This document shows positions 1 to 64,000 of a stretch of 64,000 nt of DNA, piece by piece. The first letter of the stretch is position 1. Every line of letters starts with the position of its first letter. The notes below the pieces were generated by a model that was not told the DNA's origin, did not search any database, and worked only from the letters and a program-made list of their open reading frames with translations. The DNA lies in NCBI RefSeq assembly GCF_000970345.1, contig NZ_LAQU01000027.1, positions 1 through 64,000 on the forward strand, in the 5' to 3' direction. Made by a program: the position numbers and the translations under genes. The DNA is from Robbsia andropogonis. GTDB taxonomy: Bacteria; Pseudomonadota; Gammaproteobacteria; Burkholderiales; Burkholderiaceae.

Positions 1-713
1 GAAGCGCCAAAGCCGCGCACCATGCCGATGTATTGCACGAAGCTGAACAGCATGGCCTGGTTGATCGCCATGCACACGATGCCGGCGATAGCGCTCCGAC
101 AGCCGCGGGCCAGACGCTGCGGGCGCGGCGTGCCGAGCGGACGGGGCGTGCCACGGCCGTCGACAGCCTGCACCGTGGGGAAGGCGACGGCGAGTGCTAA
201 AGCGGCGGCGAGCGTCAGCCCCGTAAAGACCGCGAAAAGCACCGTGCCGCCGTGCGCGCCGATCAATGGCGGAAGCGTCGCAAAATACAGAACGCCGAAG
301 ACGGCCAGCGCCAAATGGCTCATTGCAAAGAGACGATGCGGATTCGAGGTTCTGCCGATCGCGCCGTGCGTGACGGAGAGGCCGCAGCCGACGCCGATGC
401 CTGCAATTGCGTGCGCTATCACCATGAGGGCAAAGCTGTCAGCATGCGCGCCCAGGTAGAAGCCCGAAGCGGCCAATGCGAAGCCACCGGCCGCGCTGAA
501 ACGTCCGGGAAGTCGCGTCAATGTGGGAGTGAGGAAGACACAGGACAGGACCGCACAGGCAAGGTAGGTGGTTGCCAAGCCGCCAGCACGTTGCGCATCG
601 TAATGAAAGTGTCGGATCAATGTTTCGATCCAGACGGGGAGGGCTACCAGGTCGATCATCCCTGCTACATGGGCGACCACCAGCGCTAGATTCGAGCCTC
701 GTCGTGCAAGCAT
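1..713 (-). CDS. MFS transporter, partial (runs off left edge)
   Basis: Reading the minus strand from the ATG at 713 gives an uninterrupted frame to the window edge, about 237 residues. It begins MLARRGSNLALVVAHVAGM and contains alternating hydrophobic stretches with a Gly-rich helix (AIAGIGVGCGLSV) typical of major facilitator helices 4-5. This is the N-terminal half or more of a 12-helix inner-membrane transporter. The short frames on the opposite strand here are shadows. The substrate cannot be told. A decayed LysR-type regulator lies just upstream on the same strand and may once have controlled it. Confidence 0.75.
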   Translation of the reverse strand, partial: MLARRGSNLALVVAHVAGMIDLVALPVWIETLIRHFHYDAQRAGGLATTYLACAVLSCVFLTPTLTRLPGRFSAAGGFALAASGFYLGAHADSFALMVIAHAIAGIGVGCGLSVTHGAIGRTSNPHRLFAMSHLALAVFGVLYFATLPPLIGAHGGTVLFAVFTGLTLAAALALAVAFPTVQAVDGRGTPRPLGTPRPQRLARGCRSAIAGIVCMAINQAMLFSFVQYIGMVRGFGA

Positions 714-904
714 GTCTGTCTCCGGATTTTATTTTTTTTTCGCGCATCGAGGCGCGTGTCCAGAGTGTAGAGAGATAGGAACGCACGCGTCCGCGCATTT
801 CGCGATAGGACGTATCGCAATTTCGCGAGTGCGGGTAATCCCAGGTGGCGGGAGCAAAGGCGCGCGACGCTATCTGGAAAAGCGGCGCGTGGCGAGACCT
901 TTTC

Positions 905-1460
905 GGCGATTCAAATCGTAACCGATGGCTGCGCATTCGCGTTGATCGACACCACGCCGTCGCGTTGCATCTGCCGTACGAGTGTGCGTCAACGCGTCAT
1001 TCTCGATGACGTTATCCTGATCGCGGCGCCAGACGATCTCGACGGGATAGGACATCGTCAACTCGGGATGTTCGACCAGGCGGGTGCCGGCTGGATGACT
1101 GTGCAATGCCGTGTCGGGCACGATCGAATAGCCAATGCCGGCCGCGACTAATCCCAAAATAGTCACGACATCGCCGCCGATCTGCACGATATTCGGCGAG
1201 AAGCCTGCCACCTGACTCTGCCGGATCAGGAAGTCGTAAAACGCGGGCGAGGAATGCGAGGGCACGGCGATGCGCAAGCCGCAGTGACAGATCGTCGTGG
1301 CGTCGAAGCGCGTATCGCCGGGATCGCGTCATCCCATAAAGCCGCCGGCTAGCATGCCGTCGGCCATCGCCTCCACTTGTCGGCCTGATAACATAGGCTC
1401 GATGCACATCGCGATGTCGGGATGCCGCCTCGCCATAAAGTCCAGATACGGGTCTTACGT
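905..1460 (-). pseudogene. LysR-family regulator, truncated and frameshifted
   Basis: Two reading frames together give the effector-binding domain of a LysR-type transcription regulator. The upstream piece (about 1330-1445) reads DFMARRHPDIAMCIEPML and on to a stop near 1335. The downstream piece (870-1277) holds the typical GLVAAGIGYSIVPDT segment and the end of the domain. The DNA-binding helix-turn-helix expected at the N-terminus is missing, and the reading frame changes between the two parts, so no working product is expected. The frame at the 3' end also runs past the usual end of the family. Confidence 0.65.
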
Positions 1461-1605
1461 GCATCCGTCATCGGGCCAAATATGCTCGCCATGACAACAC
1501 CTCAGATTTTATAACAATCAATATCAGGGTGTTGCAGTGACCGGTTGAATCCGCCGTCACGATTCGATTGCATTACAAAGCGCAAGGCCGGATATCTTAG
1601 ATACG

Positions 1606-1881
1606 GTGTCGGCAGTTGGTAAGGAGCTTGGGTACGATGTTTCTGGTTTTGATAAAGACGCTGGGAGCATCACTCTTTCTTCAAATGCAGGTCTTTTCGT
1701 TGGCGCAATGATCGGAAAAATTCAGAGGGCAACGATCATGGTGCGTTCGTTAAATGGCGGGCGTAAATTAGATCTTACGGTTTCGGTGTATGGGAATTTT
1801 GATCAAGGTGGACAAGAAGCTGCGACAAAGCGATTGAATGCTTTCAAAGAAAAGCTTCTGGAAAAAGTTGGCCAGCATTAA
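1606..1881 (+). CDS. Hypothetical protein, probably a 5'-truncated remnant
   Basis: A 91-codon frame starting at GTG, with markedly lower GC than its neighbours. The product has a regular pattern of beta-strand-like segments (SITLSSNAGLFVG, ATIMVRS, LDLTVSVYG) and a lysine-rich C-terminal helix (RLNAFKEKLLEKVGQH). No Shine-Dalgarno sequence precedes the GTG and sequence debris of a mobile element lies directly upstream, so this is probably the C-terminal part of a longer, possibly secreted, protein. I do not recognise the family. Confidence 0.4.
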   Translation: MSAVGKELGYDVSGFDKDAGSITLSSNAGLFVGAMIGKIQRATIMVRSLNGGRKLDLTVSVYGNFDQGGQEAATKRLNAFKEKLLEKVGQH

Positions 1882-1917
1882 CCTGTAATTCACTCCGTGA
1901 ATTAAACCTGTTCAGTA

Positions 1918-1978
1918 GGTAATCCCCCCACCCAGTGACCGGTTGAATCCGCCCGCTTTAAATATGGGGGGATTACCC
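1918..1978. repeat. 61-bp element with 13-bp terminal inverted repeats
   Basis: GGTAATCCCCCCA at 1918-1930 is matched exactly by its reverse complement at 1966-1978. The interior carries CAGTGACCGGTTGAATCCGCC (1933-1953), of which a direct copy lies at 1535-1555, so the 1.54-1.98 kb segment may be bounded by copies of one element end. The right end abuts the point where the IS256 transposase fragment loses homology with the second copy at 41.5 kb, which suggests insertion or deletion at this site. Identity unknown; MITE or IS end are both possible. Confidence 0.55.
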
Positions 1979-2295
1979 GGCGACTTCCTCACATACGGCG
2001 GCACAATCGATGAATTGAACTTCACACCCGATCCTGATCGATCACGAACCTTCGGCACCTTCACCGGAATCGGGCCGGCCCCCGTCAACACTTCGCGCTG
2101 CGGCAGGTAGCCATTGCGTACTACGGCGCGTTGCCCGTGCAGCGTCTTGACATTCGCGAGCCGCTCCAGCAGCACCGACAGCTCGGCTTCAATCGCCTGC
2201 TGGATCACCTCCCGCGCGCCCTGGCGCACCAGATCGTCCAGACCCAGACCGCCTTGCGATAGACCGACGACTTCCTTTTCCGTAAACTTGCTCAT
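1977..2295 (-). pseudogene. IS256-family transposase, N-terminal fragment
   Basis: About 106 residues starting MSKFTEKEVVGLSQGG and ending at VPPYVRKSP, the N-terminal region of an IS256-type DDE transposase. The last 47 residues are the same as in the larger IS256 piece on the plus strand at 41.4 kb. The frame is cut at 1978 by the small inverted-repeat element, and the following residues of the frame belong to that element. The catalytic region is absent, so this copy cannot transpose. Confidence 0.85.
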
Positions 2296-2347
2296 GGTAG
2301 GTGGTTTGTTGTTTGCTGGTTTCCGACTTCGACAATCAGATTCTTAG

Positions 2348-2407
2348 CTGCAACCTCCACCGCCTTCATCCTCACGCCTGCAACCTCCACCGCCTTCATC
2401 CTCACGC
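2348..2407. repeat. Tandem duplication, 2 x 30 bp
   Basis: The 30-bp unit beginning CTGCAACCTCCACCGCCTTC occurs twice in direct, contiguous copies (2348-2377 and 2378-2407), just upstream of the IS256 fragment. It contains no obvious gene and may be a slippage product at the old element boundary. Confidence 0.8.
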
Positions 2408-2602
2408 CTCCAATCCCCCGTACACAGATTCGCGCTTAGCTCCCAGGATTCTTGGACTTCGCTCAAGTTGACAAATTCGCTGCCGTTAACCCGCCTGTAG
2501 GTAAAAGGTCAGTCAGAGCAGTTAACACGGCTAGTGACGACATTATGAAAGGCTACTTACTTTTGGCGTGAGTGCGCCATGACTTGACGCCACTTAAATA
2601 TC

Positions 2603-4267
2603 ATGAACTTCTTTTCCTCGATTCGAAGACGTCGTCTAGACGCGTTATTGCAATCACAAGCCTCTATTGAATTCGATATGGAGGGAAACATTGTATTTGC
2701 CAACGCACGCTTTCTTGATCTGATGGGTTATTCGCTCGCAGATATAAAGGGTAGACACCACCGAATCTTTGTCGATGAAGAATACGGCGCCAGCCGTGAG
2801 TACCAAGAGTTTTGGCAGAAACTTCGAAATGGAGCTACTCATAGCGCCGAGTTTATGAGGCGAGCGAAGGACGGTTCCGCTGTTTGGCTTCAAGCGAGCT
2901 ACAATCCCGTGCTGGATCGACTCGGTCGACCGTTTCGCGTACTCAAGATTGCCCAGGACACGACAGAGCGAAAGGTCCGGGACATCAATTACGAGAGCCA
3001 AATCACCGCGATCAGCAGATCTCAAGCGGTCATTGAATTCGACATGGTCGGGCATATTCTATACGCAAACGACAATTTCTTATCCGCATTGGGTTATACG
3101 CTCGAAGAAGTACGCGGAAAGCACCACAAGATGTTCGTCGACGATGCTGAGCACCGGGGACCCGATTACAAGCGATTTTGGGAAAATTTGCGGAAAGGGC
3201 AATTTCAATCTGCCGAATTCAGGCGAGTTCATAAAACAGGTAGAAACGTTTGGATTCAAGCGAGTTACAACCCCATTTTCGATTTAGCTGGAAAACCATT
3301 TAAAATTGTTAAGATAGCGACTGACATTACCGAAGAGGTCAAGCGGCGTAAAGGCTTCGAGCTTTTGTCAATGGTTGCAGATTGCACCGACAATTCTGTT
3401 GTCATAACCGACGCCGACGGCCGAATCGAATACGTAAATGCAGGCTTTACGAAATTGACTCACATTACCTCTGAAGATGCCACAGGCAAGAAGCCAGGTC
3501 ACTTGCTACAAGGAGCGCACACCGACCCAACGACGGTCGCCCGCATTCGGGTGAAACTGGCTGCCTGCGAGCCCTTTTACGAAGAGATCTTAAACTATAA
3601 CTTGCACGGGGAGCCGTATTGGATTTCGCTGTCAATCAATCCAATTTTTGATAAGCACGGAAACCTTAAGAAATTTGTGTCAGTTCAAGCCAACATCACC
3701 GAGACAAAACTCAAGGCGCAAGAGGATGCAACGCGACTGACAGCGATACGATCGTCGACGGCCACTGCTGACTGGTCTCCGCGGGGCGTCCCTGTCGACG
3801 CAAGTAATGTCCTCCTCGGCATTTTGGGCTTCAAAGACTTGAATTCAGCGCTTGCGACGCTCTCCGATATTTATCGCGACGCAACTGCCGGCGACAATGC
3901 TGCAAAGCTAAAACGGCGCGAAAGCGTGGAACTCGAAATTAAAGCTACCGACGTGGACGGCAAGACCGTCTGGTTGCAAAGCACCTTCAATCCTATAGTA
4001 GGCATGGATGGAACCATGTTGAAGCTATCGATGTATTCGAGCGATATTACGGCTCAGCACCAAACGATGGAACGCATCCGAGGCGTAGTGAAAACGATCG
4101 ACGACCTTGCATCTCAAACGAACTTGCTCTCGCTGAACGCTGCCATCGAAGCTGCAAGGGCAGCAGAAGGCGGTAGAGGGTTTGCTGTCGTCGCTGACGA
4201 GGTCAGGAAGCTTGCAAAGCGCTCGGCCGATTCCGCTAATGAAATAGCAACGATGCTGCAAAGCTAA
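2603..4267 (+). CDS. Cytoplasmic chemoreceptor: four PAS domains plus a very short MCP tip
   Basis: A 554-residue protein without membrane segments. PAS domains cover roughly residues 15-122, 133-243, 250-370 and, degenerate, 375-490. PAS 1 and 2 share the [16 protein letters not shown] core and look like a recent duplication; BdlA-like biofilm-dispersal receptors share this arrangement. The C-terminus (about 491-554) is only the MCP signalling tip, with the CheA/CheW-contact segment [20 protein letters not shown]. About 22 residues lie on each side of the hairpin, so the short length looks natural and not truncated, even though an IS6 relic starts about 10 bp after the stop. The start ATG at 2603 has only a weak ribosome site. 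It likely senses an internal redox or small-molecule cue through the PAS domains. Confidence 0.85.
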
Positions 4268-4275
4268 TGCGATAT

Positions 4276-4839
4276 CTGGCACGGTTCTGTCGCAATAAGT
4301 GGGTCTGGTATTCTGAAGACCCCGATCGAACGATCCGATCCACGAAGCAAAACCTGACTACCGCGATGCCGAAAGTGTTTAAGCGGCTCCACTATCTACT
4401 GGACGTGATGCTCCTATGCGTGCGTTATCTCTACCGCGCTATCGACAAAGCCGGTAACATGGTTGATTTCCTGCTACGAGCCCGCCTAAACAAGGCTGCC
4501 GCGCAGGCATATTCCTAAAGGGCAATCGTGCTAAACGGCGACCCAGAGTCCGTGACGATCGATAAGAGCGCATCGAACCTCGCCCGTTTGAAAGCGATCA
4601 ATGCCGCGCAGGAAACACCGATCAAGATTCTCCAGCAAAAGTATCTAAACAACCTTGTCGAACAGGATCACCGCGTAATCAAACGTCGAACGCGACCAAT
4701 GATTGGCTTTAAGAATTTTCGCTGCGCACGCATTATCTTTGGTGGAATCGAGATCATGCGCATGATTCGCAAAGGTCAGATGCGCGGCTGGGCTAAGGCA
4801 CTTTCACTCGCTCACCAATTCAACTCCATAATTGCATAA
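4276..4839 (+). pseudogene. IS6-family transposase relic
   Basis: The segment starts with an IS6-type terminal sequence, GGTTCTGTCGCAATAAG (4282), which recurs at 17.78 kb and, altered, at 8.13 kb. Two frames then give the middle and C-terminal parts of an IS6/IS26-type DDE transposase: YRAIDKAGNMVDFLLRA, then a stop, then a frame with IDKSASNLARL and EQDHRVIKRRTRPMIGFK, ending in GWAKALSLAHQFN. The N-terminal part is missing and stops interrupt the frame, so the element is dead. Confidence 0.85.
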
Positions 4840-4908
4840 GCAATCCTGTACATTTTTAAAATTCTTAAATCACTCAATTCTTTTGCGACGGAACCGCCTG
4901 ATGCGGGG

Positions 4909-7900
4909 TCATCCTGCACTATCTAAATCTATCAGTTCGCTGATAGCCAACTCGGCGAGCACGCGTTCACCGGCAGTTGAGGTCATTGCGGATGCTTGCA
5001 GTCCAAACGCTGGACCGGCCGCGTATCCACGGGAATTGATTTCATAACTGTAGTATCCAGACACCGTCCAGCTGCTAGGTTCGTTAAGAAGTCGCGCCAT
5101 TTCGCCCTCCAGCAACGCCATCTGGGCGGTATCCCTTGCGCTCAAACTACCACGTGAACACATACGAATAATGGTGATTTCATCTTGATATGCGCTGAGC
5201 ATTTCCGCGACTGCAACGGTGATTTTGTTACTTTCGCCAAATGCTTGATTGCCACGAGTGGCATTCGAACGCACTTCGCTTATGAACGCGTCCAGTCTTG
5301 CAGCGCTACGACTAGTACGTGCGATTTCAGGACGGCGCATTTCAATATAGGAAAGGAACGAGGTAGGATCGACAAATTCTACAAGCCGCCGGACGTATTT
5401 CTGATTGAAACGGCCGTGTTCTTCCACCATGCGCAAGGTCACGCTCGCCCCTCGCGGCGCGATCGGAACGGTGAGGCCTACAATTGGCATTGATGGCACG
5501 CTAATTGACTCAGGATGTGCGGCGTGTGTTGAAAAATGACCAGCGCTGGAAACGCTACCCAGAATCGACACACTTGCTGTTAGCACGGATGAGCGTCCGC
5601 GCGACCGCTCAGTACCGCGCAGCCATCCGTTCGCGTCTACGCGTTCGTTCTTTCCAGCCAGCAATTGGTCGTAGCTTATACTCGCGACTGGCCCCACATG
5701 CACGCCGAATGCCGCGGCGCGTGCCATCAAGGTTGCATTGCCCGATACAGTATGACTGCTGCGCCGCTGGTCTCGCCAGTTAACCGAGATATCTGGTGTA
5801 CGGAAGAAACGAGTGCTGAAATTTTGCCACAGCCGTTCTGCTGACATGGACTGCGTCGCCTCAGAAAGCGCCTGTTGTTCAAATAGAAAGTCGACGACAT
5901 TGTTTGCAAGTTCACGCCAGGAGTTCGTCGGACGGCCATTTGCATCGCGCCGAAGTCGCGTGCGGATTATTACACCCGTCGGTGCGCTGCGATCGTTAGA
6001 ATAGGACACCCCCGCGCCGCCGCCTATTACAGCATGGACACTTTTGGTTCCTAATGTCACGCCGGCAAAGACACTGAGACCGACGCCGCTCGAGTAACGG
6101 GTATCTGTTCCCATGAACACTTCACCGCCGTATGACGAGGAGCCAATCTCGACAAACGCGTGCCGTCCGTGAAGTGCTTTGACACCTGGAGTCGGGGAAA
6201 GCCATGGGGCCAATGAATGCGGATGAAACTCGTGCAAGTTGAGCGACGAATTGACGTTGATACCATACATGCCGCCATCGAAGTAACGGACGTTGTTGCC
6301 AAGCGGGGCCGCACTGATCACTTGTGATAATGCTTCGCGGAGGGCCGCGGTCGTCGTACTTGTGGGGCGGATTGGCTTGCCTTGCTCTATATAGCGCGCG
6401 GTTGCTACGCGCTCCTTAACCTCTGAAGTGTTTCCTTGGGTGTGATGGAGATGCCGCAGGTGTTGCGCAACTTCGTCGGACCAGCGTTCGAGCGTTGAAA
6501 GATCTAGCGTCTTTACGCGCTGAAACTCCGCATTCGCCAATATTACATGTGCATTAACATGAACTCTGGGCGCCGACTCGATCAAGGCTGAAGCAATCGC
6601 ACGTCGATCATCGGATGTTAGCGTCAATTCGCTAGCCCGCTGATCCGGCGATGCGCTGCGCTTCCAGTAGTCCAGATAGAGTTCTCGCAACAGCAAGACT
6701 CCACGCACTTCAGGTGAGATTGGGGGGCTAAGTGCGTTTTCAGATGTATGCTGTGTGACCATGCGGTGGCATGCCAAACTGGCGTCAATCGCGGCATGGA
6801 CCGCCTCCCGAAGCGCACGCGTCTCTTCGCTTTGCAACCGTAGATCGACGCCTCCGGCGTCAAAGGTCGTTGCGGTGAGTGGCGATTTACGCATGCCGAC
6901 AGTCCGACGAGGATCGAACGCCATCCAGCGATGCCTTGCCCGACGCTGAGAGCGACCGATCCACGTCAGGAACTTTGCAAGGCGACCTTTTGATCGTGCT
7001 AGAAACGAGTGCTTTCCACTCTCGCGGTATCCGCTGCGCCATGCGACGTAAGCAGCTACCTGTGTGCTATCTCCGATCATTTGTGCCGAAGCATGAGGGG
7101 TAGCGTACAGCTTCGCTGCACAAAGTAATGCGTTTAATGCAAGCGAGCACGGCTCGTCACGGTTTCCCATAACCGCCATCTGTTGGATTGCCTGATGGAA
7201 TTGCTGACTCGGGGTATCGGCTATCGTGTCATTTCCGGCAACGTGGTTGGCAAGGTAATCTGCAGCCTGCAAAAACGTACGAAAGCTTTCGCGTTTCATA
7301 GCGCCGTCAGCGGTCGCTTCGTCAAAGGTCGGGTCGCACTGCAATGTGACCAGAGCGTCGAATCCATTGGCCGTATGTGCGAGCATACGTGCAACATGCC
7401 ATGCGTGACGCTGAGCTGCTGTAGGCGGTAGCGTCATCTCGTAGTTTGCATTACGCACATCAATTGAAAAATTGCCTTGCAGATGCGCCAATGCCTCGGC
7501 CGCCCTCGCCGCGTCGCCGCCCGTTGCGGCCGCAAGCGCCCGAGCGCATTGAAGGGCGCCTGCATATCGCACCGGACTATCCTCCGCTGACTGCGCGTGC
7601 GCTAGCGCGGCCAATGTGCGAATGATGTCCTCAATATGAGGGTCTGTTGTAGCTTGTGCGTTCTCGAACGCGAATAGAGACGCTATCGTTCTCGCGAACG
7701 CGCGTTCGCTGCATATCGCCTGCACCGCGTCAGCTTGCTGCGACTCAAGCATTGCGGGGGGCGGCTTATGCAATTTATGGGTGAGACCACACGCACGTCC
7801 TTCAATTTTTCGGACCTCAGACACCGACGGTGGCTTTATCGCACTAGGCGCCGCCGCGCGTCGCGGACGTGAGGGTATTGGGGCCGGGTCTATTTTCGTG

Positions 7901-8109
7901 CTGGTGTAGCCGGGGAGAGACAGGGTGCTTCGCGCGCCCGTTCGTAGCCGATAAGGCAGGCGGCGCAATATACCTGAACACCTCGGTTCGTGCGTGCCCA
8001 ACGTTTCCTGCTCGGACGGATCACATTCCCTTTCTGTTAAATCCGAGGAAGTTGGTGCCCTCGTGCAGTGGCCGGTCAAGTTGAAAAATTTCATCGCGCT
8101 GATAAGCAT
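4909..8109 (-). CDS. Large orphan protein (1066 aa), possible secreted effector
   Basis: I cannot place this protein in a family. The first 90 residues are polar and rich in Ser, Pro and Arg with no signal peptide or membrane helix, as in many type III effectors. Residues about 110-560 are predicted helical (Ala/His/Arg-rich). From about 570 on the sequence turns beta-rich, with alternating Gly/Ser strands (GGMYGINVNSSLN, FVEIGSSSYGGEVFMG, GVGLSVFAGVTLG, HAVIGGGAGVSYS) that resemble a barrel or solenoid. The last part is mixed helix and strand. The ATG at 8109 has no clear ribosome site; the ATG six codons later (8094) is an alternative. GC is lower than in metabolic genes nearby and IS6 debris flanks both sides, which suggests horizontal arrival. 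No PIP/hrpII box was found upstream. Confidence 0.6.
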   Translation of the reverse strand: MLISAMKFFNLTGHCTRAPTSSDLTERECDPSEQETLGTHEPRCSGILRRLPYRLRTGARSTLSLPGYTSTKIDPAPIPSRPRRAAAPSAIKPPSVSEVRKIEGRACGLTHKLHKPPPAMLESQQADAVQAICSERAFARTIASLFAFENAQATTDPHIEDIIRTLAALAHAQSAEDSPVRYAGALQCARALAAATGGDAARAAEALAHLQGNFSIDVRNANYEMTLPPTAAQRHAWHVARMLAHTANGFDALVTLQCDPTFDEATADGAMKRESFRTFLQAADYLANHVAGNDTIADTPSQQFHQAIQQMAVMGNRDEPCSLALNALLCAAKLYATPHASAQMIGDSTQVAAYVAWRSGYRESGKHSFLARSKGRLAKFLTWIGRSQRRARHRWMAFDPRRTVGMRKSPLTATTFDAGGVDLRLQSEETRALREAVHAAIDASLACHRMVTQHTSENALSPPISPEVRGVLLLRELYLDYWKRSASPDQRASELTLTSDDRRAIASALIESAPRVHVNAHVILANAEFQRVKTLDLSTLERWSDEVAQHLRHLHHTQGNTSEVKERVATARYIEQGKPIRPTSTTTAALREALSQVISAAPLGNNVRYFDGGMYGINVNSSLNLHEFHPHSLAPWLSPTPGVKALHGRHAFVEIGSSSYGGEVFMGTDTRYSSGVGLSVFAGVTLGTKSVHAVIGGGAGVSYSNDRSAPTGVIIRTRLRRDANGRPTNSWRELANNVVDFLFEQQALSEATQSMSAERLWQNFSTRFFRTPDISVNWRDQRRSSHTVSGNATLMARAAAFGVHVGPVASISYDQLLAGKNERVDANGWLRGTERSRGRSSVLTASVSILGSVSSAGHFSTHAAHPESISVPSMPIVGLTVPIAPRGASVTLRMVEEHGRFNQKYVRRLVEFVDPTSFLSYIEMRRPEIARTSRSAARLDAFISEVRSNATRGNQAFGESNKITVAVAEMLSAYQDEITIIRMCSRGSLSARDTAQMALLEGEMARLLNEPSSWTVSGYYSYEINSRGYAAGPAFGLQASAMTSTAGERVLAELAISELIDLDSAG

Positions 8110-8198
8110 CGGTGGTCTAAAGTATTAATGGTTCTGTCCCAATAAGAATTGGGTAAGGGAAGAATGTTTATATTCATAGTAATACTGATGTAAATAAG

Positions 8199-8332
8199 GA
8201 GTTGAATTTCTGAGCGGGCGAGAGTGCTTTAGCGCAGCCGTTCATCGGATCTTTACAAATCATGTGCATGATTTGCAATGCTCATGTGAGTGGCTGCGCT
8301 AAGGCACTCTCGGAAACGTAACTATTCAACTC
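8199..8332. repeat. Inverted pair of IS6 3' ends (palindrome)
   Basis: Left and right halves are near reverse complements: GAGTTGAAT (8199-8207) pairs with ATTCAACTC (8324-8332), and GAGTGCTTTAGCGCAGCC pairs with GGCTGCGCTAAGGCACTC. Each arm matches the 3' end of the IS6 transposase seen at 4.75-4.83 kb (codons for GWAKALSLAHQF). An altered IS6 terminus lies at 8132. The structure is a head-to-head remnant of two IS6 copies. Confidence 0.7.
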
Positions 8333-8431
8333 GTTATTTTAATAGGTATCCTATAAATATAGAGAATCGTACCCGTCCAAATTCCTATTGCGAAAGGACC
8401 TTCGCCAACGCGACACAACCCCTCGACTTCC

Positions 8432-8617
8432 TCAGTTGCAGTCGATACACGGCGCTGCGCCCCCTCCGCCACTACGCGAAGCTGATCCAGCGTAGCCTGC
8501 GTCGCCACCTGAAGAGGAGTCGCCTATATTGGCACTGGCACCAGCATATGACGATTGAGTAAAGATGGCGCCAGTCAACCAGATCAGCAAGCAGCAGAAA
8601 ACGTTCTTTCTCATCAT
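8432..8617 (-). CDS. Small secreted Gly/Ser-rich peptide (61 aa)
   Basis: The frame starts with two ATGs (8617, 8614) preceded by AGGAG at good spacing. It encodes a classical signal peptide (MMRKN, then a hydrophobic core CCLLIWLTGAIF, cleavage probably after SSYA at about residue 26). The mature part is about 35 residues, rich in Gly, Ser and Ala, and ends in a PCIDCN tail with a CxxC pair. No relatives are recognised. Such products can be cell-wall-associated, bacteriocin-like or contact-signal peptides; none of these is shown. Reading frame and ribosome site are good evidence of a real gene. Confidence 0.6.
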   Translation of the reverse strand: MMRKNVFCCLLIWLTGAIFTQSSYAGASANIGDSSSGGDAGYAGSASRSGGGGAAPCIDCN

Positions 8618-8980
8618 TTTCTCCTATGTAATATTGCGTGCAAGATACTTGAGTTTGTCTTTTACTGTATCAAAGCACCATACGGGAGTAGTACGGTTAA
8701 TTAAGCTCCGCCACGATAAGCGAGAGCAAATTGAATAATATTCGCATCAGCGAAAAGATATAGCCAGATGCGAATGGTTCTGTTGAAAATACTGGTTCTG
8801 TGGGGATCTGACCAAGATCCAGTCGAATCGCTAATATAAACGTGTAAATTATGGTAAGACGGATCTTTGTGATTTGATGAAATAAGGAACTCGGGACGGT
8901 AATACCCCTCTGTCAGACTAGTTGGACCATGAATCGCTGTTAGAGTTTGAACCGCCGACAAGCGGCAGAGGAAGAATCCA
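8618..8980. other. No supported gene
   Basis: AT-rich stretch upstream of the secreted-peptide gene, likely containing its promoter. The 131-codon minus frame that crosses it overlaps the transposase fragment at 8981 and has no ribosome site, so I do not call it. Confidence 0.5.
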
Positions 8981-9130
8981 ATGAAGTACGCTGAAGAGCG
9001 CAAGGAAGCGATTCTGAAGAAGCTATTGGCCCCACATATTCGTAGCGTTGTTGACGTGTCGCGGGAAGAAGGCATTAGTGGCTTGCGTCCGTTCAATTAC
9101 GCCAAACAGCACCGCGCGGTAGCGTCGTAA
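8981..9130 (+). pseudogene. IS3-type OrfA (helix-turn-helix) fragment
   Basis: Forty-nine codons starting MKYAEERKEAILKKLLAP and continuing with DVSREEGIS. This is the N-terminal helix-turn-helix of the small DNA-binding protein of IS3-type elements, which normally reads EERK..VL.KML.P......A.EEGIS..TL..WRK. The recognition helix is degenerate and the frame ends early; no OrfB follows. Confidence 0.65.
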
Positions 9131-9160
9131 TTCATCTCGAGACTGTCTAATACCCGCTCT

Positions 9161-9191
9161 CCTGAGTTGGCGTCTTCCACGCCCACTCAGG
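9161..9191. other. Hairpin, 13-bp stem
   Basis: CCTGAGTTGGCGT (9161-9173) pairs with ACGCCCACTCAGG (9179-9191) across a 5-nt loop with one G-T mismatch. A G-run, not a T-run, follows on the plus strand, so it is not a clear terminator; it may be the end of the degraded element to its left. Confidence 0.5.
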
Positions 9192-9570
9192 TGGGGGGAA
9201 AGTAACGCGTACTGGGATACCGTCCTGTTTGAACTATGACGTATCCATAAATACCAAATATCTCCCGAAGACGACCTATTTGCGCCAGATCCTAACAGAT
9301 TATAACGACAAAAACACGCGCATTATTGTCGCAAACGGATTTTGATACAAAGCAGAAATAACAATTATTAATCGTTTATTTAAATCTATTATCTATATTT
9401 TTTAGAAAAATAATGTAGAAAATTCGATATACCTATTTGCACAAAGATCATTTGATGTTATGTTTGTGCTTAATTAGGACATTTTAAGTTTTAAAGAAAA
9501 ATATATTAATTAATTGGGCGCGAACGCGTAACGCGTTTGTAACGATCAACAGACTACTTTCGTAAAAATC
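9192..9570. other. AT-rich gene-free stretch upstream of the exporter gene
   Basis: Very AT-rich, especially 9350-9510 with runs of A/T. It holds no ORF worth calling and lies directly upstream of the four-gene cluster at 9571-16278, so it probably contains its promoter and is a natural target for H-NS-like silencing. No specific operator can be named. Confidence 0.45.
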
Positions 9571-10524
9571 ATGACAGGCAGTCCAGATCCAAGTCTCGCC
9601 GCATCCTCGACACCGACGGTTGCAGGGCGGGGTGACGCGGAAATATCGATTAGCACGGATTCTGCAAGACGAATCAGCTTGATATTGATGAGTCTGGCCG
9701 GTCTTTCCCAAGGTTTTATCGGGCCAATCGTCAAGCTGGTCGATTTTGCACCATTACCCTTGGTGGTCGGGCGTTGCATCGTGGCGGCGGTTCTACTGCA
9801 CGCCATCTGTATTCTGACAGGACGCCGAGTACAAAAAACGGATCGCATCAACACGATTATTTGCGGATTTCTTCTTGCCGGACATTTTGCCACCCTGTTC
9901 ATGGCATACAAGAAGACTGACGTTAATCTCGTTCTGATTGCGCTGTTCACCTATCCGATGATCACCAGCCTGCTCGAGCCCGTGTTTTTCGGCGGACGTC
10001 CGCAGCGCCGACAGGTGATTTCTGCATTCGTCGTGACCGCCGGTATCGCATGCCTGCGCCCGGCGCCGGGCGGCAGTGGCGACATGATTGCCGGGATCGG
10101 TCTCGCTCTGGCGTCTGCGGTTCTGTTCAGCCTTCGCAACATTCTGAGTCGCAAGCTCGTTGCTAAAAGCGACGGACTTGCGATCATGGGATGGCAAACC
10201 ACCATCGCGGCCATCGCGTTCGCGCCAAGCTGCGTTGGACTCAAAGTGAGCGACATGACATCGTCGGTATGGCTCGGCATGCTGGCGCTGGGTATTTTCT
10301 TTACCGCCATTCCTCATACGCTACGCATTCTCGTGAAGCGTCATCTCACCACGGCAACCGTTGATATTCTCGCTGCGCTTCAGGTGGTGGGGGGGGTGCT
10401 GCTGGCCTGGATACTGGTGCATGAGGCGCCCACCATCAACGTGATACTGGGCGCTGCATTTATCTTTACTGCAGTCCTGTGGGAAGCCGCCAGCACATGG
10501 CGGCGGGGCTCGATGCCCGAATGA
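9571..10524 (+). CDS. DMT-superfamily (EamA) exporter
   Basis: A 317-residue inner-membrane protein with about ten hydrophobic helices in two EamA repeats (roughly 35-165 and 175-310). Typical segments are LAGLSQGFIGPIVKL in helix 1 and the loop ending LLEPVFFGGRP between helices 4 and 5. This family exports amino acids, metabolites and related small molecules. It is the first gene of a same-strand cluster with the BKACE-fusion, FAD protein and methyltransferase, so it may export the product of that cluster. The ATG at 9571 is the only sensible start; its ribosome site is weak. Confidence 0.85.
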   Translation: MTGSPDPSLAASSTPTVAGRGDAEISISTDSARRISLILMSLAGLSQGFIGPIVKLVDFAPLPLVVGRCIVAAVLLHAICILTGRRVQKTDRINTIICGFLLAGHFATLFMAYKKTDVNLVLIALFTYPMITSLLEPVFFGGRPQRRQVISAFVVTAGIACLRPAPGGSGDMIAGIGLALASAVLFSLRNILSRKLVAKSDGLAIMGWQTTIAAIAFAPSCVGLKVSDMTSSVWLGMLALGIFFTAIPHTLRILVKRHLTTATVDILAALQVVGGVLLAWILVHEAPTINVILGAAFIFTAVLWEAASTWRRGSMPE

Positions 10525-10655
10525 CGCGAGCACCGCGTGGCGAGACATCGTCTTCGCGGAGAAAACACGCCCCCCGATTTGCCACAAAGCCAACGGTTTG
10601 CTGGCGGGCGCTCGTCCCGCTGGACTGTCCACGTTGTCTAAACATGAGGAACGAC

Positions 10656-13600
10656 ATGCCCAAAGCGCTATACATTACCGCGGCTCCCGTCGGAGCAGTG
10701 CCGAAATCGCTCAATCTGGGCGACCCGGTTTTTGTTCATGGCTATCTTCTCGATCTGATCGATGCGAAAGAGCGGGTGCTAATCGTGAAGGCGCTCGAGA
10801 ATGAAGGCTGGGAGCCTGTCGACGAAGGCGGTATCGCGCTTCAAAGCGGCTATGCCAGCACTATCGACGACGCAGCGGTCCGCTCGGCGGGAAATGCCGG
10901 CGAACTGGAGCGTGACGGGTGGAGCCGGGTGTCGGGACAGTGGAATTCGCCGTGGCCGAGCGAACCGCACGACGTGAAACCTATGATTGCGCGGAGTCTG
11001 CTGCAACGCATCGGGTCCATTGGCCTCATCCGGCAGACCGTCCTGCAACTAACGACGTTCGGCTGGACCGTCACCGCCCAAGGCGATCTGTCATGGCCCC
11101 ACGGAAGTATTCGCAGTTATCTCCCGCCAAGCCTCGTGCAACAGATCCGGGCGGCAGACCAGACCGTCCTGGACGTGCTCATGAGCGAAGGGTGGACGCA
11201 CTGCCGTGCCGGGTACTGGCAGCCCGGCAAGGGCCGTAGCGTGGACCTTCCGTTGACGCCTGAAGCGATTGTGGCGGACGCGCATCAATCACTGATCGAA
11301 GGGGCAGCCATCGTACACCTCCATACGCGTTCGAGGGCTGATCGCGGCGAACTGCAAATTCCAGGACTTGGCACAACCATCACGACGGGGGCGCAACGCA
11401 ACCAGATCGTAGTGGAGGATTTCGAGCAGATTGTCACGACGCTGCGAGCGATGGAGCCCGCTGCGATACTCAACGTGTCGACCAGTGCGCGCGGCGACCG
11501 GAGCGCGTCTGAAAGCCTGTTGCGCCGCGCACATCTGAAACGCTACGGACCCGCGCAGGTGCATGCCGACATAGCATCGTTCAGCCCGGGCCCCGTGGTG
11601 TTTCAGAGCGGCGGCGGCTACGACAACCCGCCCGGCTTCCTCGTCCAGCAACTCGACCAGTTTGCTCGGACAGGTATACGACCGGAAATCGAGGTATTTA
11701 ATCACACCATTGTCGAAAACGCGACGAGCATCTATCGCGACGTACTGATCGCGCATGGCGAGCCGGTGCTGTTCATGCTAGTGGCTGGGGTGGATCAGCA
11801 TCGACGCGACGCGGTCAGCGGCGAGCTCAACGATGATTCGCTGATCCCGGTGGGCACTAGAAAGGACATCGCTGCGCTGTTGCAGCGCGACGACGTGGAG
11901 TCCACGCTGGCGGGGGCGCGGATCGCGGCCGACGCGCTCCGGCCGACAGTCGTACAACTGCGTGAGCATTTCCCTGCGTCGAAGATTTCGATTCTGCTGC
12001 CGGGTGCGTTTCACGCCATTCTCGTCGAGGTCGCGCTGGCGCTGTCGCTGGATGGCATTCGCGTGGGACTCGAAGACGCGCTGAATGTGTTCGACTCCCG
12101 CGTACCGGGTGGTGTCAGGCGGGCGCAGGGCACGAGCGATCAGGTACGTGCATTGAAGCGCGATTTGGAAAAACGCGGCATCTCAACGCTCAGCGCAGAA
12201 GCATTGCGTGACCAGATCGACATGACCCGCTGCGAGGTCAGGCTGTTTCGCGAGGCAACGAGCGCGTTGTCAGCCTATCTGCCGTTCGCGTCCAGCCCGC
12301 GGTCGCTTCCCGGGGCGGCGACGCTCGCGCAAGCGCTGTCGCCTGTATTAGACGCTTACGGGAAGATCGAGGACAGGTTTGCTGCCGAGCTCCGCAATGT
12401 CCCCGACGACCTGCGGACGGACCCAGCCGCTCTTGCCGCTCGCGTACGGGCGACGGCGAACGCGACAGGTGCGAACATACGCTTTTTCGTTGAAGAGCGC
12501 GACCGCTATCTCGATCACGAATACCTTGTCTTCAACGACATCTACGTCCCGCAAGCGTTAAATTTTGCGCGCGAAGTCCTGGCGCAGCGGGGTCAGTCGA
12601 CAGACGCATATGACGAGGCGCTCGCCCATTACGGACGCCCAGGAGAAACCGTGCTGCGCGAAGAGGCCAGTTACCGGATTCGCGAGGATCAGTTCAAGTC
12701 GTCGGCGTTGCGGGCGCTCGAATATCTGGTGTCTATTCCATGCCGATACAACGTGGACCGCACCAACGTTTTTAATACGCAACTGCGTCGCGATCCTCAC
12801 TACAGCGCGACGATGGCGCTGCTTTTTCATGCGATTCGTGAACTGACGCTGGAACTGCGCGCGCGTTCTAACGCTCATCAGAAAGCGTCCGGTCCGGTGT
12901 GGTCGATCGTATCCGTGGATGCCGCGCAACCGCAGGGTGGTGGCCCCCTGCGCGAACTTGCTTCGTCGCGCAAACTGCCAGTGCTATCCGCCGGCGTCGA
13001 GTGGGTGGTGCTGCCCAGCACGCCGACCACGCACTACCCGCTCGGTCTCAAGCTGTCGCATGGATTGACGGATACGTTTCATCACTTCCTCGACCGGGTG
13101 GTGCGAGACGTTTCACTGCTGAAAGCTGGGCGGCCGACGCGGGATACACCGCTTCGCGTCATTGGCATCGCGCATACGGGGCGACAGCCCGATGGCGAGA
13201 CGATCGTCGAGGCCAGCATGCTCTACAACCGCTTCGCGCTTAACGCCGACCGGACCAGCACGTTCCATGGTCATCCGGCACGACTGATCTATGAACGATT
13301 GTTGCTGCCGCGACTCGTAGACAGGCCACGTGAACTCCTCTATACGGAATCGCAACTTGCGGTGCGTGATGAAGATGGCGTGCCGCTCTACAGTGACGGG
13401 ACACGCGCCCGAAGAATCGCACGAGAGGCCATCGGCCGCCTGACTTTCTTGAAGCTACTAGCGCATAGTTCGGGCATTTCCACCGCACAGCAGCTCGACG
13501 TGCTCACTCGTTTGGACTCAGAGCGACTGGGCTACGCCCCGGACGAATTGCGGGCGATCTTCGACCGCGCTCTCGTAATCTCCTTTGCGTCTGCGTCCAA

Positions 13601-14063
13601 CGTGCTGGTCGACTGGGCCGGTACGTCGGTGGTCGATGTGACTGCCTTTAACGACGTGCGCAGTCTGGCGGGCACCACCACGGACGACTATCTTTTCAGC
13701 GAGGGAGCACCGCTCGACACGCTGCGTCGCGCGTTGCTGGCCTCGCGGGCGGGTGACGCGCCGGTTGGTGGCTATCGATACGAGGAAGCGAAGTTGCTTC
13801 GTCATACGGGCGCGCAAGGTAAGACCGTTGCGCGGTTGACAGGCGTTTTCCTGATGGATGATGTGGCGCGTCAGCACGATGGCCACTCGATCCGCCGGTA
13901 TCTGGAAGGGACGCCGCGCTGGCTACGGCAGTGGCTCTCCGGCGTGTTTCATGCTCCCGCCTCAAGAGGTGCGCTTGATGTGCTGGGCGAGCTGGACGCC
14001 GCAGCAGGCGAGCGCCTAGCGAATGGAAAGCGGGAGTCAGTCGCACCGTCATTTGTCGTGTGA
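10656..14063 (+). CDS. BKACE-fold (DUF849) fusion protein, 1135 aa
   Basis: GAGGA five bases ahead selects the ATG at 10656 over upstream ATGs. The N-terminus LYITAAPVGAVPKS is the first strand of the beta-keto acid cleavage enzyme (BKACE, 3-keto-5-aminohexanoate cleavage) barrel. The barrel is then interrupted by about 175 residues with four short units of the form GW-x(6-10)-W/G (GWEPVDEGG, GWSRVSGQW, GWTVTAQGDLSW, GWTHCRAGYW). It resumes at about residue 205, with the zinc pair H221-x-H223 (IVHLHTRS) and the late motif VGLED (Glu473) typical of the family. Residues about 510-1135 form a large region I do not recognise, with no membrane segments. BKACEs condense or cleave beta-keto acids with acetyl-CoA or a similar thioester. 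Ordinary family members are about 280-310 residues, so this fusion is unusual. The next gene starts 7 bp downstream. Confidence 0.7.
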   Translation: MPKALYITAAPVGAVPKSLNLGDPVFVHGYLLDLIDAKERVLIVKALENEGWEPVDEGGIALQSGYASTIDDAAVRSAGNAGELERDGWSRVSGQWNSPWPSEPHDVKPMIARSLLQRIGSIGLIRQTVLQLTTFGWTVTAQGDLSWPHGSIRSYLPPSLVQQIRAADQTVLDVLMSEGWTHCRAGYWQPGKGRSVDLPLTPEAIVADAHQSLIEGAAIVHLHTRSRADRGELQIPGLGTTITTGAQRNQIVVEDFEQIVTTLRAMEPAAILNVSTSARGDRSASESLLRRAHLKRYGPAQVHADIASFSPGPVVFQSGGGYDNPPGFLVQQLDQFARTGIRPEIEVFNHTIVENATSIYRDVLIAHGEPVLFMLVAGVDQHRRDAVSGELNDDSLIPVGTRKDIAALLQRDDVESTLAGARIAADALRPTVVQLREHFPASKISILLPGAFHAILVEVALALSLDGIRVGLEDALNVFDSRVPGGVRRAQGTSDQVRALKRDLEKRGISTLSAEALRDQIDMTRCEVRLFREATSALSAYLPFASSPRSLPGAATLAQALSPVLDAYGKIEDRFAAELRNVPDDLRTDPAALAARVRATANATGANIRFFVEERDRYLDHEYLVFNDIYVPQALNFAREVLAQRGQSTDAYDEALAHYGRPGETVLREEASYRIREDQFKSSALRALEYLVSIPCRYNVDRTNVFNTQLRRDPHYSATMALLFHAIRELTLELRARSNAHQKASGPVWSIVSVDAAQPQGGGPLRELASSRKLPVLSAGVEWVVLPSTPTTHYPLGLKLSHGLTDTFHHFLDRVVRDVSLLKAGRPTRDTPLRVIGIAHTGRQPDGETIVEASMLYNRFALNADRTSTFHGHPARLIYERLLLPRLVDRPRELLYTESQLAVRDEDGVPLYSDGTRARRIAREAIGRLTFLKLLAHSSGISTAQQLDVLTRLDSERLGYAPDELRAIFDRALVISFASASNVLVDWAGTSVVDVTAFNDVRSLAGTTTDDYLFSEGAPLDTLRRALLASRAGDAPVGGYRYEEAKLLRHTGAQGKTVARLTGVFLMDDVARQHDGHSIRRYLEGTPRWLRQWLSGVFHAPASRGALDVLGELDAAAGERLANGKRESVAPSFVV

Positions 14064-14070
14064 GGTAGCC

Positions 14071-15510
14071 ATGCGTATAGCGATCATAGGTTTAGGATGC
14101 AGCGGGACAATGGTGTTGCGCGCCATTGCCGATCGACTTCGTGAAGGGGATCCGATCGAAATTAGGCTGTTCGAAAGCCAGAAGGAGGTGGCGGCGGGCA
14201 TTCCCTATGGTGCCGCATTCAACGATGACTGCTTTGTGCTGAACATGCAGACGTCGCTGCTCGGTGCACATCCCCAGCGTCCTGAGGAGTTCATGGACTG
14301 GCTGGCCGGGCAGTCGCCAAGCGTTGTTGACGGGACGGATTACATCGCGCGTACGCGCATGGGCGGATATCTCGCAAGCGTTCTTCAGGCGTCGATGGCA
14401 CGGTTGCGGCAACTGGGCATCGCCTGCGAAATCGTCCGTGACGAGGTCTGCGACATGCAGGTTAGGGGAAACGAATACCTGCTGTTTGGCACGACCCAGA
14501 CCTATACCGCAGACCGCGTGGTGCTTGCACCCGGGCACTTGAAGAAGCGGAAGCCCGAGGGCAGCGGGAAGCGTTACATCGCGAACCCATATCATGCGCT
14601 TCACCTCGTTCGCGCGATTCCGCCGAACGCTAAGGTCGGCATCGTCGGCAGCAAACTGACGGCGGTCGATATGGCTATTTTGCTGCGCGAGCAGGGGGTC
14701 CGCCGGATTTCGATGTTCTCGGGTTCCGGCCGTTTGCCGCTGGTGCGTGGCGTCAGGCCTCCTGAAGACCGGTTGCCCGTCGTGCGACGCCCAAAGGGCG
14801 CGTCGCTTCGTTCCTTCCTTAAAGCGATACGCGACCAGGTTCGCACTATGCAGGCGCCTGCCGAATATGAGGCCTTTCTGTCCGGCAGGGATGAAGCTGT
14901 CCGGCTCGCTCACGAACTGGAACAGGCTTCGGCGCCGCGCCTCTGGCACGCGTTGCTCGATGAGACGAAGCACTTCATTGACGACTTTTGGCAGGAGCTC
15001 AGTCCGTTTCACAAGCGCCTCTTCCTGCGCAAGTATCAAGGATTGTGGATGAGCTACCGGCATCCGATGCCGCCGTCGAATGCCCGAAAGATCGCCGGCA
15101 TGCTCGCCGATGGCTCGCTGACGGTCCACAGTGGCTATCGGGGCGCATCGGCCTGCCCTGACGGACAATTAACCGTCAGGGCAGGCGACCAAGAGGTTAT
15201 CGTCGACTACCTGATCGACGCGAGCGGCACACCGGCGGATGTGCGCGAGATCGATTCGCCGCTCGTCGCGAATCTGCTGCGTAATGGGATCGTTGCTCGC
15301 TGCGAGTTTGGCGGCATTGAATGCGAGCCCGCAACGCACCGCGTTAGACCGCTCTCGAACGTGTATGTGATCGGGCAACTGACCCGTGGTCGCATTTTCT
15401 ACGTGTCGGCCATAGAACGTATTGCCATTCACGCGTTGGTCATTGCGGCCGACCTGATGCGCGCCGTAACGGAAAGAACCGGAACTCGGCTCGAAGAGGT
15501 GGCCGACTGA
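14071..15510 (+). CDS. FAD/NAD(P)-binding protein (YdhS-like)
   Basis: A 479-residue protein. The start at 14071 is set by GAGGT overlapping the stop of the preceding gene. It opens with a Rossmann nucleotide motif (IAIIGLGCSGTMVL), followed by the GIPYG and LNMQTS motifs of the FAD-NAD(P)-binding family related to E. coli YdhS. A second dinucleotide-like site lies near residue 190 (KVGIVGSKLTAVDMA), and the C-terminal DYLIDASGTPAD motif closes the FAD fold. Related proteins include N-hydroxylating and other redox flavoenzymes, but the reaction here is unknown. Tight coupling to the BKACE fusion gene argues for a shared pathway. Confidence 0.75.
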   Translation: MRIAIIGLGCSGTMVLRAIADRLREGDPIEIRLFESQKEVAAGIPYGAAFNDDCFVLNMQTSLLGAHPQRPEEFMDWLAGQSPSVVDGTDYIARTRMGGYLASVLQASMARLRQLGIACEIVRDEVCDMQVRGNEYLLFGTTQTYTADRVVLAPGHLKKRKPEGSGKRYIANPYHALHLVRAIPPNAKVGIVGSKLTAVDMAILLREQGVRRISMFSGSGRLPLVRGVRPPEDRLPVVRRPKGASLRSFLKAIRDQVRTMQAPAEYEAFLSGRDEAVRLAHELEQASAPRLWHALLDETKHFIDDFWQELSPFHKRLFLRKYQGLWMSYRHPMPPSNARKIAGMLADGSLTVHSGYRGASACPDGQLTVRAGDQEVIVDYLIDASGTPADVREIDSPLVANLLRNGIVARCEFGGIECEPATHRVRPLSNVYVIGQLTRGRIFYVSAIERIAIHALVIAADLMRAVTERTGTRLEEVAD

Positions 15511-15609
15511 CGCGGACAGCGCGCCGCACGATGGCGTTGTGCCAGATCAGGACACGCGCGATCTGCCATTCGAGTCGAAGCAATCCGACAAACCTAAAGG
15601 AGATTGTTC

Positions 15610-16278
15610 ATGAGCCAAGAAAACTGGACCGTAGTCGACAACTATTTCTCCCAGGCACTCATTCCTTCCGATTCCGCGCTCGAAACAACGCTGAAATCCA
15701 GCGCGGTTGCAGGGCTGCCGTCGATCAACGTCGCGCCGAACCAAGGCAAGCTTCTCTACCTACTCGCTAAAATCAGGAATGCGAAGCGGATTCTGGAGAT
15801 CGGTACACTCGGCGGTTACAGCACGATTTGGCTTGCGAGGGCGCTCCCCTCCAATGGTCGGCTGATCTCGCTTGAGTCGAACGTCGAATATGCCGATCTC
15901 GCGCGACGAAACATCGCCGCTGCAGGGTTATCCGATGTTGTTTCGGTTATTGTTGGCACTGCGGTCCGAAGCCTCGAACAGCTCATAGAAGAGAAGGCCG
16001 AACCGTTCGATCTGGTATTTATCGATGCGGACAAGGGAAGCAATCCGGACTACCTGCGCCTATCGCTTGCGCTGTCCCGCCCAGGCACGGTCGTAATCGG
16101 CGACAATGTGGTGCGCAACGGGCGCATCAGCGACGTGAACAATCAGGATCCCGATGTGATCGGCGTAAGGAAGTTCTTTGAACTGGCCGCCTCGGATAGG
16201 CGTCTGGATACGACAGCAGTGCAGACGGTTGGCTCGAAAGGCTGGGACGGGTTTTCGATTACTCTTGTGTCGGCATAG
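15610..16278 (+). CDS. SAM-dependent O-methyltransferase (CCoAOMT-type)
   Basis: A 222-residue class I methyltransferase. AAAGGAG at 15596-15602 sets the start at 15610, not the upstream TTG. Motif I is ILEIGTLGGYSTIWLA; the acidic metal-site motif is DLVFIDADKGSN; GDNVVRNG matches the post-II region of caffeoyl-CoA/catechol-type O-methyltransferases, which use a divalent cation to methylate vicinal hydroxyls or similar groups. It lies 99 bp after the FAD protein and closes the cluster, so it likely tailors the pathway product. Confidence 0.85.
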   Translation: MSQENWTVVDNYFSQALIPSDSALETTLKSSAVAGLPSINVAPNQGKLLYLLAKIRNAKRILEIGTLGGYSTIWLARALPSNGRLISLESNVEYADLARRNIAAAGLSDVVSVIVGTAVRSLEQLIEEKAEPFDLVFIDADKGSNPDYLRLSLALSRPGTVVIGDNVVRNGRISDVNNQDPDVIGVRKFFELAASDRRLDTTAVQTVGSKGWDGFSITLVSA

Positions 16279-16438
16279 CAACGGATGACGTGAGGGGATC
16301 TGTCGTGCGATTGCGCGAATATGCGCCGAGGCTTTTGCTTCAGCGCGGCGAGCTATCGGCTGGTCAATACGTTGGCGGATTGCCTTTGACGGCCAGCGGT
16401 CCGGTCTTTAGTGAACAGAAACGTCTGATTGTGCCAGG

Positions 16439-16465
16439 AAACTTGTGCACGACCGGCACAAGTTT
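16439..16465. terminator. Perfect 10-bp hairpin downstream of the cluster
   Basis: AAACTTGTGC (16439-16448) pairs exactly with GCACAAGTTT (16456-16465) over a 7-nt loop. It lies 160 bp past the methyltransferase gene. There is no long T-tract after it, so it could also be an operator-like palindrome. The surrounding 16282-16592 stretch has no convincing gene. Confidence 0.35.
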
Positions 16466-16592
16466 GCCAGACCCCTGTCTAGCGCGATCGGGCTCGTACT
16501 AACTGTTCGAGTCGGTCCCGCAATGGTATTGGGATGACCGATTTCAACCATGGATTAACCAACTGGCTCATGAACCAACATTTGCGCGTGCG

Positions 16593-17207
16593 TCAATACA
16601 ATCCCGCGAGGGTGCGTTGAGGAAGCTCCCGGTCGTAGGTCTGTCCATCGAAAACGCCACCGCTCAGCCGCTGATGCATCTGTCCAGCGCTCGGAAGGCT
16701 GTCGCGATTTACTTGCCTCGTCGTATTCCACAAGTCGGACCGCACTAGCGCTTTCGAGCAGTGAAAGTACGCTGCGCAGACGGTGATGACTATCGCAGTA
16801 CGCGGCAGTTTCCCATTAATCTCGAAAGCCGCAAGTAGCTGAGGATCGACGGAGATTTGCGCTGTGCCGTTCACGCGCAACGTTTCACCAACTCCCGGCA
16901 CGAGAAATAATAGAGACACCCGCGGGTTGATCATAATGTTGCGCAAGTTGTCGATTCGATTGTTTCCCGGCCGATCCGGAATCACGAGGGTTCGACAGTT
17001 GACGATTGACACAAATCCGGCAGGATCCCCTCTGGGTGAGCAATCGGTTCCATCTGTCCCGGCTGACGCAAGGATTACGAACGGCGACGCCCTCACAAAT
17101 GCACAATAGTCGTCGTTAAGATGATCGATCTCCTTCCACAGCGCCCGTTCATGTGGGCGGCCGTATATCGCCTCAAGTTGCTGCACATCGGAAATTACAT
17201 GTTCCAT
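16593..17207 (-). CDS. PPOX-class flavoprotein (pyridoxamine-phosphate-oxidase-like)
   Basis: A 204-residue protein. The ATG at 17207 follows a modest GTGGA ribosome site; the upstream in-frame extension looks non-coding. It shows the FMN-binding split-barrel features of the MSMEG_1061-type PPOX subfamily: ASPFVILASAGTDGTDCSPRGDPAGFV, then LVIPDRPGNNRIDNLRNI, then NPRVSLLFLVPG, and a C-terminal HCSKALVRSDLW. These cytoplasmic proteins bind FMN and act as oxidases or cofactor-linked reductases of unknown substrate. The gene stands alone between the methyltransferase cluster and IS6 relics. Confidence 0.85.
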   Translation of the reverse strand: MEHVISDVQQLEAIYGRPHERALWKEIDHLNDDYCAFVRASPFVILASAGTDGTDCSPRGDPAGFVSIVNCRTLVIPDRPGNNRIDNLRNIMINPRVSLLFLVPGVGETLRVNGTAQISVDPQLLAAFEINGKLPRTAIVITVCAAYFHCSKALVRSDLWNTTRQVNRDSLPSAGQMHQRLSGGVFDGQTYDRELPQRTLAGLY

Positions 17208-17392
17208 TGCGTCCACCGTTCTGTTTCTATCGATAAAGATACCTGCGCCAGGTGAGTATAATTGACGTATCGGAATCCGCAAACGAAGCTTTCTCACATT
17301 GCATTTTCTAGCGCAAGGAAAGTGCTGACCGAGTCAGCTGGCGCCTGAGCATTGTGACGTGGCCGAAGCGGTAGGGTAAGGTTGACGCATGA

Positions 17393-17815
17393 AAACCTCG
17401 TCTATTTACTACTGCTATCGCTTCGCGCCTGCGGTCATAAGCTTAGCGGTGCGTTAGCACTTTCGCTTTCCCTGCGCTTTTGCGACGTCGAAGAATTATT
17501 GTTTGAGCGCGGCATCGCTGTAAGCTTACGGTTCGCTTGGAATCGTGGCGGTAGTTTACGCGCGACGGACAAAATACGTCCTCGTTTTGAGCAGCGTCAA
17601 CAACAAGCGGCGCAGTTCGGTTTACTTGATAAGATGTCCTACATGTAGGAACATGATCAACACGCTTGCTTATTTGCACGGGAACCGGGCAAACGGACGG
17701 TGGGCGGAATCTGGAGAACGGACGGGGCCTACGTTTGAATCGGGGAGAGTGGCGATATCTCTACCGGGCTGTCGGCAAAATGTTTCTGTCGCAATAAGAA
17801 TTGTGTGGCGAAAGA
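17393..17815 (+). pseudogene. IS6-family relics
   Basis: Starting at AAAACCTCGTCTATTTACTA, frames with stops encode the N-terminus of an IS6 transposase (SSIYYCYRFAPAVISLAV, then a frameshifted DVEELLFERGI segment). At 17700-17770 a second piece carries the segment around the codons for the WRYLYRAVD-like motif, and a terminal GTTTCTGTCGCAATAAG lies at 17783. All pieces are degenerate. A weak hairpin with a short T-run (ACCCC/GGGGT, 17897-17909) follows. Confidence 0.7.
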
Positions 17816-17978
17816 ATGTCTATAATCGGCGCTTTCATCCCTTGGCTTCCCTTAATCAGGCATCCAAGGCTGACCAGTTTTCGAGAAAGTAAACATACCC
17901 CTCGGGGGTTTCTGAACTGGCCTCTTAAGATTAAGGCTCTTTTCTAGCCCTGTGGCCTTTTATGGAGAGCAATTCAGC

Positions 17979-18533
17979 ATGGTGAACAATCTGGCCAATC
18001 GCAAAGTCATCGTATGGGGCACGTTGCTGGGGGGCTTTATCAGTTCTCTAGTGAAATCGGGTACGGAAGCGAATATGCCGCCCAGGGTACCGGGCGAATT
18101 GTCGCCGCCCGCAGCGAATATAGACGGGTGGTTAGGTGGCCTCGGCATCAACGCACATTCTCTGGATTATGCTTACCAGAGCGTGACGATTCCCGGTGCG
18201 GTGATGCTCTATCACTGGCTGTTCAGTTTCGCCTTTGCCTTTATTTACGTTGCCGGGGCTCGGTACTGGCCTAAAATCCGAATGGGATTCGGGGCCGGGT
18301 ACGGCATCCTCATCACTTTGGTGATGCACGGTTTTCTGATCCCCGTGCTCGGATTCAGGCATCCTGTTTATGATCACGGTGCCATAGGATGGCTGTGGAA
18401 ACTCAATGGGTACGAGTTTTCGAGCGAACTTATCGGTCATATTTGCTGGTCGGTATCTATCGAGGTTTGCCTAATTTGCGTGCTTGCGGTTTTCGGAGAA
18501 CCGGTCAGCGGCGAATGGACACGCACTCACTGA
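17979..18533 (+). CDS. YagU/DUF1440-family inner-membrane protein
   Basis: A 184-residue protein. GGAGAG nine bases ahead supports the ATG at 17979 over the upstream GTG at 17952. It has four hydrophobic helices and the family's landmarks: an N-terminal LLGGFISSLVKSGTEANMPPR segment, a central FSFAFAFIYV helix, LVMHGFLIPVLGF, and a C-terminal SELIGHICWSVSIE. E. coli YagU is linked to acid resistance; the molecular activity is unknown. It stands alone, with IS relics on both sides. Confidence 0.8.
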   Translation: MVNNLANRKVIVWGTLLGGFISSLVKSGTEANMPPRVPGELSPPAANIDGWLGGLGINAHSLDYAYQSVTIPGAVMLYHWLFSFAFAFIYVAGARYWPKIRMGFGAGYGILITLVMHGFLIPVLGFRHPVYDHGAIGWLWKLNGYEFSSELIGHICWSVSIEVCLICVLAVFGEPVSGEWTRTH

Positions 18534-18628
18534 TTTGCACCAGAACCCAAATAATTATTTGGCGAAGGTGGGTTCAAGAGGTCATCGCAACGCCTTTCTA
18601 TTAATATCGAATGAGGGAGCGTAGACGA

Positions 18629-19110
18629 ATGGCACAGAGGGGAAAGCCTGGGCTGCCGCCAGAAGGCAAGGCAGAAGTTTGGCGGCGGTGGCGCGCAGGT
18701 GAATTGTTTCTTGGCGTCGGCAAAGCGCTAGGCAAGCCAGCCGGATCAATCTACGGCGTAATCCAACTACTTGGAGGTTACAGCTCTCTCGGGGAATGGT
18801 CTTCGGAACAAGTAAGCGGCTGGCTTAAGCGCCGATATACCGATGACGAGTGGATGCGCGTGTCACACGAAACGATTTGTCGTAGCCTGTTTGTGCAGGC
18901 GCGCGGCGTTCTAAAGAAAGAGTTGCAGTATAATTGCGGACCTAGCGCAAGATGCGTCATTCGCGCCTCTCCAGCTTTGCTTCACGGTACACAACTTGAT
19001 CAATACTCGCAGGCGCAACTGAAAAAATCGCAGCCCGCCTCAATGCGCGGCTGAGAAAGACCTTGGGTTTCATGTCCCCGGCCGATAAACTACGTGGGGC
19101 TGTTGCCGCG
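18629..19110 (+). pseudogene. IS30-family transposase relic with internal deletion
   Basis: The N-terminus MAQRGKPGLPPEGKAEVW with KALGKPAGSI is that of an IS30-type transposase. It joins abruptly, at GGYSSLGEWS, to the EQVSGWLKRRY..DEWMRVSHETI region, so roughly 80 family residues are missing. After VLKKELQ the catalytic domain is lost, and only the C-terminal IAARLNARLRKTLGFMSPADKL segment is recognisable in another frame near 19030-19100. Confidence 0.85.
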
Positions 19111-19203
19111 ACCTTCATACTGTCCAAATTTTCGTCAGCGCATGCCGATTAAAATCGCCTGACGGCGAGCCCTTACTCCCGAAAGCGCACACTCCCTCTT
19201 AAC

Positions 19204-20916
19204 TCAACTACAAACGAAACTACTCGCGGCGTTCACATCGCCGCCTTGATAACGCGCCACTTTCGGGTACGGGCAAAGCGGCCGTGTTCGTCCTGCTCCC
19301 CAGTCGGTGGGCACGTCGGCGTTCGGCGCGGCATTGCTCGCATCGCGCGCGGTGGCGACCACGCTGTCCGGCGCCGTGCCTTGCTCGACCCATGCAACGA
19401 GCGGCGTGAGCAGGTCGAACTGGTCGGTGCTCGGACCGCCGCTGCAATGGTTCATGCCCGCGATCGTATAAAGACGCGCGAAGTTCGACGCGTCGCCGCC
19501 GTTGGCTGTGGTGAGCCGCTGATACCAGTCAGTCGTGTCGTTCGACGAAAACACCGGGTCACTCGTGCCGTGATAGACCATCAGCTTTGCCCCGCGCTGC
19601 TTCAACGCGCTGAGATTGGTTTCATCGGGCGGCGTCATGAACGACCAGGCAGACTCGGCATACACGCCGCTGGTGGCGAATATCTTCGGCGCATCGGTGT
19701 CCATGTTGAAGTTCAGTGCATACGCGGACAACTGGCTCAGCACGGAAGCGGCTTGCGGCGGCGTGGTGAACGTGAAGGCGGCCGCGGCCGGGTCGAGCGT
19801 GATCGAGTTGGCCTGCTTCCAGGCCGACCAGCCAGCGCCGAGTCCGGCATCGTATGGGAAGCTTGCATACAGCGCGGTCCCTGCACTATTGCGCGCCCCG
19901 GAGAACACATTGCCGATGGCGTCCATCTGGGCGCTTGTCAGACACGTGCCGTCACGAACGTTGTTTGTGCAGGTTGGGATGTCGCTGGCAAGGTTGAAGT
20001 TGGCCTGGCATGCCTTGATATCCTGAATGAGGCCGTCCGTTACACCGTCGAGTGCATCGCACTTCGACAGTATTTTAGACGCTACCATTTGACGTTCCGC
20101 CGCCGTGAAACCGGTTGTGATATCGGGCAGGCCATTCGAGGTTGTCGCTGTCGCCACTTTCGCAAACTGCTGTGCGCTCCACATTTCACCGATGGCCGCC
20201 TTTGGCAGGTGAACGCCCGGATCACCCGCGATGATGCCGTCATAAGCCGCCGAAAAGCGTGTCGCCGCGACCAGCGCATGACGTCCGCCGTTGGAGCAGC
20301 CATCGAAGTAGCTCCTATCCGGTGCTTTGCCGTATGCCAACTTGATGACTTGTTTAGCCATCGGTGTGAGCGTCGCAACAGCATTGTAGCCGTAGTCGAT
20401 TCGGGCCTGCGGATCGAGACCGAACAGGGGATTTTGCGCCGAGCTGTGCCCTGCATCCGAACTAATGACGGCGAAGCCCATGTTGAGCGCATCGCTAGTG
20501 GGGCCGCCGCCGCCGATTTCGCCGGTGGCCGTGACCACATTGCCGTCGAGTCCGCCGTTGGCTTGATAGAAGAAGCGTCCATTCCATGCAATCGGCAGGC
20601 GCATTTCGAAGCCGATTGCATAGGTGTTGCCGTCGACGCTACTGACTCGCTGATTCATGCTGCCTTGAATCAGGCAATGTTCGGCGATCGGTCTACCGAC
20701 CACTTCGAGCGTGCCCGCCGCGACGTCCGTCACCGTGGTGAAGATGGTGTTGGCGAAACTGAGCTTTGCAGCGAGTGTAGCGCAATCGCCGACCAGCGTG
20801 GCCGGCGTTGCCGCGCTCAATTGCGGCAACGCGGACGCATTGTCGCCGACGCTACCGCTGCACCCAGCGAGGGTGAGCGCCGCGGCTGACGCTAGTGCGA
20901 TAGAGGTGCGCCTCAT
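19204..20916 (-). CDS. Tannase/feruloyl esterase family lipoprotein
   Basis: A 570-residue secreted alpha/beta hydrolase. The start at 20916 gives a lipoprotein signal ending in the lipobox LAGC (Cys19). The family's CS-D-HC catalytic arrangement is visible: GCSNGG with Ser208, HGTSDPVFS with the Asp, and GMNHCSGG with the His, the flanking cysteines normally forming a disulfide. It would cleave ester bonds of gallate, ferulate or coumarate esters outside the inner membrane. The gene ends 11 bp short of the next frame's territory: its start lies 10 bp downstream of the porin stop, so the two are co-transcribed. Transporter and regulator genes of the same apparent pathway follow upstream. Confidence 0.85.
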   Translation of the reverse strand: MRRTSIALASAAALTLAGCSGSVGDNASALPQLSAATPATLVGDCATLAAKLSFANTIFTTVTDVAAGTLEVVGRPIAEHCLIQGSMNQRVSSVDGNTYAIGFEMRLPIAWNGRFFYQANGGLDGNVVTATGEIGGGGPTSDALNMGFAVISSDAGHSSAQNPLFGLDPQARIDYGYNAVATLTPMAKQVIKLAYGKAPDRSYFDGCSNGGRHALVAATRFSAAYDGIIAGDPGVHLPKAAIGEMWSAQQFAKVATATTSNGLPDITTGFTAAERQMVASKILSKCDALDGVTDGLIQDIKACQANFNLASDIPTCTNNVRDGTCLTSAQMDAIGNVFSGARNSAGTALYASFPYDAGLGAGWSAWKQANSITLDPAAAAFTFTTPPQAASVLSQLSAYALNFNMDTDAPKIFATSGVYAESAWSFMTPPDETNLSALKQRGAKLMVYHGTSDPVFSSNDTTDWYQRLTTANGGDASNFARLYTIAGMNHCSGGPSTDQFDLLTPLVAWVEQGTAPDSVVATARDASNAAPNADVPTDWGAGRTRPLCPYPKVARYQGGDVNAASSFVCS

Positions 20917-20926
20917 GCTTGGTATC

Positions 20927-22066
20927 CTAGAAAGAATGACGCATGCCAACCATGACGCCGGTTTGGCCCGTGCCCGCTGCGGGCGTCGTGCCCCCGCCAC
21001 CCCCGCTCACCGAGTACTGCGCCTTCGCGCTGTTGGCGAGGTACGACGCTTGGGCGTAGACAGCGGTGCGCTTCGATAGCAGATAGGTGGTGCGCAGCGT
21101 GCCCATCGTCGCGCGCGTGTCGTGCTGGGTATTCGTGATGTGATAAACCTCGCCATCGACGATGAAAGCGGGCGTCACGTTATACGCCGCGGCCAGGAAG
21201 AACAGATTGGAGCGCACGCTCGCAACCGTGTCCGCGCCCGGTTCGACGCGGCGGTTAAGCCATCCCACGCCGAGCTTGGTCTTGCCGAATTTGGCGTAGG
21301 CGCTCAATTGTGTGCGGATGTCCTTGTCGGCCGCGCTGGTGAGGGGCGTCGGCGTAATGCCGTCGAAGAAGTTCGCCGCCGCGGTGCTGCCGCCACGCTG
21401 TTCTTCATACGACCCCGCGACGCCGAAGAGTGGTGCGTCGTACTTCAGCATCACGGACCATTCGCGGCATTGCGTTGTCTGCCCGGCGACCGATCCGGTA
21501 CAAGTGCCCTGCCCCGGCGAGTTGCCGGTGCCAGCCGCGTCGCGTCCGAACGAGTAGTTCGCGCCGAAAGTGACGCCCGCATAGCTGCCGAGGTAGACCA
21601 CCGAGTTGTCTGCGCGGCCATTTGGTACGTACGCGTCGAGCGAGCCCAGACCATAGATGTCCGGGCCGATCAGGTCCGCGCCCATCAGCGCGAGATAGGT
21701 CATCGTGTACTGGCGGCCGAACGAGATCGTGCCGTAAGGGCTCTTAATGCCGACGAATGCTTGACGTCCGAACAAGCGGCCACCTTGACCAAGATCGCCT
21801 GCGCGCACGTTGAAGCCGCTTTCCAGCGTGAAGATCGCGCTATAGCCGCCGCCCAAGTCTTCCGCGCCACGCAAACCCCAGCGTGAAGGCATTTCGCCCG
21901 TGACCGACGGCATGCGGAACACGCTTTTTCCCGCTGCGTTCGCGTGCGAAACGTATTCGATCCCGGTGTCGATAATGCCGTAGAGCGTCACGCTTGATTG
22001 TGCCGCTACGGCACCGCTGATCGTGCACAGTGCGGCACAGAGTAATAGACGTGCGGATGGTTGCAT
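20927..22066 (-). CDS. Gram-negative porin (Burkholderia OmpC/Omp32-like)
   Basis: A 379-residue outer-membrane beta-barrel. A signal peptide (MQPSARLLLCAALCTISGAVAA) is followed by QSSVTLYGIIDTGIEYV, the typical first strand of beta-proteobacterial trimeric porins. The loop-3 region and the GRQYTM strand are also typical, and the protein ends in an aromatic residue (VGMRHSF) as required for BAM insertion. Placed between an esterase and an aromatic-acid transporter, it likely admits phenolic esters or acids. Confidence 0.9.
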   Translation of the reverse strand: MQPSARLLLCAALCTISGAVAAQSSVTLYGIIDTGIEYVSHANAAGKSVFRMPSVTGEMPSRWGLRGAEDLGGGYSAIFTLESGFNVRAGDLGQGGRLFGRQAFVGIKSPYGTISFGRQYTMTYLALMGADLIGPDIYGLGSLDAYVPNGRADNSVVYLGSYAGVTFGANYSFGRDAAGTGNSPGQGTCTGSVAGQTTQCREWSVMLKYDAPLFGVAGSYEEQRGGSTAAANFFDGITPTPLTSAADKDIRTQLSAYAKFGKTKLGVGWLNRRVEPGADTVASVRSNLFFLAAAYNVTPAFIVDGEVYHITNTQHDTRATMGTLRTTYLLSKRTAVYAQASYLANSAKAQYSVSGGGGGTTPAAGTGQTGVMVGMRHSF

Positions 22067-22145
22067 GAAAGGTTTCTCCGGACCGTTTAATGAATAGCGG
22101 CGTATTGTTGTTGTGTGCTTGGGTTGGGTGTTCTCGTGACGACGG

Positions 22146-23393
22146 CTAGTTGTCGGCGCGTGGTCGGCGTATCAGAAACAACGCCGCGACTGCCGCGATC
22201 ACCGTTACGGGAATGCTTGCGCCAATCACGGTCGAAGAACTGCGTCCCATCGCCAGCAATTGACCCGCGGCGAGCGGACCGACCACCGAGCCGATGCGGC
22301 CCACCGCGACCGCCGCACCGACGCCAGTTCCACGCATGGCCGTCGGATAGAACGCCGCGGAAAGCGCATACAGCACCGATTGGCCACCGATCACGAACAT
22401 CCCCGCGAAGAAAGCATCGGCCGCAAGCGCGCTGAAGCCGTTCGCCGTCGAAAGCATTGCGAGCGAAGCGATGATCCCGACGTACATACCGGCCACCACT
22501 AGGCCCGAGCGCATGCGATCCATCAACATGCCGATGCACAGCGCGCCAATTCCGCCACCAATGTTGAAAAAGATCTGGACGTAGCCGACGTGCGCACGCG
22601 TCAGACCGCTCGCGGCCATCAGCGATGGTAGCCAATTGAGCAGAAAATAAAGGACGATCAGGGTACAGAAATAGCTGACCCAAATCTGCACTGTTGAGAG
22701 CCCACGCGTGCCGCCGAACAGGATTTCGCCGACCGGTGCCGGCTTGGCTTGGCCATCGCGTGATGCTTTGGTGAACGCCTTCGAATCCGTGAGGAATGCG
22801 AGCAGCAGCGGTACCAGCAGGAGCGGCCCGACGCCGCCGACGTAGAAAATGTGACGCCACTCGGTGTTCCCCGCACTCAACACGCCGATCACCGACGCGA
22901 TCACGCCACCGAACGGAATGCCGCAATACATCACGCTCACGGCGGTGCCGCGCAAGCGCGGTTCGACCGCTTCCGATGACAACGCGATCAGGTTTGGCAA
23001 TGCCCCGCCTAGTCCGATACCGGTAAGCACTCGCACGATCAAGAGCATGTGAAAGTCGCTCGCCAGCGTCGTGAAGATCGACAGTAAGCCGAACAGGCAT
23101 GCGGATATCACAAGCATGCGCTTGCGACCAATACGGTCGGCAAGCCGCCCGCCGAACATCGCGCCGGGTAGCAAGCCGAAGGTCCCAGCACTAAACGCCA
23201 GTCCCATTTGCGCGACGGAGAGGCCGAACTCGTGCGCCATACGCGGCGCGGCGATGCCGACCGACTGCAAGTCGAGTCCCTCTAGCAAGGCGATGGCAAA
23301 ACATAGTCCGAGGGTGACGAAGGTGCCTGCCCTGCTCGACGCCGCCGGGATCGCAGCGGCATCGGTCGAATGCAATGTTCCGGATTTCTTCAC
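22146..23393 (-). CDS. Aromatic acid:H+ symporter (MFS, AAHS family)
   Basis: A 415-residue, 12-helix inner-membrane transporter. AAGGA eight bases upstream supports the GTG start at 23393 instead of longer in-frame extensions. Helix 1 carries the AAHS signature LLEGLDLQSVGIAAPRM, and the loop 2-3 motif is GGRLADRIGRKRML. Relatives take up 4-hydroxybenzoate, protocatechuate or hydroxyphenylpropionates. It lies upstream of the porin and esterase on the same strand (80 bp gap) and probably imports the phenolic acid released by the esterase. Confidence 0.88.
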   Translation of the reverse strand: MKKSGTLHSTDAAAIPAASSRAGTFVTLGLCFAIALLEGLDLQSVGIAAPRMAHEFGLSVAQMGLAFSAGTFGLLPGAMFGGRLADRIGRKRMLVISACLFGLLSIFTTLASDFHMLLIVRVLTGIGLGGALPNLIALSSEAVEPRLRGTAVSVMYCGIPFGGVIASVIGVLSAGNTEWRHIFYVGGVGPLLLVPLLLAFLTDSKAFTKASRDGQAKPAPVGEILFGGTRGLSTVQIWVSYFCTLIVLYFLLNWLPSLMAASGLTRAHVGYVQIFFNIGGGIGALCIGMLMDRMRSGLVVAGMYVGIIASLAMLSTANGFSALAADAFFAGMFVIGGQSVLYALSAAFYPTAMRGTGVGAAVAVGRIGSVVGPLAAGQLLAMGRSSSTVIGASIPVTVIAAVAALFLIRRPRADN

Positions 23394-23725
23394 ATTAGTT
23401 ATCCTTATTAAATGAAAAGGTTTTCCGGTTTCGCTAAAGAGCGGCAGATGCCAAGTCACCCTGCTGCGCGATACGCAAGTTCGGCAGGCAATCGTTAGAT
23501 CATCGTCGGGGCCGTGACGGATGCCCGACATTAGCCCACCGACCCGCCCTGCGTGCGCGCCGCATCGTTTCGTTGTCCAGGCTACGGGGTATTCGTTTCT
23601 AGGCGCTGCAGCGCGTCTCCAAACACCGCATCGTGGACTGGATTTAATATCAGGTAGGCTGACAATGCAAGCGTAAGTTGTTCGGTAAAAACACCTAGCA
23701 ATTCGTTGGCGTGGCCCGAGTGGAC

Positions 23726-24196
23726 CTAGCCGCGCAGATTACGAACGAAAGTTTCGAGGCGGATTTGGACTGCGCCGGCGGCGTCGAATTCGATGCCCTC
23801 CAACATTTTCTTTTCGATGGTTTTGACGGCCTGCTCGCATTCGCGCAACACGGCACGCCCTTCGTCCGTCAGTCGAAGTAGCACGATGCGCCTGTGCGTC
23901 GGATCTGGTTTGCGGCTCACCCAGTTATGCGCGGCCATCAGGTTCATCACTTCATTAGCCGATTGCGGCGTGATGAAAGAGCGCTCGGCAACCTGCGCAT
24001 TGGATGCTTCCCCGTTGGCTTCTAGCACGGAAAGCGCGGTGAATTGCGCGAGGGTCAGGCCGAGTGGCGCGAGCGCTTCGGTCATGCGGCGCCGCAGGAC
24101 GCGATCGAGACTGCCGATCACGTAGGTCAGGCGCAGGTTGGAACGGCGAGTGCGCGTGGCGGTGGGCTCGGCAGGCATAGTGTGATTTTTGTTCAT
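23726..24196 (-). CDS. MarR-family regulator
   Basis: About 156 residues from the ATG at 24196 (an upstream in-frame ATG at 24226 is possible; neither has a strong ribosome site). It shows the winged-helix pattern SNAQVAERSFITPQSANEVM, then KPDPTHRRIVLLRLTDEGR, the beta-wing of MarR. MarR proteins of hydroxycinnamate loci (FerR/HcaR/CouR types) respond to the CoA thioester. Location next to remnants of hydroxycinnamoyl-CoA hydratase-lyase and vanillin dehydrogenase supports that role by inference. Confidence 0.82.
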   Translation of the reverse strand: MNKNHTMPAEPTATRTRRSNLRLTYVIGSLDRVLRRRMTEALAPLGLTLAQFTALSVLEANGEASNAQVAERSFITPQSANEVMNLMAAHNWVSRKPDPTHRRIVLLRLTDEGRAVLRECEQAVKTIEKKMLEGIEFDAAGAVQIRLETFVRNLRG

Positions 24197-24338
24197 CGTG
24201 GACAGAAAGTTCGGGCTGTCCCGCATCTTAGCGTGGCTAAGCGCAATTATCGCGGCTAAGAGTTTGTACCGAGAACGTGGATTTTCGCTTTACATATCAG
24301 GAATCCTGATATTAAATGTCTTTATCAGGCTGCGGTCG

Positions 24339-24690
24339 CAGCCGGTCCGGAGATTTTGCAGGAAAAGATTCGCCGCGATGCACACCGCTGGCAATCGCAA
24401 CTGCAGCGCATGTACGCTAAGCCGACCATCGCGATGGTCAACAGCTGGTGCTGCGGTGGCGGCTTCTCGCCGCTGGTGGCGTGTGACCTGGCGATTGCTT
24501 CCGACGAATCCCCTTTCGGTCTTTCCGAAATCAAGTGGGGCGTTCCGTCAGGTAATCTGGTAAGCAACGCAATGGCTGATACCGTTGGGCATCGTCAGGC
24601 GCTGTTTTACATCTTGACGGGCGGATGGCCTTAAGCAGTTCCTCGACGACGAGGCAATCAAGCCGGGTCTGCAAGCGTTTGCCGGCGCCA
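24339..24690 (+). pseudogene. Hydroxycinnamoyl-CoA hydratase-lyase remnant
   Basis: In one frame PEILQEKIRRDAHRW, KPTIAMVNSWCCGGGFSPL and LSEIKWGVPSGNLVS match the crotonase-fold enzyme that turns feruloyl-/coumaroyl-CoA into vanillin or 4-hydroxybenzaldehyde plus acetyl-CoA. After FYILTGG the frame jumps directly to the C-terminal GLKQFLDDEAIKPGLQAF, so about 80 family residues are deleted. The N-terminal 90 residues are also gone. The gene is dead. Confidence 0.75.
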
Positions 24691-24749
24691 GCCGATTTGA
24701 TCGACGCTCGTACGGCCCGGTCTATCGAGACCGGTGTCGCTGAAACGGG

Positions 24750-25018
24750 CACGACGCCGATCTGGATTCGGCGGTTGCAGGCATCGCGTTTAGCGCGGTT
24801 TTTTAATCAGGGCCGGATTCGGATGTCGACGCAGCGCGTGATCGTCGACTGCAAGATCGCGGATGCCTTGGTGGGGAAGCTTGCGGGAAAGGCGCGGACC
24901 TTAATAGCGACGGACTCTGCGGCTTCTGACTCTGTGCTCGGCATACTTGAAAGCAGCAGTTGTTGCGCAGCGCATCACGGCGTTGATCGAAAATGCGGGC
25001 GAGAAAGGCGCCATGTAT
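24750..25018 (+). pseudogene. Vanillin/aromatic aldehyde dehydrogenase remnant
   Basis: A frame reads RIRMSTQRVIVDCKIADALVG, where aldehyde dehydrogenases of the Vdh type have QICMSTERVIVD. Another frame shortly after reads AQRITALIENAGEKGAM. A preceding frame gives DADLDSAVAGIAFSAVF, again typical for the family. Only a piece of about 80 residues remains and the frame shifts at least twice. Together with the hydratase-lyase remnant it marks a decayed ferulate-to-vanillate pathway. Confidence 0.65.
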
Positions 25019-25863
25019 AGTTGCGAGCACCGAAATCTGAAGAGTTCAACTATCAAGGACAGATCGACTAGTTTCCTAGAGCGCATTACAACGTCATAAA
25101 GGCGTTTGCGAAACGACTCGTCGGCGCTTACCTGGTCCAATCCGTTACCAACGTCGTGCTTAACAATCGCACCGCGGATTTCCATCAAAACATGCATGTC
25201 TGCCTTTGCCGAACGATACTCTTCATTTTGCGCCCTCATCGTCTCAATGACTGCTCGACCTTATCTTGCAATCAAGTCGTCTTCGCTTTGAGTTCGGCGG
25301 GTTGCGTACGCTCGGCAGTCTCGAGCGCGTTCAGATACCGTCGGATGCTCTCCTCGATCTGATTCTGGCGCTTGTCGACCTTTTCCTCTGTAAAGTTGCG
25401 ATCCCGAGTATTAATGGCCTTGAACTCGCTACCGTTAAAAGCGATTAGCGCTTGTGCAAACAGCTTCAGCTCCCGGCAAGGCATCACGAAGCGGCGACAC
25501 ACGTTGCGAATGCCGACTCCGTTGTCACGATGAAGGTCCGCTATGGTTTTGAAGTCCGACGCCAGTCGGCCCGTAAGCCACATCAACGCTACATTGCGTT
25601 GGCATTCACGTTTCAGGCGACGGCGCGATCGAACCCGGTTCAGGTAGCCGTAGATACGGATACTCAGAAGCACCGCTGGATGATAGGAGAGGGCGTCCTG
25701 TAGTTGACGGCATTGCGCCATCAAAGCCTAGCGATGCCAGGTTAATCTCTTCTACAAACGCCTGGATAATCCTGACCGGGTCGTCCTCCGCGACGAAGTC
25801 ATCAAGGCACTCTGGAAGCAGAGTCACCTGTTTGCGATCTTCATTTTCTATGAATCGCTTCAT
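25019..25863 (-). pseudogene. IS1182-family transposase relic
   Basis: The N-terminus MKRFIENEDRKQVTLLPECL followed by DFVAEDDPVRIIQAFV is diagnostic of IS1182-type transposases. A frameshift near 25705 leads into YHPAVLLSIRIYGYLNRVRS, DFKTIADLHRDNG and a coiled helical stretch ending about 25272. Downstream, frames are broken; one carries an unidentified segment HDVGNGLDQVSADESFRKRL (about 25110-25170). The DDE catalytic domain is missing. Confidence 0.75.
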
Positions 25864-26234
25864 CCCTTCACCTCACCAAGACGCGTTCATTCAATTTAGG
25901 CGATAAACGTGTTCTTACGCGGCCTGGCCCCGTTGGAGACATTCGACGCGCTCCAAAGCGGACAGCCGTTATCGGTAACGCCGACTCAACTTTCAGCACC
26001 TAACGGGCAGAAGCAGTGTCGCGAGTACCAATAACACCGCAACCGATGCGAAGAGAACAAACAGGTCGTTACCAGGAAGAAAAATAGCAATATCCGACAC
26101 GACGGGTGCTATCCCACAACGGTGGAAAATTTGCCAATGGGAACTTGGTCATTGGTCTCTTTGATTGCGGGGAATCGACTCGCCGTTTCCTTGCCAGCCA
26201 ATTACTTCGGGCGGAGTGCAGCGAAACCGTTCAC
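25864..26234. other. No supported gene
   Basis: Degenerate sequence between IS1182 and the hypothetical gene that follows. Frames are short and frequently interrupted and no motif was recognised. Confidence 0.4.
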
Positions 26235-26618
26235 TCATAACGCAGGATCCATGACGCTATATCGCCGCTCGGGGGAGGAAAGGGCAAATAATCTTCCGTT
26301 CTTGTCAACGACTGCCGCAACATTATCGGCCACCTGAAAACACTGCCCGCCAAGAAGTCCCCGATAGCTGGTGCCGTCGATTTCAATTCCTACAGGTAGT
26401 TTCGCGGCAATGATCTTGCCGTTTTTACCAACGGTCACCGATGCGTTATTTGACACATAGGTTTTGTTGTCGAGGGTATTGCCAAGGGAGCAAGTGGATG
26501 TCTGGTCGTCCTTTGCAGCTCTTGCCCTGAGCTTTGCAAGTTCAACGCCTTCGGTCGCTTGCTGAAGAACGAGCATGTTGACCGCATTGACCTGGTGGGC
26601 GGAAGCTGGAGAATGCAC
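26235..26618 (-). CDS. Hypothetical protein fragment, N-terminus replaced by IS6 sequence
   Basis: From about residue 14 the frame reads like a real protein: LVLQQATEGVELAKLRARAA, then a beta-rich part with SVTVGKNGKIIAAKLPVG and NVAAVVDKNGRLFALSSPERR, two similar strand-turn-strand units around GKNG and DKNG. The first dozen codons overlap the IS6 relic on the other strand (26590-26740), so the true N-terminus has probably been lost. I do not recognise the family. Confidence 0.35.
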   Translation of the reverse strand: MHSPASAHQVNAVNMLVLQQATEGVELAKLRARAAKDDQTSTCSLGNTLDNKTYVSNNASVTVGKNGKIIAAKLPVGIEIDGTSYRGLLGGQCFQVADNVAAVVDKNGRLFALSSPERRYSVMDPAL

Positions 26619-26740
26619 GAGACCGACGTTCGAATCCGGGGGGAGTGGCGATATTTCTACCGGGCTGTCGACAAAGCCGGTAACACGGTTGATCTTCTGC
26701 TACGAGTCCCGTCGGAGACGGTGGCTTGGCCTGCTCACTG
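26590..26740 (+). pseudogene. IS6-family transposase fragment
   Basis: Frames encode the segment SGEWRYFYRAVDKAGNTVDLLLRV, the middle of an IS6/IS26-type DDE transposase around the second strand of the catalytic fold, as also seen at 4.44 kb. Both ends are missing. Confidence 0.75.
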
Positions 26741-26744
26741 TTAG

Positions 26745-27541
26745 CAAATCAACGCGGCCGATTCAGGAAATTTCGCCATAAGAATAATTATTTCGTTCGC
26801 GACAATTGAATAAATGTTTGTCTGGCACATCATTGCATGACCGCCCCAAACAGGGAGGTTGTTTGTTGTTTTGGAAGCAACGGATACTTCCGCCGTCTGT
26901 CCGCGCGGTCAGCGGCCCTGGACGCTCAGGACCGATGTCCTACCCGTTTTGCGGCAACCATGACGTTCTTGGCATGCCTCGCGCATGCCGCGATACATGA
27001 GCAATGCGGTTCAACAAAACGACGGGAATACGAAACATGAGCCGAGTGAAGCGGAACAATCACAACGAATGGGCAGACCCGCCCCCCAGATCATATCTCT
27101 CCGCGCAGATCGAGTATGACGTATTGATATTTTCGGGAAACTAATGAAAAAATGGGTCATATACAGGCCGGCACAATCTGCAGCGCCGCAGGGTCAATGA
27201 GCGCGTCACGGGCCTTTACGGCGGTGCCAGACGTGGCGCGGTCACCGCAGCCAACTGCGGTGCTCCCCCGACGTTCGGCGTATCGACTTCGCATGTCGTT
27301 CGAACCATGATGAAGCGCCCTTGAAACCGGACAGCCATCTTGTCTGTGGGAACCCCTTCAGGCTTGCAAGACAGGTTTTTCGAATCGGATTTTTTAGCCA
27401 TTATCAATCGCCGGTGCGCGCATTCATCGCCGGATAATCTGTGCGCCGGGTACCGCGCCAGGACCCGTCACGCCTGCGAACCATCAAATCATCTTCTTTA
27501 GCGATGAGCGCCGCGCTCTACCACACCAACGTCAGTCAATC
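26745..27541. other. No supported gene; leader of the SKWP gene
   Basis: Several short frames of doubtful coding value. The part nearest 27541 is the leader of the giant SKWP gene. TTCG occurs at 27274, 27288 and 27299, but with spacings of 10 and 7, not the 15-16 bases needed for a PIP/hrpII box, and no other promoter could be identified. Confidence 0.4.
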
Positions 27542-30500
27542 ATGAGATCTGATCCTAACTACCGCCCGGTGCCGCCTGCTCACGTCGTAATTGCCGGGAC
27601 GAGCGACGCCACGAGTTCGTCCAGACCGCAAGGACGTCGTGAATCGCGGCCCCGGAATCTGCCCCGGCCCGCGAATATGCTGGCTGGCCTCGTGCAGGGG
27701 GACCGGAGATCGTCATCGACGTCAACTTCGACGTCGACTATGGACCAGGCACTGTCGAATGCACTGAACTACCCGGAACATAACCTCAGTCGCGAAGCGG
27801 CGGCTCGGCTAGACACCCAGCGCCGTCAACAGCAGCACGAACTGTGGCGCAAGAGCGGTGTCGGCTTTCCCGTGCGCTGCATCGACATGGCCCGCGACAA
27901 CATTCTGGCCGAACGCAACGGGCACGGTCGTGCGCTGGCATTTCTGATGCCGAGCGGCGACGCTGAAACGAATCTTGATCTACTGGGATTCTACTTGGCA
28001 AAGCTGGGCGAAGCTGGGCGCGAACGGATCACTCCGGCCTTGCGCGGCGAGATTTGCGCCTGTGCGGATCTCGTGGCGCAGTACCTTGTGCATACGTCGT
28101 TATTCGACGGGGCTTTCGCTGGCGCTTACTCACGTCTGGCGAATAAGCTGAGCAAATATCCGGATCGCCGCGCGTGCATGGACGCCCTCACGTGGATTGC
28201 CCGGCAGGTCCTGCTTGAGCGCAACCTGCATCGGTTGAGTGACAGGGAGGCCACGACGCTCGTGGGCGCGCTCGCCAAGAACACGCGAAGCGAATCTTGT
28301 CGGGATGCCATCCTGTGCCTGACCGGCCGCCTGGTCGAAAACCGCTCGACGCTCGGGCGCCTGAACGCCATCCAGGTTCCCATGCTGTTGAACGCGCTAA
28401 GCAAGTGGCCGACCCACGACGACGCGAAATACTTCGCATTGCAACTGGCCGATTTCCTAGCGGCGACACCGAAGCTGCGACTGGCGTTCGATGGTCAAGG
28501 CGTCGCCAACGTGCTCAATGCGCTAAGCAAATGGCCGGGAGAGGCCCGGGCGGAGCAGCCAGCGCTGCAATTGGCGGGACGGTTGGTCGAACAGCCCGAT
28601 CTGCGGCTTTCGATGCGTGCGCAGGAGGTGCACAATTCGCTGAACGCGTTGAGCAAGTGGTCACACCGCGAAGCCGCCAGCCAGGCGATGCTGCTGCTGG
28701 CCGCCCGTCTGAAGAACGAACCCCAATTGCGCCGGCAGCTCGACGCGCAGGGTGTGGCCAACGCGCTGAATGCGCTGAGCAAATTGCCGGAGGAGAGCTT
28801 GGCGAAACAGGCCGCCCTGCTGCTCGCCGAGCGGCTCGTCGCCGAGCCCCGGCTGCTGCACGCGCTAGAGGCACAGGGCGTCGCGAATGTACTGAACGCG
28901 CTGAGCAAGTGGTGCGGGGAAAAGCCCGCGACCGAGGCGGCTCATCTTCTGACGGAGCGCCTTGCCGTGGAGCCGCATCTGCGTCGGGCACTTAAAGCGC
29001 AGGAATTCACCAGCACGCTGAATGCTCTGAGCAAGTGGCCGCACGAGGAGGCGATGAAGCAAGCCGCGCTGCTGCTTGCTTCGCGCCTCTTGATGGAACC
29101 TGAGCTGTTGCCTGCGTTGGGACAGCAACAAATTGCCAACGCGCTGAACGCGCTGCGCAAGTGGCCGGACGCGGAGGGAGCCAGACGGACCGCGCTGGTG
29201 CTGGCCGCGCGCCTCGAGACAGTGCCGCAACTGCGCGCCCAACTGGGTCAGCAGGAACTTGTCAACTGCGTCGACGCCCTGGCCCAATGGCCCGACGACG
29301 CACAGATTGGCCGGACAGCGTTGCTGCTGTCCACGCGCCTCATCGTCGAGCCCAGTCTGCTGCCATCGCTGAACGCGCAAGGCGTTGCCACGCTACTCCA
29401 TGCGTTGCGCAAGTGGCCCCAGCAGGACACGGCGAAGCAGGTCGCCATGCGGCTGGCGACCCGTGTGGCACGGGAGGGCGAGCTGATAGCGGCCATGGAC
29501 ATGCAACAAGCCATTAACGCGCTGAGTGCGTTGAGCCGGTGGCCCGATGAAGCACAAGCCGGACACGCCGCGCGTGCGATTGCCGCGCACCTGATGGCGG
29601 AACCGGCCGGCAAGGCGAGGGCGCTGAACGCTCGGCATACGTCCAGTACGCTTTTCTACCTGAGCAAGTGGTCCGATGAGAACTGGACCGCGCAGCTCGC
29701 GCTCGCGCTGGCCGAGCGTATCGCCACAGAACCGCTATTGCTGGAAGCTGGGGATGTGCAAGCAGTGAGCAACGCCCTGAGCGCACTCTCCAAATGGCCG
29801 GGTGACGACCGGGCAAAGCAGGCGACCCGCGAACTCGCCGGCCGGCTGGCCACGGATACCGCACTGCAGATGACCTACGACCCGCAAAGCTTGGCGAGTA
29901 CACTGAATACGCTGACGAAGTGGCAAAGCGAGCCGGAGGCCATGCAGGCCTTCTGGCGACTCTCCACCCTGCCGGGGCGGGGCAACCTCCCATGGCGCGC
30001 TTTCAACATGGCGGACATGGCCCAGATCAGCAACGCGTTCGCGCGCGTGGTCGGGAATGAAGGCGAGGATTTCGAGCGGGCGCGGGCGGGCCTCGCGGGC
30101 CTTGCCGTCCATCTCGAATTGCATCCAGAGTGTTTCGAAGGCACGGGATCAGGCCATATCGGCATTCTGTTCAAGGCGTTTGCCCGCCTGAGAATGCTGC
30201 GCGAACTGCGCCCGCTGGCTAGTCCGGCACTGCATCGGGTTACGGCACTGTGCCGCGAGACGCGACTGCGCGACGAGCCACTCGAAACCGTCGGCAACCT
30301 GTGTCTCGGGCTGCTACCGCTCGCCCGCAGCCCCGAACTCGTCCGGCATCGCGTCCCGGCATTGAAGGCTTTCGAAGCCTTGCAGCCCATTGTTGCACGC
30401 AAAATTGACGGCTATATGCGGCATGGCACGTCGGCGCCGGGCTCGGCCCTGCTCGCGACGGATGGGCGGCGGGAAGCCTGCGGCACGCGCTGCCCTGCGC

Positions 30501-33500
30501 TGACGTTCTACCAGATCCTGAAGGCGTACGCGCTGGTCGCCCGGCAGTGGAAGCCCCGCTATATCCAGGGCAACCGTCAGGTGGTGCTGGACCGGCAAGG
30601 CACACTCAAGCAATGGGTCGACACCACGCTCGCTCGCACGCGCGACGTGATAGAAACAGACCTACAGGAGATGAGCTGGAACCTCATCGCCCAGATCGAG
30701 GCGGGCGACGACGTCCTGAGCGCGCTGGACCTGCGCATCGGCAAGGAACTGAAGACCATCACGCAGCGCCACCCGCCCACCAGCTTCGATCTGGCCAGTA
30801 CGCATGCACACATGCGTACCGTGCCGGGGCAAGTCCGCCCTGTGACGGAAGGCATCGGCGCTACCCGTCATGTCACGGTCGATCTGCGCGGCCGCGAACT
30901 CAAGGTTGACGAAGGTGACCAGCCGCCCTATTCGTTTTTTGCGCGCCTGACTGGCATGCCGCTTGTGGAAGTGCAGCTACCGGGCACGCTGAGCGCCTTC
31001 ATGCTGGCGCGCACCTTTCAGTACCAGGGCGAACCCTGGCGCTTCGACCTGTTCGGCGGCAGTCGGTTTACGCGCGGGCGCATGCGGCAAGTGAAGAACA
31101 TCCTGGCGGGCCATCAACCGCCTGCCTCCGTGCTACCGGCCCTGCGGTATGCCGATAGCGCGCCCGGCAGCGCGTTCATGACGCTGACGCAAAAGCTGGC
31201 GCCGCAGCGGGAGGACTGGTCCCGGATGCAACGCGCGCTACTGGAAATGGTGCCTCCCGATAATGTGGTTGAGGGGACCTTGCGCGTGGGCTGGTTCGCG
31301 GATGTGAAAGTGCCCGGCGAGCAGCATCCGTTCAAACTCAAGGGACCCGACGGCACGCGCATAGCGCTGTGCCCGGACGATGGCTGCGGCTTCATGAAAT
31401 GGGAGGTGGCCCTCCGCATTCCCGCAGTGCGCCAGCACATCGAGGCCTGGCAAGCCGTGAAGGAGCGGCGCGCCACGCCCGCGCAGCGGGAACTCGTCGC
31501 CGATCACGCGCTGGGGTTCAACGCGATGCCGCCGCAGGCACTGATGCATTTTCCACGCGACGAAGCGGTCCTCGCGGAAGCACACGACGCGATGCAGCGC
31601 AAGCTGGACAAGCTGCGCGAGCAGTGCCAGGTGCCCGGCACCGCGGGCACGCAGGCGACCGCGCTCTCGCCCGATGCGGTAGACCTTCTCGCGCTGTACC
31701 AGATGACCATCAGCGGCGGCTATGAGGGTCGGCGCATCCGCGCCGTGCCGTCGGCCGACGACAAACTGTATCTGCCCACCATTCCGATGGTGGGCTTCGA
31801 GCACCCGGAAGGAGACCTGCTCGTCGGCAAACCGCCTTACGACAAGGAGAACCTGTTGCCTATCCCGGCGGCGCGCACAGGCACGCCCGCCAAGGGCGAT
31901 GCCACTGCCGGTTTCCTCGACGCGTGCTTCGCCATCCAGTACAGCTATACCGGTTTCGACGACGATTCCGGAAAAGCCGAGGACATGTTGCACAGCAAAG
32001 GCATGCTGATCATTCCACCGCCCGGATACTGGTCGTCCGCGCACGACGGCATGGATCTCGTCTGCTCGAGAGAAGACCTCAAGGTGTTGTCGCGCTGGAC
32101 GAAGCGGCGCGACCGTGTTGCGCTACCGGACGCGATGCTCAGCACCGGCAGTCTACGCGTCAAGGACATTCTGATGCCGGGGCGCCTCGGCGCACTGCCG
32201 ATCCCCGAACTGCGCAAGCGCAACATGGATACGGACGGTGACGACGCATTTGTCTACGCTGGCTATCCCAAGCTGGCCGTGCATATCCGTCAGGTGATGG
32301 AAGAACGCAGCGCCCGGCGCAAGACCGAGCAATCCTTCAAGCCGCCGAAGACCGCGAGCCCGGCGTTCGACGAACAGGGGCAATACCAGGCCGGACGCGC
32401 CCACGAAATCCTCGCGGTGCAGCGTGGCGGCCAACTCATCGGAGACGCCAGCAACGCCGCCACACGCTTCCTGTCGCAGCCGGACGAGTTGCGCGAGGCG
32501 ATGGCCCGGGACATGATGTTCGGCACCTACGACGGGGTTGACCGGCAATTGCGCAACGGCCTGCGAGCCCGCCTCCGCGGCGATGGCGATGCCCCCGCGC
32601 AACAGGACCTCCAGCGCCAGGCGCACAAGGCCATCGGCCGCGCACACATGCCACTCGCCCGCGAGGTCGCGGTGCTGCTGCATACGCTGACCACGCAGCT
32701 CGGTACCGCCGGCGCGCGAGCGATGCAGCCCGCGCCATCAGTCTCCGCGGACCTGGCGCAACGATTCAGCGCGCTCGCGGACGCCTGGGCCGCGGCGACG
32801 GACACGCCGTCGCGCATTCACGCGATTCTGGATCACTATCCGGTGTGCCGCCTGTCGCACGAGCAGTTCCCCAACGGACAGCCCGGCTACGTGGACGACG
32901 AGCCGGAACTCACGATCCGCAACCTCTTCACCCTCGCCGTGAAGGTCGGCACCGATGCGTTGAAATCGGACACCGGCACCGACCTCTTCTCGACCCTCAT
33001 GGAGCAATGCGGTGTCATCGAACGGACCTACCCCGACCGGGTACGGCAGGTGCCGCACACCAAGCGGACCGCGCATGAGTTTCGCGACAGTCGCTTCGAT
33101 CCACAGCGCGCCGTGGTGGCGCTGAAGCGCATTCCCACGCTCGCAGCAGGCGTCATGGAGGATGCGGTGGGAACGCTTCAACAGGCGGGCTTACTGGCTT
33201 CACCGCCTACGCCGGCCGAACGGGTACAAGCGGCCTTGCCCGGACAGATCGACCGCGTGGCCGCGACCTTCCACGATCGCGCACGCGCGGCCAACGCGCG
33301 GGTCACGCCGCTGCTGCAAGCCAACCTGCGCGCGTGGGCCGGCCCCGACGCAGGGGCGGTGCGCCTCGCCGGACTCGAGCATGCCGTCAAATCGACGGGT
33401 TCGCTGCGGGAAAAGCTGATGTATCTGACTGCCGGAAAACAGCTAGGTATTTCGGACGCCGCCGCAGAGGTGAACGATGCCTTGCGCTACAGCATCGTGC

Positions 33501-34663
33501 TGCCACCCCAGATATTCGCAGCGGCATGCCGCCGGATTCTCGCGGGCCTCGATTCGCATGGACATGCGATGACCATGCGCACCAATCACTTCAACCATCG
33601 GGCCAGCGCGTTCCGGGCATTGAGCGTGACCCTGCAGGACCCGCACGACGGCCTGCTCTGGGAAGTCCAGTTCCACACGGAGCAAACCCTCGTGCTGAAA
33701 GAGCGCTATCACGATCTGTACAAACAGGCGCAACAGGCGAGACACCAGGGCGCTACGCCTGATGCAGTGCGTACCTTGCTCCAGCCAGCGTGGCGGGATT
33801 TCCATGCCGTGCCCATGCCGGCCGGATGCGACGAGATTGACGACTGGCAGCAGCCGGTCGAGACGGCACGGTCGGCACGCCCGCCCAGTGCCGATGATGG
33901 ACACGGCGCGCAGCGTACGGTTGCGGCCTATCTGCAGCCGCTTGCCCGCCGCCTCAGCCTGCAGGCCCGTCGCATCGAAACACTAGTATCGCCTAAGCTA
34001 CAAACAGTGCTGCAAAGCAGCGGCGGAAAGCTGCGCGAAGACAGCCCAGGCAACTGGCGCAATTTCCTCTTCAAAAAAGAGCGCTCCATCGCCCGCAAGA
34101 TTGCGTTGTACCAGCGTGTCGAGCAGTTAGCACCAGAGCCGGCAGCGGCACGTGTGCGGGACAGTCTGCGCTACGAAGTCGTCCTGCCTGCCGAAGGTTT
34201 TGGCAAGACGGTCAGCACAATTCTCAAGATGCTCGAAAAGCAAGGCCCGAGAGCGATGCGCATGAAAAATGCTTTCATGCAGCCCGACGCGACTTACGCC
34301 GGCTTGAACGTCAACCTGCGTCTGACCAGCGGCAATTTGCCGGGGGACTTCGAAATCCAGTTCCATACGGCCCAGAGCCTCAGCACCAAGCTCAGGGGGC
34401 ATAAGGACTACGAAAAGCTGCGTGAGTTGCCGCTTGCTAACACACACGACGAGTATGACGAAGCAAGCGCCGATTTCGACGCGGAGCGCGAGCGGCTACT
34501 GAACAAGATGCGCGAGGCGGCTGCGCGTGTCGCGCGCCCGCAGGGCATCGAGATGCTCGTTTCCTTCGACCACTATCCGGAAGCGCAGCCATCCGGTAAC
34601 GGCAAGCGTACAGGCTCGGGTGCGAATAGGCCGCGTGAATCGGGTAAAGTCCAGGCAGCGTGA
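27542..34663 (+). CDS. SKWP-repeat giant protein (RipS/XopAD-type type III effector)
   Basis: A 2373-residue protein with no signal peptide and a Ser/Thr/Arg-rich N-terminus (SSTSTSTSTMDQ near 60), as in effectors delivered into host cells. Thirteen helical repeats of 42-43 residues with the LNALSKWP core (about 282-800) define the SKWP family of Ralstonia RipS and Xanthomonas XopAD. The middle (about 830-1900) is conserved-looking but unassigned and contains PDDGCGFMKWEVALRIP (Asp1279-Gly1281) and NMDTDGDDAFVY (Asp1563-Asp1568). The C-terminal quarter has two copies (about 1946-2064 and 2163-2297) of a RelA/SpoT-like nucleotidyltransferase pattern: DALRYSIVLPP...EVQFHTEQ and DSLRYEVVLPA...EIQFHTAQ. 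GC is high and the frame intact over 7.1 kb amid IS debris, so it is probably under selection. No secretion apparatus is in this window. Confidence 0.85.
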   Translation: MRSDPNYRPVPPAHVVIAGTSDATSSSRPQGRRESRPRNLPRPANMLAGLVQGDRRSSSTSTSTSTMDQALSNALNYPEHNLSREAAARLDTQRRQQQHELWRKSGVGFPVRCIDMARDNILAERNGHGRALAFLMPSGDAETNLDLLGFYLAKLGEAGRERITPALRGEICACADLVAQYLVHTSLFDGAFAGAYSRLANKLSKYPDRRACMDALTWIARQVLLERNLHRLSDREATTLVGALAKNTRSESCRDAILCLTGRLVENRSTLGRLNAIQVPMLLNALSKWPTHDDAKYFALQLADFLAATPKLRLAFDGQGVANVLNALSKWPGEARAEQPALQLAGRLVEQPDLRLSMRAQEVHNSLNALSKWSHREAASQAMLLLAARLKNEPQLRRQLDAQGVANALNALSKLPEESLAKQAALLLAERLVAEPRLLHALEAQGVANVLNALSKWCGEKPATEAAHLLTERLAVEPHLRRALKAQEFTSTLNALSKWPHEEAMKQAALLLASRLLMEPELLPALGQQQIANALNALRKWPDAEGARRTALVLAARLETVPQLRAQLGQQELVNCVDALAQWPDDAQIGRTALLLSTRLIVEPSLLPSLNAQGVATLLHALRKWPQQDTAKQVAMRLATRVAREGELIAAMDMQQAINALSALSRWPDEAQAGHAARAIAAHLMAEPAGKARALNARHTSSTLFYLSKWSDENWTAQLALALAERIATEPLLLEAGDVQAVSNALSALSKWPGDDRAKQATRELAGRLATDTALQMTYDPQSLASTLNTLTKWQSEPEAMQAFWRLSTLPGRGNLPWRAFNMADMAQISNAFARVVGNEGEDFERARAGLAGLAVHLELHPECFEGTGSGHIGILFKAFARLRMLRELRPLASPALHRVTALCRETRLRDEPLETVGNLCLGLLPLARSPELVRHRVPALKAFEALQPIVARKIDGYMRHGTSAPGSALLATDGRREACGTRCPALTFYQILKAYALVARQWKPRYIQGNRQVVLDRQGTLKQWVDTTLARTRDVIETDLQEMSWNLIAQIEAGDDVLSALDLRIGKELKTITQRHPPTSFDLASTHAHMRTVPGQVRPVTEGIGATRHVTVDLRGRELKVDEGDQPPYSFFARLTGMPLVEVQLPGTLSAFMLARTFQYQGEPWRFDLFGGSRFTRGRMRQVKNILAGHQPPASVLPALRYADSAPGSAFMTLTQKLAPQREDWSRMQRALLEMVPPDNVVEGTLRVGWFADVKVPGEQHPFKLKGPDGTRIALCPDDGCGFMKWEVALRIPAVRQHIEAWQAVKERRATPAQRELVADHALGFNAMPPQALMHFPRDEAVLAEAHDAMQRKLDKLREQCQVPGTAGTQATALSPDAVDLLALYQMTISGGYEGRRIRAVPSADDKLYLPTIPMVGFEHPEGDLLVGKPPYDKENLLPIPAARTGTPAKGDATAGFLDACFAIQYSYTGFDDDSGKAEDMLHSKGMLIIPPPGYWSSAHDGMDLVCSREDLKVLSRWTKRRDRVALPDAMLSTGSLRVKDILMPGRLGALPIPELRKRNMDTDGDDAFVYAGYPKLAVHIRQVMEERSARRKTEQSFKPPKTASPAFDEQGQYQAGRAHEILAVQRGGQLIGDASNAATRFLSQPDELREAMARDMMFGTYDGVDRQLRNGLRARLRGDGDAPAQQDLQRQAHKAIGRAHMPLAREVAVLLHTLTTQLGTAGARAMQPAPSVSADLAQRFSALADAWAAATDTPSRIHAILDHYPVCRLSHEQFPNGQPGYVDDEPELTIRNLFTLAVKVGTDALKSDTGTDLFSTLMEQCGVIERTYPDRVRQVPHTKRTAHEFRDSRFDPQRAVVALKRIPTLAAGVMEDAVGTLQQAGLLASPPTPAERVQAALPGQIDRVAATFHDRARAANARVTPLLQANLRAWAGPDAGAVRLAGLEHAVKSTGSLREKLMYLTAGKQLGISDAAAEVNDALRYSIVLPPQIFAAACRRILAGLDSHGHAMTMRTNHFNHRASAFRALSVTLQDPHDGLLWEVQFHTEQTLVLKERYHDLYKQAQQARHQGATPDAVRTLLQPAWRDFHAVPMPAGCDEIDDWQQPVETARSARPPSADDGHGAQRTVAAYLQPLARRLSLQARRIETLVSPKLQTVLQSSGGKLREDSPGNWRNFLFKKERSIARKIALYQRVEQLAPEPAAARVRDSLRYEVVLPAEGFGKTVSTILKMLEKQGPRAMRMKNAFMQPDATYAGLNVNLRLTSGNLPGDFEIQFHTAQSLSTKLRGHKDYEKLRELPLANTHDEYDEASADFDAERERLLNKMREAAARVARPQGIEMLVSFDHYPEAQPSGNGKRTGSGANRPRESGKVQAA
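28387..29960 (+). repeat. Thirteen SKWP repeats (coding, about 127 bp period)
   Basis: Within the SKWP gene the segment LNALSKWP and variants (LNALRKWP, VDALAQWP, LSALSRWP, LFYLSKWS, LNTLTKWQ) recur every 42-43 codons, thirteen times. Each unit continues with a helix like ALLLAERL-x-EP-x-L. The pattern is an alpha-alpha solenoid resembling HEAT/armadillo repeats and probably a protein-binding surface. Confidence 0.9.
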
Positions 34664-35032
34664 GTTGCTGTACGTGAAAAAGAGACATGATTATTCTCGA
34701 CGATCTTACCTATTTGCACCAGAGCCGGAATTACTTCGTCCAGGGTTTCGCCATTTCGCACGCGCGTCTTGCCACAGCGTGCACTTCATTCAGCATCAGC
34801 AATTAGAGCGGTCAAGCAGTTGAGAAACAACTGCGCGCCGCACGAATCTGACTGATTTTTTTTAGATCGACGCCAATACAAACAATTTCGTCCATAACGT
34901 CCTTCGGATGCACGATAGCGGGATGCCCGCCATGATGCAAAGAGTGGCGTCAGCACGGCGCGAGACTTTTATTTCCATTTCAGTTGCCAGATTGACGAGT
35001 AAATGTAATCTTTTGAATCTAGAGGCAGATCG
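34664..35032. other. No supported gene
   Basis: Short frames only. A run of eight T at 34857-34864 lies about 190 bp after the SKWP stop but has no convincing hairpin before it. Confidence 0.4.
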
Positions 35033-35479
35033 ATGCAGTCATATCCAAATTCTGAATACGGCGCGGTGTTACCCGAGCACCTGCGGTCAAGGCTTCCTGC
35101 GTTCGAAACGGAACGCTTCAAAGTCTTACCACTAAACCCAGGGCAAGCGCGCCTAATCGTTGAGGAACTGCTGCAGGATACACGCCTCGCTGAATATGTT
35201 ACCTGGATGACGGACAAATCGCGCGACGGTGCGCATCGAGAGGCTTTCTTACTCCAAATGCAATGTGCGGCCCTTACAGTACTGGCATGGGGTATTGTCG
35301 AACGCGATAGCGACAAGTTCATTGGTGCTTTGCTTGCAAGGCCCACAGTTGGCGGTCTCGACTTGGAGGTTCTTTGTGAACCGTCAATGTGGGAACAGAA
35401 TGTTACCGAGGAGGTTGCATATCTCGTGGCCGAGTGGTTAGAGGATCACTGTGAAGTCGAGTCTGTAAAACCGAACTGA
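35033..35479 (+). CDS. Short GNAT-like (RimJ/RimL-type) protein with degenerate CoA loop
   Basis: A 148-residue protein; AGAGGCAGATCG precedes the ATG. The order of elements is that of RimJ/RimL N-acetyltransferases: FETERFKVLPL, ARLIVEELLQD, a central AWGIVERDSDKFIGALLARP strand pair, LDLEVLCEPSMWEQNVTEEV and a last helix AYLVAEWLEDHC. In active enzymes the pyrophosphate loop reads W-G/Q-x-G-Y-A-T-E; here it is WEQNVTEEV, without the glycine, and the usual C-terminal strands are missing. It may be a truncated remnant, or a non-catalytic relative kept as an effector or immunity-type partner. It lies between two candidate effector genes. Confidence 0.6.
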   Translation: MQSYPNSEYGAVLPEHLRSRLPAFETERFKVLPLNPGQARLIVEELLQDTRLAEYVTWMTDKSRDGAHREAFLLQMQCAALTVLAWGIVERDSDKFIGALLARPTVGGLDLEVLCEPSMWEQNVTEEVAYLVAEWLEDHCEVESVKPN

Positions 35480-36065
35480 TCTTATATCTTCGAAAATTTT
35501 GTTGTGCAGGTCAGTGCGTTTAGCAACCGAATGCGCGCCGCCACGACATTTTTGCACAATGCATTTTCTCGTCGTCTTCACGGTGGCGAGCGAAGACCGG
35601 AAACATGTGATTTTCACTGCTTGCTTTCAAAAGTCAGGCGGATGTAAGCCTGCGAGCGTTGACTGCTGCCATGAGGCGAGCGAGGAGTTGGAGTCGGTGC
35701 GCCGCGGCGTCAGGCCTTTCTCACTTGCGCGAAAAACGCTATCGAATCGGACCGAAGGTGGTGAGGAAGCGCTGAGCACATCTCCGATCGCTGAAGCCGC
35801 GCATGCCGCGCTCCCGTTCTCGCGCGGTTGATGGCTGTTTTTGGCGCGGTTATTTGCGCGTGCGCGAGAGCCAGTAAGGCTCACCATTCAAGCGCTTGAA
35901 AATCTCGTCTATATACCAGGTCGTCACGATGCATCGGATGACTTTTATCCGACCTATGCTACGTTCGAGGAGCAGTTCGTCGATATGGCGAAAAGCTTAG
36001 CAAGAAGCGGCAATACTAGCGCACGGTAAGTTGATGACAATACGCAAAAACTGTTTGGGCATAGC
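35480..36065. other. IS-derived repeats, no supported gene
   Basis: A segment of about 120 bp (35735-35860) with TCGAATCGGACCGAAG and GAAGCCGCGCATGC recurs inverted at 39500-39615. At 35895-36028 pieces of an IS6 transposase start (AAAATCTCGTCTATATAC) and of its first helices lie in opposite orientations. TTCG at 35964 and 35976 are 8 bases apart, not a standard PIP box. Short frames here are not called. Confidence 0.5.
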
Positions 36066-37046
36066 ATGAAAATCTTTGGCTTTTCTACTATAGGCGATCA
36101 TCCAGAAACGTTCGATACGAACGAAAAGGCGCCCCGTCGCCGTTCGTCGCAAGCTGCGAGCGGACCGTTCGCAGCGTTGAAGCCTAGGCCAAAAAAGCGA
36201 GTAAAACCTGCCGGATATCAAGAACCGGTTGATTTTGCTGCTGGCGCTGAATCGAAACTGCGATCTCCACGCCAGCTTTCAGCAATGGAGCAAGTTCGCC
36301 AACCCGTGGAGGATCAAAAGTCACTTTTAGCAGCGTTCGGCACAGCCGCGCAACAGAATGCGTCGAGCGCCAAAGACATCGATGACGCTAACGAAGCTGC
36401 CCTGCAAGAAGCCATTGCGCGCAGTCTTCAGGAAAAAGCTTTTGGCATACTGGTCCAGCCGGAACTTGAGGTCATTCAACGCGGCGCAATCGATACAAAA
36501 AATCACGCGTCCAACGTCCTGGCAAATCATTCGACGGTGCACAGAGAGCCGTTTGACGTATCCGATGACCAGCGGGCAGAGCAAATGTTGGCGTTTGCCG
36601 AACCCAATAGCGCTTTCAAGACTTACCTGGAAAGACAAAACCTGAAGGTGATCGCCAATCCGGGAAAGGGGAACAACTGCGCGATCTATGCGTTAGTACA
36701 ACAAATCAGGCCAGATTTGAACCCCGAAAGCCTTGATCGGGAAGTTCGCCACCTGCGCGATCTATACGACACGGAACATCCATCCGACAAAAATAAGATG
36801 TTGTATCTCGATATCAGTAATGGCGGTGCAGCCAAGACGCTGATCAGGCTTGTAAACGAGCGATACCGCGCGAACATCCAGGTTGGTGTCGTCGAAGCAG
36901 GCATTGAGGCGGGATATCCGGTGACGCGCAAGAATCCTTTTTCTGCAAAGGGCGCCGGTAGCGCCTTCACGCATCGTCTCGTCGTCTGGGATCAGCAGGG
37001 CCACTACGAAGCTGTGACAGCCAAACCCGATCGTCTGTCCCGCTAA
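36066..37046 (+). CDS. UIM plus OTU-like cysteine protease (candidate deubiquitinase effector)
   Basis: A 326-residue protein without signal peptide or membrane helix. The first 50 residues are Ser/Pro/basic, including KPRPKKRVKP (39-48), which could be a nuclear signal. Residues 107-122 (DANEAALQEAIARSLQ) match the ubiquitin-interacting motif: acidic lead, then the conserved Ala and Ser in a leucine-rich helix. The C-terminal domain (about 185-320) has GKGNNCAIYALVQQI with Cys205 at a helix start and GHYEAV with His313 near the end, the catalytic Cys and His arrangement of OTU-type ubiquitin proteases. The UIM-protease pairing is eukaryote-like and fits a protein that cuts ubiquitin chains in a host cell. 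The ATG at 36066 has no strong ribosome site. Confidence 0.65.
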   Translation: MKIFGFSTIGDHPETFDTNEKAPRRRSSQAASGPFAALKPRPKKRVKPAGYQEPVDFAAGAESKLRSPRQLSAMEQVRQPVEDQKSLLAAFGTAAQQNASSAKDIDDANEAALQEAIARSLQEKAFGILVQPELEVIQRGAIDTKNHASNVLANHSTVHREPFDVSDDQRAEQMLAFAEPNSAFKTYLERQNLKVIANPGKGNNCAIYALVQQIRPDLNPESLDREVRHLRDLYDTEHPSDKNKMLYLDISNGGAAKTLIRLVNERYRANIQVGVVEAGIEAGYPVTRKNPFSAKGAGSAFTHRLVVWDQQGHYEAVTAKPDRLSR

Positions 37047-37129
37047 CTATTTTGGCTATCCTGCAACTAGGCCGTAAGCGCACTGCGATACCATATTGAC
37101 GCAGATGTTAAGCAGGCTTTTGCGGCCAG

Positions 37130-37490
37130 TTATGCGGTAAACAACCCGTCGATGTTGCATACAAGGTGCGAGGGCAAGCGCTGCAGGACGTCTTTGAGAT
37201 AGGCGTTAGGATCATGCCGGTTGAAAACGCCAATACTCGGGCTTTGGCTGCAGGATAACTGCGAAGCTGATCCGTCACGATGCCGCCAGCGCCCGGGTGC
37301 CGTATCTATTCGTAGCTGGCGACCACGCCGCGCTCGCGCAACAATTCTTCGATACGGCGAAAACGCAACGAGAGCCGGAAATACCAGCGCACTACGAGGC
37401 TTATGAACGCCGGCAGGAAGCGATGGTCGTGATAAATAGACGAGGTTTTCACGCGTCAAGCTTACCCTACCGCTTCGACAACGTGACAAT
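37130..37490 (-). pseudogene. IS66 C-terminal end fused to IS6 N-terminal relic
   Basis: Minus-strand frames near 37385-37470 give the IS6 transposase start (KTSSIYHDHRFLPAFISLVV and RRIEELLRERGVVAS). Further down, NRHDPNAYLKDVLQRLPSH ending near 37131 is the C-terminal signature of IS66 transposases. Neither element is complete. Confidence 0.7.
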
Positions 37491-37617
37491 ACCTTAGCCA
37501 GCGATACCGTACCGGTTGATGTTCAATCCTTAACTCAACGTACTGGGATAATAAGGGAGATTAAAAGATGTCACCGTCAATCGGTTATCCAACGAATAAC
37601 GACGATCACTGACAAGA

Positions 37618-39162
37618 TTACGTTTTAAAAACGCTTACTACTTCCACGAGCTGCTTTGCCTGTCCTTCCAGACTATTAGCTGCGGCAGCCATCTGGTCGA
37701 CCAACGTCGCATTTTGGTGAGTTGCTCGGTCCATTTGAACCACTGCTTGCCCCACCTGTGAAACGCTTGAACTCTGTTCGTTGCTTGCAGTGCTAATCTC
37801 GCTCATGAGATGTGTGACGGTTTTAATGCTGCTCACGACTTCCTGCATTGTCGTCCCAGCTTCATCGACCAGCGCGGACCCTTGTTCAACACGGCTAACA
37901 CTTACCGTGATGAGGGCTTTGATTTCACTGGCTGCTTCGGCTGAACGTTTTGCCAAAGAGCGCACCTCACCAGCCACCACTGCAAAGCCTCGCCCTTGCG
38001 GCCCGGCACGCGCCGCTTCTACGGCGGCATTTAATGAGAGGATATTGGTCTGAAACGCAATGCCGTCGATGAGGCTGATGATGTCTGAGATTTTCTTTGA
38101 GGATTCGTTGATTTCCTTCATGGCTTCCACCACTTTGGAAACGACCGCGCCTCCTTTTATGGCGATGCCGGATGCACTTTGTGAGAGTTGGCTGGCCTTT
38201 AATGCATTGTCTGCATTTTGCTTGACGGTTGACCCAAGCTCCTCCATTGAAGCGGCGGCCTCTTGTAGGGCGCTAGCCTGGTTCTCCGTGCGAGCCGATA
38301 AGTCTGCGTTGCCTTGCACGATCTCACTGCTCGCATTTGAAACGGATTCGGACCCCTGTCGCACTTGGGAGACTATCTGCAATAAGCTAGTCTGCATTGT
38401 CCCTAGTGAAGCCAGTACGCTACCAAGTGGAGCGGTGTCCGCTCCTCGTACTGGAATCAAGTTGCCGGTCGCACAGTTATGAGCCGCCTGCCGTAATTCG
38501 TCAGGCTCTGCGCCCAGCGACCGCACGAGATCACGGGTGATAAGCCAACCGGCGAATCCGCTGACCAAGGCGATCGCTAACGTCAATTCGATCATCGAAT
38601 GAACGCCTGAAGCCGCTTTATCGGTCGATTGCTTGGATAGATTTTCGGACAGATCCATCTGCAATTGCAACGAGTCATCGACGGCCTTGAATAGAGGCAT
38701 CTGACGATCACGCATCTCGCCAATCAATTGCTTGTTCGCGGCATCGATATCACCCTTATAGGCTAACGCTACCGTCTTATCCAAAGCATCATTGAATGGG
38801 CCAATCAGGTCGCTGACACTTCCTATTAAATCGCGGGCACTTTGAGGAGATATGGTGCCGATTAAAGAATCGATTATTTGCTTATTTAGATTCTTGATAT
38901 TTTGCGCTTTTTTTAACTCGCCGTCGCGAAATGTTTGATCTCTGCTGATGAGAATATTGCGAACTTGATGCCCTTGCGCATTAAGGTTGTTTCGAAGTTG
39001 TTGGAGTTGACTTATTTTGATTAATCTGTCCGTTGCTACTTCATTCACGGCCACCGCCAGCGAATTCATTCGTAGCGCAGCGTAAGTTGCAAGTAATATG
39101 CTAAGGATTACACATAAACCAAATCCAAATGCGAGACGCGAAGATAATGTTGTGTTTTTCAT
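37618..39162 (-). CDS. Methyl-accepting chemotaxis protein, four-helix-bundle sensor
   Basis: A 514-residue Tar/Tsr-type chemoreceptor. Helix TM1 lies near residues 10-29 ([20 protein letters not shown]) and TM2 near 193-212 ([17 protein letters not shown]), enclosing a periplasmic four-helix bundle of about 165 residues. A HAMP linker ([13 protein letters not shown]) and a full-length signalling hairpin follow, with the tip sequence [26 protein letters not shown]. There is no C-terminal NWETF-like tether for CheR/CheB. Ligand unknown. It stands alone between IS debris on both sides. Confidence 0.93.
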
Positions 39163-39929
39163 TAGGCAATTCTTTTATTGTTTAGGAATATTTATAATAA
39201 TTGCCAAACCTACGTTTTCACTTCAGATTCATCAAACATCATACCTTTTGCCCAAATCGCCACGTGAGAGGAGGCCCATTGTGTTGCACCGGACGTATCG
39301 TCCGATCGACTATGTGGATGGTAGTTCTGTTTAGCCTTGGAAGGTAGCTTTATTCAACCAAGTAAAGCGATATGTGGTGGACCAACCACGCCGGATCGAG
39401 TCGCTTTGGACATGCAGGCACTGCCACGTTAGCAAAGCGATCCGGTAAGCTAGGCAGATGAGATCCTCGTCCATTTATCGCGGCCGCCCGCGTGAATAAC
39501 CGCGCAGAAAACAACCATCAACCGACCCGAGCGCGCAGGCGCCGCATGCGCGGCTTCAGGGATCGGCGACGCGCCCAGCGTTTCCTTTAGAGCTTCGGTC
39601 CGATTCGACAGCATTTTGCTCTGAACAGGCACCGGGTGGCGTGGCCGAACATCGCAGCCTGCTTACCGGTCGCTTCGAATCGCGGCGGCAGGTCACCTGC
39701 GACGGCCAAAATCCGTCCTCGTTTTGTGCCGCGGCAGCAACAACCGGTTTTTTAGACCACGCTCGGTAACGTGACCATGCCTCTGAACCATAGCTGCGAG
39801 GAGCATTTCACGCCCTTGCTCCTGGCGTTGGACGCAACGGACGTGGACGAACCGGTTTAGGTGATCGATGACCACGTCACGTATGGCGTGCCAGCCATGA
39901 AGTCGTATGTGATCAGTTAGTCTAAGGGG
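39163..39929. other. IS-derived debris, no supported gene
   Basis: Contains the inverted copy of the 120-bp repeat seen at 35.74 kb (39500-39615), and at 39690-39880 a segment with GGCCAAAATCCGTCCTCGTT that also occurs in altered form near 17.57 kb and, inverted, 52.59 kb. Frames are short. The family of the source element was not recognised. Confidence 0.45.
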
Positions 39930-40758
39930 CTATACATTGTCGACTGCAAGCGAAATGGCCTTATCGGCCTCCAGCGACTGCAACCGTTCGGTCAGTCCCT
40001 TGCTGATCGATGAATAAGCCGTTCCTCCTAAAGCAAGTCTTAACGGTACTTCCTCCTTGTCGGCCATGTCGATCAATGTCTCGACAACTTGTTCAGCTCG
40101 GCTGAAATGCGCAAATGCGTCGTCGCGGATCGCGTGACGCACTTCGCCAGCAGCGGTGTTTTCATAGCTATCCATCGACACTGCGTGATCGAGACCTGCG
40201 CCGAATTGGGTCGTGGTGGGGCCGGGTTCGGCGATGAGAAAGTCGATGCCGAAAGGAGCCACTTCCTGGCTGACCGATTGTATAAATCCTTCAATGCCCC
40301 ATTTCGTCGCATGATAAAGACTGAAATTGGGATAAGCGATCGGACCGCCTTCGGACGACACCTGGATGATACGTCTACCCCCCCCGCGCGCGCATACGCG
40401 GCAGTAGTGCGCGAATGACGTGGATTGAGCCGGTCAGATTGGTTGCAATTTGTAGGTCGATCTGTGCGTTGCTGACCTCTTCTCCCGCACCGAATGAGCC
40501 GTAGGTGGCGTTACTGACGGCCACATCGATGCGGCCGAAATGCGCGAATGCATCCGCAACGGCGGTTTTGATCTGTGCGGGTTCGGTAAGATCGAGCATT
40601 AGCACATACAACTGTTACCCATAACCCGCTTGCATATCGTCCAACGCGCCGGGTTGGCGCAGGGTGGCCGCAAGGCTATCGCCGAGCGCCAGCAAGCGTG
40701 CCACCATTTCGCGACCGAGACCCGTCGATGTGCCCGTAGTAAGCTAATCTTTGCGCAT
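39930..40758 (-). pseudogene. Short-chain dehydrogenase, dead (two stops, one frameshift)
   Basis: A start with a strong ribosome site (GGAGAAAGGAACT before the ATG at 40758) leads at once into a TAG at the fifth codon. The frame goes on with TTGTSTGLGREMVARLL, the NAD(P)-binding motif, meets a TAA after MQAGYG, continues with LDLTEPAQIKTAVADAF, and then shifts frame at a run of eight C (eight G on the coding strand) near 40378-40385. The active-site part LYHATKWGIEGF (Tyr-x3-Lys) and the C-terminus follow in the new frame. It is divergent from the broken LysR gene, a common regulator/oxidoreductase pairing. Confidence 0.85.
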
Positions 40759-40856
40759 AGTTCCTTTCTCCTCGTGCGATGCAAACAATGATAGGCGCGA
40801 GCGGTTATTATGTTAATAATCATTAAATACACTGCATCAGTGAAAATATTTCAGCA

Positions 40857-42716
40857 GTGAAACGCCCGACACTCGACGATATGAACGCGCTGATGATAGT
40901 GGCTGAGCATCGCGGTTTCTGACGCGCCGCAGACCGGTTCGGTCTGCCGCCGTCGTCGCTGAGTCATACGATCAGAGGCCTGGAAGAAGCGTTGGGCACG
41001 CGGTTGTTGAATCGCACGACGCGGAGCGTGTCGCTGACGGAGGCGGGCAAGCAATTTATGGACAGCATCGTGCCATGGCTAATGCAGTTGCGTGGTGCCT
41101 CGGATGACTTCACGGGCGAAAAAGGGCGTTTGACGGGGACATTACGGATCAATGGCGACAAGTCTGCGTTTCGGTTGTTGCTTGCATCGGTCGTGCCGGC
41201 ATTGCTAAGAAGGCATCCAGATGTTCAGCTTGATCTGGTAGCGGACGGCCGATTCGTCGATATCGTGGCGCAGGGTTTCGATGCCGGCATTCGTCTGGCG
41301 GAAGCGGTGCCGAAAGACATGATCGCCGTGCCGTTGAGCGTGGATACGCAATTCATCGCGGTTGCGGCGCCCAGATATCTTAAAAATAACGCGCCGTAGT
41401 ACGCAATGGCTACCTGCCGCAGCGCGAAGTGTTGACGGGGGCTGGCCCGATTCCGGTGAAGGTGCCGAAGGTTCGTGATCGATCAGGATCGGGTGTGAAG
41501 TTCAATTCATCGATTGTGCCGCCGTATGTGAGGAAGTCGCCGCGCGTGAGTGCCGCGCTGCCGTGGCTGTATTTGAAGGGCATTTCGACAGGCGACATGA
41601 GCGAAGCGCTGGGCGTGCTGCTGGGCGAGGACGCCAAGGGACTGTCGGCGAACGTGGTAAGTCGCCTGAAGGCGCAATGGGCCGATGAGCATGCCAGTTG
41701 GAGCCGGCGTGATCTGTCGAAATCGCGCTACGTCTATTGGTGGGTCGACGGCCTTCATACCGGCCTGCGTAGTGAGAACTCGGACGGGCAGTGCCTGCTG
41801 GTGATCATCGGTGTGAGGCCGGATGGGCGTAAGGAGCGTGTGGCAATCGGTGACGGGTATCGCGAGTCGAAGGCGTCATGGCAGGAGCTGCTGCTCGACT
41901 GAAGGGGCGTGGCCAGCAGGCCGGCCCACTACTGGCCGTCGGCGAGCGCGATGGGTTTCTGGGCTGCACTGGAAGAGGTGTTCCCTGCGACGCGATGCCA
42001 GCGCTGCTGGTTCCACAAGATGGGCAACGTGCTCAATGCGCTGCCGAAGTCGCTACAGGGGCGCGCAAAGGCAGACCTGCAGGCGATCTGGATGGCCGCA
42101 ACGCGGGCCGACGCATACGCCGCGTTCGATCGTTTCGTGACGGTCTATGCGGCGAAATATCCGAAGGCGAGCGAAACGCTGAAGAAGGACCGGGAGAGCC
42201 TGCTGGCCTTTTACGAATTCCCGGCTGAGCACTGGCAGCATTTGCGCACGACGAATGCGATTGAGTCGACGTTCGCGACCGTGCGCCAACGGACTACTCG
42301 TACGCGCAACTGTGTATCGCGACCAACCTTCCTCGGTCTGGCATTCAAGCTGATCGAGGAAGCCGAGAAAACTTGGCGCCGCATCAACGGCCCTGAACAG
42401 ATCAAGCTGTTGCTGGATGGCATTGCCTTCAGGGACGGCGAACCGGTGCAAGGCGATCAACCGGTTCAGCAGAAACTCGCCGCTTGAAATCACGCGCCTT
42501 TAGACTGCCCATACACCAGTCTTGACATTAGCTCGCCGGGCTTGGGCCCGCGTATGTGCCGGAAAGCTATGCGCAGGCTGCGCTGAGCGATGGCGCCTTA
42601 GTGACGGTTTTGGCGGACTGGTGTCCGCGCATACCGGGTTTGTGCCTCTATTTTCCGAGCAGCCGGCTAGTGCCGCCAAATTTGCGGGCGTTCATCGACA
42701 TCATCCGCGGAGAATA
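40857..42716 (+). pseudogene. LysR-family regulator interrupted by IS256 sequence
   Basis: The 5' part (from the GTG at 40857) reads KRPTLDDMNALMIVAEHRGF, a stop where an alanine or serine codon is expected, then RAADRFGLPPSSLSHTIRGL (the helix-turn-helix) and the first half of the effector domain to APRYLKNNAP at 41398. IS256 sequence begins there. The C-terminal 58 residues resume at 42541 with LGPAYVPESYAQAALSDG and end in LRAFIDIIRGE at 42716. About 60 residues in between are lost. Both the stop and the insertion kill the gene. Confidence 0.8.
41401..42487 (+). pseudogene. IS256-family transposase, lacking N-terminus and frameshifted
   Basis: Starting in the middle of the family sequence (RNGYLPQREVLTGAGPIPVK), it includes YVYWWVDGLHTGLR with the first catalytic Asp, WFHKMGNVLNALPKS with the region of the second, and NAIESTFATVRQRT with the last Glu. 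The frame breaks near 41885-41905, where the stop after WQELLLD is followed by the +1/-1 frame. The missing first about 60 residues are of the type kept at 1.98-2.3 kb, on the opposite strand. Confidence 0.88.
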
Positions 42717-42892
42717 AGTCGGGATTATAGGCAATCAGCTGCCGTAAACGTTAAGCACACCTGGATCGAGTAGATGCCCGTATCGTAACCGGGATTGTCG
42801 GATTTTATCACCCGCTCCCACACTCTTCGCTATGCTACGGCTACTGTCGCATAGCGACGGCCCCATTTTGCAAAGTTTGGCAAACCTTTGTA

Positions 42893-44236
42893 TCAGCCGC
42901 CCAGGCTGTTTAGGGCAACGCGGAGCTTAGCTCGTGCCCGGTGCATACGTGCTTTTACCGTCGTAACAGGGCAATCGGTTATCCGCGCGATCTCCTCGAC
43001 CGAGTGGCCAAGGATATAAGCCAACGTCATTGTGACGCGTTGTTCCTCAGGTAAAAGATCTAATGCTTTGCTGAGAATATCTGATAGATCATAGTCGGGA
43101 GAGTTTTGAATCATTAATTCCGTATCTAGCAGCTCGAATTCGTCGCGCCGATTGTTGCGCAGAGTTTGAAGTGCACAGCGGTAAGCGATGCTTGTAATCC
43201 AGGTGGAAACACTGGAATCACCGCGAAAGTCTTTCGCTTTTCGCCATACGACCATGAATGCATCGTTCACAATCTCGTTTTGTAGCTCAGATTTCCAAGT
43301 GAGACGGCTTAGAAAACGCGTGATGCGTCGCCGGTGGAGATGGTACAACCGCGCCAGAGCCGACGAATCGCCCCTTCCGACACAGTCGACGAGCCACCGT
43401 TCGTGACTCATTGTGTTGGGTTGGTTATGCAATCCCGGCGCCGTTGTAGATATCTGCTGTGTTACTTTTGCTATCTCGTTGCGTGCGATTTCGTAGGCGC
43501 GGTGATCCCCAATCTCGAGCATCGCACCGACGATGCCAGTAATCTCTCCATTGTCGTCATAAACCACGCCTTTATGGAAACGCACAGCACGTACGTCGCC
43601 AGCACCGTTGCGAACACCGGTGACATATACTTGCACACCCCCTTTTTCTAGTAAATCGAGGTCCGCTTTGTGATAGGCGACAGCGAGGTTCGATGGCGAC
43701 ACCTCGTAGACGGTCTTGCCAACGATAGCCGACCGATGCATGTCGAGAAAATTTTCGAATATGTCATTGCACCCCATGTAGAGTCCATTTGCGTCCTTAA
43801 AATACACGGGGGATACCATGCCGTCCGCATGACTCTGCAACGCCGAGAAATTGGCAACCCCGTCGCGCGCGAACCGCATCAATCTTAATTGATCACGGGC
43901 GCGAGATATGATTGGCTCTGGCTCTAGCAGGTCAATCTCGGTCACAACGTCGTTGGCGCCGCTGGCGATAAGTGAAACGATCCTCTCCGCGGAAGCATCC
44001 CTTTGCACGGCGATTAGATAACATTGGTCGTCGCCTCGATGCAATAACTTGGTGATTTGGTCGCCGGAATCGGTGCAAGTGCAATCGACGAAGATAATCG
44101 CCGGAAATAACTTGTCGGTGTTGATGTCGCTGAGATTCCGAGCACCGCAGCGTTGTAACGCAGAAGAAAAAGGGCGATCAACGGGACTCGACCAAAAAAT
44201 ATCTACATTCAAATTTACGTCGAGCGTCTGAATCAT
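42893..44236 (-). CDS. Receiver-like/PAS/ECF sigma factor fusion
   Basis: A 447-residue cytoplasmic protein; GAGGA seven bases before the ATG at 44236. Residues 1-120 form a response-regulator-like domain: AIIFVDCTC with Asp51 at the phospho-site position, then LIAVQRDASAERIVSLIASGANDVV. A PAS domain follows at about 135-245 (VYFKDANGLYMGCNDIFENFL, then KGVVYDDNGEITGIVGAMLEIG). The C-terminus is an ECF-type sigma factor: sigma-2 at about 280-350 (ALARLYHLHRRRITRFL, EIVNDAFMVVWRKA) and sigma-4 at about 385-440 (LPEEQRVTMTLAYILGHSVE, TVKARMHRARAKLR). No anti-sigma gene is adjacent. The fused sensors probably control promoter recruitment directly. Confidence 0.85.
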   Translation of the reverse strand: MIQTLDVNLNVDIFWSSPVDRPFSSALQRCGARNLSDINTDKLFPAIIFVDCTCTDSGDQITKLLHRGDDQCYLIAVQRDASAERIVSLIASGANDVVTEIDLLEPEPIISRARDQLRLMRFARDGVANFSALQSHADGMVSPVYFKDANGLYMGCNDIFENFLDMHRSAIVGKTVYEVSPSNLAVAYHKADLDLLEKGGVQVYVTGVRNGAGDVRAVRFHKGVVYDDNGEITGIVGAMLEIGDHRAYEIARNEIAKVTQQISTTAPGLHNQPNTMSHERWLVDCVGRGDSSALARLYHLHRRRITRFLSRLTWKSELQNEIVNDAFMVVWRKAKDFRGDSSVSTWITSIAYRCALQTLRNNRRDEFELLDTELMIQNSPDYDLSDILSKALDLLPEEQRVTMTLAYILGHSVEEIARITDCPVTTVKARMHRARAKLRVALNSLGG

Positions 44237-44324
44237 TTTTTTTCCTCATTTTTGGTCTCTGCGCGGCTCGCGATGAATCACAGAATGACTTCGATGAGGT
44301 TCCTCGGTTTATAAATCTGGAATT

Positions 44325-44576
44325 TCATGGCATGGCATGCCATGTCGTCCTACGTCTTAAATCCGTTGTGACCGCAGCTGCAGTATTCGCATCGATCTTG
44401 TATCTCTGCAGGAACAGAGTCGCTGAGATCTTGTCCGCAAGCTCTCTCCTAGGCGTGGATGGCGCATTTATTGAGAGGTAACCCCGAGCTTTGTGCACTT
44501 CTAGCATAGGATTTTTGTCATCAAACTTGCGCTTGCTCAATAGCGTCATTTTTTCATCGTGCAAAGTACTGTGCAT
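44325..44576 (-). CDS. Hypothetical small protein (83 aa)
   Basis: A frame upstream of and on the same strand as the sensor-sigma gene, beginning MHSTLHDEKMTLLSKRKF. It is hydrophilic, with a middle segment RRELADKISATLFLQRYKID that could be helical. There is no strong ribosome site and no recognised family. It may be a real small gene or chance coding. Confidence 0.3.
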   Translation of the reverse strand: MHSTLHDEKMTLLSKRKFDDKNPMLEVHKARGYLSINAPSTPRRELADKISATLFLQRYKIDANTAAAVTTDLRRRTTWHAMP

Positions 44577-44743
44577 CCGTTGTTAGCGCGGATTCGCACT
44601 AGAGCCAATAGGCACTTAAGGCACCTAGTCGTTTGCTATCTCGAAAATCAGGCTTAAGCGATGACGCCAAACATCGGCATCATCTTTGCGCTTCCAGCAA
44701 CATTACGCTTTGTCACAAAAAAATTGCTGGAAGATGACAAAAA

Positions 44744-47293
44744 TCAGGATTTCTCCAGCTGCAACGATGACCATGTTCCTCGCGAATACCGCAATAAGCC
44801 TGATTCATGGAAGCGCCAAAGATACAGCCACCCGTTGTCTAGCAATTGTTTCAAAACCTCGTGCTTTGCAATCACCGCGTCGATAGCGGTCTGGGGGGCG
44901 TCGATCACCACAGTTAGCCGCAATGGTTCGTGCACCCAGTAGTGGCCGTCATGCAAAGACTGGCGGGAAAGGCCGATACGCAAATCGCCGCCGTTTCCCT
45001 CAAAGACGCCTATTGCTCCGCCCACTACGTTATGCAGCAGTTTATTGCCGCTGCCTAACCTGCTCGGGTCACAAGTAGAAGCGTGGTATTGCCAATTTAT
45101 CCAATGGGTAACCAACATTGGCGCCGTCATCAACATTTCCAGCAAGCTATTGTCAGGATCGAGATCGGCTTCGTAATCGTGCAAGAAGCAGCGGCCGTTA
45201 AGTATAGCGCCCTGCGTGCGTTTGCGCGACGCTATGACAAAGGCTGCGTTGCCCGCAAGCCCCCATTCGGGCCGGGTTTGTGCGCCATCGTTGGCCCGGC
45301 GAGACAACTGTAGCAGCAGGGTATCGCTAGGTGCGTGCGGGTTCAGTTGCAGAGCCGGGGCGCGTTCGCGCCTTACTTGGTCGCTAGCGTGTGCGAACAC
45401 GACCTGCAGGCGCTCCCATTTTTGGCGTGATTGGGATGTCAGCAGATCCAGGTCGAACCCCTCAATGGCATCGGTCGCGGTATTGTGCAGGCAGGCGATA
45501 AAGGTCGTGCTGTCGGGAATGTCGACGCCCACGCCACGTAGCCCGTGTCGCACAGCAGGATCGTTGAGTAGCAGCGCTAAGCTGCGTGCATTGACTTCGC
45601 CTGTTTGGCCGCAGCAAGCGCCACAATCGAGCGTGGCCGCGTGCGCGTTATTTGCGGACTGGCTCCCGTGCCCGACAAGTAGTACCAGGGATGCTAAGTT
45701 TCGCTTCAACCCCATAGCGTGTAGCACGCGTGCTGCCAGCGCGACCTGCGCGTCGACGTCAACTCCTACTAATTTAGGGCGGCATACTGCACGATAGCGC
45801 GCTGACACGCCGTGCAAATCATCTCTGGCCCGATCGCTATGACCGGGCTGTAACCAGCGGTTGAGTTTTCCGAGATAGCCAACACCTATGGCTTCGACAT
45901 ACGAAAATGCCGAGCTTGGCCAGCGACTGGCCGCTTGCCATCGGTGAGCCAGCGCCAACCGGCACTGGCGCGCACTGCTGGCAGCCTCCTGCATTACACC
46001 CTCGCGGGTACGGTCGGTGCTGTCAACGCCCATGATTTGGTCGGTGACCTCAAAAGACGGCGCGAGCAATCCTGGCAACTGGGGCCGCCGCGCCCTTGAA
46101 GCCAAAGGCGTGTAGGCGATAGGCAAACCAAAGAAACCGGCAAATCCGATGGTCTGAATGCCTGGCCACGTGGCCTCCAGCGCCCGGCGCATGGGCTCGC
46201 TGCGCACGTCGATACAGAAAGCGGCTTGAACTTCGATTTCCCGCGGCGGCAGGGGCGTTGAGCTGACGCTGTGCAGGTGTTGCGCCAGATCGCGCTGGTA
46301 GCCTGCTTCGAGAGCCACCTGCCAAATTTCGTCTATTAGTAGCGCGTTTTCTCCATTCTTGAGTAACTCCGGAGCGTCATTCCACGCTTGGCGCAATGCG
46401 GTGAACGCATCGCGGCTGGCGATGCTGTCTTTGGCGTCGAGCAAAAGCGCCCCCCAGGCAAGACGAATGGCCAGCAGGTGGCGCAGATCGGGCGTTTTCC
46501 CACCCTCCAGCCCTGCTTGCCAGTCGAGATAGGCGCACCAAGACGCCCATCCGTTTACTGTAAGCAACACTGACTCCAGATAGTCGGCCCACACCTCTTG
46601 GGGTAAGCCTAGGCGCTGCAGCACCCAGCGCTCTGCGTCTTCGGCACTGGCAGGTAACGCATCCACTGCAGCACCAAGCTTGGGCAGCCCCATCAACAAG
46701 CCAATACCGTGGTCGTGTTGCAGCGTTTCGCGCCAAAACGCGTACAAGTTTTGTGCGCGCTGCGGGCGCCAATCGGCCTGGTGCGCATCGAAGTAGGAGG
46801 CGCAGGTTTGGCTGACTTGGTGCGTAATGGCCTGGCGCCAACTAAGGCGGTGATTGCGAAAAGGGTCATTGTCCAGCACGTCAATCAACAATGGCAATTG
46901 CTTTACCGGTGAGGGCGATGCTAAGGCCTCGATACATTGTTGCGCCGTGATGTTTTGCCTTTGTGCCTCCGGCGTTTGGCACAAGGCCACGGCCAAGTCG
47001 GCATGGCTTATTCGTCCCGTCTGCCATGCACGCAACTGCTCATTGCGTGGCGGGAAGACTTGGATACCACCCAGTGCGGCCATGCGCGCAGCTACTTGGC
47101 GCACCGGCATCCCAATGCGCGACCAGTGGGGGTTGACGGCAATGGCACGGTCCAGAGGCCAGGCGGGGGCGATCGCGCGGCATGCCTGAGCGCAGGCTTG
47201 GTCGACCGCTGCGTGAAGGGCTCGCAAATCCGTGCTACTGCTGTTAGCCCGCTGCACAACTTCTGGGGGCACGTCGGTGGTCAAGGCATCCAT
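44744..47293 (-). CDS. dabA: DabA, inorganic carbon uptake subunit (DUF2309/UPF0753)
   Basis: An 849-residue cytoplasmic-side protein. GGAGAG seven bases before the ATG at 47293 supports the start. It has the beta-carbonic-anhydrase-like zinc site of DabA: Cys360 and Asp362 (AFCIDVRSEP), His542 (LVGHGSQS) and Cys557 (LDCGACCG), with the same spacing as the catalytic residues known in Halothiobacillus DabA. With DabB it forms the DAB complex, which hydrates CO2 to bicarbonate vectorially, driven by the cation gradient. dabB precedes it by 18 bp, so they form one operon. No carboxysome or RubisCO gene is in the window, so it probably feeds carboxylases of a heterotroph under low CO2. Confidence 0.93.
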   Translation of the reverse strand: MDALTTDVPPEVVQRANSSSTDLRALHAAVDQACAQACRAIAPAWPLDRAIAVNPHWSRIGMPVRQVAARMAALGGIQVFPPRNEQLRAWQTGRISHADLAVALCQTPEAQRQNITAQQCIEALASPSPVKQLPLLIDVLDNDPFRNHRLSWRQAITHQVSQTCASYFDAHQADWRPQRAQNLYAFWRETLQHDHGIGLLMGLPKLGAAVDALPASAEDAERWVLQRLGLPQEVWADYLESVLLTVNGWASWCAYLDWQAGLEGGKTPDLRHLLAIRLAWGALLLDAKDSIASRDAFTALRQAWNDAPELLKNGENALLIDEIWQVALEAGYQRDLAQHLHSVSSTPLPPREIEVQAAFCIDVRSEPMRRALEATWPGIQTIGFAGFFGLPIAYTPLASRARRPQLPGLLAPSFEVTDQIMGVDSTDRTREGVMQEAASSARQCRLALAHRWQAASRWPSSAFSYVEAIGVGYLGKLNRWLQPGHSDRARDDLHGVSARYRAVCRPKLVGVDVDAQVALAARVLHAMGLKRNLASLVLLVGHGSQSANNAHAATLDCGACCGQTGEVNARSLALLLNDPAVRHGLRGVGVDIPDSTTFIACLHNTATDAIEGFDLDLLTSQSRQKWERLQVVFAHASDQVRRERAPALQLNPHAPSDTLLLQLSRRANDGAQTRPEWGLAGNAAFVIASRKRTQGAILNGRCFLHDYEADLDPDNSLLEMLMTAPMLVTHWINWQYHASTCDPSRLGSGNKLLHNVVGGAIGVFEGNGGDLRIGLSRQSLHDGHYWVHEPLRLTVVIDAPQTAIDAVIAKHEVLKQLLDNGWLYLWRFHESGLLRYSRGTWSSLQLEKS

Positions 47294-47311
47294 TTTATAC
47301 TCTCCAGGGTA

Positions 47312-48889
47312 TCAGGCTTCAATCTGCGGGGGCAACTGCGAGGCAACCAACTCGTCACTGGTACGCGATGTCGGCACCCAATGCGCGGGCCACAATAGAA
47401 GGGCCAAGCGGGTATAGGCTTCATCCACGTAAAAGCCCGAGTAGCTCCAGCGTCTCCAGCGCTCAAGTCGTATGGGGGCGATTTGCAGCAGCGCCAAGCC
47501 GACATAGAGAGTGGCCATGCCTGCCAACGCGATCAGGCCTCCCATTGCATGTGGGGAATCTTGAAGTCCAAGGGGCAAGAGATGCGCGGCATAGGTCACG
47601 AGTGTGAGACCTGTGACTAAAAGTGTGCCTGAGATTAGTTGACCACTACGACAAGCTGCCCCCTTTGCGCCTGCTTGATTGTTCGACATCCATAGGAGCG
47701 GCGCCCAGGCCAGACCTAGCACCGCGCTCCACCACCACGGCCAAGCGGTCTTCCCGGCGAAGGCCACCAGGTTCAGCACGATACCCGCTGCAAGCAAGGG
47801 TGCTGCAACCAGGCTAGTGGTTGTTGGCGCGCTTGCCGTGTACAGCGCTTGCAGCCGGGTCTGCCGTACTACGGTGGAGGCTGATAGAAAAGCATGTGCT
47901 TTGTAGATAGAGTGCCCGATGAGATGTAGCGCCGCAAGGGTGTAGAGACCCAGCGCGCACTCTAGCAACATAAAGCCCATTTGCGCGACAGTAGACCAAG
48001 CCAACCTCACTTTAATGGTTATCCGCGTTAGCATTACCATGCCTGCTAGAACCGCGGTTACCAAACCAAAGGTCAGCAGCACTGCGCGTGCTAAAGCAGC
48101 GTGTTCCAGTAGGGGCGCGAATCGAATCAACACGAAACCACCCAGATTGACGACGCCGGCATGCAACAGGGCAGAGACTGGTGTTGGAGCCTCCATCACC
48201 TGGATCAGCCAGCCGTGCACGGGCAGCAAGGCCGTGCGCAGTATGACCGCAAGCACCAGCATTATCGCGCTGAGTTGCAATGCCAAATTACTATCCTGCT
48301 GTTGCGCGATTTGCCCCCATAAGGCCGACAGGGAGCCGCTGCCCACTTCCTTCCACGCCACTACTGCGGCGCCTACCAAAAGTACATCCGCCACGCGGTC
48401 GGCGATGCGCTTCTTGAGTGCGGCCAGACGGGCAAAGGGGCGCTCAGGATAGAAGCACAGCAATGGTTGCAACGCCATGCTCACACCCGCCCACGCGACG
48501 ATGAGCACCAGCCAATGATCAGCCAGCAGCAATAGCTGTACACAAGCAAGAACGGCGGCGAGCATCGCAACATAACGGCGCTGCCCCGCTTCGCCCTGCA
48601 GATACCGTGAAGAAAAGCTACCGATCACCGTGCCCAACCCCTGAACGAGGGCCATCAGCGAGAGACTGAACAGTGACGCGGTGATCCAGCCATTCGATAC
48701 GAGGAGGGGAGGGTTGCCTAGAGTAATGGTCACCAGTGTCAGCACGAGAGTTGCAATGGAAAGCATCTGGAATCCTTTCCAGAGTGCTGCGGGGGACCAG
48801 GATGAAAAACGGGCTACCGCGAAGGCGATTGTCATTAAAACGACAGGGGCCAACGCGCTGATTCCATACAAATTGGGAGGGAGATCCAT
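47312..48889 (-). CDS. dabB: DabB, NuoL-like proton-channel subunit of the DAB complex
   Basis: A 525-residue membrane protein with about 13 helices, of the NADH-quinone oxidoreductase subunit L/MrpA type. AAGGTG before the ATG at 48889 favours that start over the TTG three codons upstream. It contains the antiporter-type motif HAGVVNLGGFVLIRFAPLLE near 240 and the later LAWSTVAQMGFMLLECALGLY with HLIGHSIYKAHAFLSAS, the helices lining the ion path. Its adjacency to dabA, not to nuo genes, identifies it as DabB, which couples cation flow to CO2 hydration. Confidence 0.92.
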   Translation of the reverse strand: MDLPPNLYGISALAPVVLMTIAFAVARFSSWSPAALWKGFQMLSIATLVLTLVTITLGNPPLLVSNGWITASLFSLSLMALVQGLGTVIGSFSSRYLQGEAGQRRYVAMLAAVLACVQLLLLADHWLVLIVAWAGVSMALQPLLCFYPERPFARLAALKKRIADRVADVLLVGAAVVAWKEVGSGSLSALWGQIAQQQDSNLALQLSAIMLVLAVILRTALLPVHGWLIQVMEAPTPVSALLHAGVVNLGGFVLIRFAPLLEHAALARAVLLTFGLVTAVLAGMVMLTRITIKVRLAWSTVAQMGFMLLECALGLYTLAALHLIGHSIYKAHAFLSASTVVRQTRLQALYTASAPTTTSLVAAPLLAAGIVLNLVAFAGKTAWPWWWSAVLGLAWAPLLWMSNNQAGAKGAACRSGQLISGTLLVTGLTLVTYAAHLLPLGLQDSPHAMGGLIALAGMATLYVGLALLQIAPIRLERWRRWSYSGFYVDEAYTRLALLLWPAHWVPTSRTSDELVASQLPPQIEA

Positions 48890-48988
48890 CAAAAGCACCT
48901 TGTTAAAAATGATGCACCGATGATGCTTATGAAGTATCGTTCTGTAAAATACATTGATAAGAATCTTTTAATCTCAAAAAAAGAACAT

Positions 48989-49906
48989 ATGAAACTGCAT
49001 CAGCTCAACTTTCACCACCTTTTCTATTTTTGGCGTGTTGCCAAGCTGCAGCATTTGACGCAGGCGGCAGAAGAACTTAATACCTCGCAATCGGCGGTAT
49101 CGACGCAAATTCGCCACCTAGAGGAGCGAATCGGTGAACCTCTTTTTGACCGCGCAGGGCGAAGACTGGCGTTGACAGCCACCGGGCAGCTTGTACTTGC
49201 CTACGCCGACAATATCTTTGGCCTTGGCCAAGAAATGCTGGGGCGCTTGCAGGGTCACGTTGCCGGTATCACGCGGTTGCGCGTAGGCAGCGTGGCGACC
49301 ATGTCGCGCAACTACCAGGAAAATTGGTTGCGTCCTTTGCTGGCAAATCCGAGTGTGACGCTTACCCTTGAATCGGGTTTGCTCGAAGGCTTGATCGAAC
49401 GTGTGCTGCAGCATCAATTGGATGTAGTGCTAGCTAACGAGACGGTGCCCACCCACCCGAATCGCCAACTGCATTGTCGATTCTTGGGCAGCCAGTCGAT
49501 TTCGCTAGTGGGCCCGGCCAGTCGGTGGCAACAGTGCAGTCTGAGCGTTCCGGGCGATTTGGATGGCCTGGATCTGGCGTTGCCCGGGCCGCGCCATGCC
49601 GCGCGTGCGCAATTCGATGCGTTGTGCATGTCGGCGGGTGTGTCGCCACGGTTGCGAGCGGAGGTGGATGATATGGCCATGCTGCGCTTGATAGCGCGCG
49701 ACAGCGGTTGGTTGACGGTATTGCCGGAGGTGGTCGTACAGGACGAATTGCGTTCTGGCACGTTAGTGACAGTGGGTCAGACACCCGAACTGCGCGAGAA
49801 TTTTTATGCCATTACTGCCCCGCACCGGCACCACATCGAGGTGCTGGAACAGCTACTTCGATCCTCCACTTCAGCGCTAGCCGCGGGGCATTCCGCATCT
49901 CCCTGA
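48989..49906 (+). CDS. LysR-family regulator (NhaR-like), divergent from dabBA
   Basis: A 305-residue regulator starting MKLHQLNFHHLFYFWRVAKL, with the helix-turn-helix HLTQAAEELNTSQSAVSTQI. The start at 48989 is the one that gives the usual LysR length; the upstream 23 codons are atypical. It resembles NhaR-type activators. Transcription runs away from dabB with 99 bp between the two starts, which would hold both promoters and its operator. It likely controls the dabBA operon, as is common for LysR genes next to DAB operons. Confidence 0.88.
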   Translation: MKLHQLNFHHLFYFWRVAKLQHLTQAAEELNTSQSAVSTQIRHLEERIGEPLFDRAGRRLALTATGQLVLAYADNIFGLGQEMLGRLQGHVAGITRLRVGSVATMSRNYQENWLRPLLANPSVTLTLESGLLEGLIERVLQHQLDVVLANETVPTHPNRQLHCRFLGSQSISLVGPASRWQQCSLSVPGDLDGLDLALPGPRHAARAQFDALCMSAGVSPRLRAEVDDMAMLRLIARDSGWLTVLPEVVVQDELRSGTLVTVGQTPELRENFYAITAPHRHHIEVLEQLLRSSTSALAAGHSASP

Positions 49907-50390
49907 TCGCGCGGGCGCCTGTGAGCCATGGCTCGGCATTGTTACGTTGGTGAGTGTGGAGCGAAAAAACAGCGTTTTACGGGCCCGGATCAAACCCCGG
50001 ACCGATCTCGGCCGCGGAGCGTCGGGTGATGCCACGATGCCAAGTGAACGGTAAGCTCGCGACGATGTTTGGTTGGTCTGCGGTGCCTCCTTGAAATAGG
50101 AGCGTCAATAGTCCGATGGAACGCCTGTTCGGTAGTCTGAAAACCGAGTAGGTTCCCACTGCATCAATGCAGTGATGGTGTAGGGTCGGCCGTCGCAGAG
50201 GCAAAACTTAACCCGGTGTCCGGTGTGAGTTGACCACTACACTGTAGACGTTCGAACTGTGTTTCGTCCCTTAACCACGGCACTAGCCGCGGTTAAGGGA
50301 CGAGTGCCGTGCTACTGCTCGCAAGCGTGAGCACGAAACACCGGGCGTACATTTTATCGAGAAACAGGTGTTCTTTCCGAGCGTGAACGA
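49907..50390 (+). pseudogene. IS3-type OrfB scrap in an otherwise gene-free stretch
   Basis: At 50102-50175 a frame encodes NSPMERLFGSLKTE, a stop, then VPTASMQ, the C-terminal part of an IS3-family integrase-type transposase (around the DDE Glu). At about 50265-50310 CGTCCCTTAACC...GGTTAAGGGACG forms an inverted repeat that may be the downstream hairpin of the chemoreceptor gene on the minus strand. Nothing else is supported. Confidence 0.6.
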
Positions 50391-52064
50391 TTACGCCGCC
50401 CGCCTAAACGCTTTGCCTTGGCGACTTGTATGACGGTAGTTGTGCGAAATGGACTCTCGCTCTATTGAAGACTGGTGCCCGATGGATGAAGCATTGGCAT
50501 CCGCACTGATACGGAAGATTGCCACCGAATCACGCAGCGCTTGTGCCTGATCTGCCATGGCGCGGGCTGCAGCGGTTGCCTGTTCGACCAGCGCCGCGTT
50601 TTGCTGTGTGACTTCGTCCATTTGGCTTACTGCCACATTCACCTGTTCGATGCCGATAGTCTGCTCGCTGGACGCTGACGCTATCTCCCCCATGATGTCG
50701 GTTACGCGCTTCACGGAGCGTACTACCTCGCTCATGGTCTGTCCTGCGTTATGCACCAGTGCCTCGCCAGCATTAACATGTGCAACCGATGTTCCTATCA
50801 GTTCCGTTATCTCCTTTGCCGCGGCCGCACTACGCTGTGCTAGCGTACGCACCTCTCCAGCCACTACAGCGAAGCCTCGTCCTTGTTCTCCGGCACGTGC
50901 CGCTTCGACAGCCGCATTGAGCGCGAGAATATTGGTTTGAAATGCAATACCTTCGATAACGGTTATGATTTCGGCAACTTTCGACGAACTTGTGGCAATG
51001 TCCTGCATGGTCGTGACAACTCGGCCTACTACTTCGCCCCCTGTGGCGGCGGTCTCCGACGCGGTGTTCGCGAGCGTGCTGCCTTGGCGCGCATTTTCCG
51101 TGTTCTGCCGAACCGTCGCAGTGATCTCCTCCATGCTGGCTGCGGTCTCTTCGAGGGATGCTGCCTGCTCCTCGGTACGTTGCGACAGGTCGACGTTGCC
51201 TTGCGAGATTTCTCCGGCGGCAACGGAGATGGATTCTGCGGACGTCTTGATGCCCGAGACAATATTGCTCAGATTTGTTCGCATCGCTTCCAGCGAAGCC
51301 ATTAGGCTCGCGTTGTCATCTGCTGCGACGTGCACCTTCTGGGTCAGATTACCTTGGGCGATTTGCTGTGCCATTTTTTGGGCTTGGGCTGGCTCTCCCC
51401 CCAGTTGCTTGAGGATGCTGCGGGTAATAAGAATGGCCAGGAACACACCCAAAATGAGCGAAAACCCGACGATCACCCATGCGGTGATTTGAATGACATG
51501 ATAAGTAACGTTTGCTTCTTCGGTTGCTTGCGCATTGAGTTGATCCTCAAAGTCTGCTAGCTCATTCAAATGCGAAAGCCAAGCTGCTTGCTTCGGCCGT
51601 GCTTCTTGCAGCAAGACTTTTATCGCTTCTGATGGGTTGTTCGCCAAGCCCAGGCCAATAGCCTTGTCCATCAAAGGCACGGCAACGGCATTGTCTTCCT
51701 TGATTTGGGTGTAAAGCGACCTTTCACGGTCTGTCGTACCGGCTTCCGTTGCAAACATTTTGCCCAGCGCTTCTTCCGCGTTCGCATAAACTTTCTTTTG
51801 CCGCTCCACGCGTTTGGACTCCTGTGCGAGACCAGCCGGGTCCGTCAGTAGTGCGATGTTACGAATGGCGATGGCCCGGTCCGCGACGGATGCTTTCATG
51901 TCTTTTGCATATTTTGATTCGTCGTTGTTCACGCGGGCGATGCTGTCGAGCCTACTATGAAGCGAAGATATGCCGTAGAACCCTACAAGCGCGACTGTGA
52001 TTAACAAGAACATAACGCTTCCGAAGCCTATCGCCAAGCGAGTTGATACTTTTGAATTGTTCAT
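50391..52064 (-). CDS. Methyl-accepting chemotaxis protein (Tsr-like)
   Basis: A 557-residue receptor. TM1 lies at about 10-31 ([21 protein letters not shown]) and TM2 at about 192-213 ([21 protein letters not shown]), flanking a four-helix ligand domain. A HAMP domain ([22 protein letters not shown]) and a full signalling hairpin with [26 protein letters not shown] follow. The last about 30 residues are a polar linker without a NWETF pentapeptide. It is a separate paralogue of the receptor at 37.6 kb, not a recent duplicate. Confidence 0.93.
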
Positions 52065-52751
52065 CGTATTTTGTAGATAACGTTAGCGACGCAACGACGC
52101 ACACAAAATGGCGCCCCTTTTTTACTGCCACGGCAGTGAGGGCGTTCGGTGTAAAAAGCGTGTACCTAATGCTGTTGGAGACCGACGCAACCTCTTCAGG
52201 TTGGGTAACGGCCCCGATCCGAGAGAATTGAGGGAAATTTACCATTTTTATCATTTCCGCCTTGGCAACAATCAAGAAATGATTATTATTATTATTGATT
52301 GTTAAGAATGCGTTTTAATACCAGTCGCGCATACTAGTGGCGGAAAATCGTACGCCATTTTTATCATTTTTTGCGATGGAAAATATGCGAAACTTTGGCA
52401 GTGCGCCGAACCGTACATCGACACACACCGCCGTTTTCGCAACCTCGGAATCGCACGATGTGCGATATTCAATCGGTGATTGAATCCGTTGCCAGCTATC
52501 GTTAGCATCTTGCTACAGGCCATTGTCACGTTATCAAGCGCTGGGCGAGACAACGTCATGCACTGTCTGTTTTCAAAACACGGACGGATTTTGGCCAGCG
52601 AGCGCAGGGTGCTGCCATGAGACGCGTGCGACACCACGCATGATGTCGAACCTGAGATACGTTCTTAGAGGCCAGTTCAAAAAGAGCCCGGGGGGCTGTT
52701 TACCTTCCCGTGAAACGGTTAATCTTGGATGCCTGAACAACGGATCAAGGA
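52065..52751. other. Gene-free stretch with IS-derived repeat
   Basis: ATTATT triplet repeats lie at about 52278-52300. On the minus strand at about 52300-52637 an open frame includes LRSLAKIRPCFENRQC, similar in DNA to sequence at 17.57 and 39.70 kb, so it belongs to a dispersed, unidentified repeat. No functional gene is evident. Confidence 0.45.
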
Positions 52752-52915
52752 ATGCCGGCACGTATCATCGATGCCGAGCCGTGGGCACTGGTCGAACCGG
52801 TACTTCCACTGCCCAAGCCGCGACGCAAGCGATACCCTGGGCGCCTGCCGGTTTCGGACCGGCGGCACGCAATGGCATCCTGCTCTTGCGCAATGCAAAC
52901 GGCATACCGCGTCTA
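52752..52915 (+). pseudogene. IS5-family transposase N-terminal fragment
   Basis: MPARIIDAEPWALVEPVLPL with PKPRRKRYPGRLPVSDRR is the N-terminus of an IS5-type (IS427-like) transposase, which normally goes on with a hydrophobic ILFVLKTGIRW stretch; here the frame changes after about 45 residues. No catalytic part remains. Confidence 0.75.
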
Positions 52916-52936
52916 TTTCGCGAATCGACACGGCAT

Positions 52937-53767
52937 TCATTCCTGAAAATCGGTCGAGAGCATGAGCGACTTCCACTGCTCGGCAGTCTCCTGGAGTTCC
53001 GCAGCCTTCTTCCGGAATACCGCGTAGGCATCGGAGCCGGCTCCGAACTGGAGCGGGGGCTGGCTGCTCATGACCAGCTTCAAGATTGCTTGTGCGAACT
53101 TGACGGGATCACCCTGCTGCAGATGATTGTTGTCATCAAGCGCCCTGCGGTGCGCGTCTGAAGAGGCGGCGTAGTCCTCGATGACGATCTCGCCGTAGCG
53201 AACCGAGCTGCCGTCGAGGAAGTCCGTACGGAAGCGGCCTGGATAGACGCTTGTCATTTGAATACCGAAGGTCGCGACCTCTTTGGCGACGCCCTCCGAC
53301 CATCCAGAAAGAGCGTGCTTCGTGGCGCAATAGATTGATGAGCCCTCGAAGCCTTCGATACCTGCGATCGAGGCAATGGTCAGGATGCGACCTGAGCGCT
53401 GGCGACGCATAATTGGAAGAATGGCCCGGGTGACGTCGAAGACCCCGAACACGTTGGTGGCAAATTGCTTTTCCACCGACTGACGGGTGACTTCCTCGAA
53501 GGCCCCAAGTTGGCCGTACCCGGCGTTGTTCACGAGCACGTCCACGCCACCGAAGTACCGGGCCGCATCTGCGGCAATGCCTTCGGTCGTATCATGCGTG
53601 ACGTCGAGCCGGACCACATGCAGGCGATCCCCATAGCTTGGCAAGGCGAGCAAAATATGATCGGGATCGCGAGCTGTCGCGATGACTTGGTCGCCAGTGT
53701 CCAGAGCCGCTCGTGCGATTTCAAGGCCAAGGCCCCGCGCGGCCCCCGTAATAAACCAGGTTTTCAT
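52937..53767 (-). CDS. SDR-family NAD(P)-dependent oxidoreductase
   Basis: A 276-residue classical short-chain dehydrogenase. Its ATG at 53767 is preceded by GAGGAT and lies 47 bp after the upstream SDR. Motifs: ITGAARGLGLEIARA (cofactor), VLVNNAGYGQLG (NNAG) and YCATKHALSGW (Tyr-x3-Lys). Its cofactor motif and the C-terminal about 70 residues resemble oxidoreductases of the YusZ/retinol-dehydrogenase-like type acting on unknown alcohols or ketones. It is third in a same-strand group with another SDR and an ene-reductase gene. Confidence 0.88.
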   Translation of the reverse strand: MKTWFITGAARGLGLEIARAALDTGDQVIATARDPDHILLALPSYGDRLHVVRLDVTHDTTEGIAADAARYFGGVDVLVNNAGYGQLGAFEEVTRQSVEKQFATNVFGVFDVTRAILPIMRRQRSGRILTIASIAGIEGFEGSSIYCATKHALSGWSEGVAKEVATFGIQMTSVYPGRFRTDFLDGSSVRYGEIVIEDYAASSDAHRRALDDNNHLQQGDPVKFAQAILKLVMSSQPPLQFGAGSDAYAVFRKKAAELQETAEQWKSLMLSTDFQE

Positions 53768-53814
53768 GTCTTCGATCCTCATTCAAATAAGGCGTCGACA
53801 GGGCGCCAGAGCAA

Positions 53815-54588
53815 TCATCGGACCGAATAGCCGCCGTCGACCATGAGCATGTGGCCTACGACGAAGCTCGACGCGTCCGAGGCCAACCACAGCACGGCTT
53901 CCGCAACTTCGCTCGCCCGGCCGGTACGGCCGACAGGGTGGGCCGCGCGGATCGGATCCATCACTGAGTCCGAACCGGACAGTTCGATGAAGCGTTCGAT
54001 CATGGGCGTATCGATGGTTCCCGGTCCAACGGCGTTGATGCGGATGCCCTGCTTGGCGTAGTCCAGCGCGGCGCCCCGCGTCAGGCCTAGGACGGCATGC
54101 TTCGAGGCCGTGTAGGTGCTTAGTCCGCCGATCCCGACAACGCTCGACATTGATCCCATATTCACAATCGTGCCTCGGCCTTGCTTGAGCATCTGGCGGA
54201 TCTCGGCGCGCATGCACAACCAGAGTCCGCGCGCACTGACGTCGAAGACGTGGTCGTAGGTGTCGTCGGGTTGGTCGGCCAGAGGCTGCGAGTTCTGCGT
54301 TATCCCGGCGTTGTTGAAGGCGACATCGAGGCGCCCATATCGCTGCACGGCAGCGTCAACCAACCGCGCGACCTGCGCCGCGTCGCTTACGTCCGTCCGG
54401 ATAAAGATCGCCTCACCGCCCAATTCGCAGATATGCACAACAGTTGCTTCGCCGGCATCAGGGTTCACGTCGGCAACGACGACACGAGCGCCGTGGCTGG
54501 CAAATGCGAGTGCCGCGGCCTGACCGATGCCAGAGCCCGCTCCCGTTATCAGCGCGACGCGCCCTCTGAATTCTTCATAACGTGGCAT
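53815..54588 (-). CDS. SDR-family oxidoreductase (3-oxoacyl/glucose-dehydrogenase-like)
   Basis: A 257-residue enzyme; GAAGGAATCACC before the ATG at 54588. It has all the classical SDR motifs: ITGAGSGIGQAAALAFA, VVVADVNPDAG (acidic residue after the second strand, suggesting NAD preference), NNAGIT, YTASKHAVLGL, and the C-terminal VVGHMLMVDGGYSVR. It is second in the group after the broken ene-reductase gene (45 bp gap) and presumably acted with it on a related substrate. Confidence 0.9.
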   Translation of the reverse strand: MPRYEEFRGRVALITGAGSGIGQAAALAFASHGARVVVADVNPDAGEATVVHICELGGEAIFIRTDVSDAAQVARLVDAAVQRYGRLDVAFNNAGITQNSQPLADQPDDTYDHVFDVSARGLWLCMRAEIRQMLKQGRGTIVNMGSMSSVVGIGGLSTYTASKHAVLGLTRGAALDYAKQGIRINAVGPGTIDTPMIERFIELSGSDSVMDPIRAAHPVGRTGRASEVAEAVLWLASDASSFVVGHMLMVDGGYSVR

Positions 54589-54633
54589 GGTGATTCCTTC
54601 GAGTTGAATGTTCAATCCTGGCGGGTGGGCGCC

Positions 54634-55773
54634 TCAGGCTTGCGCCGCATCCACGCGATATGGCGGATAGTCGATGTAGCCGCGAGCACCTCCCGTGTAA
54701 TAGGTGGCTCGGTCCGCGGGGCTCAAAGGCCAGTCGTGGCGCAGTCTCGCCACCAAATCAGGGTTCGCGATGAACGGTTGGCCAAAGCCGGCTAGGTCGA
54801 TCACCCCATCCGCGATCAACTGGGTGGCTCGCGCTTTCGTGAGACCGCCATCAAGCATCAATGCCGTGCCCGGCGCGGCTGTACGCCACTGGCGAAGCAG
54901 ACCTTTGATGGCGTCGCTGGTCGGACGCTGGCCTTAGGGCGTATTGAAGAAACCGGTCTGGTCCATGACATGGATGTAGGCGATTCGGCGCTCGCCGAGC
55001 GCGCGCCCTAGCGCTATGTAGGTCGCCTCGCTGTCGGGGAAGATCGGCACGGAGCCGATGACGCCGAACGGCGTCAACCGGATCCCCACGCGCGCAGGAC
55101 CGATTGCGGTGCACACGGCGTCCACGACCTCAAGAGTGAACCTTAGCCGGCCCTCCATGGTGGCGGCCGAATAACGGTCTGTCCTATCGTTGATGAGCGG
55201 ATTGAGGAACTGGTCGAAGAGATAGCCATTGGCGGCGTGAAGTTCGATGCCGTCGAAGCCCGCGTCCATGGCGTTCCGGGCCGCCTGCACGAAGTCGGCC
55301 ACCACCCGGCCAATCTCTTTGGTCGCCAGAGCCCGTGGCGCGGATGCTGGAAGGAATCCCACTTCGCCGTCGGCATTGCGTCCGAATGCCATCGCCCCCT
55401 CCGCACTGCGAGCGGTTGAACTGACGGGTGGCCGACCGCTTTGCTGGATCGATGTGTGGGAGATGCGACCCACGTGCCAAATCTGAAGGAATATGCGTCC
55501 GCCGACGCTATGCACAGAGTCGGTCACTAGACGCCAGCCGGCGATCTGGGCCGGGGTGAAGATGCCGGGATTGTAAAGGTAACCCTGGCCTTCGTTTGAG
55601 ATCGGTGAGCCTTCGCCGATGATCAAGCCTGCGCTCGCGCGCTGGGCGTAGTAAAGGGCGACCCGCTCCGTAGCGGCATCGTCAGGGCCTCTTGAACGCG
55701 TCAGCGGCGGCATGACGATGCGATTAGGCAAGCAAAGGCCGGAAAGATCGAATGGACTGAAAAGGTCAGGCAT
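54634..55773 (-). pseudogene. Old Yellow Enzyme family ene-reductase, one internal stop codon
   Basis: From the ATG at 55773 the product starts LFSPFDLSGLCLPNRIVMPP and carries the OYE substrate-binding His/Asn motif in FDGIELHAANGYLFDQFLNP. After FFNTP at codon 280 (54934-54936) a TAA interrupts; the same frame then continues with GQRPTSDAIKGLL and LMLDGGLTKARATQLI, LAGFGQPFIANPDLVARL to a normal C-terminus at 54634. A single base change would restore the gene. FMN-dependent OYEs reduce activated alkenes or nitro compounds. It would be first in the operon with the two SDRs and is divergent from a LysR gene. Confidence 0.85.
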
Positions 55774-55870
55774 GAAAGGCGCCTCCCAATGAACATGACC
55801 TCACTCTAGATGCTCCTGTAATATAAGAAAACTTTCTTTAATTCGTTTCACTGCGGAGTAAAATTCCTCC

Positions 55871-56770
55871 ATGCCGATGATCGAGAGCCTAGGCGCCATG
55901 CGCGCCTTTGTGCATGCCGCTGACAAGCGCAGTTTCAAGGCTGCTGGCCAAATCGTTGGCTTGACCCCCTCGGCGGTAGGCAAGGCGATCCAAAAGTTGG
56001 AGGAACAGTTGTCCGTGCGACTGTTTCACCGTTCGACGCGCTCAATCACGATCACGGACGAGGGCCTATTGTTTCTAGACCGCTGCCGCCGCATCTTGGG
56101 CGAGGTGGAGGCCGCTCAGGCGGAATTGGGGCAGGCCGGCGCAGCACCTGCGGGCCGGCTCAAGGTGAGTGTCCCGGTCGAGCCGACATTGCTGCTGCCG
56201 TTGATGTCGGAATTCACCGTAGCGTATCCCCGGATCGAACTCGAACTCGACATCAGTGATCGGTTCGTCGAGGTCATTGATGAAGGTTTCGACGCCGTCG
56301 TCCGCTCGGGCGAACCAAAGGACAGTCGCCTTTCACACCGGCTGCTGGGAAGTTTCGGTTGGCATTTTGTGGCGTCTCCTGCTTACGTTGAAGAGAATGG
56401 GCAGCCACGCGACACTTCGGACTTGCAAACGCATCAATGCTTGCGCCACCGCTACCCGGAGACCGGGAGGTTGATGCACTGGCCCGTGGATGCCGACACG
56501 GAACTGCCCGTGACGATCACGGCCAACATGATGGGCCCTCTGCTGGACCTCGCATTGCGCGGGCGGGGTATCGCGTATTTGCCATCCTTTGCGGTGCGGC
56601 GTGCGATCAGCGAAGGACTGTTGGTGGAATTACTGGCCGGGCAAAGCCAAGAGCGGGGATCGATCAGCTTGCTGTGGCCGGCTAGCAAGTACCCTTTGCC
56701 GAAGCTGAGAGTCTTCGTGAACTTCGTTGCAGCCCGAATTGCAAGCGAGTTCACCGCTATCACCGCTTGA
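55871..56770 (+). CDS. LysR-family regulator
   Basis: A 299-residue regulator. It begins MPMIESLGAMRAFVHAAD; the helix-turn-helix is SFKAAGQIVGLTPSAVGKAI and the effector domain follows (ALRGRGIAYLPSFAVRRAI). It is transcribed away from the ene-reductase/SDR operon across a 97-bp gap and probably regulates it, in the pattern of aryl-acid/quinone-responsive LysR proteins of this subfamily. Confidence 0.9.
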   Translation: MPMIESLGAMRAFVHAADKRSFKAAGQIVGLTPSAVGKAIQKLEEQLSVRLFHRSTRSITITDEGLLFLDRCRRILGEVEAAQAELGQAGAAPAGRLKVSVPVEPTLLLPLMSEFTVAYPRIELELDISDRFVEVIDEGFDAVVRSGEPKDSRLSHRLLGSFGWHFVASPAYVEENGQPRDTSDLQTHQCLRHRYPETGRLMHWPVDADTELPVTITANMMGPLLDLALRGRGIAYLPSFAVRRAISEGLLVELLAGQSQERGSISLLWPASKYPLPKLRVFVNFVAARIASEFTAITA

Positions 56771-56966
56771 GCGGTGCGCAAGTGATTTTCGTCGAGTTAT
56801 CGGTTGAATTTCACGCAGCCTTGACCACCCTTATTTGATATCACAACTGCAGACCCGCTCCTATCTCAATGCATCCTCGGGAAACAGTTGCATGCCGATG
56901 ATGCGCACAAGCACTTGGTAGCTGTATATGCCTCTATGCATTCGCTACCAATGCGACTTGCCTTCC

Positions 56967-57533
56967 CTAGCCGATATCGATAATGTGGCTCGCTGATCGC
57001 GATAGTGCCAATTTCGGTACGGTCAACGTGAGCACGCCGTTGTCGAACTTTGCCAGGGTGCGATTGGGGTCGGCATTTTCCGGCATTGGGATCGTGCGCA
57101 CGAAGCATCCATAGGCGCGCTCAAGCCGATAACAGCCATCTTCCTCGCTGTGCACGTCCTGTTTTTTCTCTCCGTGCAATACAAGCGCCCCATCCTCCAC
57201 AGTGACTTTCAAATCTTCCCGCTTCATTCCAGGGAGCTCCGCCGTTACCCGTAGCACCTTGCCCTCATCCACCACGTCGATCCTGGGCTGGAAGCGCGAT
57301 GAACTGAAGTCGCCAAACCATCGCTCGAGCGCGCTATGGCCTGCGAACGGGTCAAGAAAGAATTCCTCCACGGCCCGCCATTGATCGCGCGAGAAAAGTC
57401 GTAACATGTCAGGCAACGAAGCTGGCGACTGTTCGTTCGGCGAAGGACTTTCCAGGTTGTCAGCATTGGACGTGTGCCCCTTGCTACGAAAGAACTTGAA
57501 GGGATTCCACTTCTTCAGGTCGGTGTTCATCAT
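56967..57533 (-). CDS. Small heat-shock protein (Hsp20/alpha-crystallin)
   Basis: A 188-residue holdase chaperone; GGAAG precedes two ATGs (57533, 57530). A basic, disordered N-terminal part leads to the alpha-crystallin domain (about 95-185): RIDVVDEGKVLRVTAELPG, DLKVTVEDGALVLHGEK and the C-terminal AKFDNGVLTLTVPKL with its edge-strand motif. It binds unfolding proteins in oligomers under stress. It is third of three Hsp20 genes on the strand; 169 bp separate it from the second, so it may have its own promoter. Confidence 0.93.
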   Translation of the reverse strand: MMNTDLKKWNPFKFFRSKGHTSNADNLESPSPNEQSPASLPDMLRLFSRDQWRAVEEFFLDPFAGHSALERWFGDFSSSRFQPRIDVVDEGKVLRVTAELPGMKREDLKVTVEDGALVLHGEKKQDVHSEEDGCYRLERAYGCFVRTIPMPENADPNRTLAKFDNGVLTLTVPKLALSRSASHIIDIG

Positions 57534-57702
57534 ATCTTCCTCTATGGTCAGGCGGGGGCACGGGATGTTGGGTGTTTCACCCAGTCCGAGACTTCGCGGC
57601 CTATCGACCCTCAGCATCCCGCATCCCGACCGCTAAAGTCGGAAAGTGTCGGTCACAGACTCCGCTGGTTTTCCCCAAATAGTTGCTGATCTCGTGCGGA
57701 CC

Positions 57703-58110
57703 TCAGCCCGGACGCACTTCGATGCGGCGTGGGAGAGCTTCCTCGCGGCGCGGTATAGTCAGCTTCAGCACACCGTCCTTTGGGTTTGCATCGATTTTCG
57801 TTGGGTCAAAGTCGGCACCGAGTGAGAACGCCCCCGCGAAGTGCGGCTGACGAATCTCCGCATGCTGCAGGCGCAGCCCTGCAGGCGTGGGTATCACTGC
57901 CTCCGCGTCTATGTATAAGGTGCCATCGTGTATCTTCAAATTAAGCCGATTCTTTGTCACGCCAGGTACATCCGCCCAAAGGGTAACGCCCTGACTGTCT
58001 TCGAAGATATCCACCGGCGGTGTTAGCATGATCCGACGTTGGGGCTGGTCGACATCGCGTCGGACCACTCCAGTTTCATCTTTCCTTGCAAGTTCTGTCG
58101 TGTCGTTCAT
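57703..58110 (-). CDS. Small heat-shock protein (Hsp20), second gene
   Basis: A 135-residue Hsp20 with the alpha-crystallin features VDIFEDSQGVTLWADVPGV, LNLKIHDGTLYIDAEA and PKDGVLKLTIPRR. Its short N-terminus and Ala/Gly-rich mid section resemble class A companions of rhizobial/Burkholderia sHSP operons. It lies 27 bp after the first gene and shares its transcript. Confidence 0.92.
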   Translation of the reverse strand: MNDTTELARKDETGVVRRDVDQPQRRIMLTPPVDIFEDSQGVTLWADVPGVTKNRLNLKIHDGTLYIDAEAVIPTPAGLRLQHAEIRQPHFAGAFSLGADFDPTKIDANPKDGVLKLTIPRREEALPRRIEVRPG

Positions 58111-58137
58111 GATATTTTCCCAGTTGAGAGATGCGTT

Positions 58138-58521
58138 TCATTGAACCGTGATGGCCCGCGGTTTTGACGCCTCTCTTTTAGCAATACTTACAGTCAAGCA
58201 ACCATTTGTATACTGGGCCGTGACTTTGTCGAGGTCCGCATGCTGTCGTAATTCAATGACACGCCTAAAAGCCCCGACAAACCGCTCCTGCGCATAACTA
58301 CGCGCGTCATCGCGGGTCGCGCCCGGGTATGCTGTCTGCCGCTCGCCGCAGATGGTCAGCAGCCCATTGTCGATGGATACGTCGAGGTTTTGGGGATCGA
58401 CACCCGGCGCGAACGCGACAATCTCAATAGAGTCGTCAGTCGAGCCGATGTTCACCTGCGGGAAGGCCCCGAAGCGCGCCGAACGAATACTGGAAGGGAA
58501 CCCGCCTAAAAAGCTCGCCAT
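58138..58521 (-). CDS. Small heat-shock protein (Hsp20), first gene, N-terminus frameshifted
   Basis: From the internal ATG at 58521 the frame gives 127 residues with a complete alpha-crystallin domain (PQVNIGSTDDSIEIVAFAPG, LDVSIDNGLLTICGER, AQYTNGCLTVSIAKRE). The strong ribosome site AAGGAGGAA sits further upstream, before ATGs at 58586 and 58580. From 58580 the sequence reads MSDLYFG and then is out of frame, although the other frame continues DLLGEFDRLQRQ straight into MASFLGGF. The break lies at a run of four G (58559-58562). The first about 20 residues are thus lost unless slippage occurs; translation may start at 58521 with little signal. Confidence 0.8.
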   Translation of the reverse strand: MASFLGGFPSSIRSARFGAFPQVNIGSTDDSIEIVAFAPGVDPQNLDVSIDNGLLTICGERQTAYPGATRDDARSYAQERFVGAFRRVIELRQHADLDKVTAQYTNGCLTVSIAKREASKPRAITVQ

Positions 58522-58586
58522 CTGCCGTTGCAGGCGGTCGAACTCGCCGAGAAGATCTCCCCAAAGTAGAGATCGCTCATGGTCAT

Positions 58587-58609
58587 TTCCTCCTTGGAAT
58601 CAGCAGGAA
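58587..58609 (-). promoter_or_regulatory. ROSE-like RNA thermometer hairpin at the ribosome site
   Basis: In the mRNA leader UUCCUGCU (58609-58602) can pair with the Shine-Dalgarno AGGAGGAA (58594-58587) through 7 pairs and one G-G opposition across a 7-nt loop. That UGCU-opposite-AGGA arrangement with a G-G mismatch is the hallmark of ROSE thermometers upstream of sHSP genes. At normal temperature it would hide the ribosome site; heating would open it. Confidence 0.65.
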
Positions 58610-58712
58610 GACGAACCGGCCTACGCGCTCCAGTCCGTCTGCCCCGCTATTGGCAAACAAATCGAAACACGCAGCGCGCCAGTATGCTGGCGCGGCTGCC
58701 TTAGCTGAATTC

Positions 58713-58741
58713 AAGATAGGATTTCGCGCAAAAATTTCAAG
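58713..58741 (-). promoter_or_regulatory. Sigma-32-type heat-shock promoter
   Basis: On the minus strand CTTGAAA (58741-58735) matches the sigma-32 -35 consensus exactly. After 14 bases CCTATCTT (58720-58713) is close to the -10 consensus CCCCATNT. It lies about 125 bp upstream of the sHSP translation start, leaving room for a structured leader that ends in the thermometer hairpin. Confidence 0.7.
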
Positions 58742-58832
58742 GGCAATATTGGGATTTTTTGTTCTTGAATATGGCTGCTGATTATTACAATCAGTTGGCG
58801 GTAATGCTAGTTGCCAGCGGTGGCCTGGGTAT

Positions 58833-59696
58833 TCACGGCCTGTTACATGCAAATGCTGCGCTCGCACCGCCGTCACCAGACCCCGCTCTTGTGGTTGTCG
58901 AGTATACGCCCGCTCGACGCCAGTCCCGTAACCATTGCAGTCCCTCGCTGGTGTTCCCGCGTGGGCGATACTCGCAGCCGATCCAGCCGGTATAGCCTAG
59001 TTCGTCGATTAAGCGGAACAGGTGAGGGTAGTTCAACTCACCCACGTCAGGTTCATGACGCGATGGTACACCGGCGATCTGGATGTGACCGATCCCGGAA
59101 AAGTCCCGTCGCAGTTTCATTTCGATGTCGCCTTCGACTATCTGGCAGTGATAGCAGTCGAATTGCACCTTGAGATTGTCTGCGCCTACCTCCTTGCAAA
59201 TGGTTTGCCCTTCATCCTGACGACTGATGAAATAGTTTGGCATATCGCGTTGATTGATTGGCTCCAACACGATCGTGATACCTAACCGCTTTGCTTGGGC
59301 CGCAGCGTGGGCAACATTTTCGAGATAAACCGCACGATGTTTGGTGCGCGTCGCTGCTTCAGTATCTGGTAGCAAGCCCGCCATCACGTGAATGCGATCG
59401 TTGCCAAGTACCGCGGCGTAATCTAGCGCGCGCACGATGCCATCCCGAAACTCCGCTTCGCGGCCCGGAAGCGAGGCGAGCCCGCGTTCGCCTTTCGCCC
59501 AGTCTCCAGGTGGTGCATTGAACAGCGCTTGTTGCATGCCGTTGTCGTCAAGTCGACGCTTCAATGCCGTCGCGTCGTACTCGTAAGGGAACAGATATTC
59601 GACGGCGTCAAAGCCGTCGGCACGTGCGGCGGCAAAGCGGTCAAGGAAGCCGTGCTCCGGATACATCATGCTGAGATTGGCGGCAAAGCGGGGCAT
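58833..59696 (-). CDS. otnI: Hydroxypyruvate isomerase-like 2-oxo-tetronate isomerase
   Basis: A 287-residue TIM-barrel isomerase of the Hyi/OtnI family. AGGAGGA ahead of the ATG at 59696 sets the start. It begins [20 protein letters not shown] and carries the conserved metal/base residues in [15 protein letters not shown] (Glu) and [17 protein letters not shown] (Glu). In tetronate pathways it interconverts 2-oxo- and 3-oxo-tetronates for OtnK. Its C-terminus is about 25 residues longer than typical. It is the last gene of the operon on this strand, 57 bp after the permease. Confidence 0.87.
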
Positions 59697-59753
59697 CGTT
59701 CCTCCTACTTGAAAATTACCTATTCCAGAACAGCGGATCGTCCGCATTCCGAT

Positions 59754-61211
59754 TTACACAAACGGCCAGATTACCAGGGTCATCAGGAAACCAAGCGTGC
59801 CCAGGATCGTCACCAACAACGTCCAGGTGCGCAGGCCGTCGCCGACGTTGAGTCCCGCAAGCTTGGTGAAGATCCAGTATCCGGCGTCATTGACATGCGA
59901 CATCGCGAAGCCGCCACCGCCCATTGCCAGGCATAGCAGTGCCAGATGATTTTCACTCAAGTTCAGCGAATGCACCATTGGCGTCAAGATGCCTGCAGTG
60001 GTCACCAGTGCCACGGTAGTGGAGCCTTGCACCGCACGTAACAAAAGGCACAGAATGAAGCCTAAGGCGAGAACCGGCAAGCCCGTCGAACGTAGTGCAT
60101 CCGATACCACTTTGCCGATCCCTGTTTCCACCAGCACCGAGCCGAATACCCCGCCAGCGCCGGCGATGAGGATAACAATCGCGACGCCGGGGATTGCAGA
60201 GCCGATGACGTCTGAAACCTGGTAGGCGCTCCAGCCACGGCGTACGCCTAGCAGCCAGGCGCACAGCAAGGTGTCGAGCAATAACGCGACTAATGGTGCA
60301 CCAAGAACAATCAAGGTCTGGCGTAGGATAGACGTCGACGGCAACATCGGGGGGACCAAGGTGCCGACAAGGATCAGGACGATCGGCAATAGAATCAGCG
60401 ACAGGATCAATCCGAATCCCGGCGGCGGCGCGGCCGGCAGGCGAGCCGCCAATGCGCTGGCGCTTTCGTCCAGGCTTCTGCTGGTCATCGCGGTTTCGAT
60501 GTGCGGCGTCTTATAGACGTTGTTGGACCAATCGACGAGGTCCTCATTGGTGATATGCGCACCATAGACTTCTGCGCGAACATCGTCGCTCATCGGATAA
60601 ATCTTGCGCGTCATGCGTCCTGCAATCACATATCCCACGAGGCAAAGGATCAGCACGATCGGCAGTCCGAACATTAGGATACGCCCTAAATCCGCGCCCA
60701 ATTGCCCCGCAGCGGCGACGGCGCCTGGATGCGGCGGCAGGAAGGCATGCACCGCAAGCAGGGAGGCGCACATCGGCAACGCAAAAACCAGAAGCGGCTT
60801 GCGTGCTGTGCGAGCAACACCGTAGGCCAGTGGCATGAAGATGATCACGCCGACTTCGAAGAATACCGGGATGCCTACAACAAAGCCGGCGATGGCCAGT
60901 GCCAGAGGCGTGCGGCGTTCACCGAATTGCGCAATCAGTCGCTTCGCAAGTACCTGGGCGCCACCCGACAGTTCCACAATGCGTCCGATCATGGCCCCCA
61001 GGGCAATGATAATAGCGATGTGGCCGAGCGTCTTGCCCATGCCGCCTTCGACTGTGGCGACTAGCGCCGCCGGTTTGACGCCTGCCACCAAAGCAACGAC
61101 GATACTGATCAACAAGAGCGCGACGAACGGCTGGAACTTGAAACCCAACACCAAAACCAACAGGAAAAGGATGCCACCTAGGGCGGTCGACATAAGGAAT
61201 AAGGAGCTCAT
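59754..61211 (-). CDS. GntP-family permease (tetronate uptake)
   Basis: A 485-residue membrane protein with about 12-14 helices and the family's conserved LVLVLGFKFQPFVALL and VGIPVFFEVGVIIFMPL segments. It ends MTLVIWPFV. GntP-type proteins import gluconate and related sugar acids by proton symport. Set between otnC and otnI, it most likely imports threonate or erythronate. Confidence 0.9.
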   Translation of the reverse strand: MSSLFLMSTALGGILFLLVLVLGFKFQPFVALLLISIVVALVAGVKPAALVATVEGGMGKTLGHIAIIIALGAMIGRIVELSGGAQVLAKRLIAQFGERRTPLALAIAGFVVGIPVFFEVGVIIFMPLAYGVARTARKPLLVFALPMCASLLAVHAFLPPHPGAVAAAGQLGADLGRILMFGLPIVLILCLVGYVIAGRMTRKIYPMSDDVRAEVYGAHITNEDLVDWSNNVYKTPHIETAMTSRSLDESASALAARLPAAPPPGFGLILSLILLPIVLILVGTLVPPMLPSTSILRQTLIVLGAPLVALLLDTLLCAWLLGVRRGWSAYQVSDVIGSAIPGVAIVILIAGAGGVFGSVLVETGIGKVVSDALRSTGLPVLALGFILCLLLRAVQGSTTVALVTTAGILTPMVHSLNLSENHLALLCLAMGGGGFAMSHVNDAGYWIFTKLAGLNVGDGLRTWTLLVTILGTLGFLMTLVIWPFV

Positions 61212-61388
61212 ACCATATGTCCCCTTGCGCCGACGGACGATGCGTCCAAGTAATCGCTTGCATAGATGTGCCTAGCGACGCAGTGTTGATACCAACTCAT
61301 CTTTGAAAAGTCTCCGTCCGGAATATTGTTTTACGCTACGCGCTGCTTGCATTCCCCGCGTCCGATGCCTGGCGGCACGTCGCGATGC

Positions 61389-62036
61389 TTACCACTTCGC
61401 GCCGAATGTCTGTTCGATTGCTTTAAGGTGTTCGGTCGACAGCGGCGCCGGTTTCGGATTGCTCATCAACCAGAGCTGTGCCGTCTCTTCGAGCTCTTCT
61501 AACGCATAGCTTGCCTTGGCGACCGAGCTTTCCCAGATGACCGGACCGAGACGTTCCAGCATGACCCCGCGGACGCTGTTGGCCAGTGCAGCGACTTGTT
61601 CAGCGACTTCAGGCGCGCCTGGTCGCTGATAGTCGATCAACGGAATGTGACCCACTTTCATGACCTGATAGGGTGTCAGCGGAGGCAGGATGTCATTTTT
61701 GCGCCAGACGCCGGCGAGGGTCAACGCCACCAGATGGGTCGAATGGGTATGCACGACGCCACCCACGCTAGGATTGCGGTCATAGACCTGGCGATGCAAT
61801 GCCAGGGTCTTCGACGGCTTATCGCCCGAAACCCACTCGCCCGCCAGACTCACTTTAGCGATAGCGGCCGGATCGAGGCGCCCAAGGCATGCGTCCGTAG
61901 GGGTGATCAGCCAGCCGTCTTCCAGCCGTGCGCTGATATTGCCCGCGCTACCTACGGTGTAACCACGGCCATACAGCAGTGCTCCGACGTGCGCGATTTC
62001 TTCGCGCAGTGCGTTTTCTTTACTCAAGGTCTTCAT
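61389..62036 (-). CDS. otnC: 3-oxo-tetronate 4-phosphate decarboxylase (class II aldolase family)
   Basis: A 215-residue class II aldolase/adducin-fold enzyme. The start at 62036 (MKTLSKENALREEIAHVGA) lies 4 bp past the otnK stop, so the longer upstream frame is not used. GRGYTVGSAGNISARLEDG and the zinc ligands in VVHTHSTHLVALTLAG are those of the family. OtnC decarboxylates 3-oxo-tetronate 4-phosphate to dihydroxyacetone phosphate and CO2. Confidence 0.9.
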   Translation of the reverse strand: MKTLSKENALREEIAHVGALLYGRGYTVGSAGNISARLEDGWLITPTDACLGRLDPAAIAKVSLAGEWVSGDKPSKTLALHRQVYDRNPSVGGVVHTHSTHLVALTLAGVWRKNDILPPLTPYQVMKVGHIPLIDYQRPGAPEVAEQVAALANSVRGVMLERLGPVIWESSVAKASYALEELEETAQLWLMSNPKPAPLSTEHLKAIEQTFGAKW

Positions 62037-62040
62037 AGCG

Positions 62041-63360
62041 TCAAGCTCCGTGCACCAGCGGGTTTGCGAGTCGTGCCAGCGCTTTTGCGAAGAAATCGCG
62101 CGTGCCAAAATTCCCCGATTTGAGCGCCAGCGCGAGTTGATCGGCGTTGCTGTCTGTAGCGGTTTTGCTGACCGTGACGGGGACGCCAGGATCGATCTGC
62201 GGTCCGATCTGCAACAGTTGGACGCCAAGCGCCTGAACAACCGCACCGGACGTTTCTCCTCCGGCCACCACGAACCGACGTACACCGGCATCGCGCAAGC
62301 CAGCAGCAATCTGACCGAGCGCCTGTTCGACGATGGCGCTTGCGTGTTCGACGCCCAGTTGGCGCTGAACTTCCTTTACCGTATCGGCGTCGCTCGTTGC
62401 GTAGATCAACACTGTCTGCGCCGCGCCTTGCGCAAATGCCAGTGCGTCATCCACCACTGGCTTGCCCGCTGCCAGGGCAAGCGGGTCGATCTTGAAAGCA
62501 GGGCGCCCGCTTTCCCGCCATGCGGTGACCTGGCCAATTGTCGCGATGGACGCGCTTCCGGCTAGGACGACTTCGCCGCCACCCAAGGCGGGGACGCTTG
62601 ATGCATCGGTAGCGGGAGCGAGCTTACCTGCCTTGCGGAAGTTGCTGGGTAACCCCAACGCCATTCCCGACCCACCTGTGATCAGCGTCAGATCGGCACA
62701 TGCCTCACCGAGCACCAAGAGATTTTCATCGGAGACCGCATCGGCTATCGCCATGCGTACCCCTGCTTCGCGCAGTGCGGCGATCCGTTCGCGAACGGCG
62801 GAAACGCCTTGCATGATGGTGTCGTAGCGGATCAACCCAACTTTTGACGCGGTCTGGGCCTGCAGAACGCGAACAAGGTTCGCGTCGTGCATCGGAGTGA
62901 GGGGATGGTTCTTCATCCCGGAGTCGCTCAGGAGTTCGTCTTGAACGAACAAATGGCCGCGGAAAATCGTACGGCCCGTTTCTGGGAAAGCCGGGCAAAC
63001 GATTGTAAAGTCGGTGGCCATGTCCGACATCAGCGCATCCGCAACCGGACCGATGTTTCCCTTCGCTGTCGAGTCGAATGTCGAACAGTATTTGAAATAG
63101 AGCTGCTCGCAACCGAGCGTGCGTAACACGGCAAGTGCTTTAAGCGATTCCGCTACCGCTTGCTCGGCCGGGATCGTGCGGGACTTCAGCGCGATGACGA
63201 TCGCATCGGCATCGAAGTCGGCGGCAGCGCCGGCGCTGGGAATGCCGATACTTTGCACGGTACGCATGCCGTTGCGCACCAGCATATTGGCCAAGTCGGT
63301 CGCGCCGGTGAAATCGTCGGCGATACAGCCCAGCAGCGGGCGATGTCTTTGTTGGGGCAT
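62041..63360 (-). CDS. otnK: 3-oxo-tetronate kinase (DUF1537 family)
   Basis: A 439-residue kinase. The ATG at 63360 gives MPQQRHRPLLGCIADDFTG, with the DUF1537 N-terminal signature DDFTGATDLANML; the C-terminal nucleotide-binding region is FVVAGGETSGAVVQALG. It phosphorylates 3-oxo-tetronate at C4, the committed step before OtnC. Confidence 0.92.
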   Translation of the reverse strand: MPQQRHRPLLGCIADDFTGATDLANMLVRNGMRTVQSIGIPSAGAAADFDADAIVIALKSRTIPAEQAVAESLKALAVLRTLGCEQLYFKYCSTFDSTAKGNIGPVADALMSDMATDFTIVCPAFPETGRTIFRGHLFVQDELLSDSGMKNHPLTPMHDANLVRVLQAQTASKVGLIRYDTIMQGVSAVRERIAALREAGVRMAIADAVSDENLLVLGEACADLTLITGGSGMALGLPSNFRKAGKLAPATDASSVPALGGGEVVLAGSASIATIGQVTAWRESGRPAFKIDPLALAAGKPVVDDALAFAQGAAQTVLIYATSDADTVKEVQRQLGVEHASAIVEQALGQIAAGLRDAGVRRFVVAGGETSGAVVQALGVQLLQIGPQIDPGVPVTVSKTATDSNADQLALALKSGNFGTRDFFAKALARLANPLVHGA

Positions 63361-63493
63361 ATCGTTTTTATCTCTCAAAAAAATACGCTTGCTGTCTGAC
63401 GGTGCTGTACGCTGGCACTTGTTGGATCAACGTCGGTCGTGCGCGCGAGCGACAGGCATGCCGACGATCCGGGCAACGTCGTTTTGCTTATTC

Positions 63494-64000
63494 TTATTCT
63501 TCGTCGGTGGCTACCGGCAGCGTGATACCTGGGAAGATCTTGATGACTGCGGAGTCATCTTCGCGACCGAAGCCCGCGCTCGAGGCTTGCATGAACATCT
63601 GATGCGCGGTGGCCGACAGGGGCAGCGGAAATTTGCTCGCACGTGCGGTGTCCAGCACCAGTCCAAGATCCTTTACAAAAATGTCGACGGCCGATAAAGG
63701 GGTGTAATCTGCCTTTAGGATATGGGGCACCCGGTTCTCGAACATCCACGAATTGCCGGCACTGTTGGTGATGACTTCGTACAGCGCATCCGGATCGACA
63801 CCTTCGCGCAGACCCAGCGCCATCGCCTCGGCGCTCGCCGCAATATGCACGCCGGCCAGCAACTGATTGACGATTTTGGTTTTGGAGCCCAGGCCATGCG
63901 TGTTGCCGAGCCGATAGATCTTGCCGGCCATGGCCTGTAGAACCGGATCTGCGATGGCGTACGATTCCGCCGGACCGGATGTCATCATGGTCATCTCGCC
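63494..64000 (-). CDS. ltnD: L-threonate dehydrogenase (partial, C-terminal part)
   Basis: The frame is open from the right edge to a stop at 63494. The visible about 169 residues form the C-terminal domain of a beta-hydroxyacid dehydrogenase: KTKIVNQLLAGVHIAASAEA (the catalytic-lysine helix), YEVITNSAGNSWMFENRVP and VDIFVKDLGLVLDTAR. Next to otnK it is assigned as LtnD, which oxidises L-threonate to 2-oxo-tetronate with NAD. The N-terminal NAD-binding domain lies outside the window. Confidence 0.85.
   Translation of the reverse strand, partial: GEMTMMTSGPAESYAIADPVLQAMAGKIYRLGNTHGLGSKTKIVNQLLAGVHIAASAEAMALGLREGVDPDALYEVITNSAGNSWMFENRVPHILKADYTPLSAVDIFVKDLGLVLDTARASKFPLPLSATAHQMFMQASSAGFGREDDSAVIKIFPGITLPVATDEE

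Follow-up and report, generated by a model that had tools for sequence, protein, structure and literature searches.

Organization of the locus

Four genes on the forward strand of the window (the whole 64,000-nucleotide stretch of Robbsia andropogonis DNA that was analyzed) encode a membrane exporter, a giant protein, an FAD/NAD(P) flavoprotein and a methyltransferase, and all four are found where a preliminary description had placed them (Table 1). The gaps between them, described there as 7-131 bp, measure 131, 7 and 99 bp. The start of obc1 was taken as the ATG at 10656, the listed open reading frame opening at an upstream GTG at 10479 (1194 aa); the ATG codons at 14071 and 15610 were taken for the flavoprotein and the methyltransferase, for which the listed frames open at 14023 and at a TTG at 15604, respectively, and the latter ATG has the motif AAAGGAG just 5' of it.

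Table 1. Genes, domains and conserved residues of the putative oxalate locus in R. andropogonis.
Feature	Position	Strand	Basis
EamA/DMT-family membrane exporter, 317 aa	9571..10524	+	Pfam EamA 1e-26, two stretches
obc1, oxalate biosynthetic component 1, 1135 aa	10656..14063	+	Pfam, four domains; PDB 5IKY; active-site alignment
ObcA_N domain of Obc1	10749..11195	+	Pfam PF20913 6.3e-30
BKACE barrel of Obc1, higher-scoring of two stretches	11229..11795	+	Pfam PF05853 5.2e-27
HxH 221/223, Tyr322, Glu473 of Obc1	11316-12074	+	Residue conservation
Obc1 cap domain, residues 551-729 of 1135	12306..12842	+	Pfam PF21502 1.1e-108
Obc1 C-terminal domain, residues 740-1114 of 1135	12873..13997	+	Pfam PF21498 4.9e-203 / 4.4e-204
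FAD/NAD(P) flavoprotein (NAD_binding_9), 479 aa, class-B monooxygenase-like	14071..15510	+	Pfam PF13454 2.4e-26
Class I Mg-type O-methyltransferase, 222 aa	15610..16278	+	Pfam Methyltransf_3 2.3e-39

The initial assignments to a DMT exporter, a BKACE protein, an FAD/NAD(P) protein and a CCoAOMT-type methyltransferase agree with the Pfam results, in which EamA, BKACE, NAD_binding_9 and Methyltransf_3 pass the cut-off. Pfam shows no NRPS or PKS domain in any of the four genes, in keeping with the suggestion of a small-molecule pathway that lacks them. The reading of the genes as a compact unit is borne out in Trinickia terrae, where all four recur with order and strand unchanged; however, the family sample (398 genomes, 8 of them obc1-positive with the window genome included) contains 7 further genomes with obc1, and in 6 of these the four genes are not kept together. 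An alignment-based scan of genome contigs gave 7 loci, and a single-sequence scan gave no relative.

In a promoter and terminator scan of 8200-17600, 6 and 11 sites are found compared with 4.4 and 9.5 in shuffles, and the only promoter-like site on the forward strand before 9571 lies at 8502. The lux-box-like palindrome CTG-N10-CAG is absent between 1033 and 9661, and hence upstream of the operon, and the closest match, at 9662, is within the exporter gene. The window contains 21 exact matches against 15.8 expected, and at least 21 are reached in 14 of 100 shuffles; quorum-sensing control via such a palindrome therefore finds no support. A plasmid search with 9000-17500 yields no near-DNA match and, by protein, 2 records, namely an ObcA-like match on a B. 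stagnalis replicon of 3.2 Mb and, in Caballeronia, a weak match to BKACE, on which grounds a plasmid origin of the locus was rejected.

The giant protein is Obc1

Judged by its sequence, the central protein is a full-length Obc1. The ObcA_N, BKACE, Obc1_cap and Obc1_C domains occur in one chain, all above the Pfam gathering score, and the solved Obc1 structure (PDB 5IKY) matches end to end (E=0, 1299.7 bits, 1,117 residues; query residues 60-1176 of the 1194-aa frame). ObcA (4NNA) matches at an E value of 1.2e-153, in line with an ObcA-like N-terminal half. The preliminary description of a BKACE protein of 1135 residues stands, but its "about 620 unknown residues" do not: when searched, this region matches a known, though not housekeeping, family (Obc1_cap and Obc1_C). 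These two domains and the full-length match to 5IKY led to the rejection of a new type of BKACE fusion whose C-terminus would be unknown.

Residues H221 and H223 of the HxH motif, Tyr322 and Glu473 are identical in all 9 aligned Obc1/ObcA proteins. In the C-terminal domain, which we take to be the serine-hydrolase half, H937-S938-S939-G940, D994 and H1077 are identical in 8/8 Obc1 proteins. Mutation of Tyr322 is reported to abolish the activity of ObcA, and the HxH/Glu residues may, by analogy with His48/His50/Glu247 of BsfD as described in the same report, form the metal site of Obc1 (PMC12871164).

The Obc1 of B. mallei is reported to convert oxaloacetate and acetyl-CoA to oxalate, acetoacetate and CoA (PMC5028181), from which we infer the overall reaction of the protein studied here. 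The two-gene ObcA/ObcB system of B. glumae reportedly carries out the same overall reaction, whereas Obc1 is described as having its second activity fused C-terminally and without homology to ObcB (PMC5028181). Burkholderia Obc1 (5IKY/5IKZ) resembles the R. andropogonis protein in length class, in the four domains and in the conserved residues that were checked, with 56-57% identity between the latter and five aligned Burkholderia Obc1 proteins. The surroundings differ: obc1 in the window lies between the EamA exporter and the flavoprotein, orthologues of both of which are absent in the six Burkholderia genomes tested.

The flavoprotein as a probable partner of Obc1

The flavoprotein gene starts 7 bp 3' of obc1, and the spacing is 7-8 bp in two genera. 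In a gammaproteobacterial MAG, Obc1 and an orthologue of the flavoprotein form a fusion within a single frame of 1,603 residues, of which the flavoprotein part is identical to the window protein at 209/470 positions; the fusion is known from one MAG contig, and Obc1_C occurs in 1 of 36 genomes of the order to which this MAG belongs. Because the two proteins are fused in a distant relative, the prediction that the flavoprotein is a functional partner of Obc1 is well supported. Additionally, both proteins have diverged in step, since the window-Trinickia and window-MAG identities are 71% and 47% for Obc1 and 71% and 44% for the flavoprotein.

Matches to the flavoprotein at E<=1e-20 occur in 14 of the 398 family genomes, and identity exceeds 33% only in the window genome and T. 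terrae (72%), both of which are obc1-positive with the two genes adjacent. No match at E<=0.001 is found in 6 of the 8 obc1-positive family genomes, and in B. multivorans WS-FJ9 the sole match (29%) lies off the obc1 contig. The absence of an orthologue from most obc1-positive genomes suggests that the flavoprotein is dispensable for oxalate synthesis as such. Obc1 itself is absent from two further genomes in each of the two genera, that of the window and that of T. terrae. Distant NAD_binding_9 relatives on plasmids have differing contexts in the 5 records looked at, taken from 15 listed among 269 matching, and with no common theme in these records a metabolic role could not be drawn from such neighbors.

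The label "YdhS-like" applied earlier to the flavoprotein fits loosely, through a weak NCBIfam match over residues 2-205, but the protein is no member of the YdhS family, as its PRK09897 score is 47.6 bits against a family cut-off of 783; presumably both belong to the same NAD_binding_9-type flavoprotein superfamily. Among PDB entries, the flavoprotein family gives its best profile match to the L-aspartate N-hydroxylase of Streptomyces sp. V2 (8CP2, FzmM/CreE group; 4.5e-14), mainly over the FAD domain, with the helical substrate domain and its Arg/Asn cluster left unaligned by HMMER. The catalytic Asn62 of this enzyme corresponds to N58 of the window flavoprotein, which is identical in 12/12 aligned relatives. 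Arg13, which is among the aspartate-binding residues of L-aspartate N-hydroxylase (PMC10404684), and the flavin-stacking Trp51 are not kept, the window flavoprotein having Ser11 and Tyr46 instead. The 8CP2 enzyme has 601 residues and is found beside a nitrosuccinate lyase, whereas the shorter window flavoprotein is found beside Obc1.

This nearest solved relative and the aligned catalytic asparagine raise the alternative that the flavoprotein acts on a C4 substrate by oxygenating its N or C (turning aspartate into an oxime or nitro compound, for instance), that Obc1 or its hydrolase half takes the unusual product, and that the methyltransferase caps and the exporter secretes a specialized metabolite and not plain oxalate. 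The Obc1 substrate is one transamination away from aspartate, and the methyltransferase and exporter would complete such a cluster. However, the substitutions of Arg13 and Trp51 and the restriction of the PDB match mainly to the FAD domain speak against this alternative, as do the lack of a further oxime- or nitro-processing gene in the four-gene unit and the identity of the checked Obc1 active-site residues with those of other Obc1 proteins, and we regard it as unlikely.

The exporter and the methyltransferase

The exporter contains two EamA repeats (Pfam PF00892, 94.2 bits), and EamA proteins transport many different things. Its orthologue lies directly 5' of obc1 in T. terrae (77% identity). 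Orthologues of the exporter, like those of the flavoprotein, are absent from the remaining 6 of the 8 family genomes that carry obc1; in these, exporter matches of 25-30% are located elsewhere in 4 genomes and none is found in 2. The transporter beside obc1 is an EamA protein in the window, whereas in the MAG the fused gene is followed by an exporter of a different family (TauE type), which overlaps the stop of the fusion by one base. The EamA protein most likely exports oxalate or the final product of the pathway, which makes its gene a candidate oxalate exporter. Oxalate secretion in B. glumae is reported to depend on a DedA protein, with direct export by DedA left open in that account (PMC10576180), and in engineered cells carrying an oxalate-forming enzyme without an added transporter, most of the oxalate is reported to have stayed inside (PMC3976251).

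The methyltransferase scores 135.3 bits against Pfam PF01596 (cut-off 22), and the solved structures closest to it, 8C9S (8.2e-78) and 3DUL (9.5e-77), are described as "putative O-methyltransferases", whereas the caffeoyl-CoA O-methyltransferase 8GXO matches at only 2.8e-19. Of the 6 Burkholderia genomes tested, 5 have an orthologue (59-64%), which lies on the same contig as obc1 at a distance of approximately 70-90 kb in three and approximately 1.1 Mb in one, and on another contig in the remaining one. Given these distances, a link between the two genes in Burkholderia was rejected as background gene order. A pathway for oxalate alone has no place for the methyltransferase, which may be a generic, weakly linked accessory or passenger.

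The scattered positions of the methyltransferase in these five genomes, in addition to the 7 of 10 Obc1 genomes seen without a flavoprotein orthologue and the unrelated plasmid contexts of distant NAD_binding_9 relatives, would agree with a simple oxalate operon whose flavoprotein and methyltransferase genes are unrelated and co-transcribed by chance. For the flavoprotein, such chance can hardly explain the MAG fusion, a spacing of 7-8 bp shared by two genera and a divergence that parallels that of Obc1, which renders this explanation quite improbable.

Proposed function of the operon

The locus is best explained, with a probability of roughly 0.7, as an oxalate-production operon consisting of an exporter, Obc1, a partner flavoprotein and an accessory or passenger methyltransferase. 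The core product would most likely be oxalate, because the giant protein corresponds to Obc1, a characterized oxalate synthase. The BKACE half of Obc1 would join acetyl-CoA and oxaloacetate, and the C-terminal half would cleave the adduct into oxalate, acetoacetate and CoA, a division of labor that we assume here; the EamA protein encoded 5' of obc1 would then export the oxalate. As a guess, the flavoprotein may be an NAD(P)H/O2-dependent flavoenzyme that oxidizes a C4 acid or amino acid at the level of aspartate or oxaloacetate, and it may thereby supply substrate to Obc1 or adjust the redox and nitrogen balance around it. As reported for Burkholderia, the secreted oxalate would chelate metals and neutralize alkalinity caused by ammonia.

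A bolder and more tentative possibility is a second, undescribed oxalate metabolism, in which Obc1 and a class-B-type flavin monooxygenase act as a two-enzyme unit that turns aspartate-level precursors into oxalate or a derivative; this unit would exist as separate polypeptides in Trinickia and the window strain and as a single 1,603-residue chain in the gammaproteobacterium. If true, the flavoenzyme would feed or divert an oxidized C4 intermediate through Obc1, resulting in oxalate or a modified, exported derivative.

Obc1 is already known, both structurally and biochemically, and the new element is the accompanying flavoprotein, whose position beside, and fusion to, Obc1 hints that bacterial oxalate production may include an additional step or partner not described so far. 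In one survey, Paraburkholderia, Caballeronia and the single Trinickia tested are reported to degrade oxalate, and Obc-type synthesis is named for Burkholderia sensu stricto only (PMC13184526). An apparently mysterious locus thus becomes a testable, putative oxalate operon outside Burkholderia proper, and the flavoprotein becomes a candidate partner enzyme for Obc1 that is backed by a natural gene fusion.

Operon layout and identity of Obc1

The four genes of the operon lie on one strand and are separated by gaps of 131, 7 and 99 bp; together with the coordinates and the Pfam assignments, these gaps bear out the compact same-strand arrangement given in the preliminary description. The 1135-residue product had been presented there as a giant BKACE-fold fusion, whereas Pfam and the solved structure 5IKY place it in a known family, Obc1 (oxalate biosynthetic component 1). 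The models ObcA_N (6.3e-30), BKACE (5.2e-27), Obc1_cap (1.1e-108) and Obc1_C (4.9e-203) together span most of the protein, and the C-terminal region, previously described as unknown, corresponds to Obc1_cap and Obc1_C. The end-to-end alignment with 5IKY scores 1299.7 bits (E=0); ObcA (4NNA) matches the first half (1.2e-153). The novelty is confined to the form of the operon and the flavoprotein partner, as Obc1 itself is already known; in proteomics of B. thailandensis, DUF849/BKACE was likewise corrected to Obc1 (PMC6206043). A lux-box-like palindrome was sought upstream of the operon, and none was found.

Coordinates of the operon, other window features and loci in other genomes
Feature	Position	Strand	Observation
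EamA/DMT exporter	first gene of 9571-16278	+	Pfam
obc1, 1135 residues	start trimmed to ATG 10656	+	Pfam, PDB 5IKY
Flavoprotein, NAD_binding_9 family	start trimmed to ATG 14071	+	Pfam
O-methyltransferase, Methyltransf_3	start trimmed to ATG 15610	+	Pfam; AAAGGAG ahead
AT-rich segment ahead of operon	8001-10000		GC 0.456 vs 0.61-0.62 in obc1 segments; sole segment <50% GC in 2 kb profile
1,066-residue ORF	4909-8109	-	Neither Pfam nor PHROG match
2,373-residue ORF	27542-34663		65-66% GC; zero Pfam matches; residues 2118-2337, phage head-morphogenesis family phrog_7625 (1.2e-17)
326-residue protein	36066-37046		Neither Pfam nor PHROG match
447-residue protein	42893-44236	-	PAS, sigma-70 regions 2 and 4
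DabA inorganic-carbon transporter subunit	44744-49906		Adjoining proton-antiporter-type membrane protein; divergent LysR gene
Obc1-flavoprotein fusion plus TauE/SafE exporter gene, MAG (L042, JABDGK010000011.1)	9992-15558		Two LuxR-type regulators upstream on opposite strand, one with PAS
Acetyl-CoA hydrolase/transferase, B. singularis (L039)	13446-14957	-	Convergent with obc1
Flavoprotein relative, Thioclava plasmid (L051)	1478-4503		30% identical; right after annotated malonate decarboxylase subunit alpha

Elsewhere in the window, the 447-residue protein seems to couple a sensor to a sigma factor in an atypical way. The 1,066-residue ORF may resemble secreted effector-type proteins of plant-associated bacteria, and the NNCAIYALVQQI stretch of the 326-residue protein may be reminiscent of OTU-type cysteine proteases.

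The residues H221 and H223 (HxH), Tyr322 and Glu473 are identical across all nine aligned Obc1/ObcA proteins, and the eight Obc1 proteins among them also share HSSG (937-940), D994 and H1077 in the C-terminal half. Going by the title of a structure paper by Oh and co-workers, this half is probably a serine hydrolase. Inspection of the window Obc1 sequence reveals no sign of an inactive enzyme. Mutation of the ObcA tyrosine, whose number equals that of Tyr322, has been reported to inactivate the enzyme (PMC12871164), and B. mallei Obc1 is described as converting oxaloacetate and acetyl-CoA to oxalate, acetoacetate and CoA (PMC5028181). Homology shows the window Obc1 to be a predicted oxalate-forming enzyme.

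Distribution of Obc1 and of the four-gene unit

Of 398 family genomes, 8 score above the Obc1_C cut-off: the window genome, Trinickia terrae 7GSK02 and six Burkholderia. None of 14 control genomes does so, and Obc1_C is likewise missing from the two further members of the window's genus and the two further members of the genus of T. terrae. The phylum sample (398 genomes) contains two matches at E<=0.001, with the window genome alone over the cut-off and G804 under it (6.6e-4). When 84,980 species were scanned using alignment A1, seven loci came up: B. singularis, Burkholderia sp. TSV86, B. multivorans WS-FJ9, T. terrae, a gammaproteobacterial MAG (in whose order 1 of 36 genomes carries Obc1_C, PF21498) and two loci, one from Chromobacterium alticapitis and one from a B. 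cepacia record, where the match extends over the ObcA-like first half only. The scan undercounts Obc1 loci because it is built on two short peptide patterns; an earlier scan with a single Obc1 sequence returned zero loci.

The co-occurrence of the four genes holds in part: the unit is intact in T. terrae, in the order and strand of the window (71-77% identity, obc1-flavoprotein gap of 8 bp), but is absent as a unit in the six Burkholderia obc1 genomes. The flanks in T. terrae, read by eye from translations, are unlike those in the window: an aldehyde dehydrogenase-like gene lies past the exporter, and a LysR gene past the methyltransferase. This argues that the conserved unit is the four genes. 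In the six Burkholderia genomes, the flavoprotein has no match at E<=0.001, the exporter has 25-30% matches elsewhere in four and none in two, and five carry an orthologue of the methyltransferase that is not linked to obc1 (B. singularis has a 32% partial match only). The unit is therefore common to two of the eight obc1-positive genomes of the family sample.

The flavoprotein as a putative partner of Obc1

In the MAG, one unbroken frame of 1,603 residues encodes ObcA_N, BKACE, Obc1_cap and Obc1_C followed by NAD_binding_9, and the junction is ordinary coding sequence with no stop. The MAG Obc1 is 46-49% identical to seven other Obc1 proteins and forms the deepest branch of a midpoint-rooted tree, a placement that carries a length/composition warning and neighbours an unsupported fork. 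The window flavoprotein is 71% identical to that of Trinickia and 44% to that of the MAG, in parallel with Obc1 (71% and 47%), which indicates that the pair travelled together or met twice. Flavoprotein matches at E<=1e-20 occur in 14 of 398 family genomes, and the two obc1-adjacent proteins alone exceed the 27-33% identity of the others; at E<=1e-30, four of 398 phylum genomes match, the three besides the window genome at 29-31%. Among ten distinct obc1 genomes (the eight of the family sample, B. multivorans WS-FJ9 and the MAG), the flavoprotein is adjacent to or fused with obc1 in three. Synteny, spacing, fusion and co-divergence support the flavoprotein as a putative partner of Obc1. Among the papers listed by broader searches of a literature collection with few subscription journals, no title or abstract opening concerns an Obc1-flavoprotein pair. 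The Thioclava locus places another CoA/dicarboxylate enzyme beside this flavoprotein type.

A profile of twelve flavoprotein relatives best matches 8CP2 (E 4.5e-14), mostly in the FAD domain plus a weak second stretch, followed by flavin-containing monooxygenases; a single-sequence PDB search gave a best E of 0.32. The protein in 8CP2 is an L-aspartate N-hydroxylase from Streptomyces sp. V2 (PMC10404684). By positions counted by hand from the alignment, its catalytic Asn62 corresponds to N58 of the window protein, identical in 12/12, whereas the flavin-stacking Trp51 and the aspartate-binding Arg13 are replaced by Tyr46 and Ser11. Because of this pattern, the protein looks like a class-B flavoprotein that may differ in substrate from the aspartate hydroxylase, its nearest solved relative. 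Its reaction beside Obc1 is a guess.

Proposed oxalate export and biological setting

In the proposed mechanism, Obc1 would make oxalate and the EamA protein, which we infer to be a putative exporter in the oxalate operon, would export it. In Pseudomonas engineered with a fungal oxalate-forming enzyme alone, oxalate reached 19 mM within the cells but secretion amounted to 1.2 mM, and addition of a fungal transporter raised secretion to 13.6 mM (PMC3976251). These data, in addition to an unrelated exporter gene (TauE/SafE) next after the MAG fusion, with an ATG overlapping the fusion's stop by one base, favour a dedicated exporter. Counting against dedicated EamA export, oxalate secretion in B. 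glumae is reported to require a DedA protein (PMC10576180). The methyltransferase, with 8C9S and 3DUL as closest solved relatives, is generic and has no evident role in the oxalate pathway.

Burkholderia oxalate is reported to shield stationary-phase cells against ammonia-driven alkalinity, under quorum-sensing and ammonia-sensing control in B. glumae (PMC12918730; PMC10576180). According to one survey, oxalate is degraded by Paraburkholderia (with one exception), by Caballeronia and by the sole Trinickia examined, and Burkholderia sensu stricto is the group named as having Obc-type synthesis (PMC13184526); on that survey's account, the Obc1 operon in T. terrae and the window strain is of some note.
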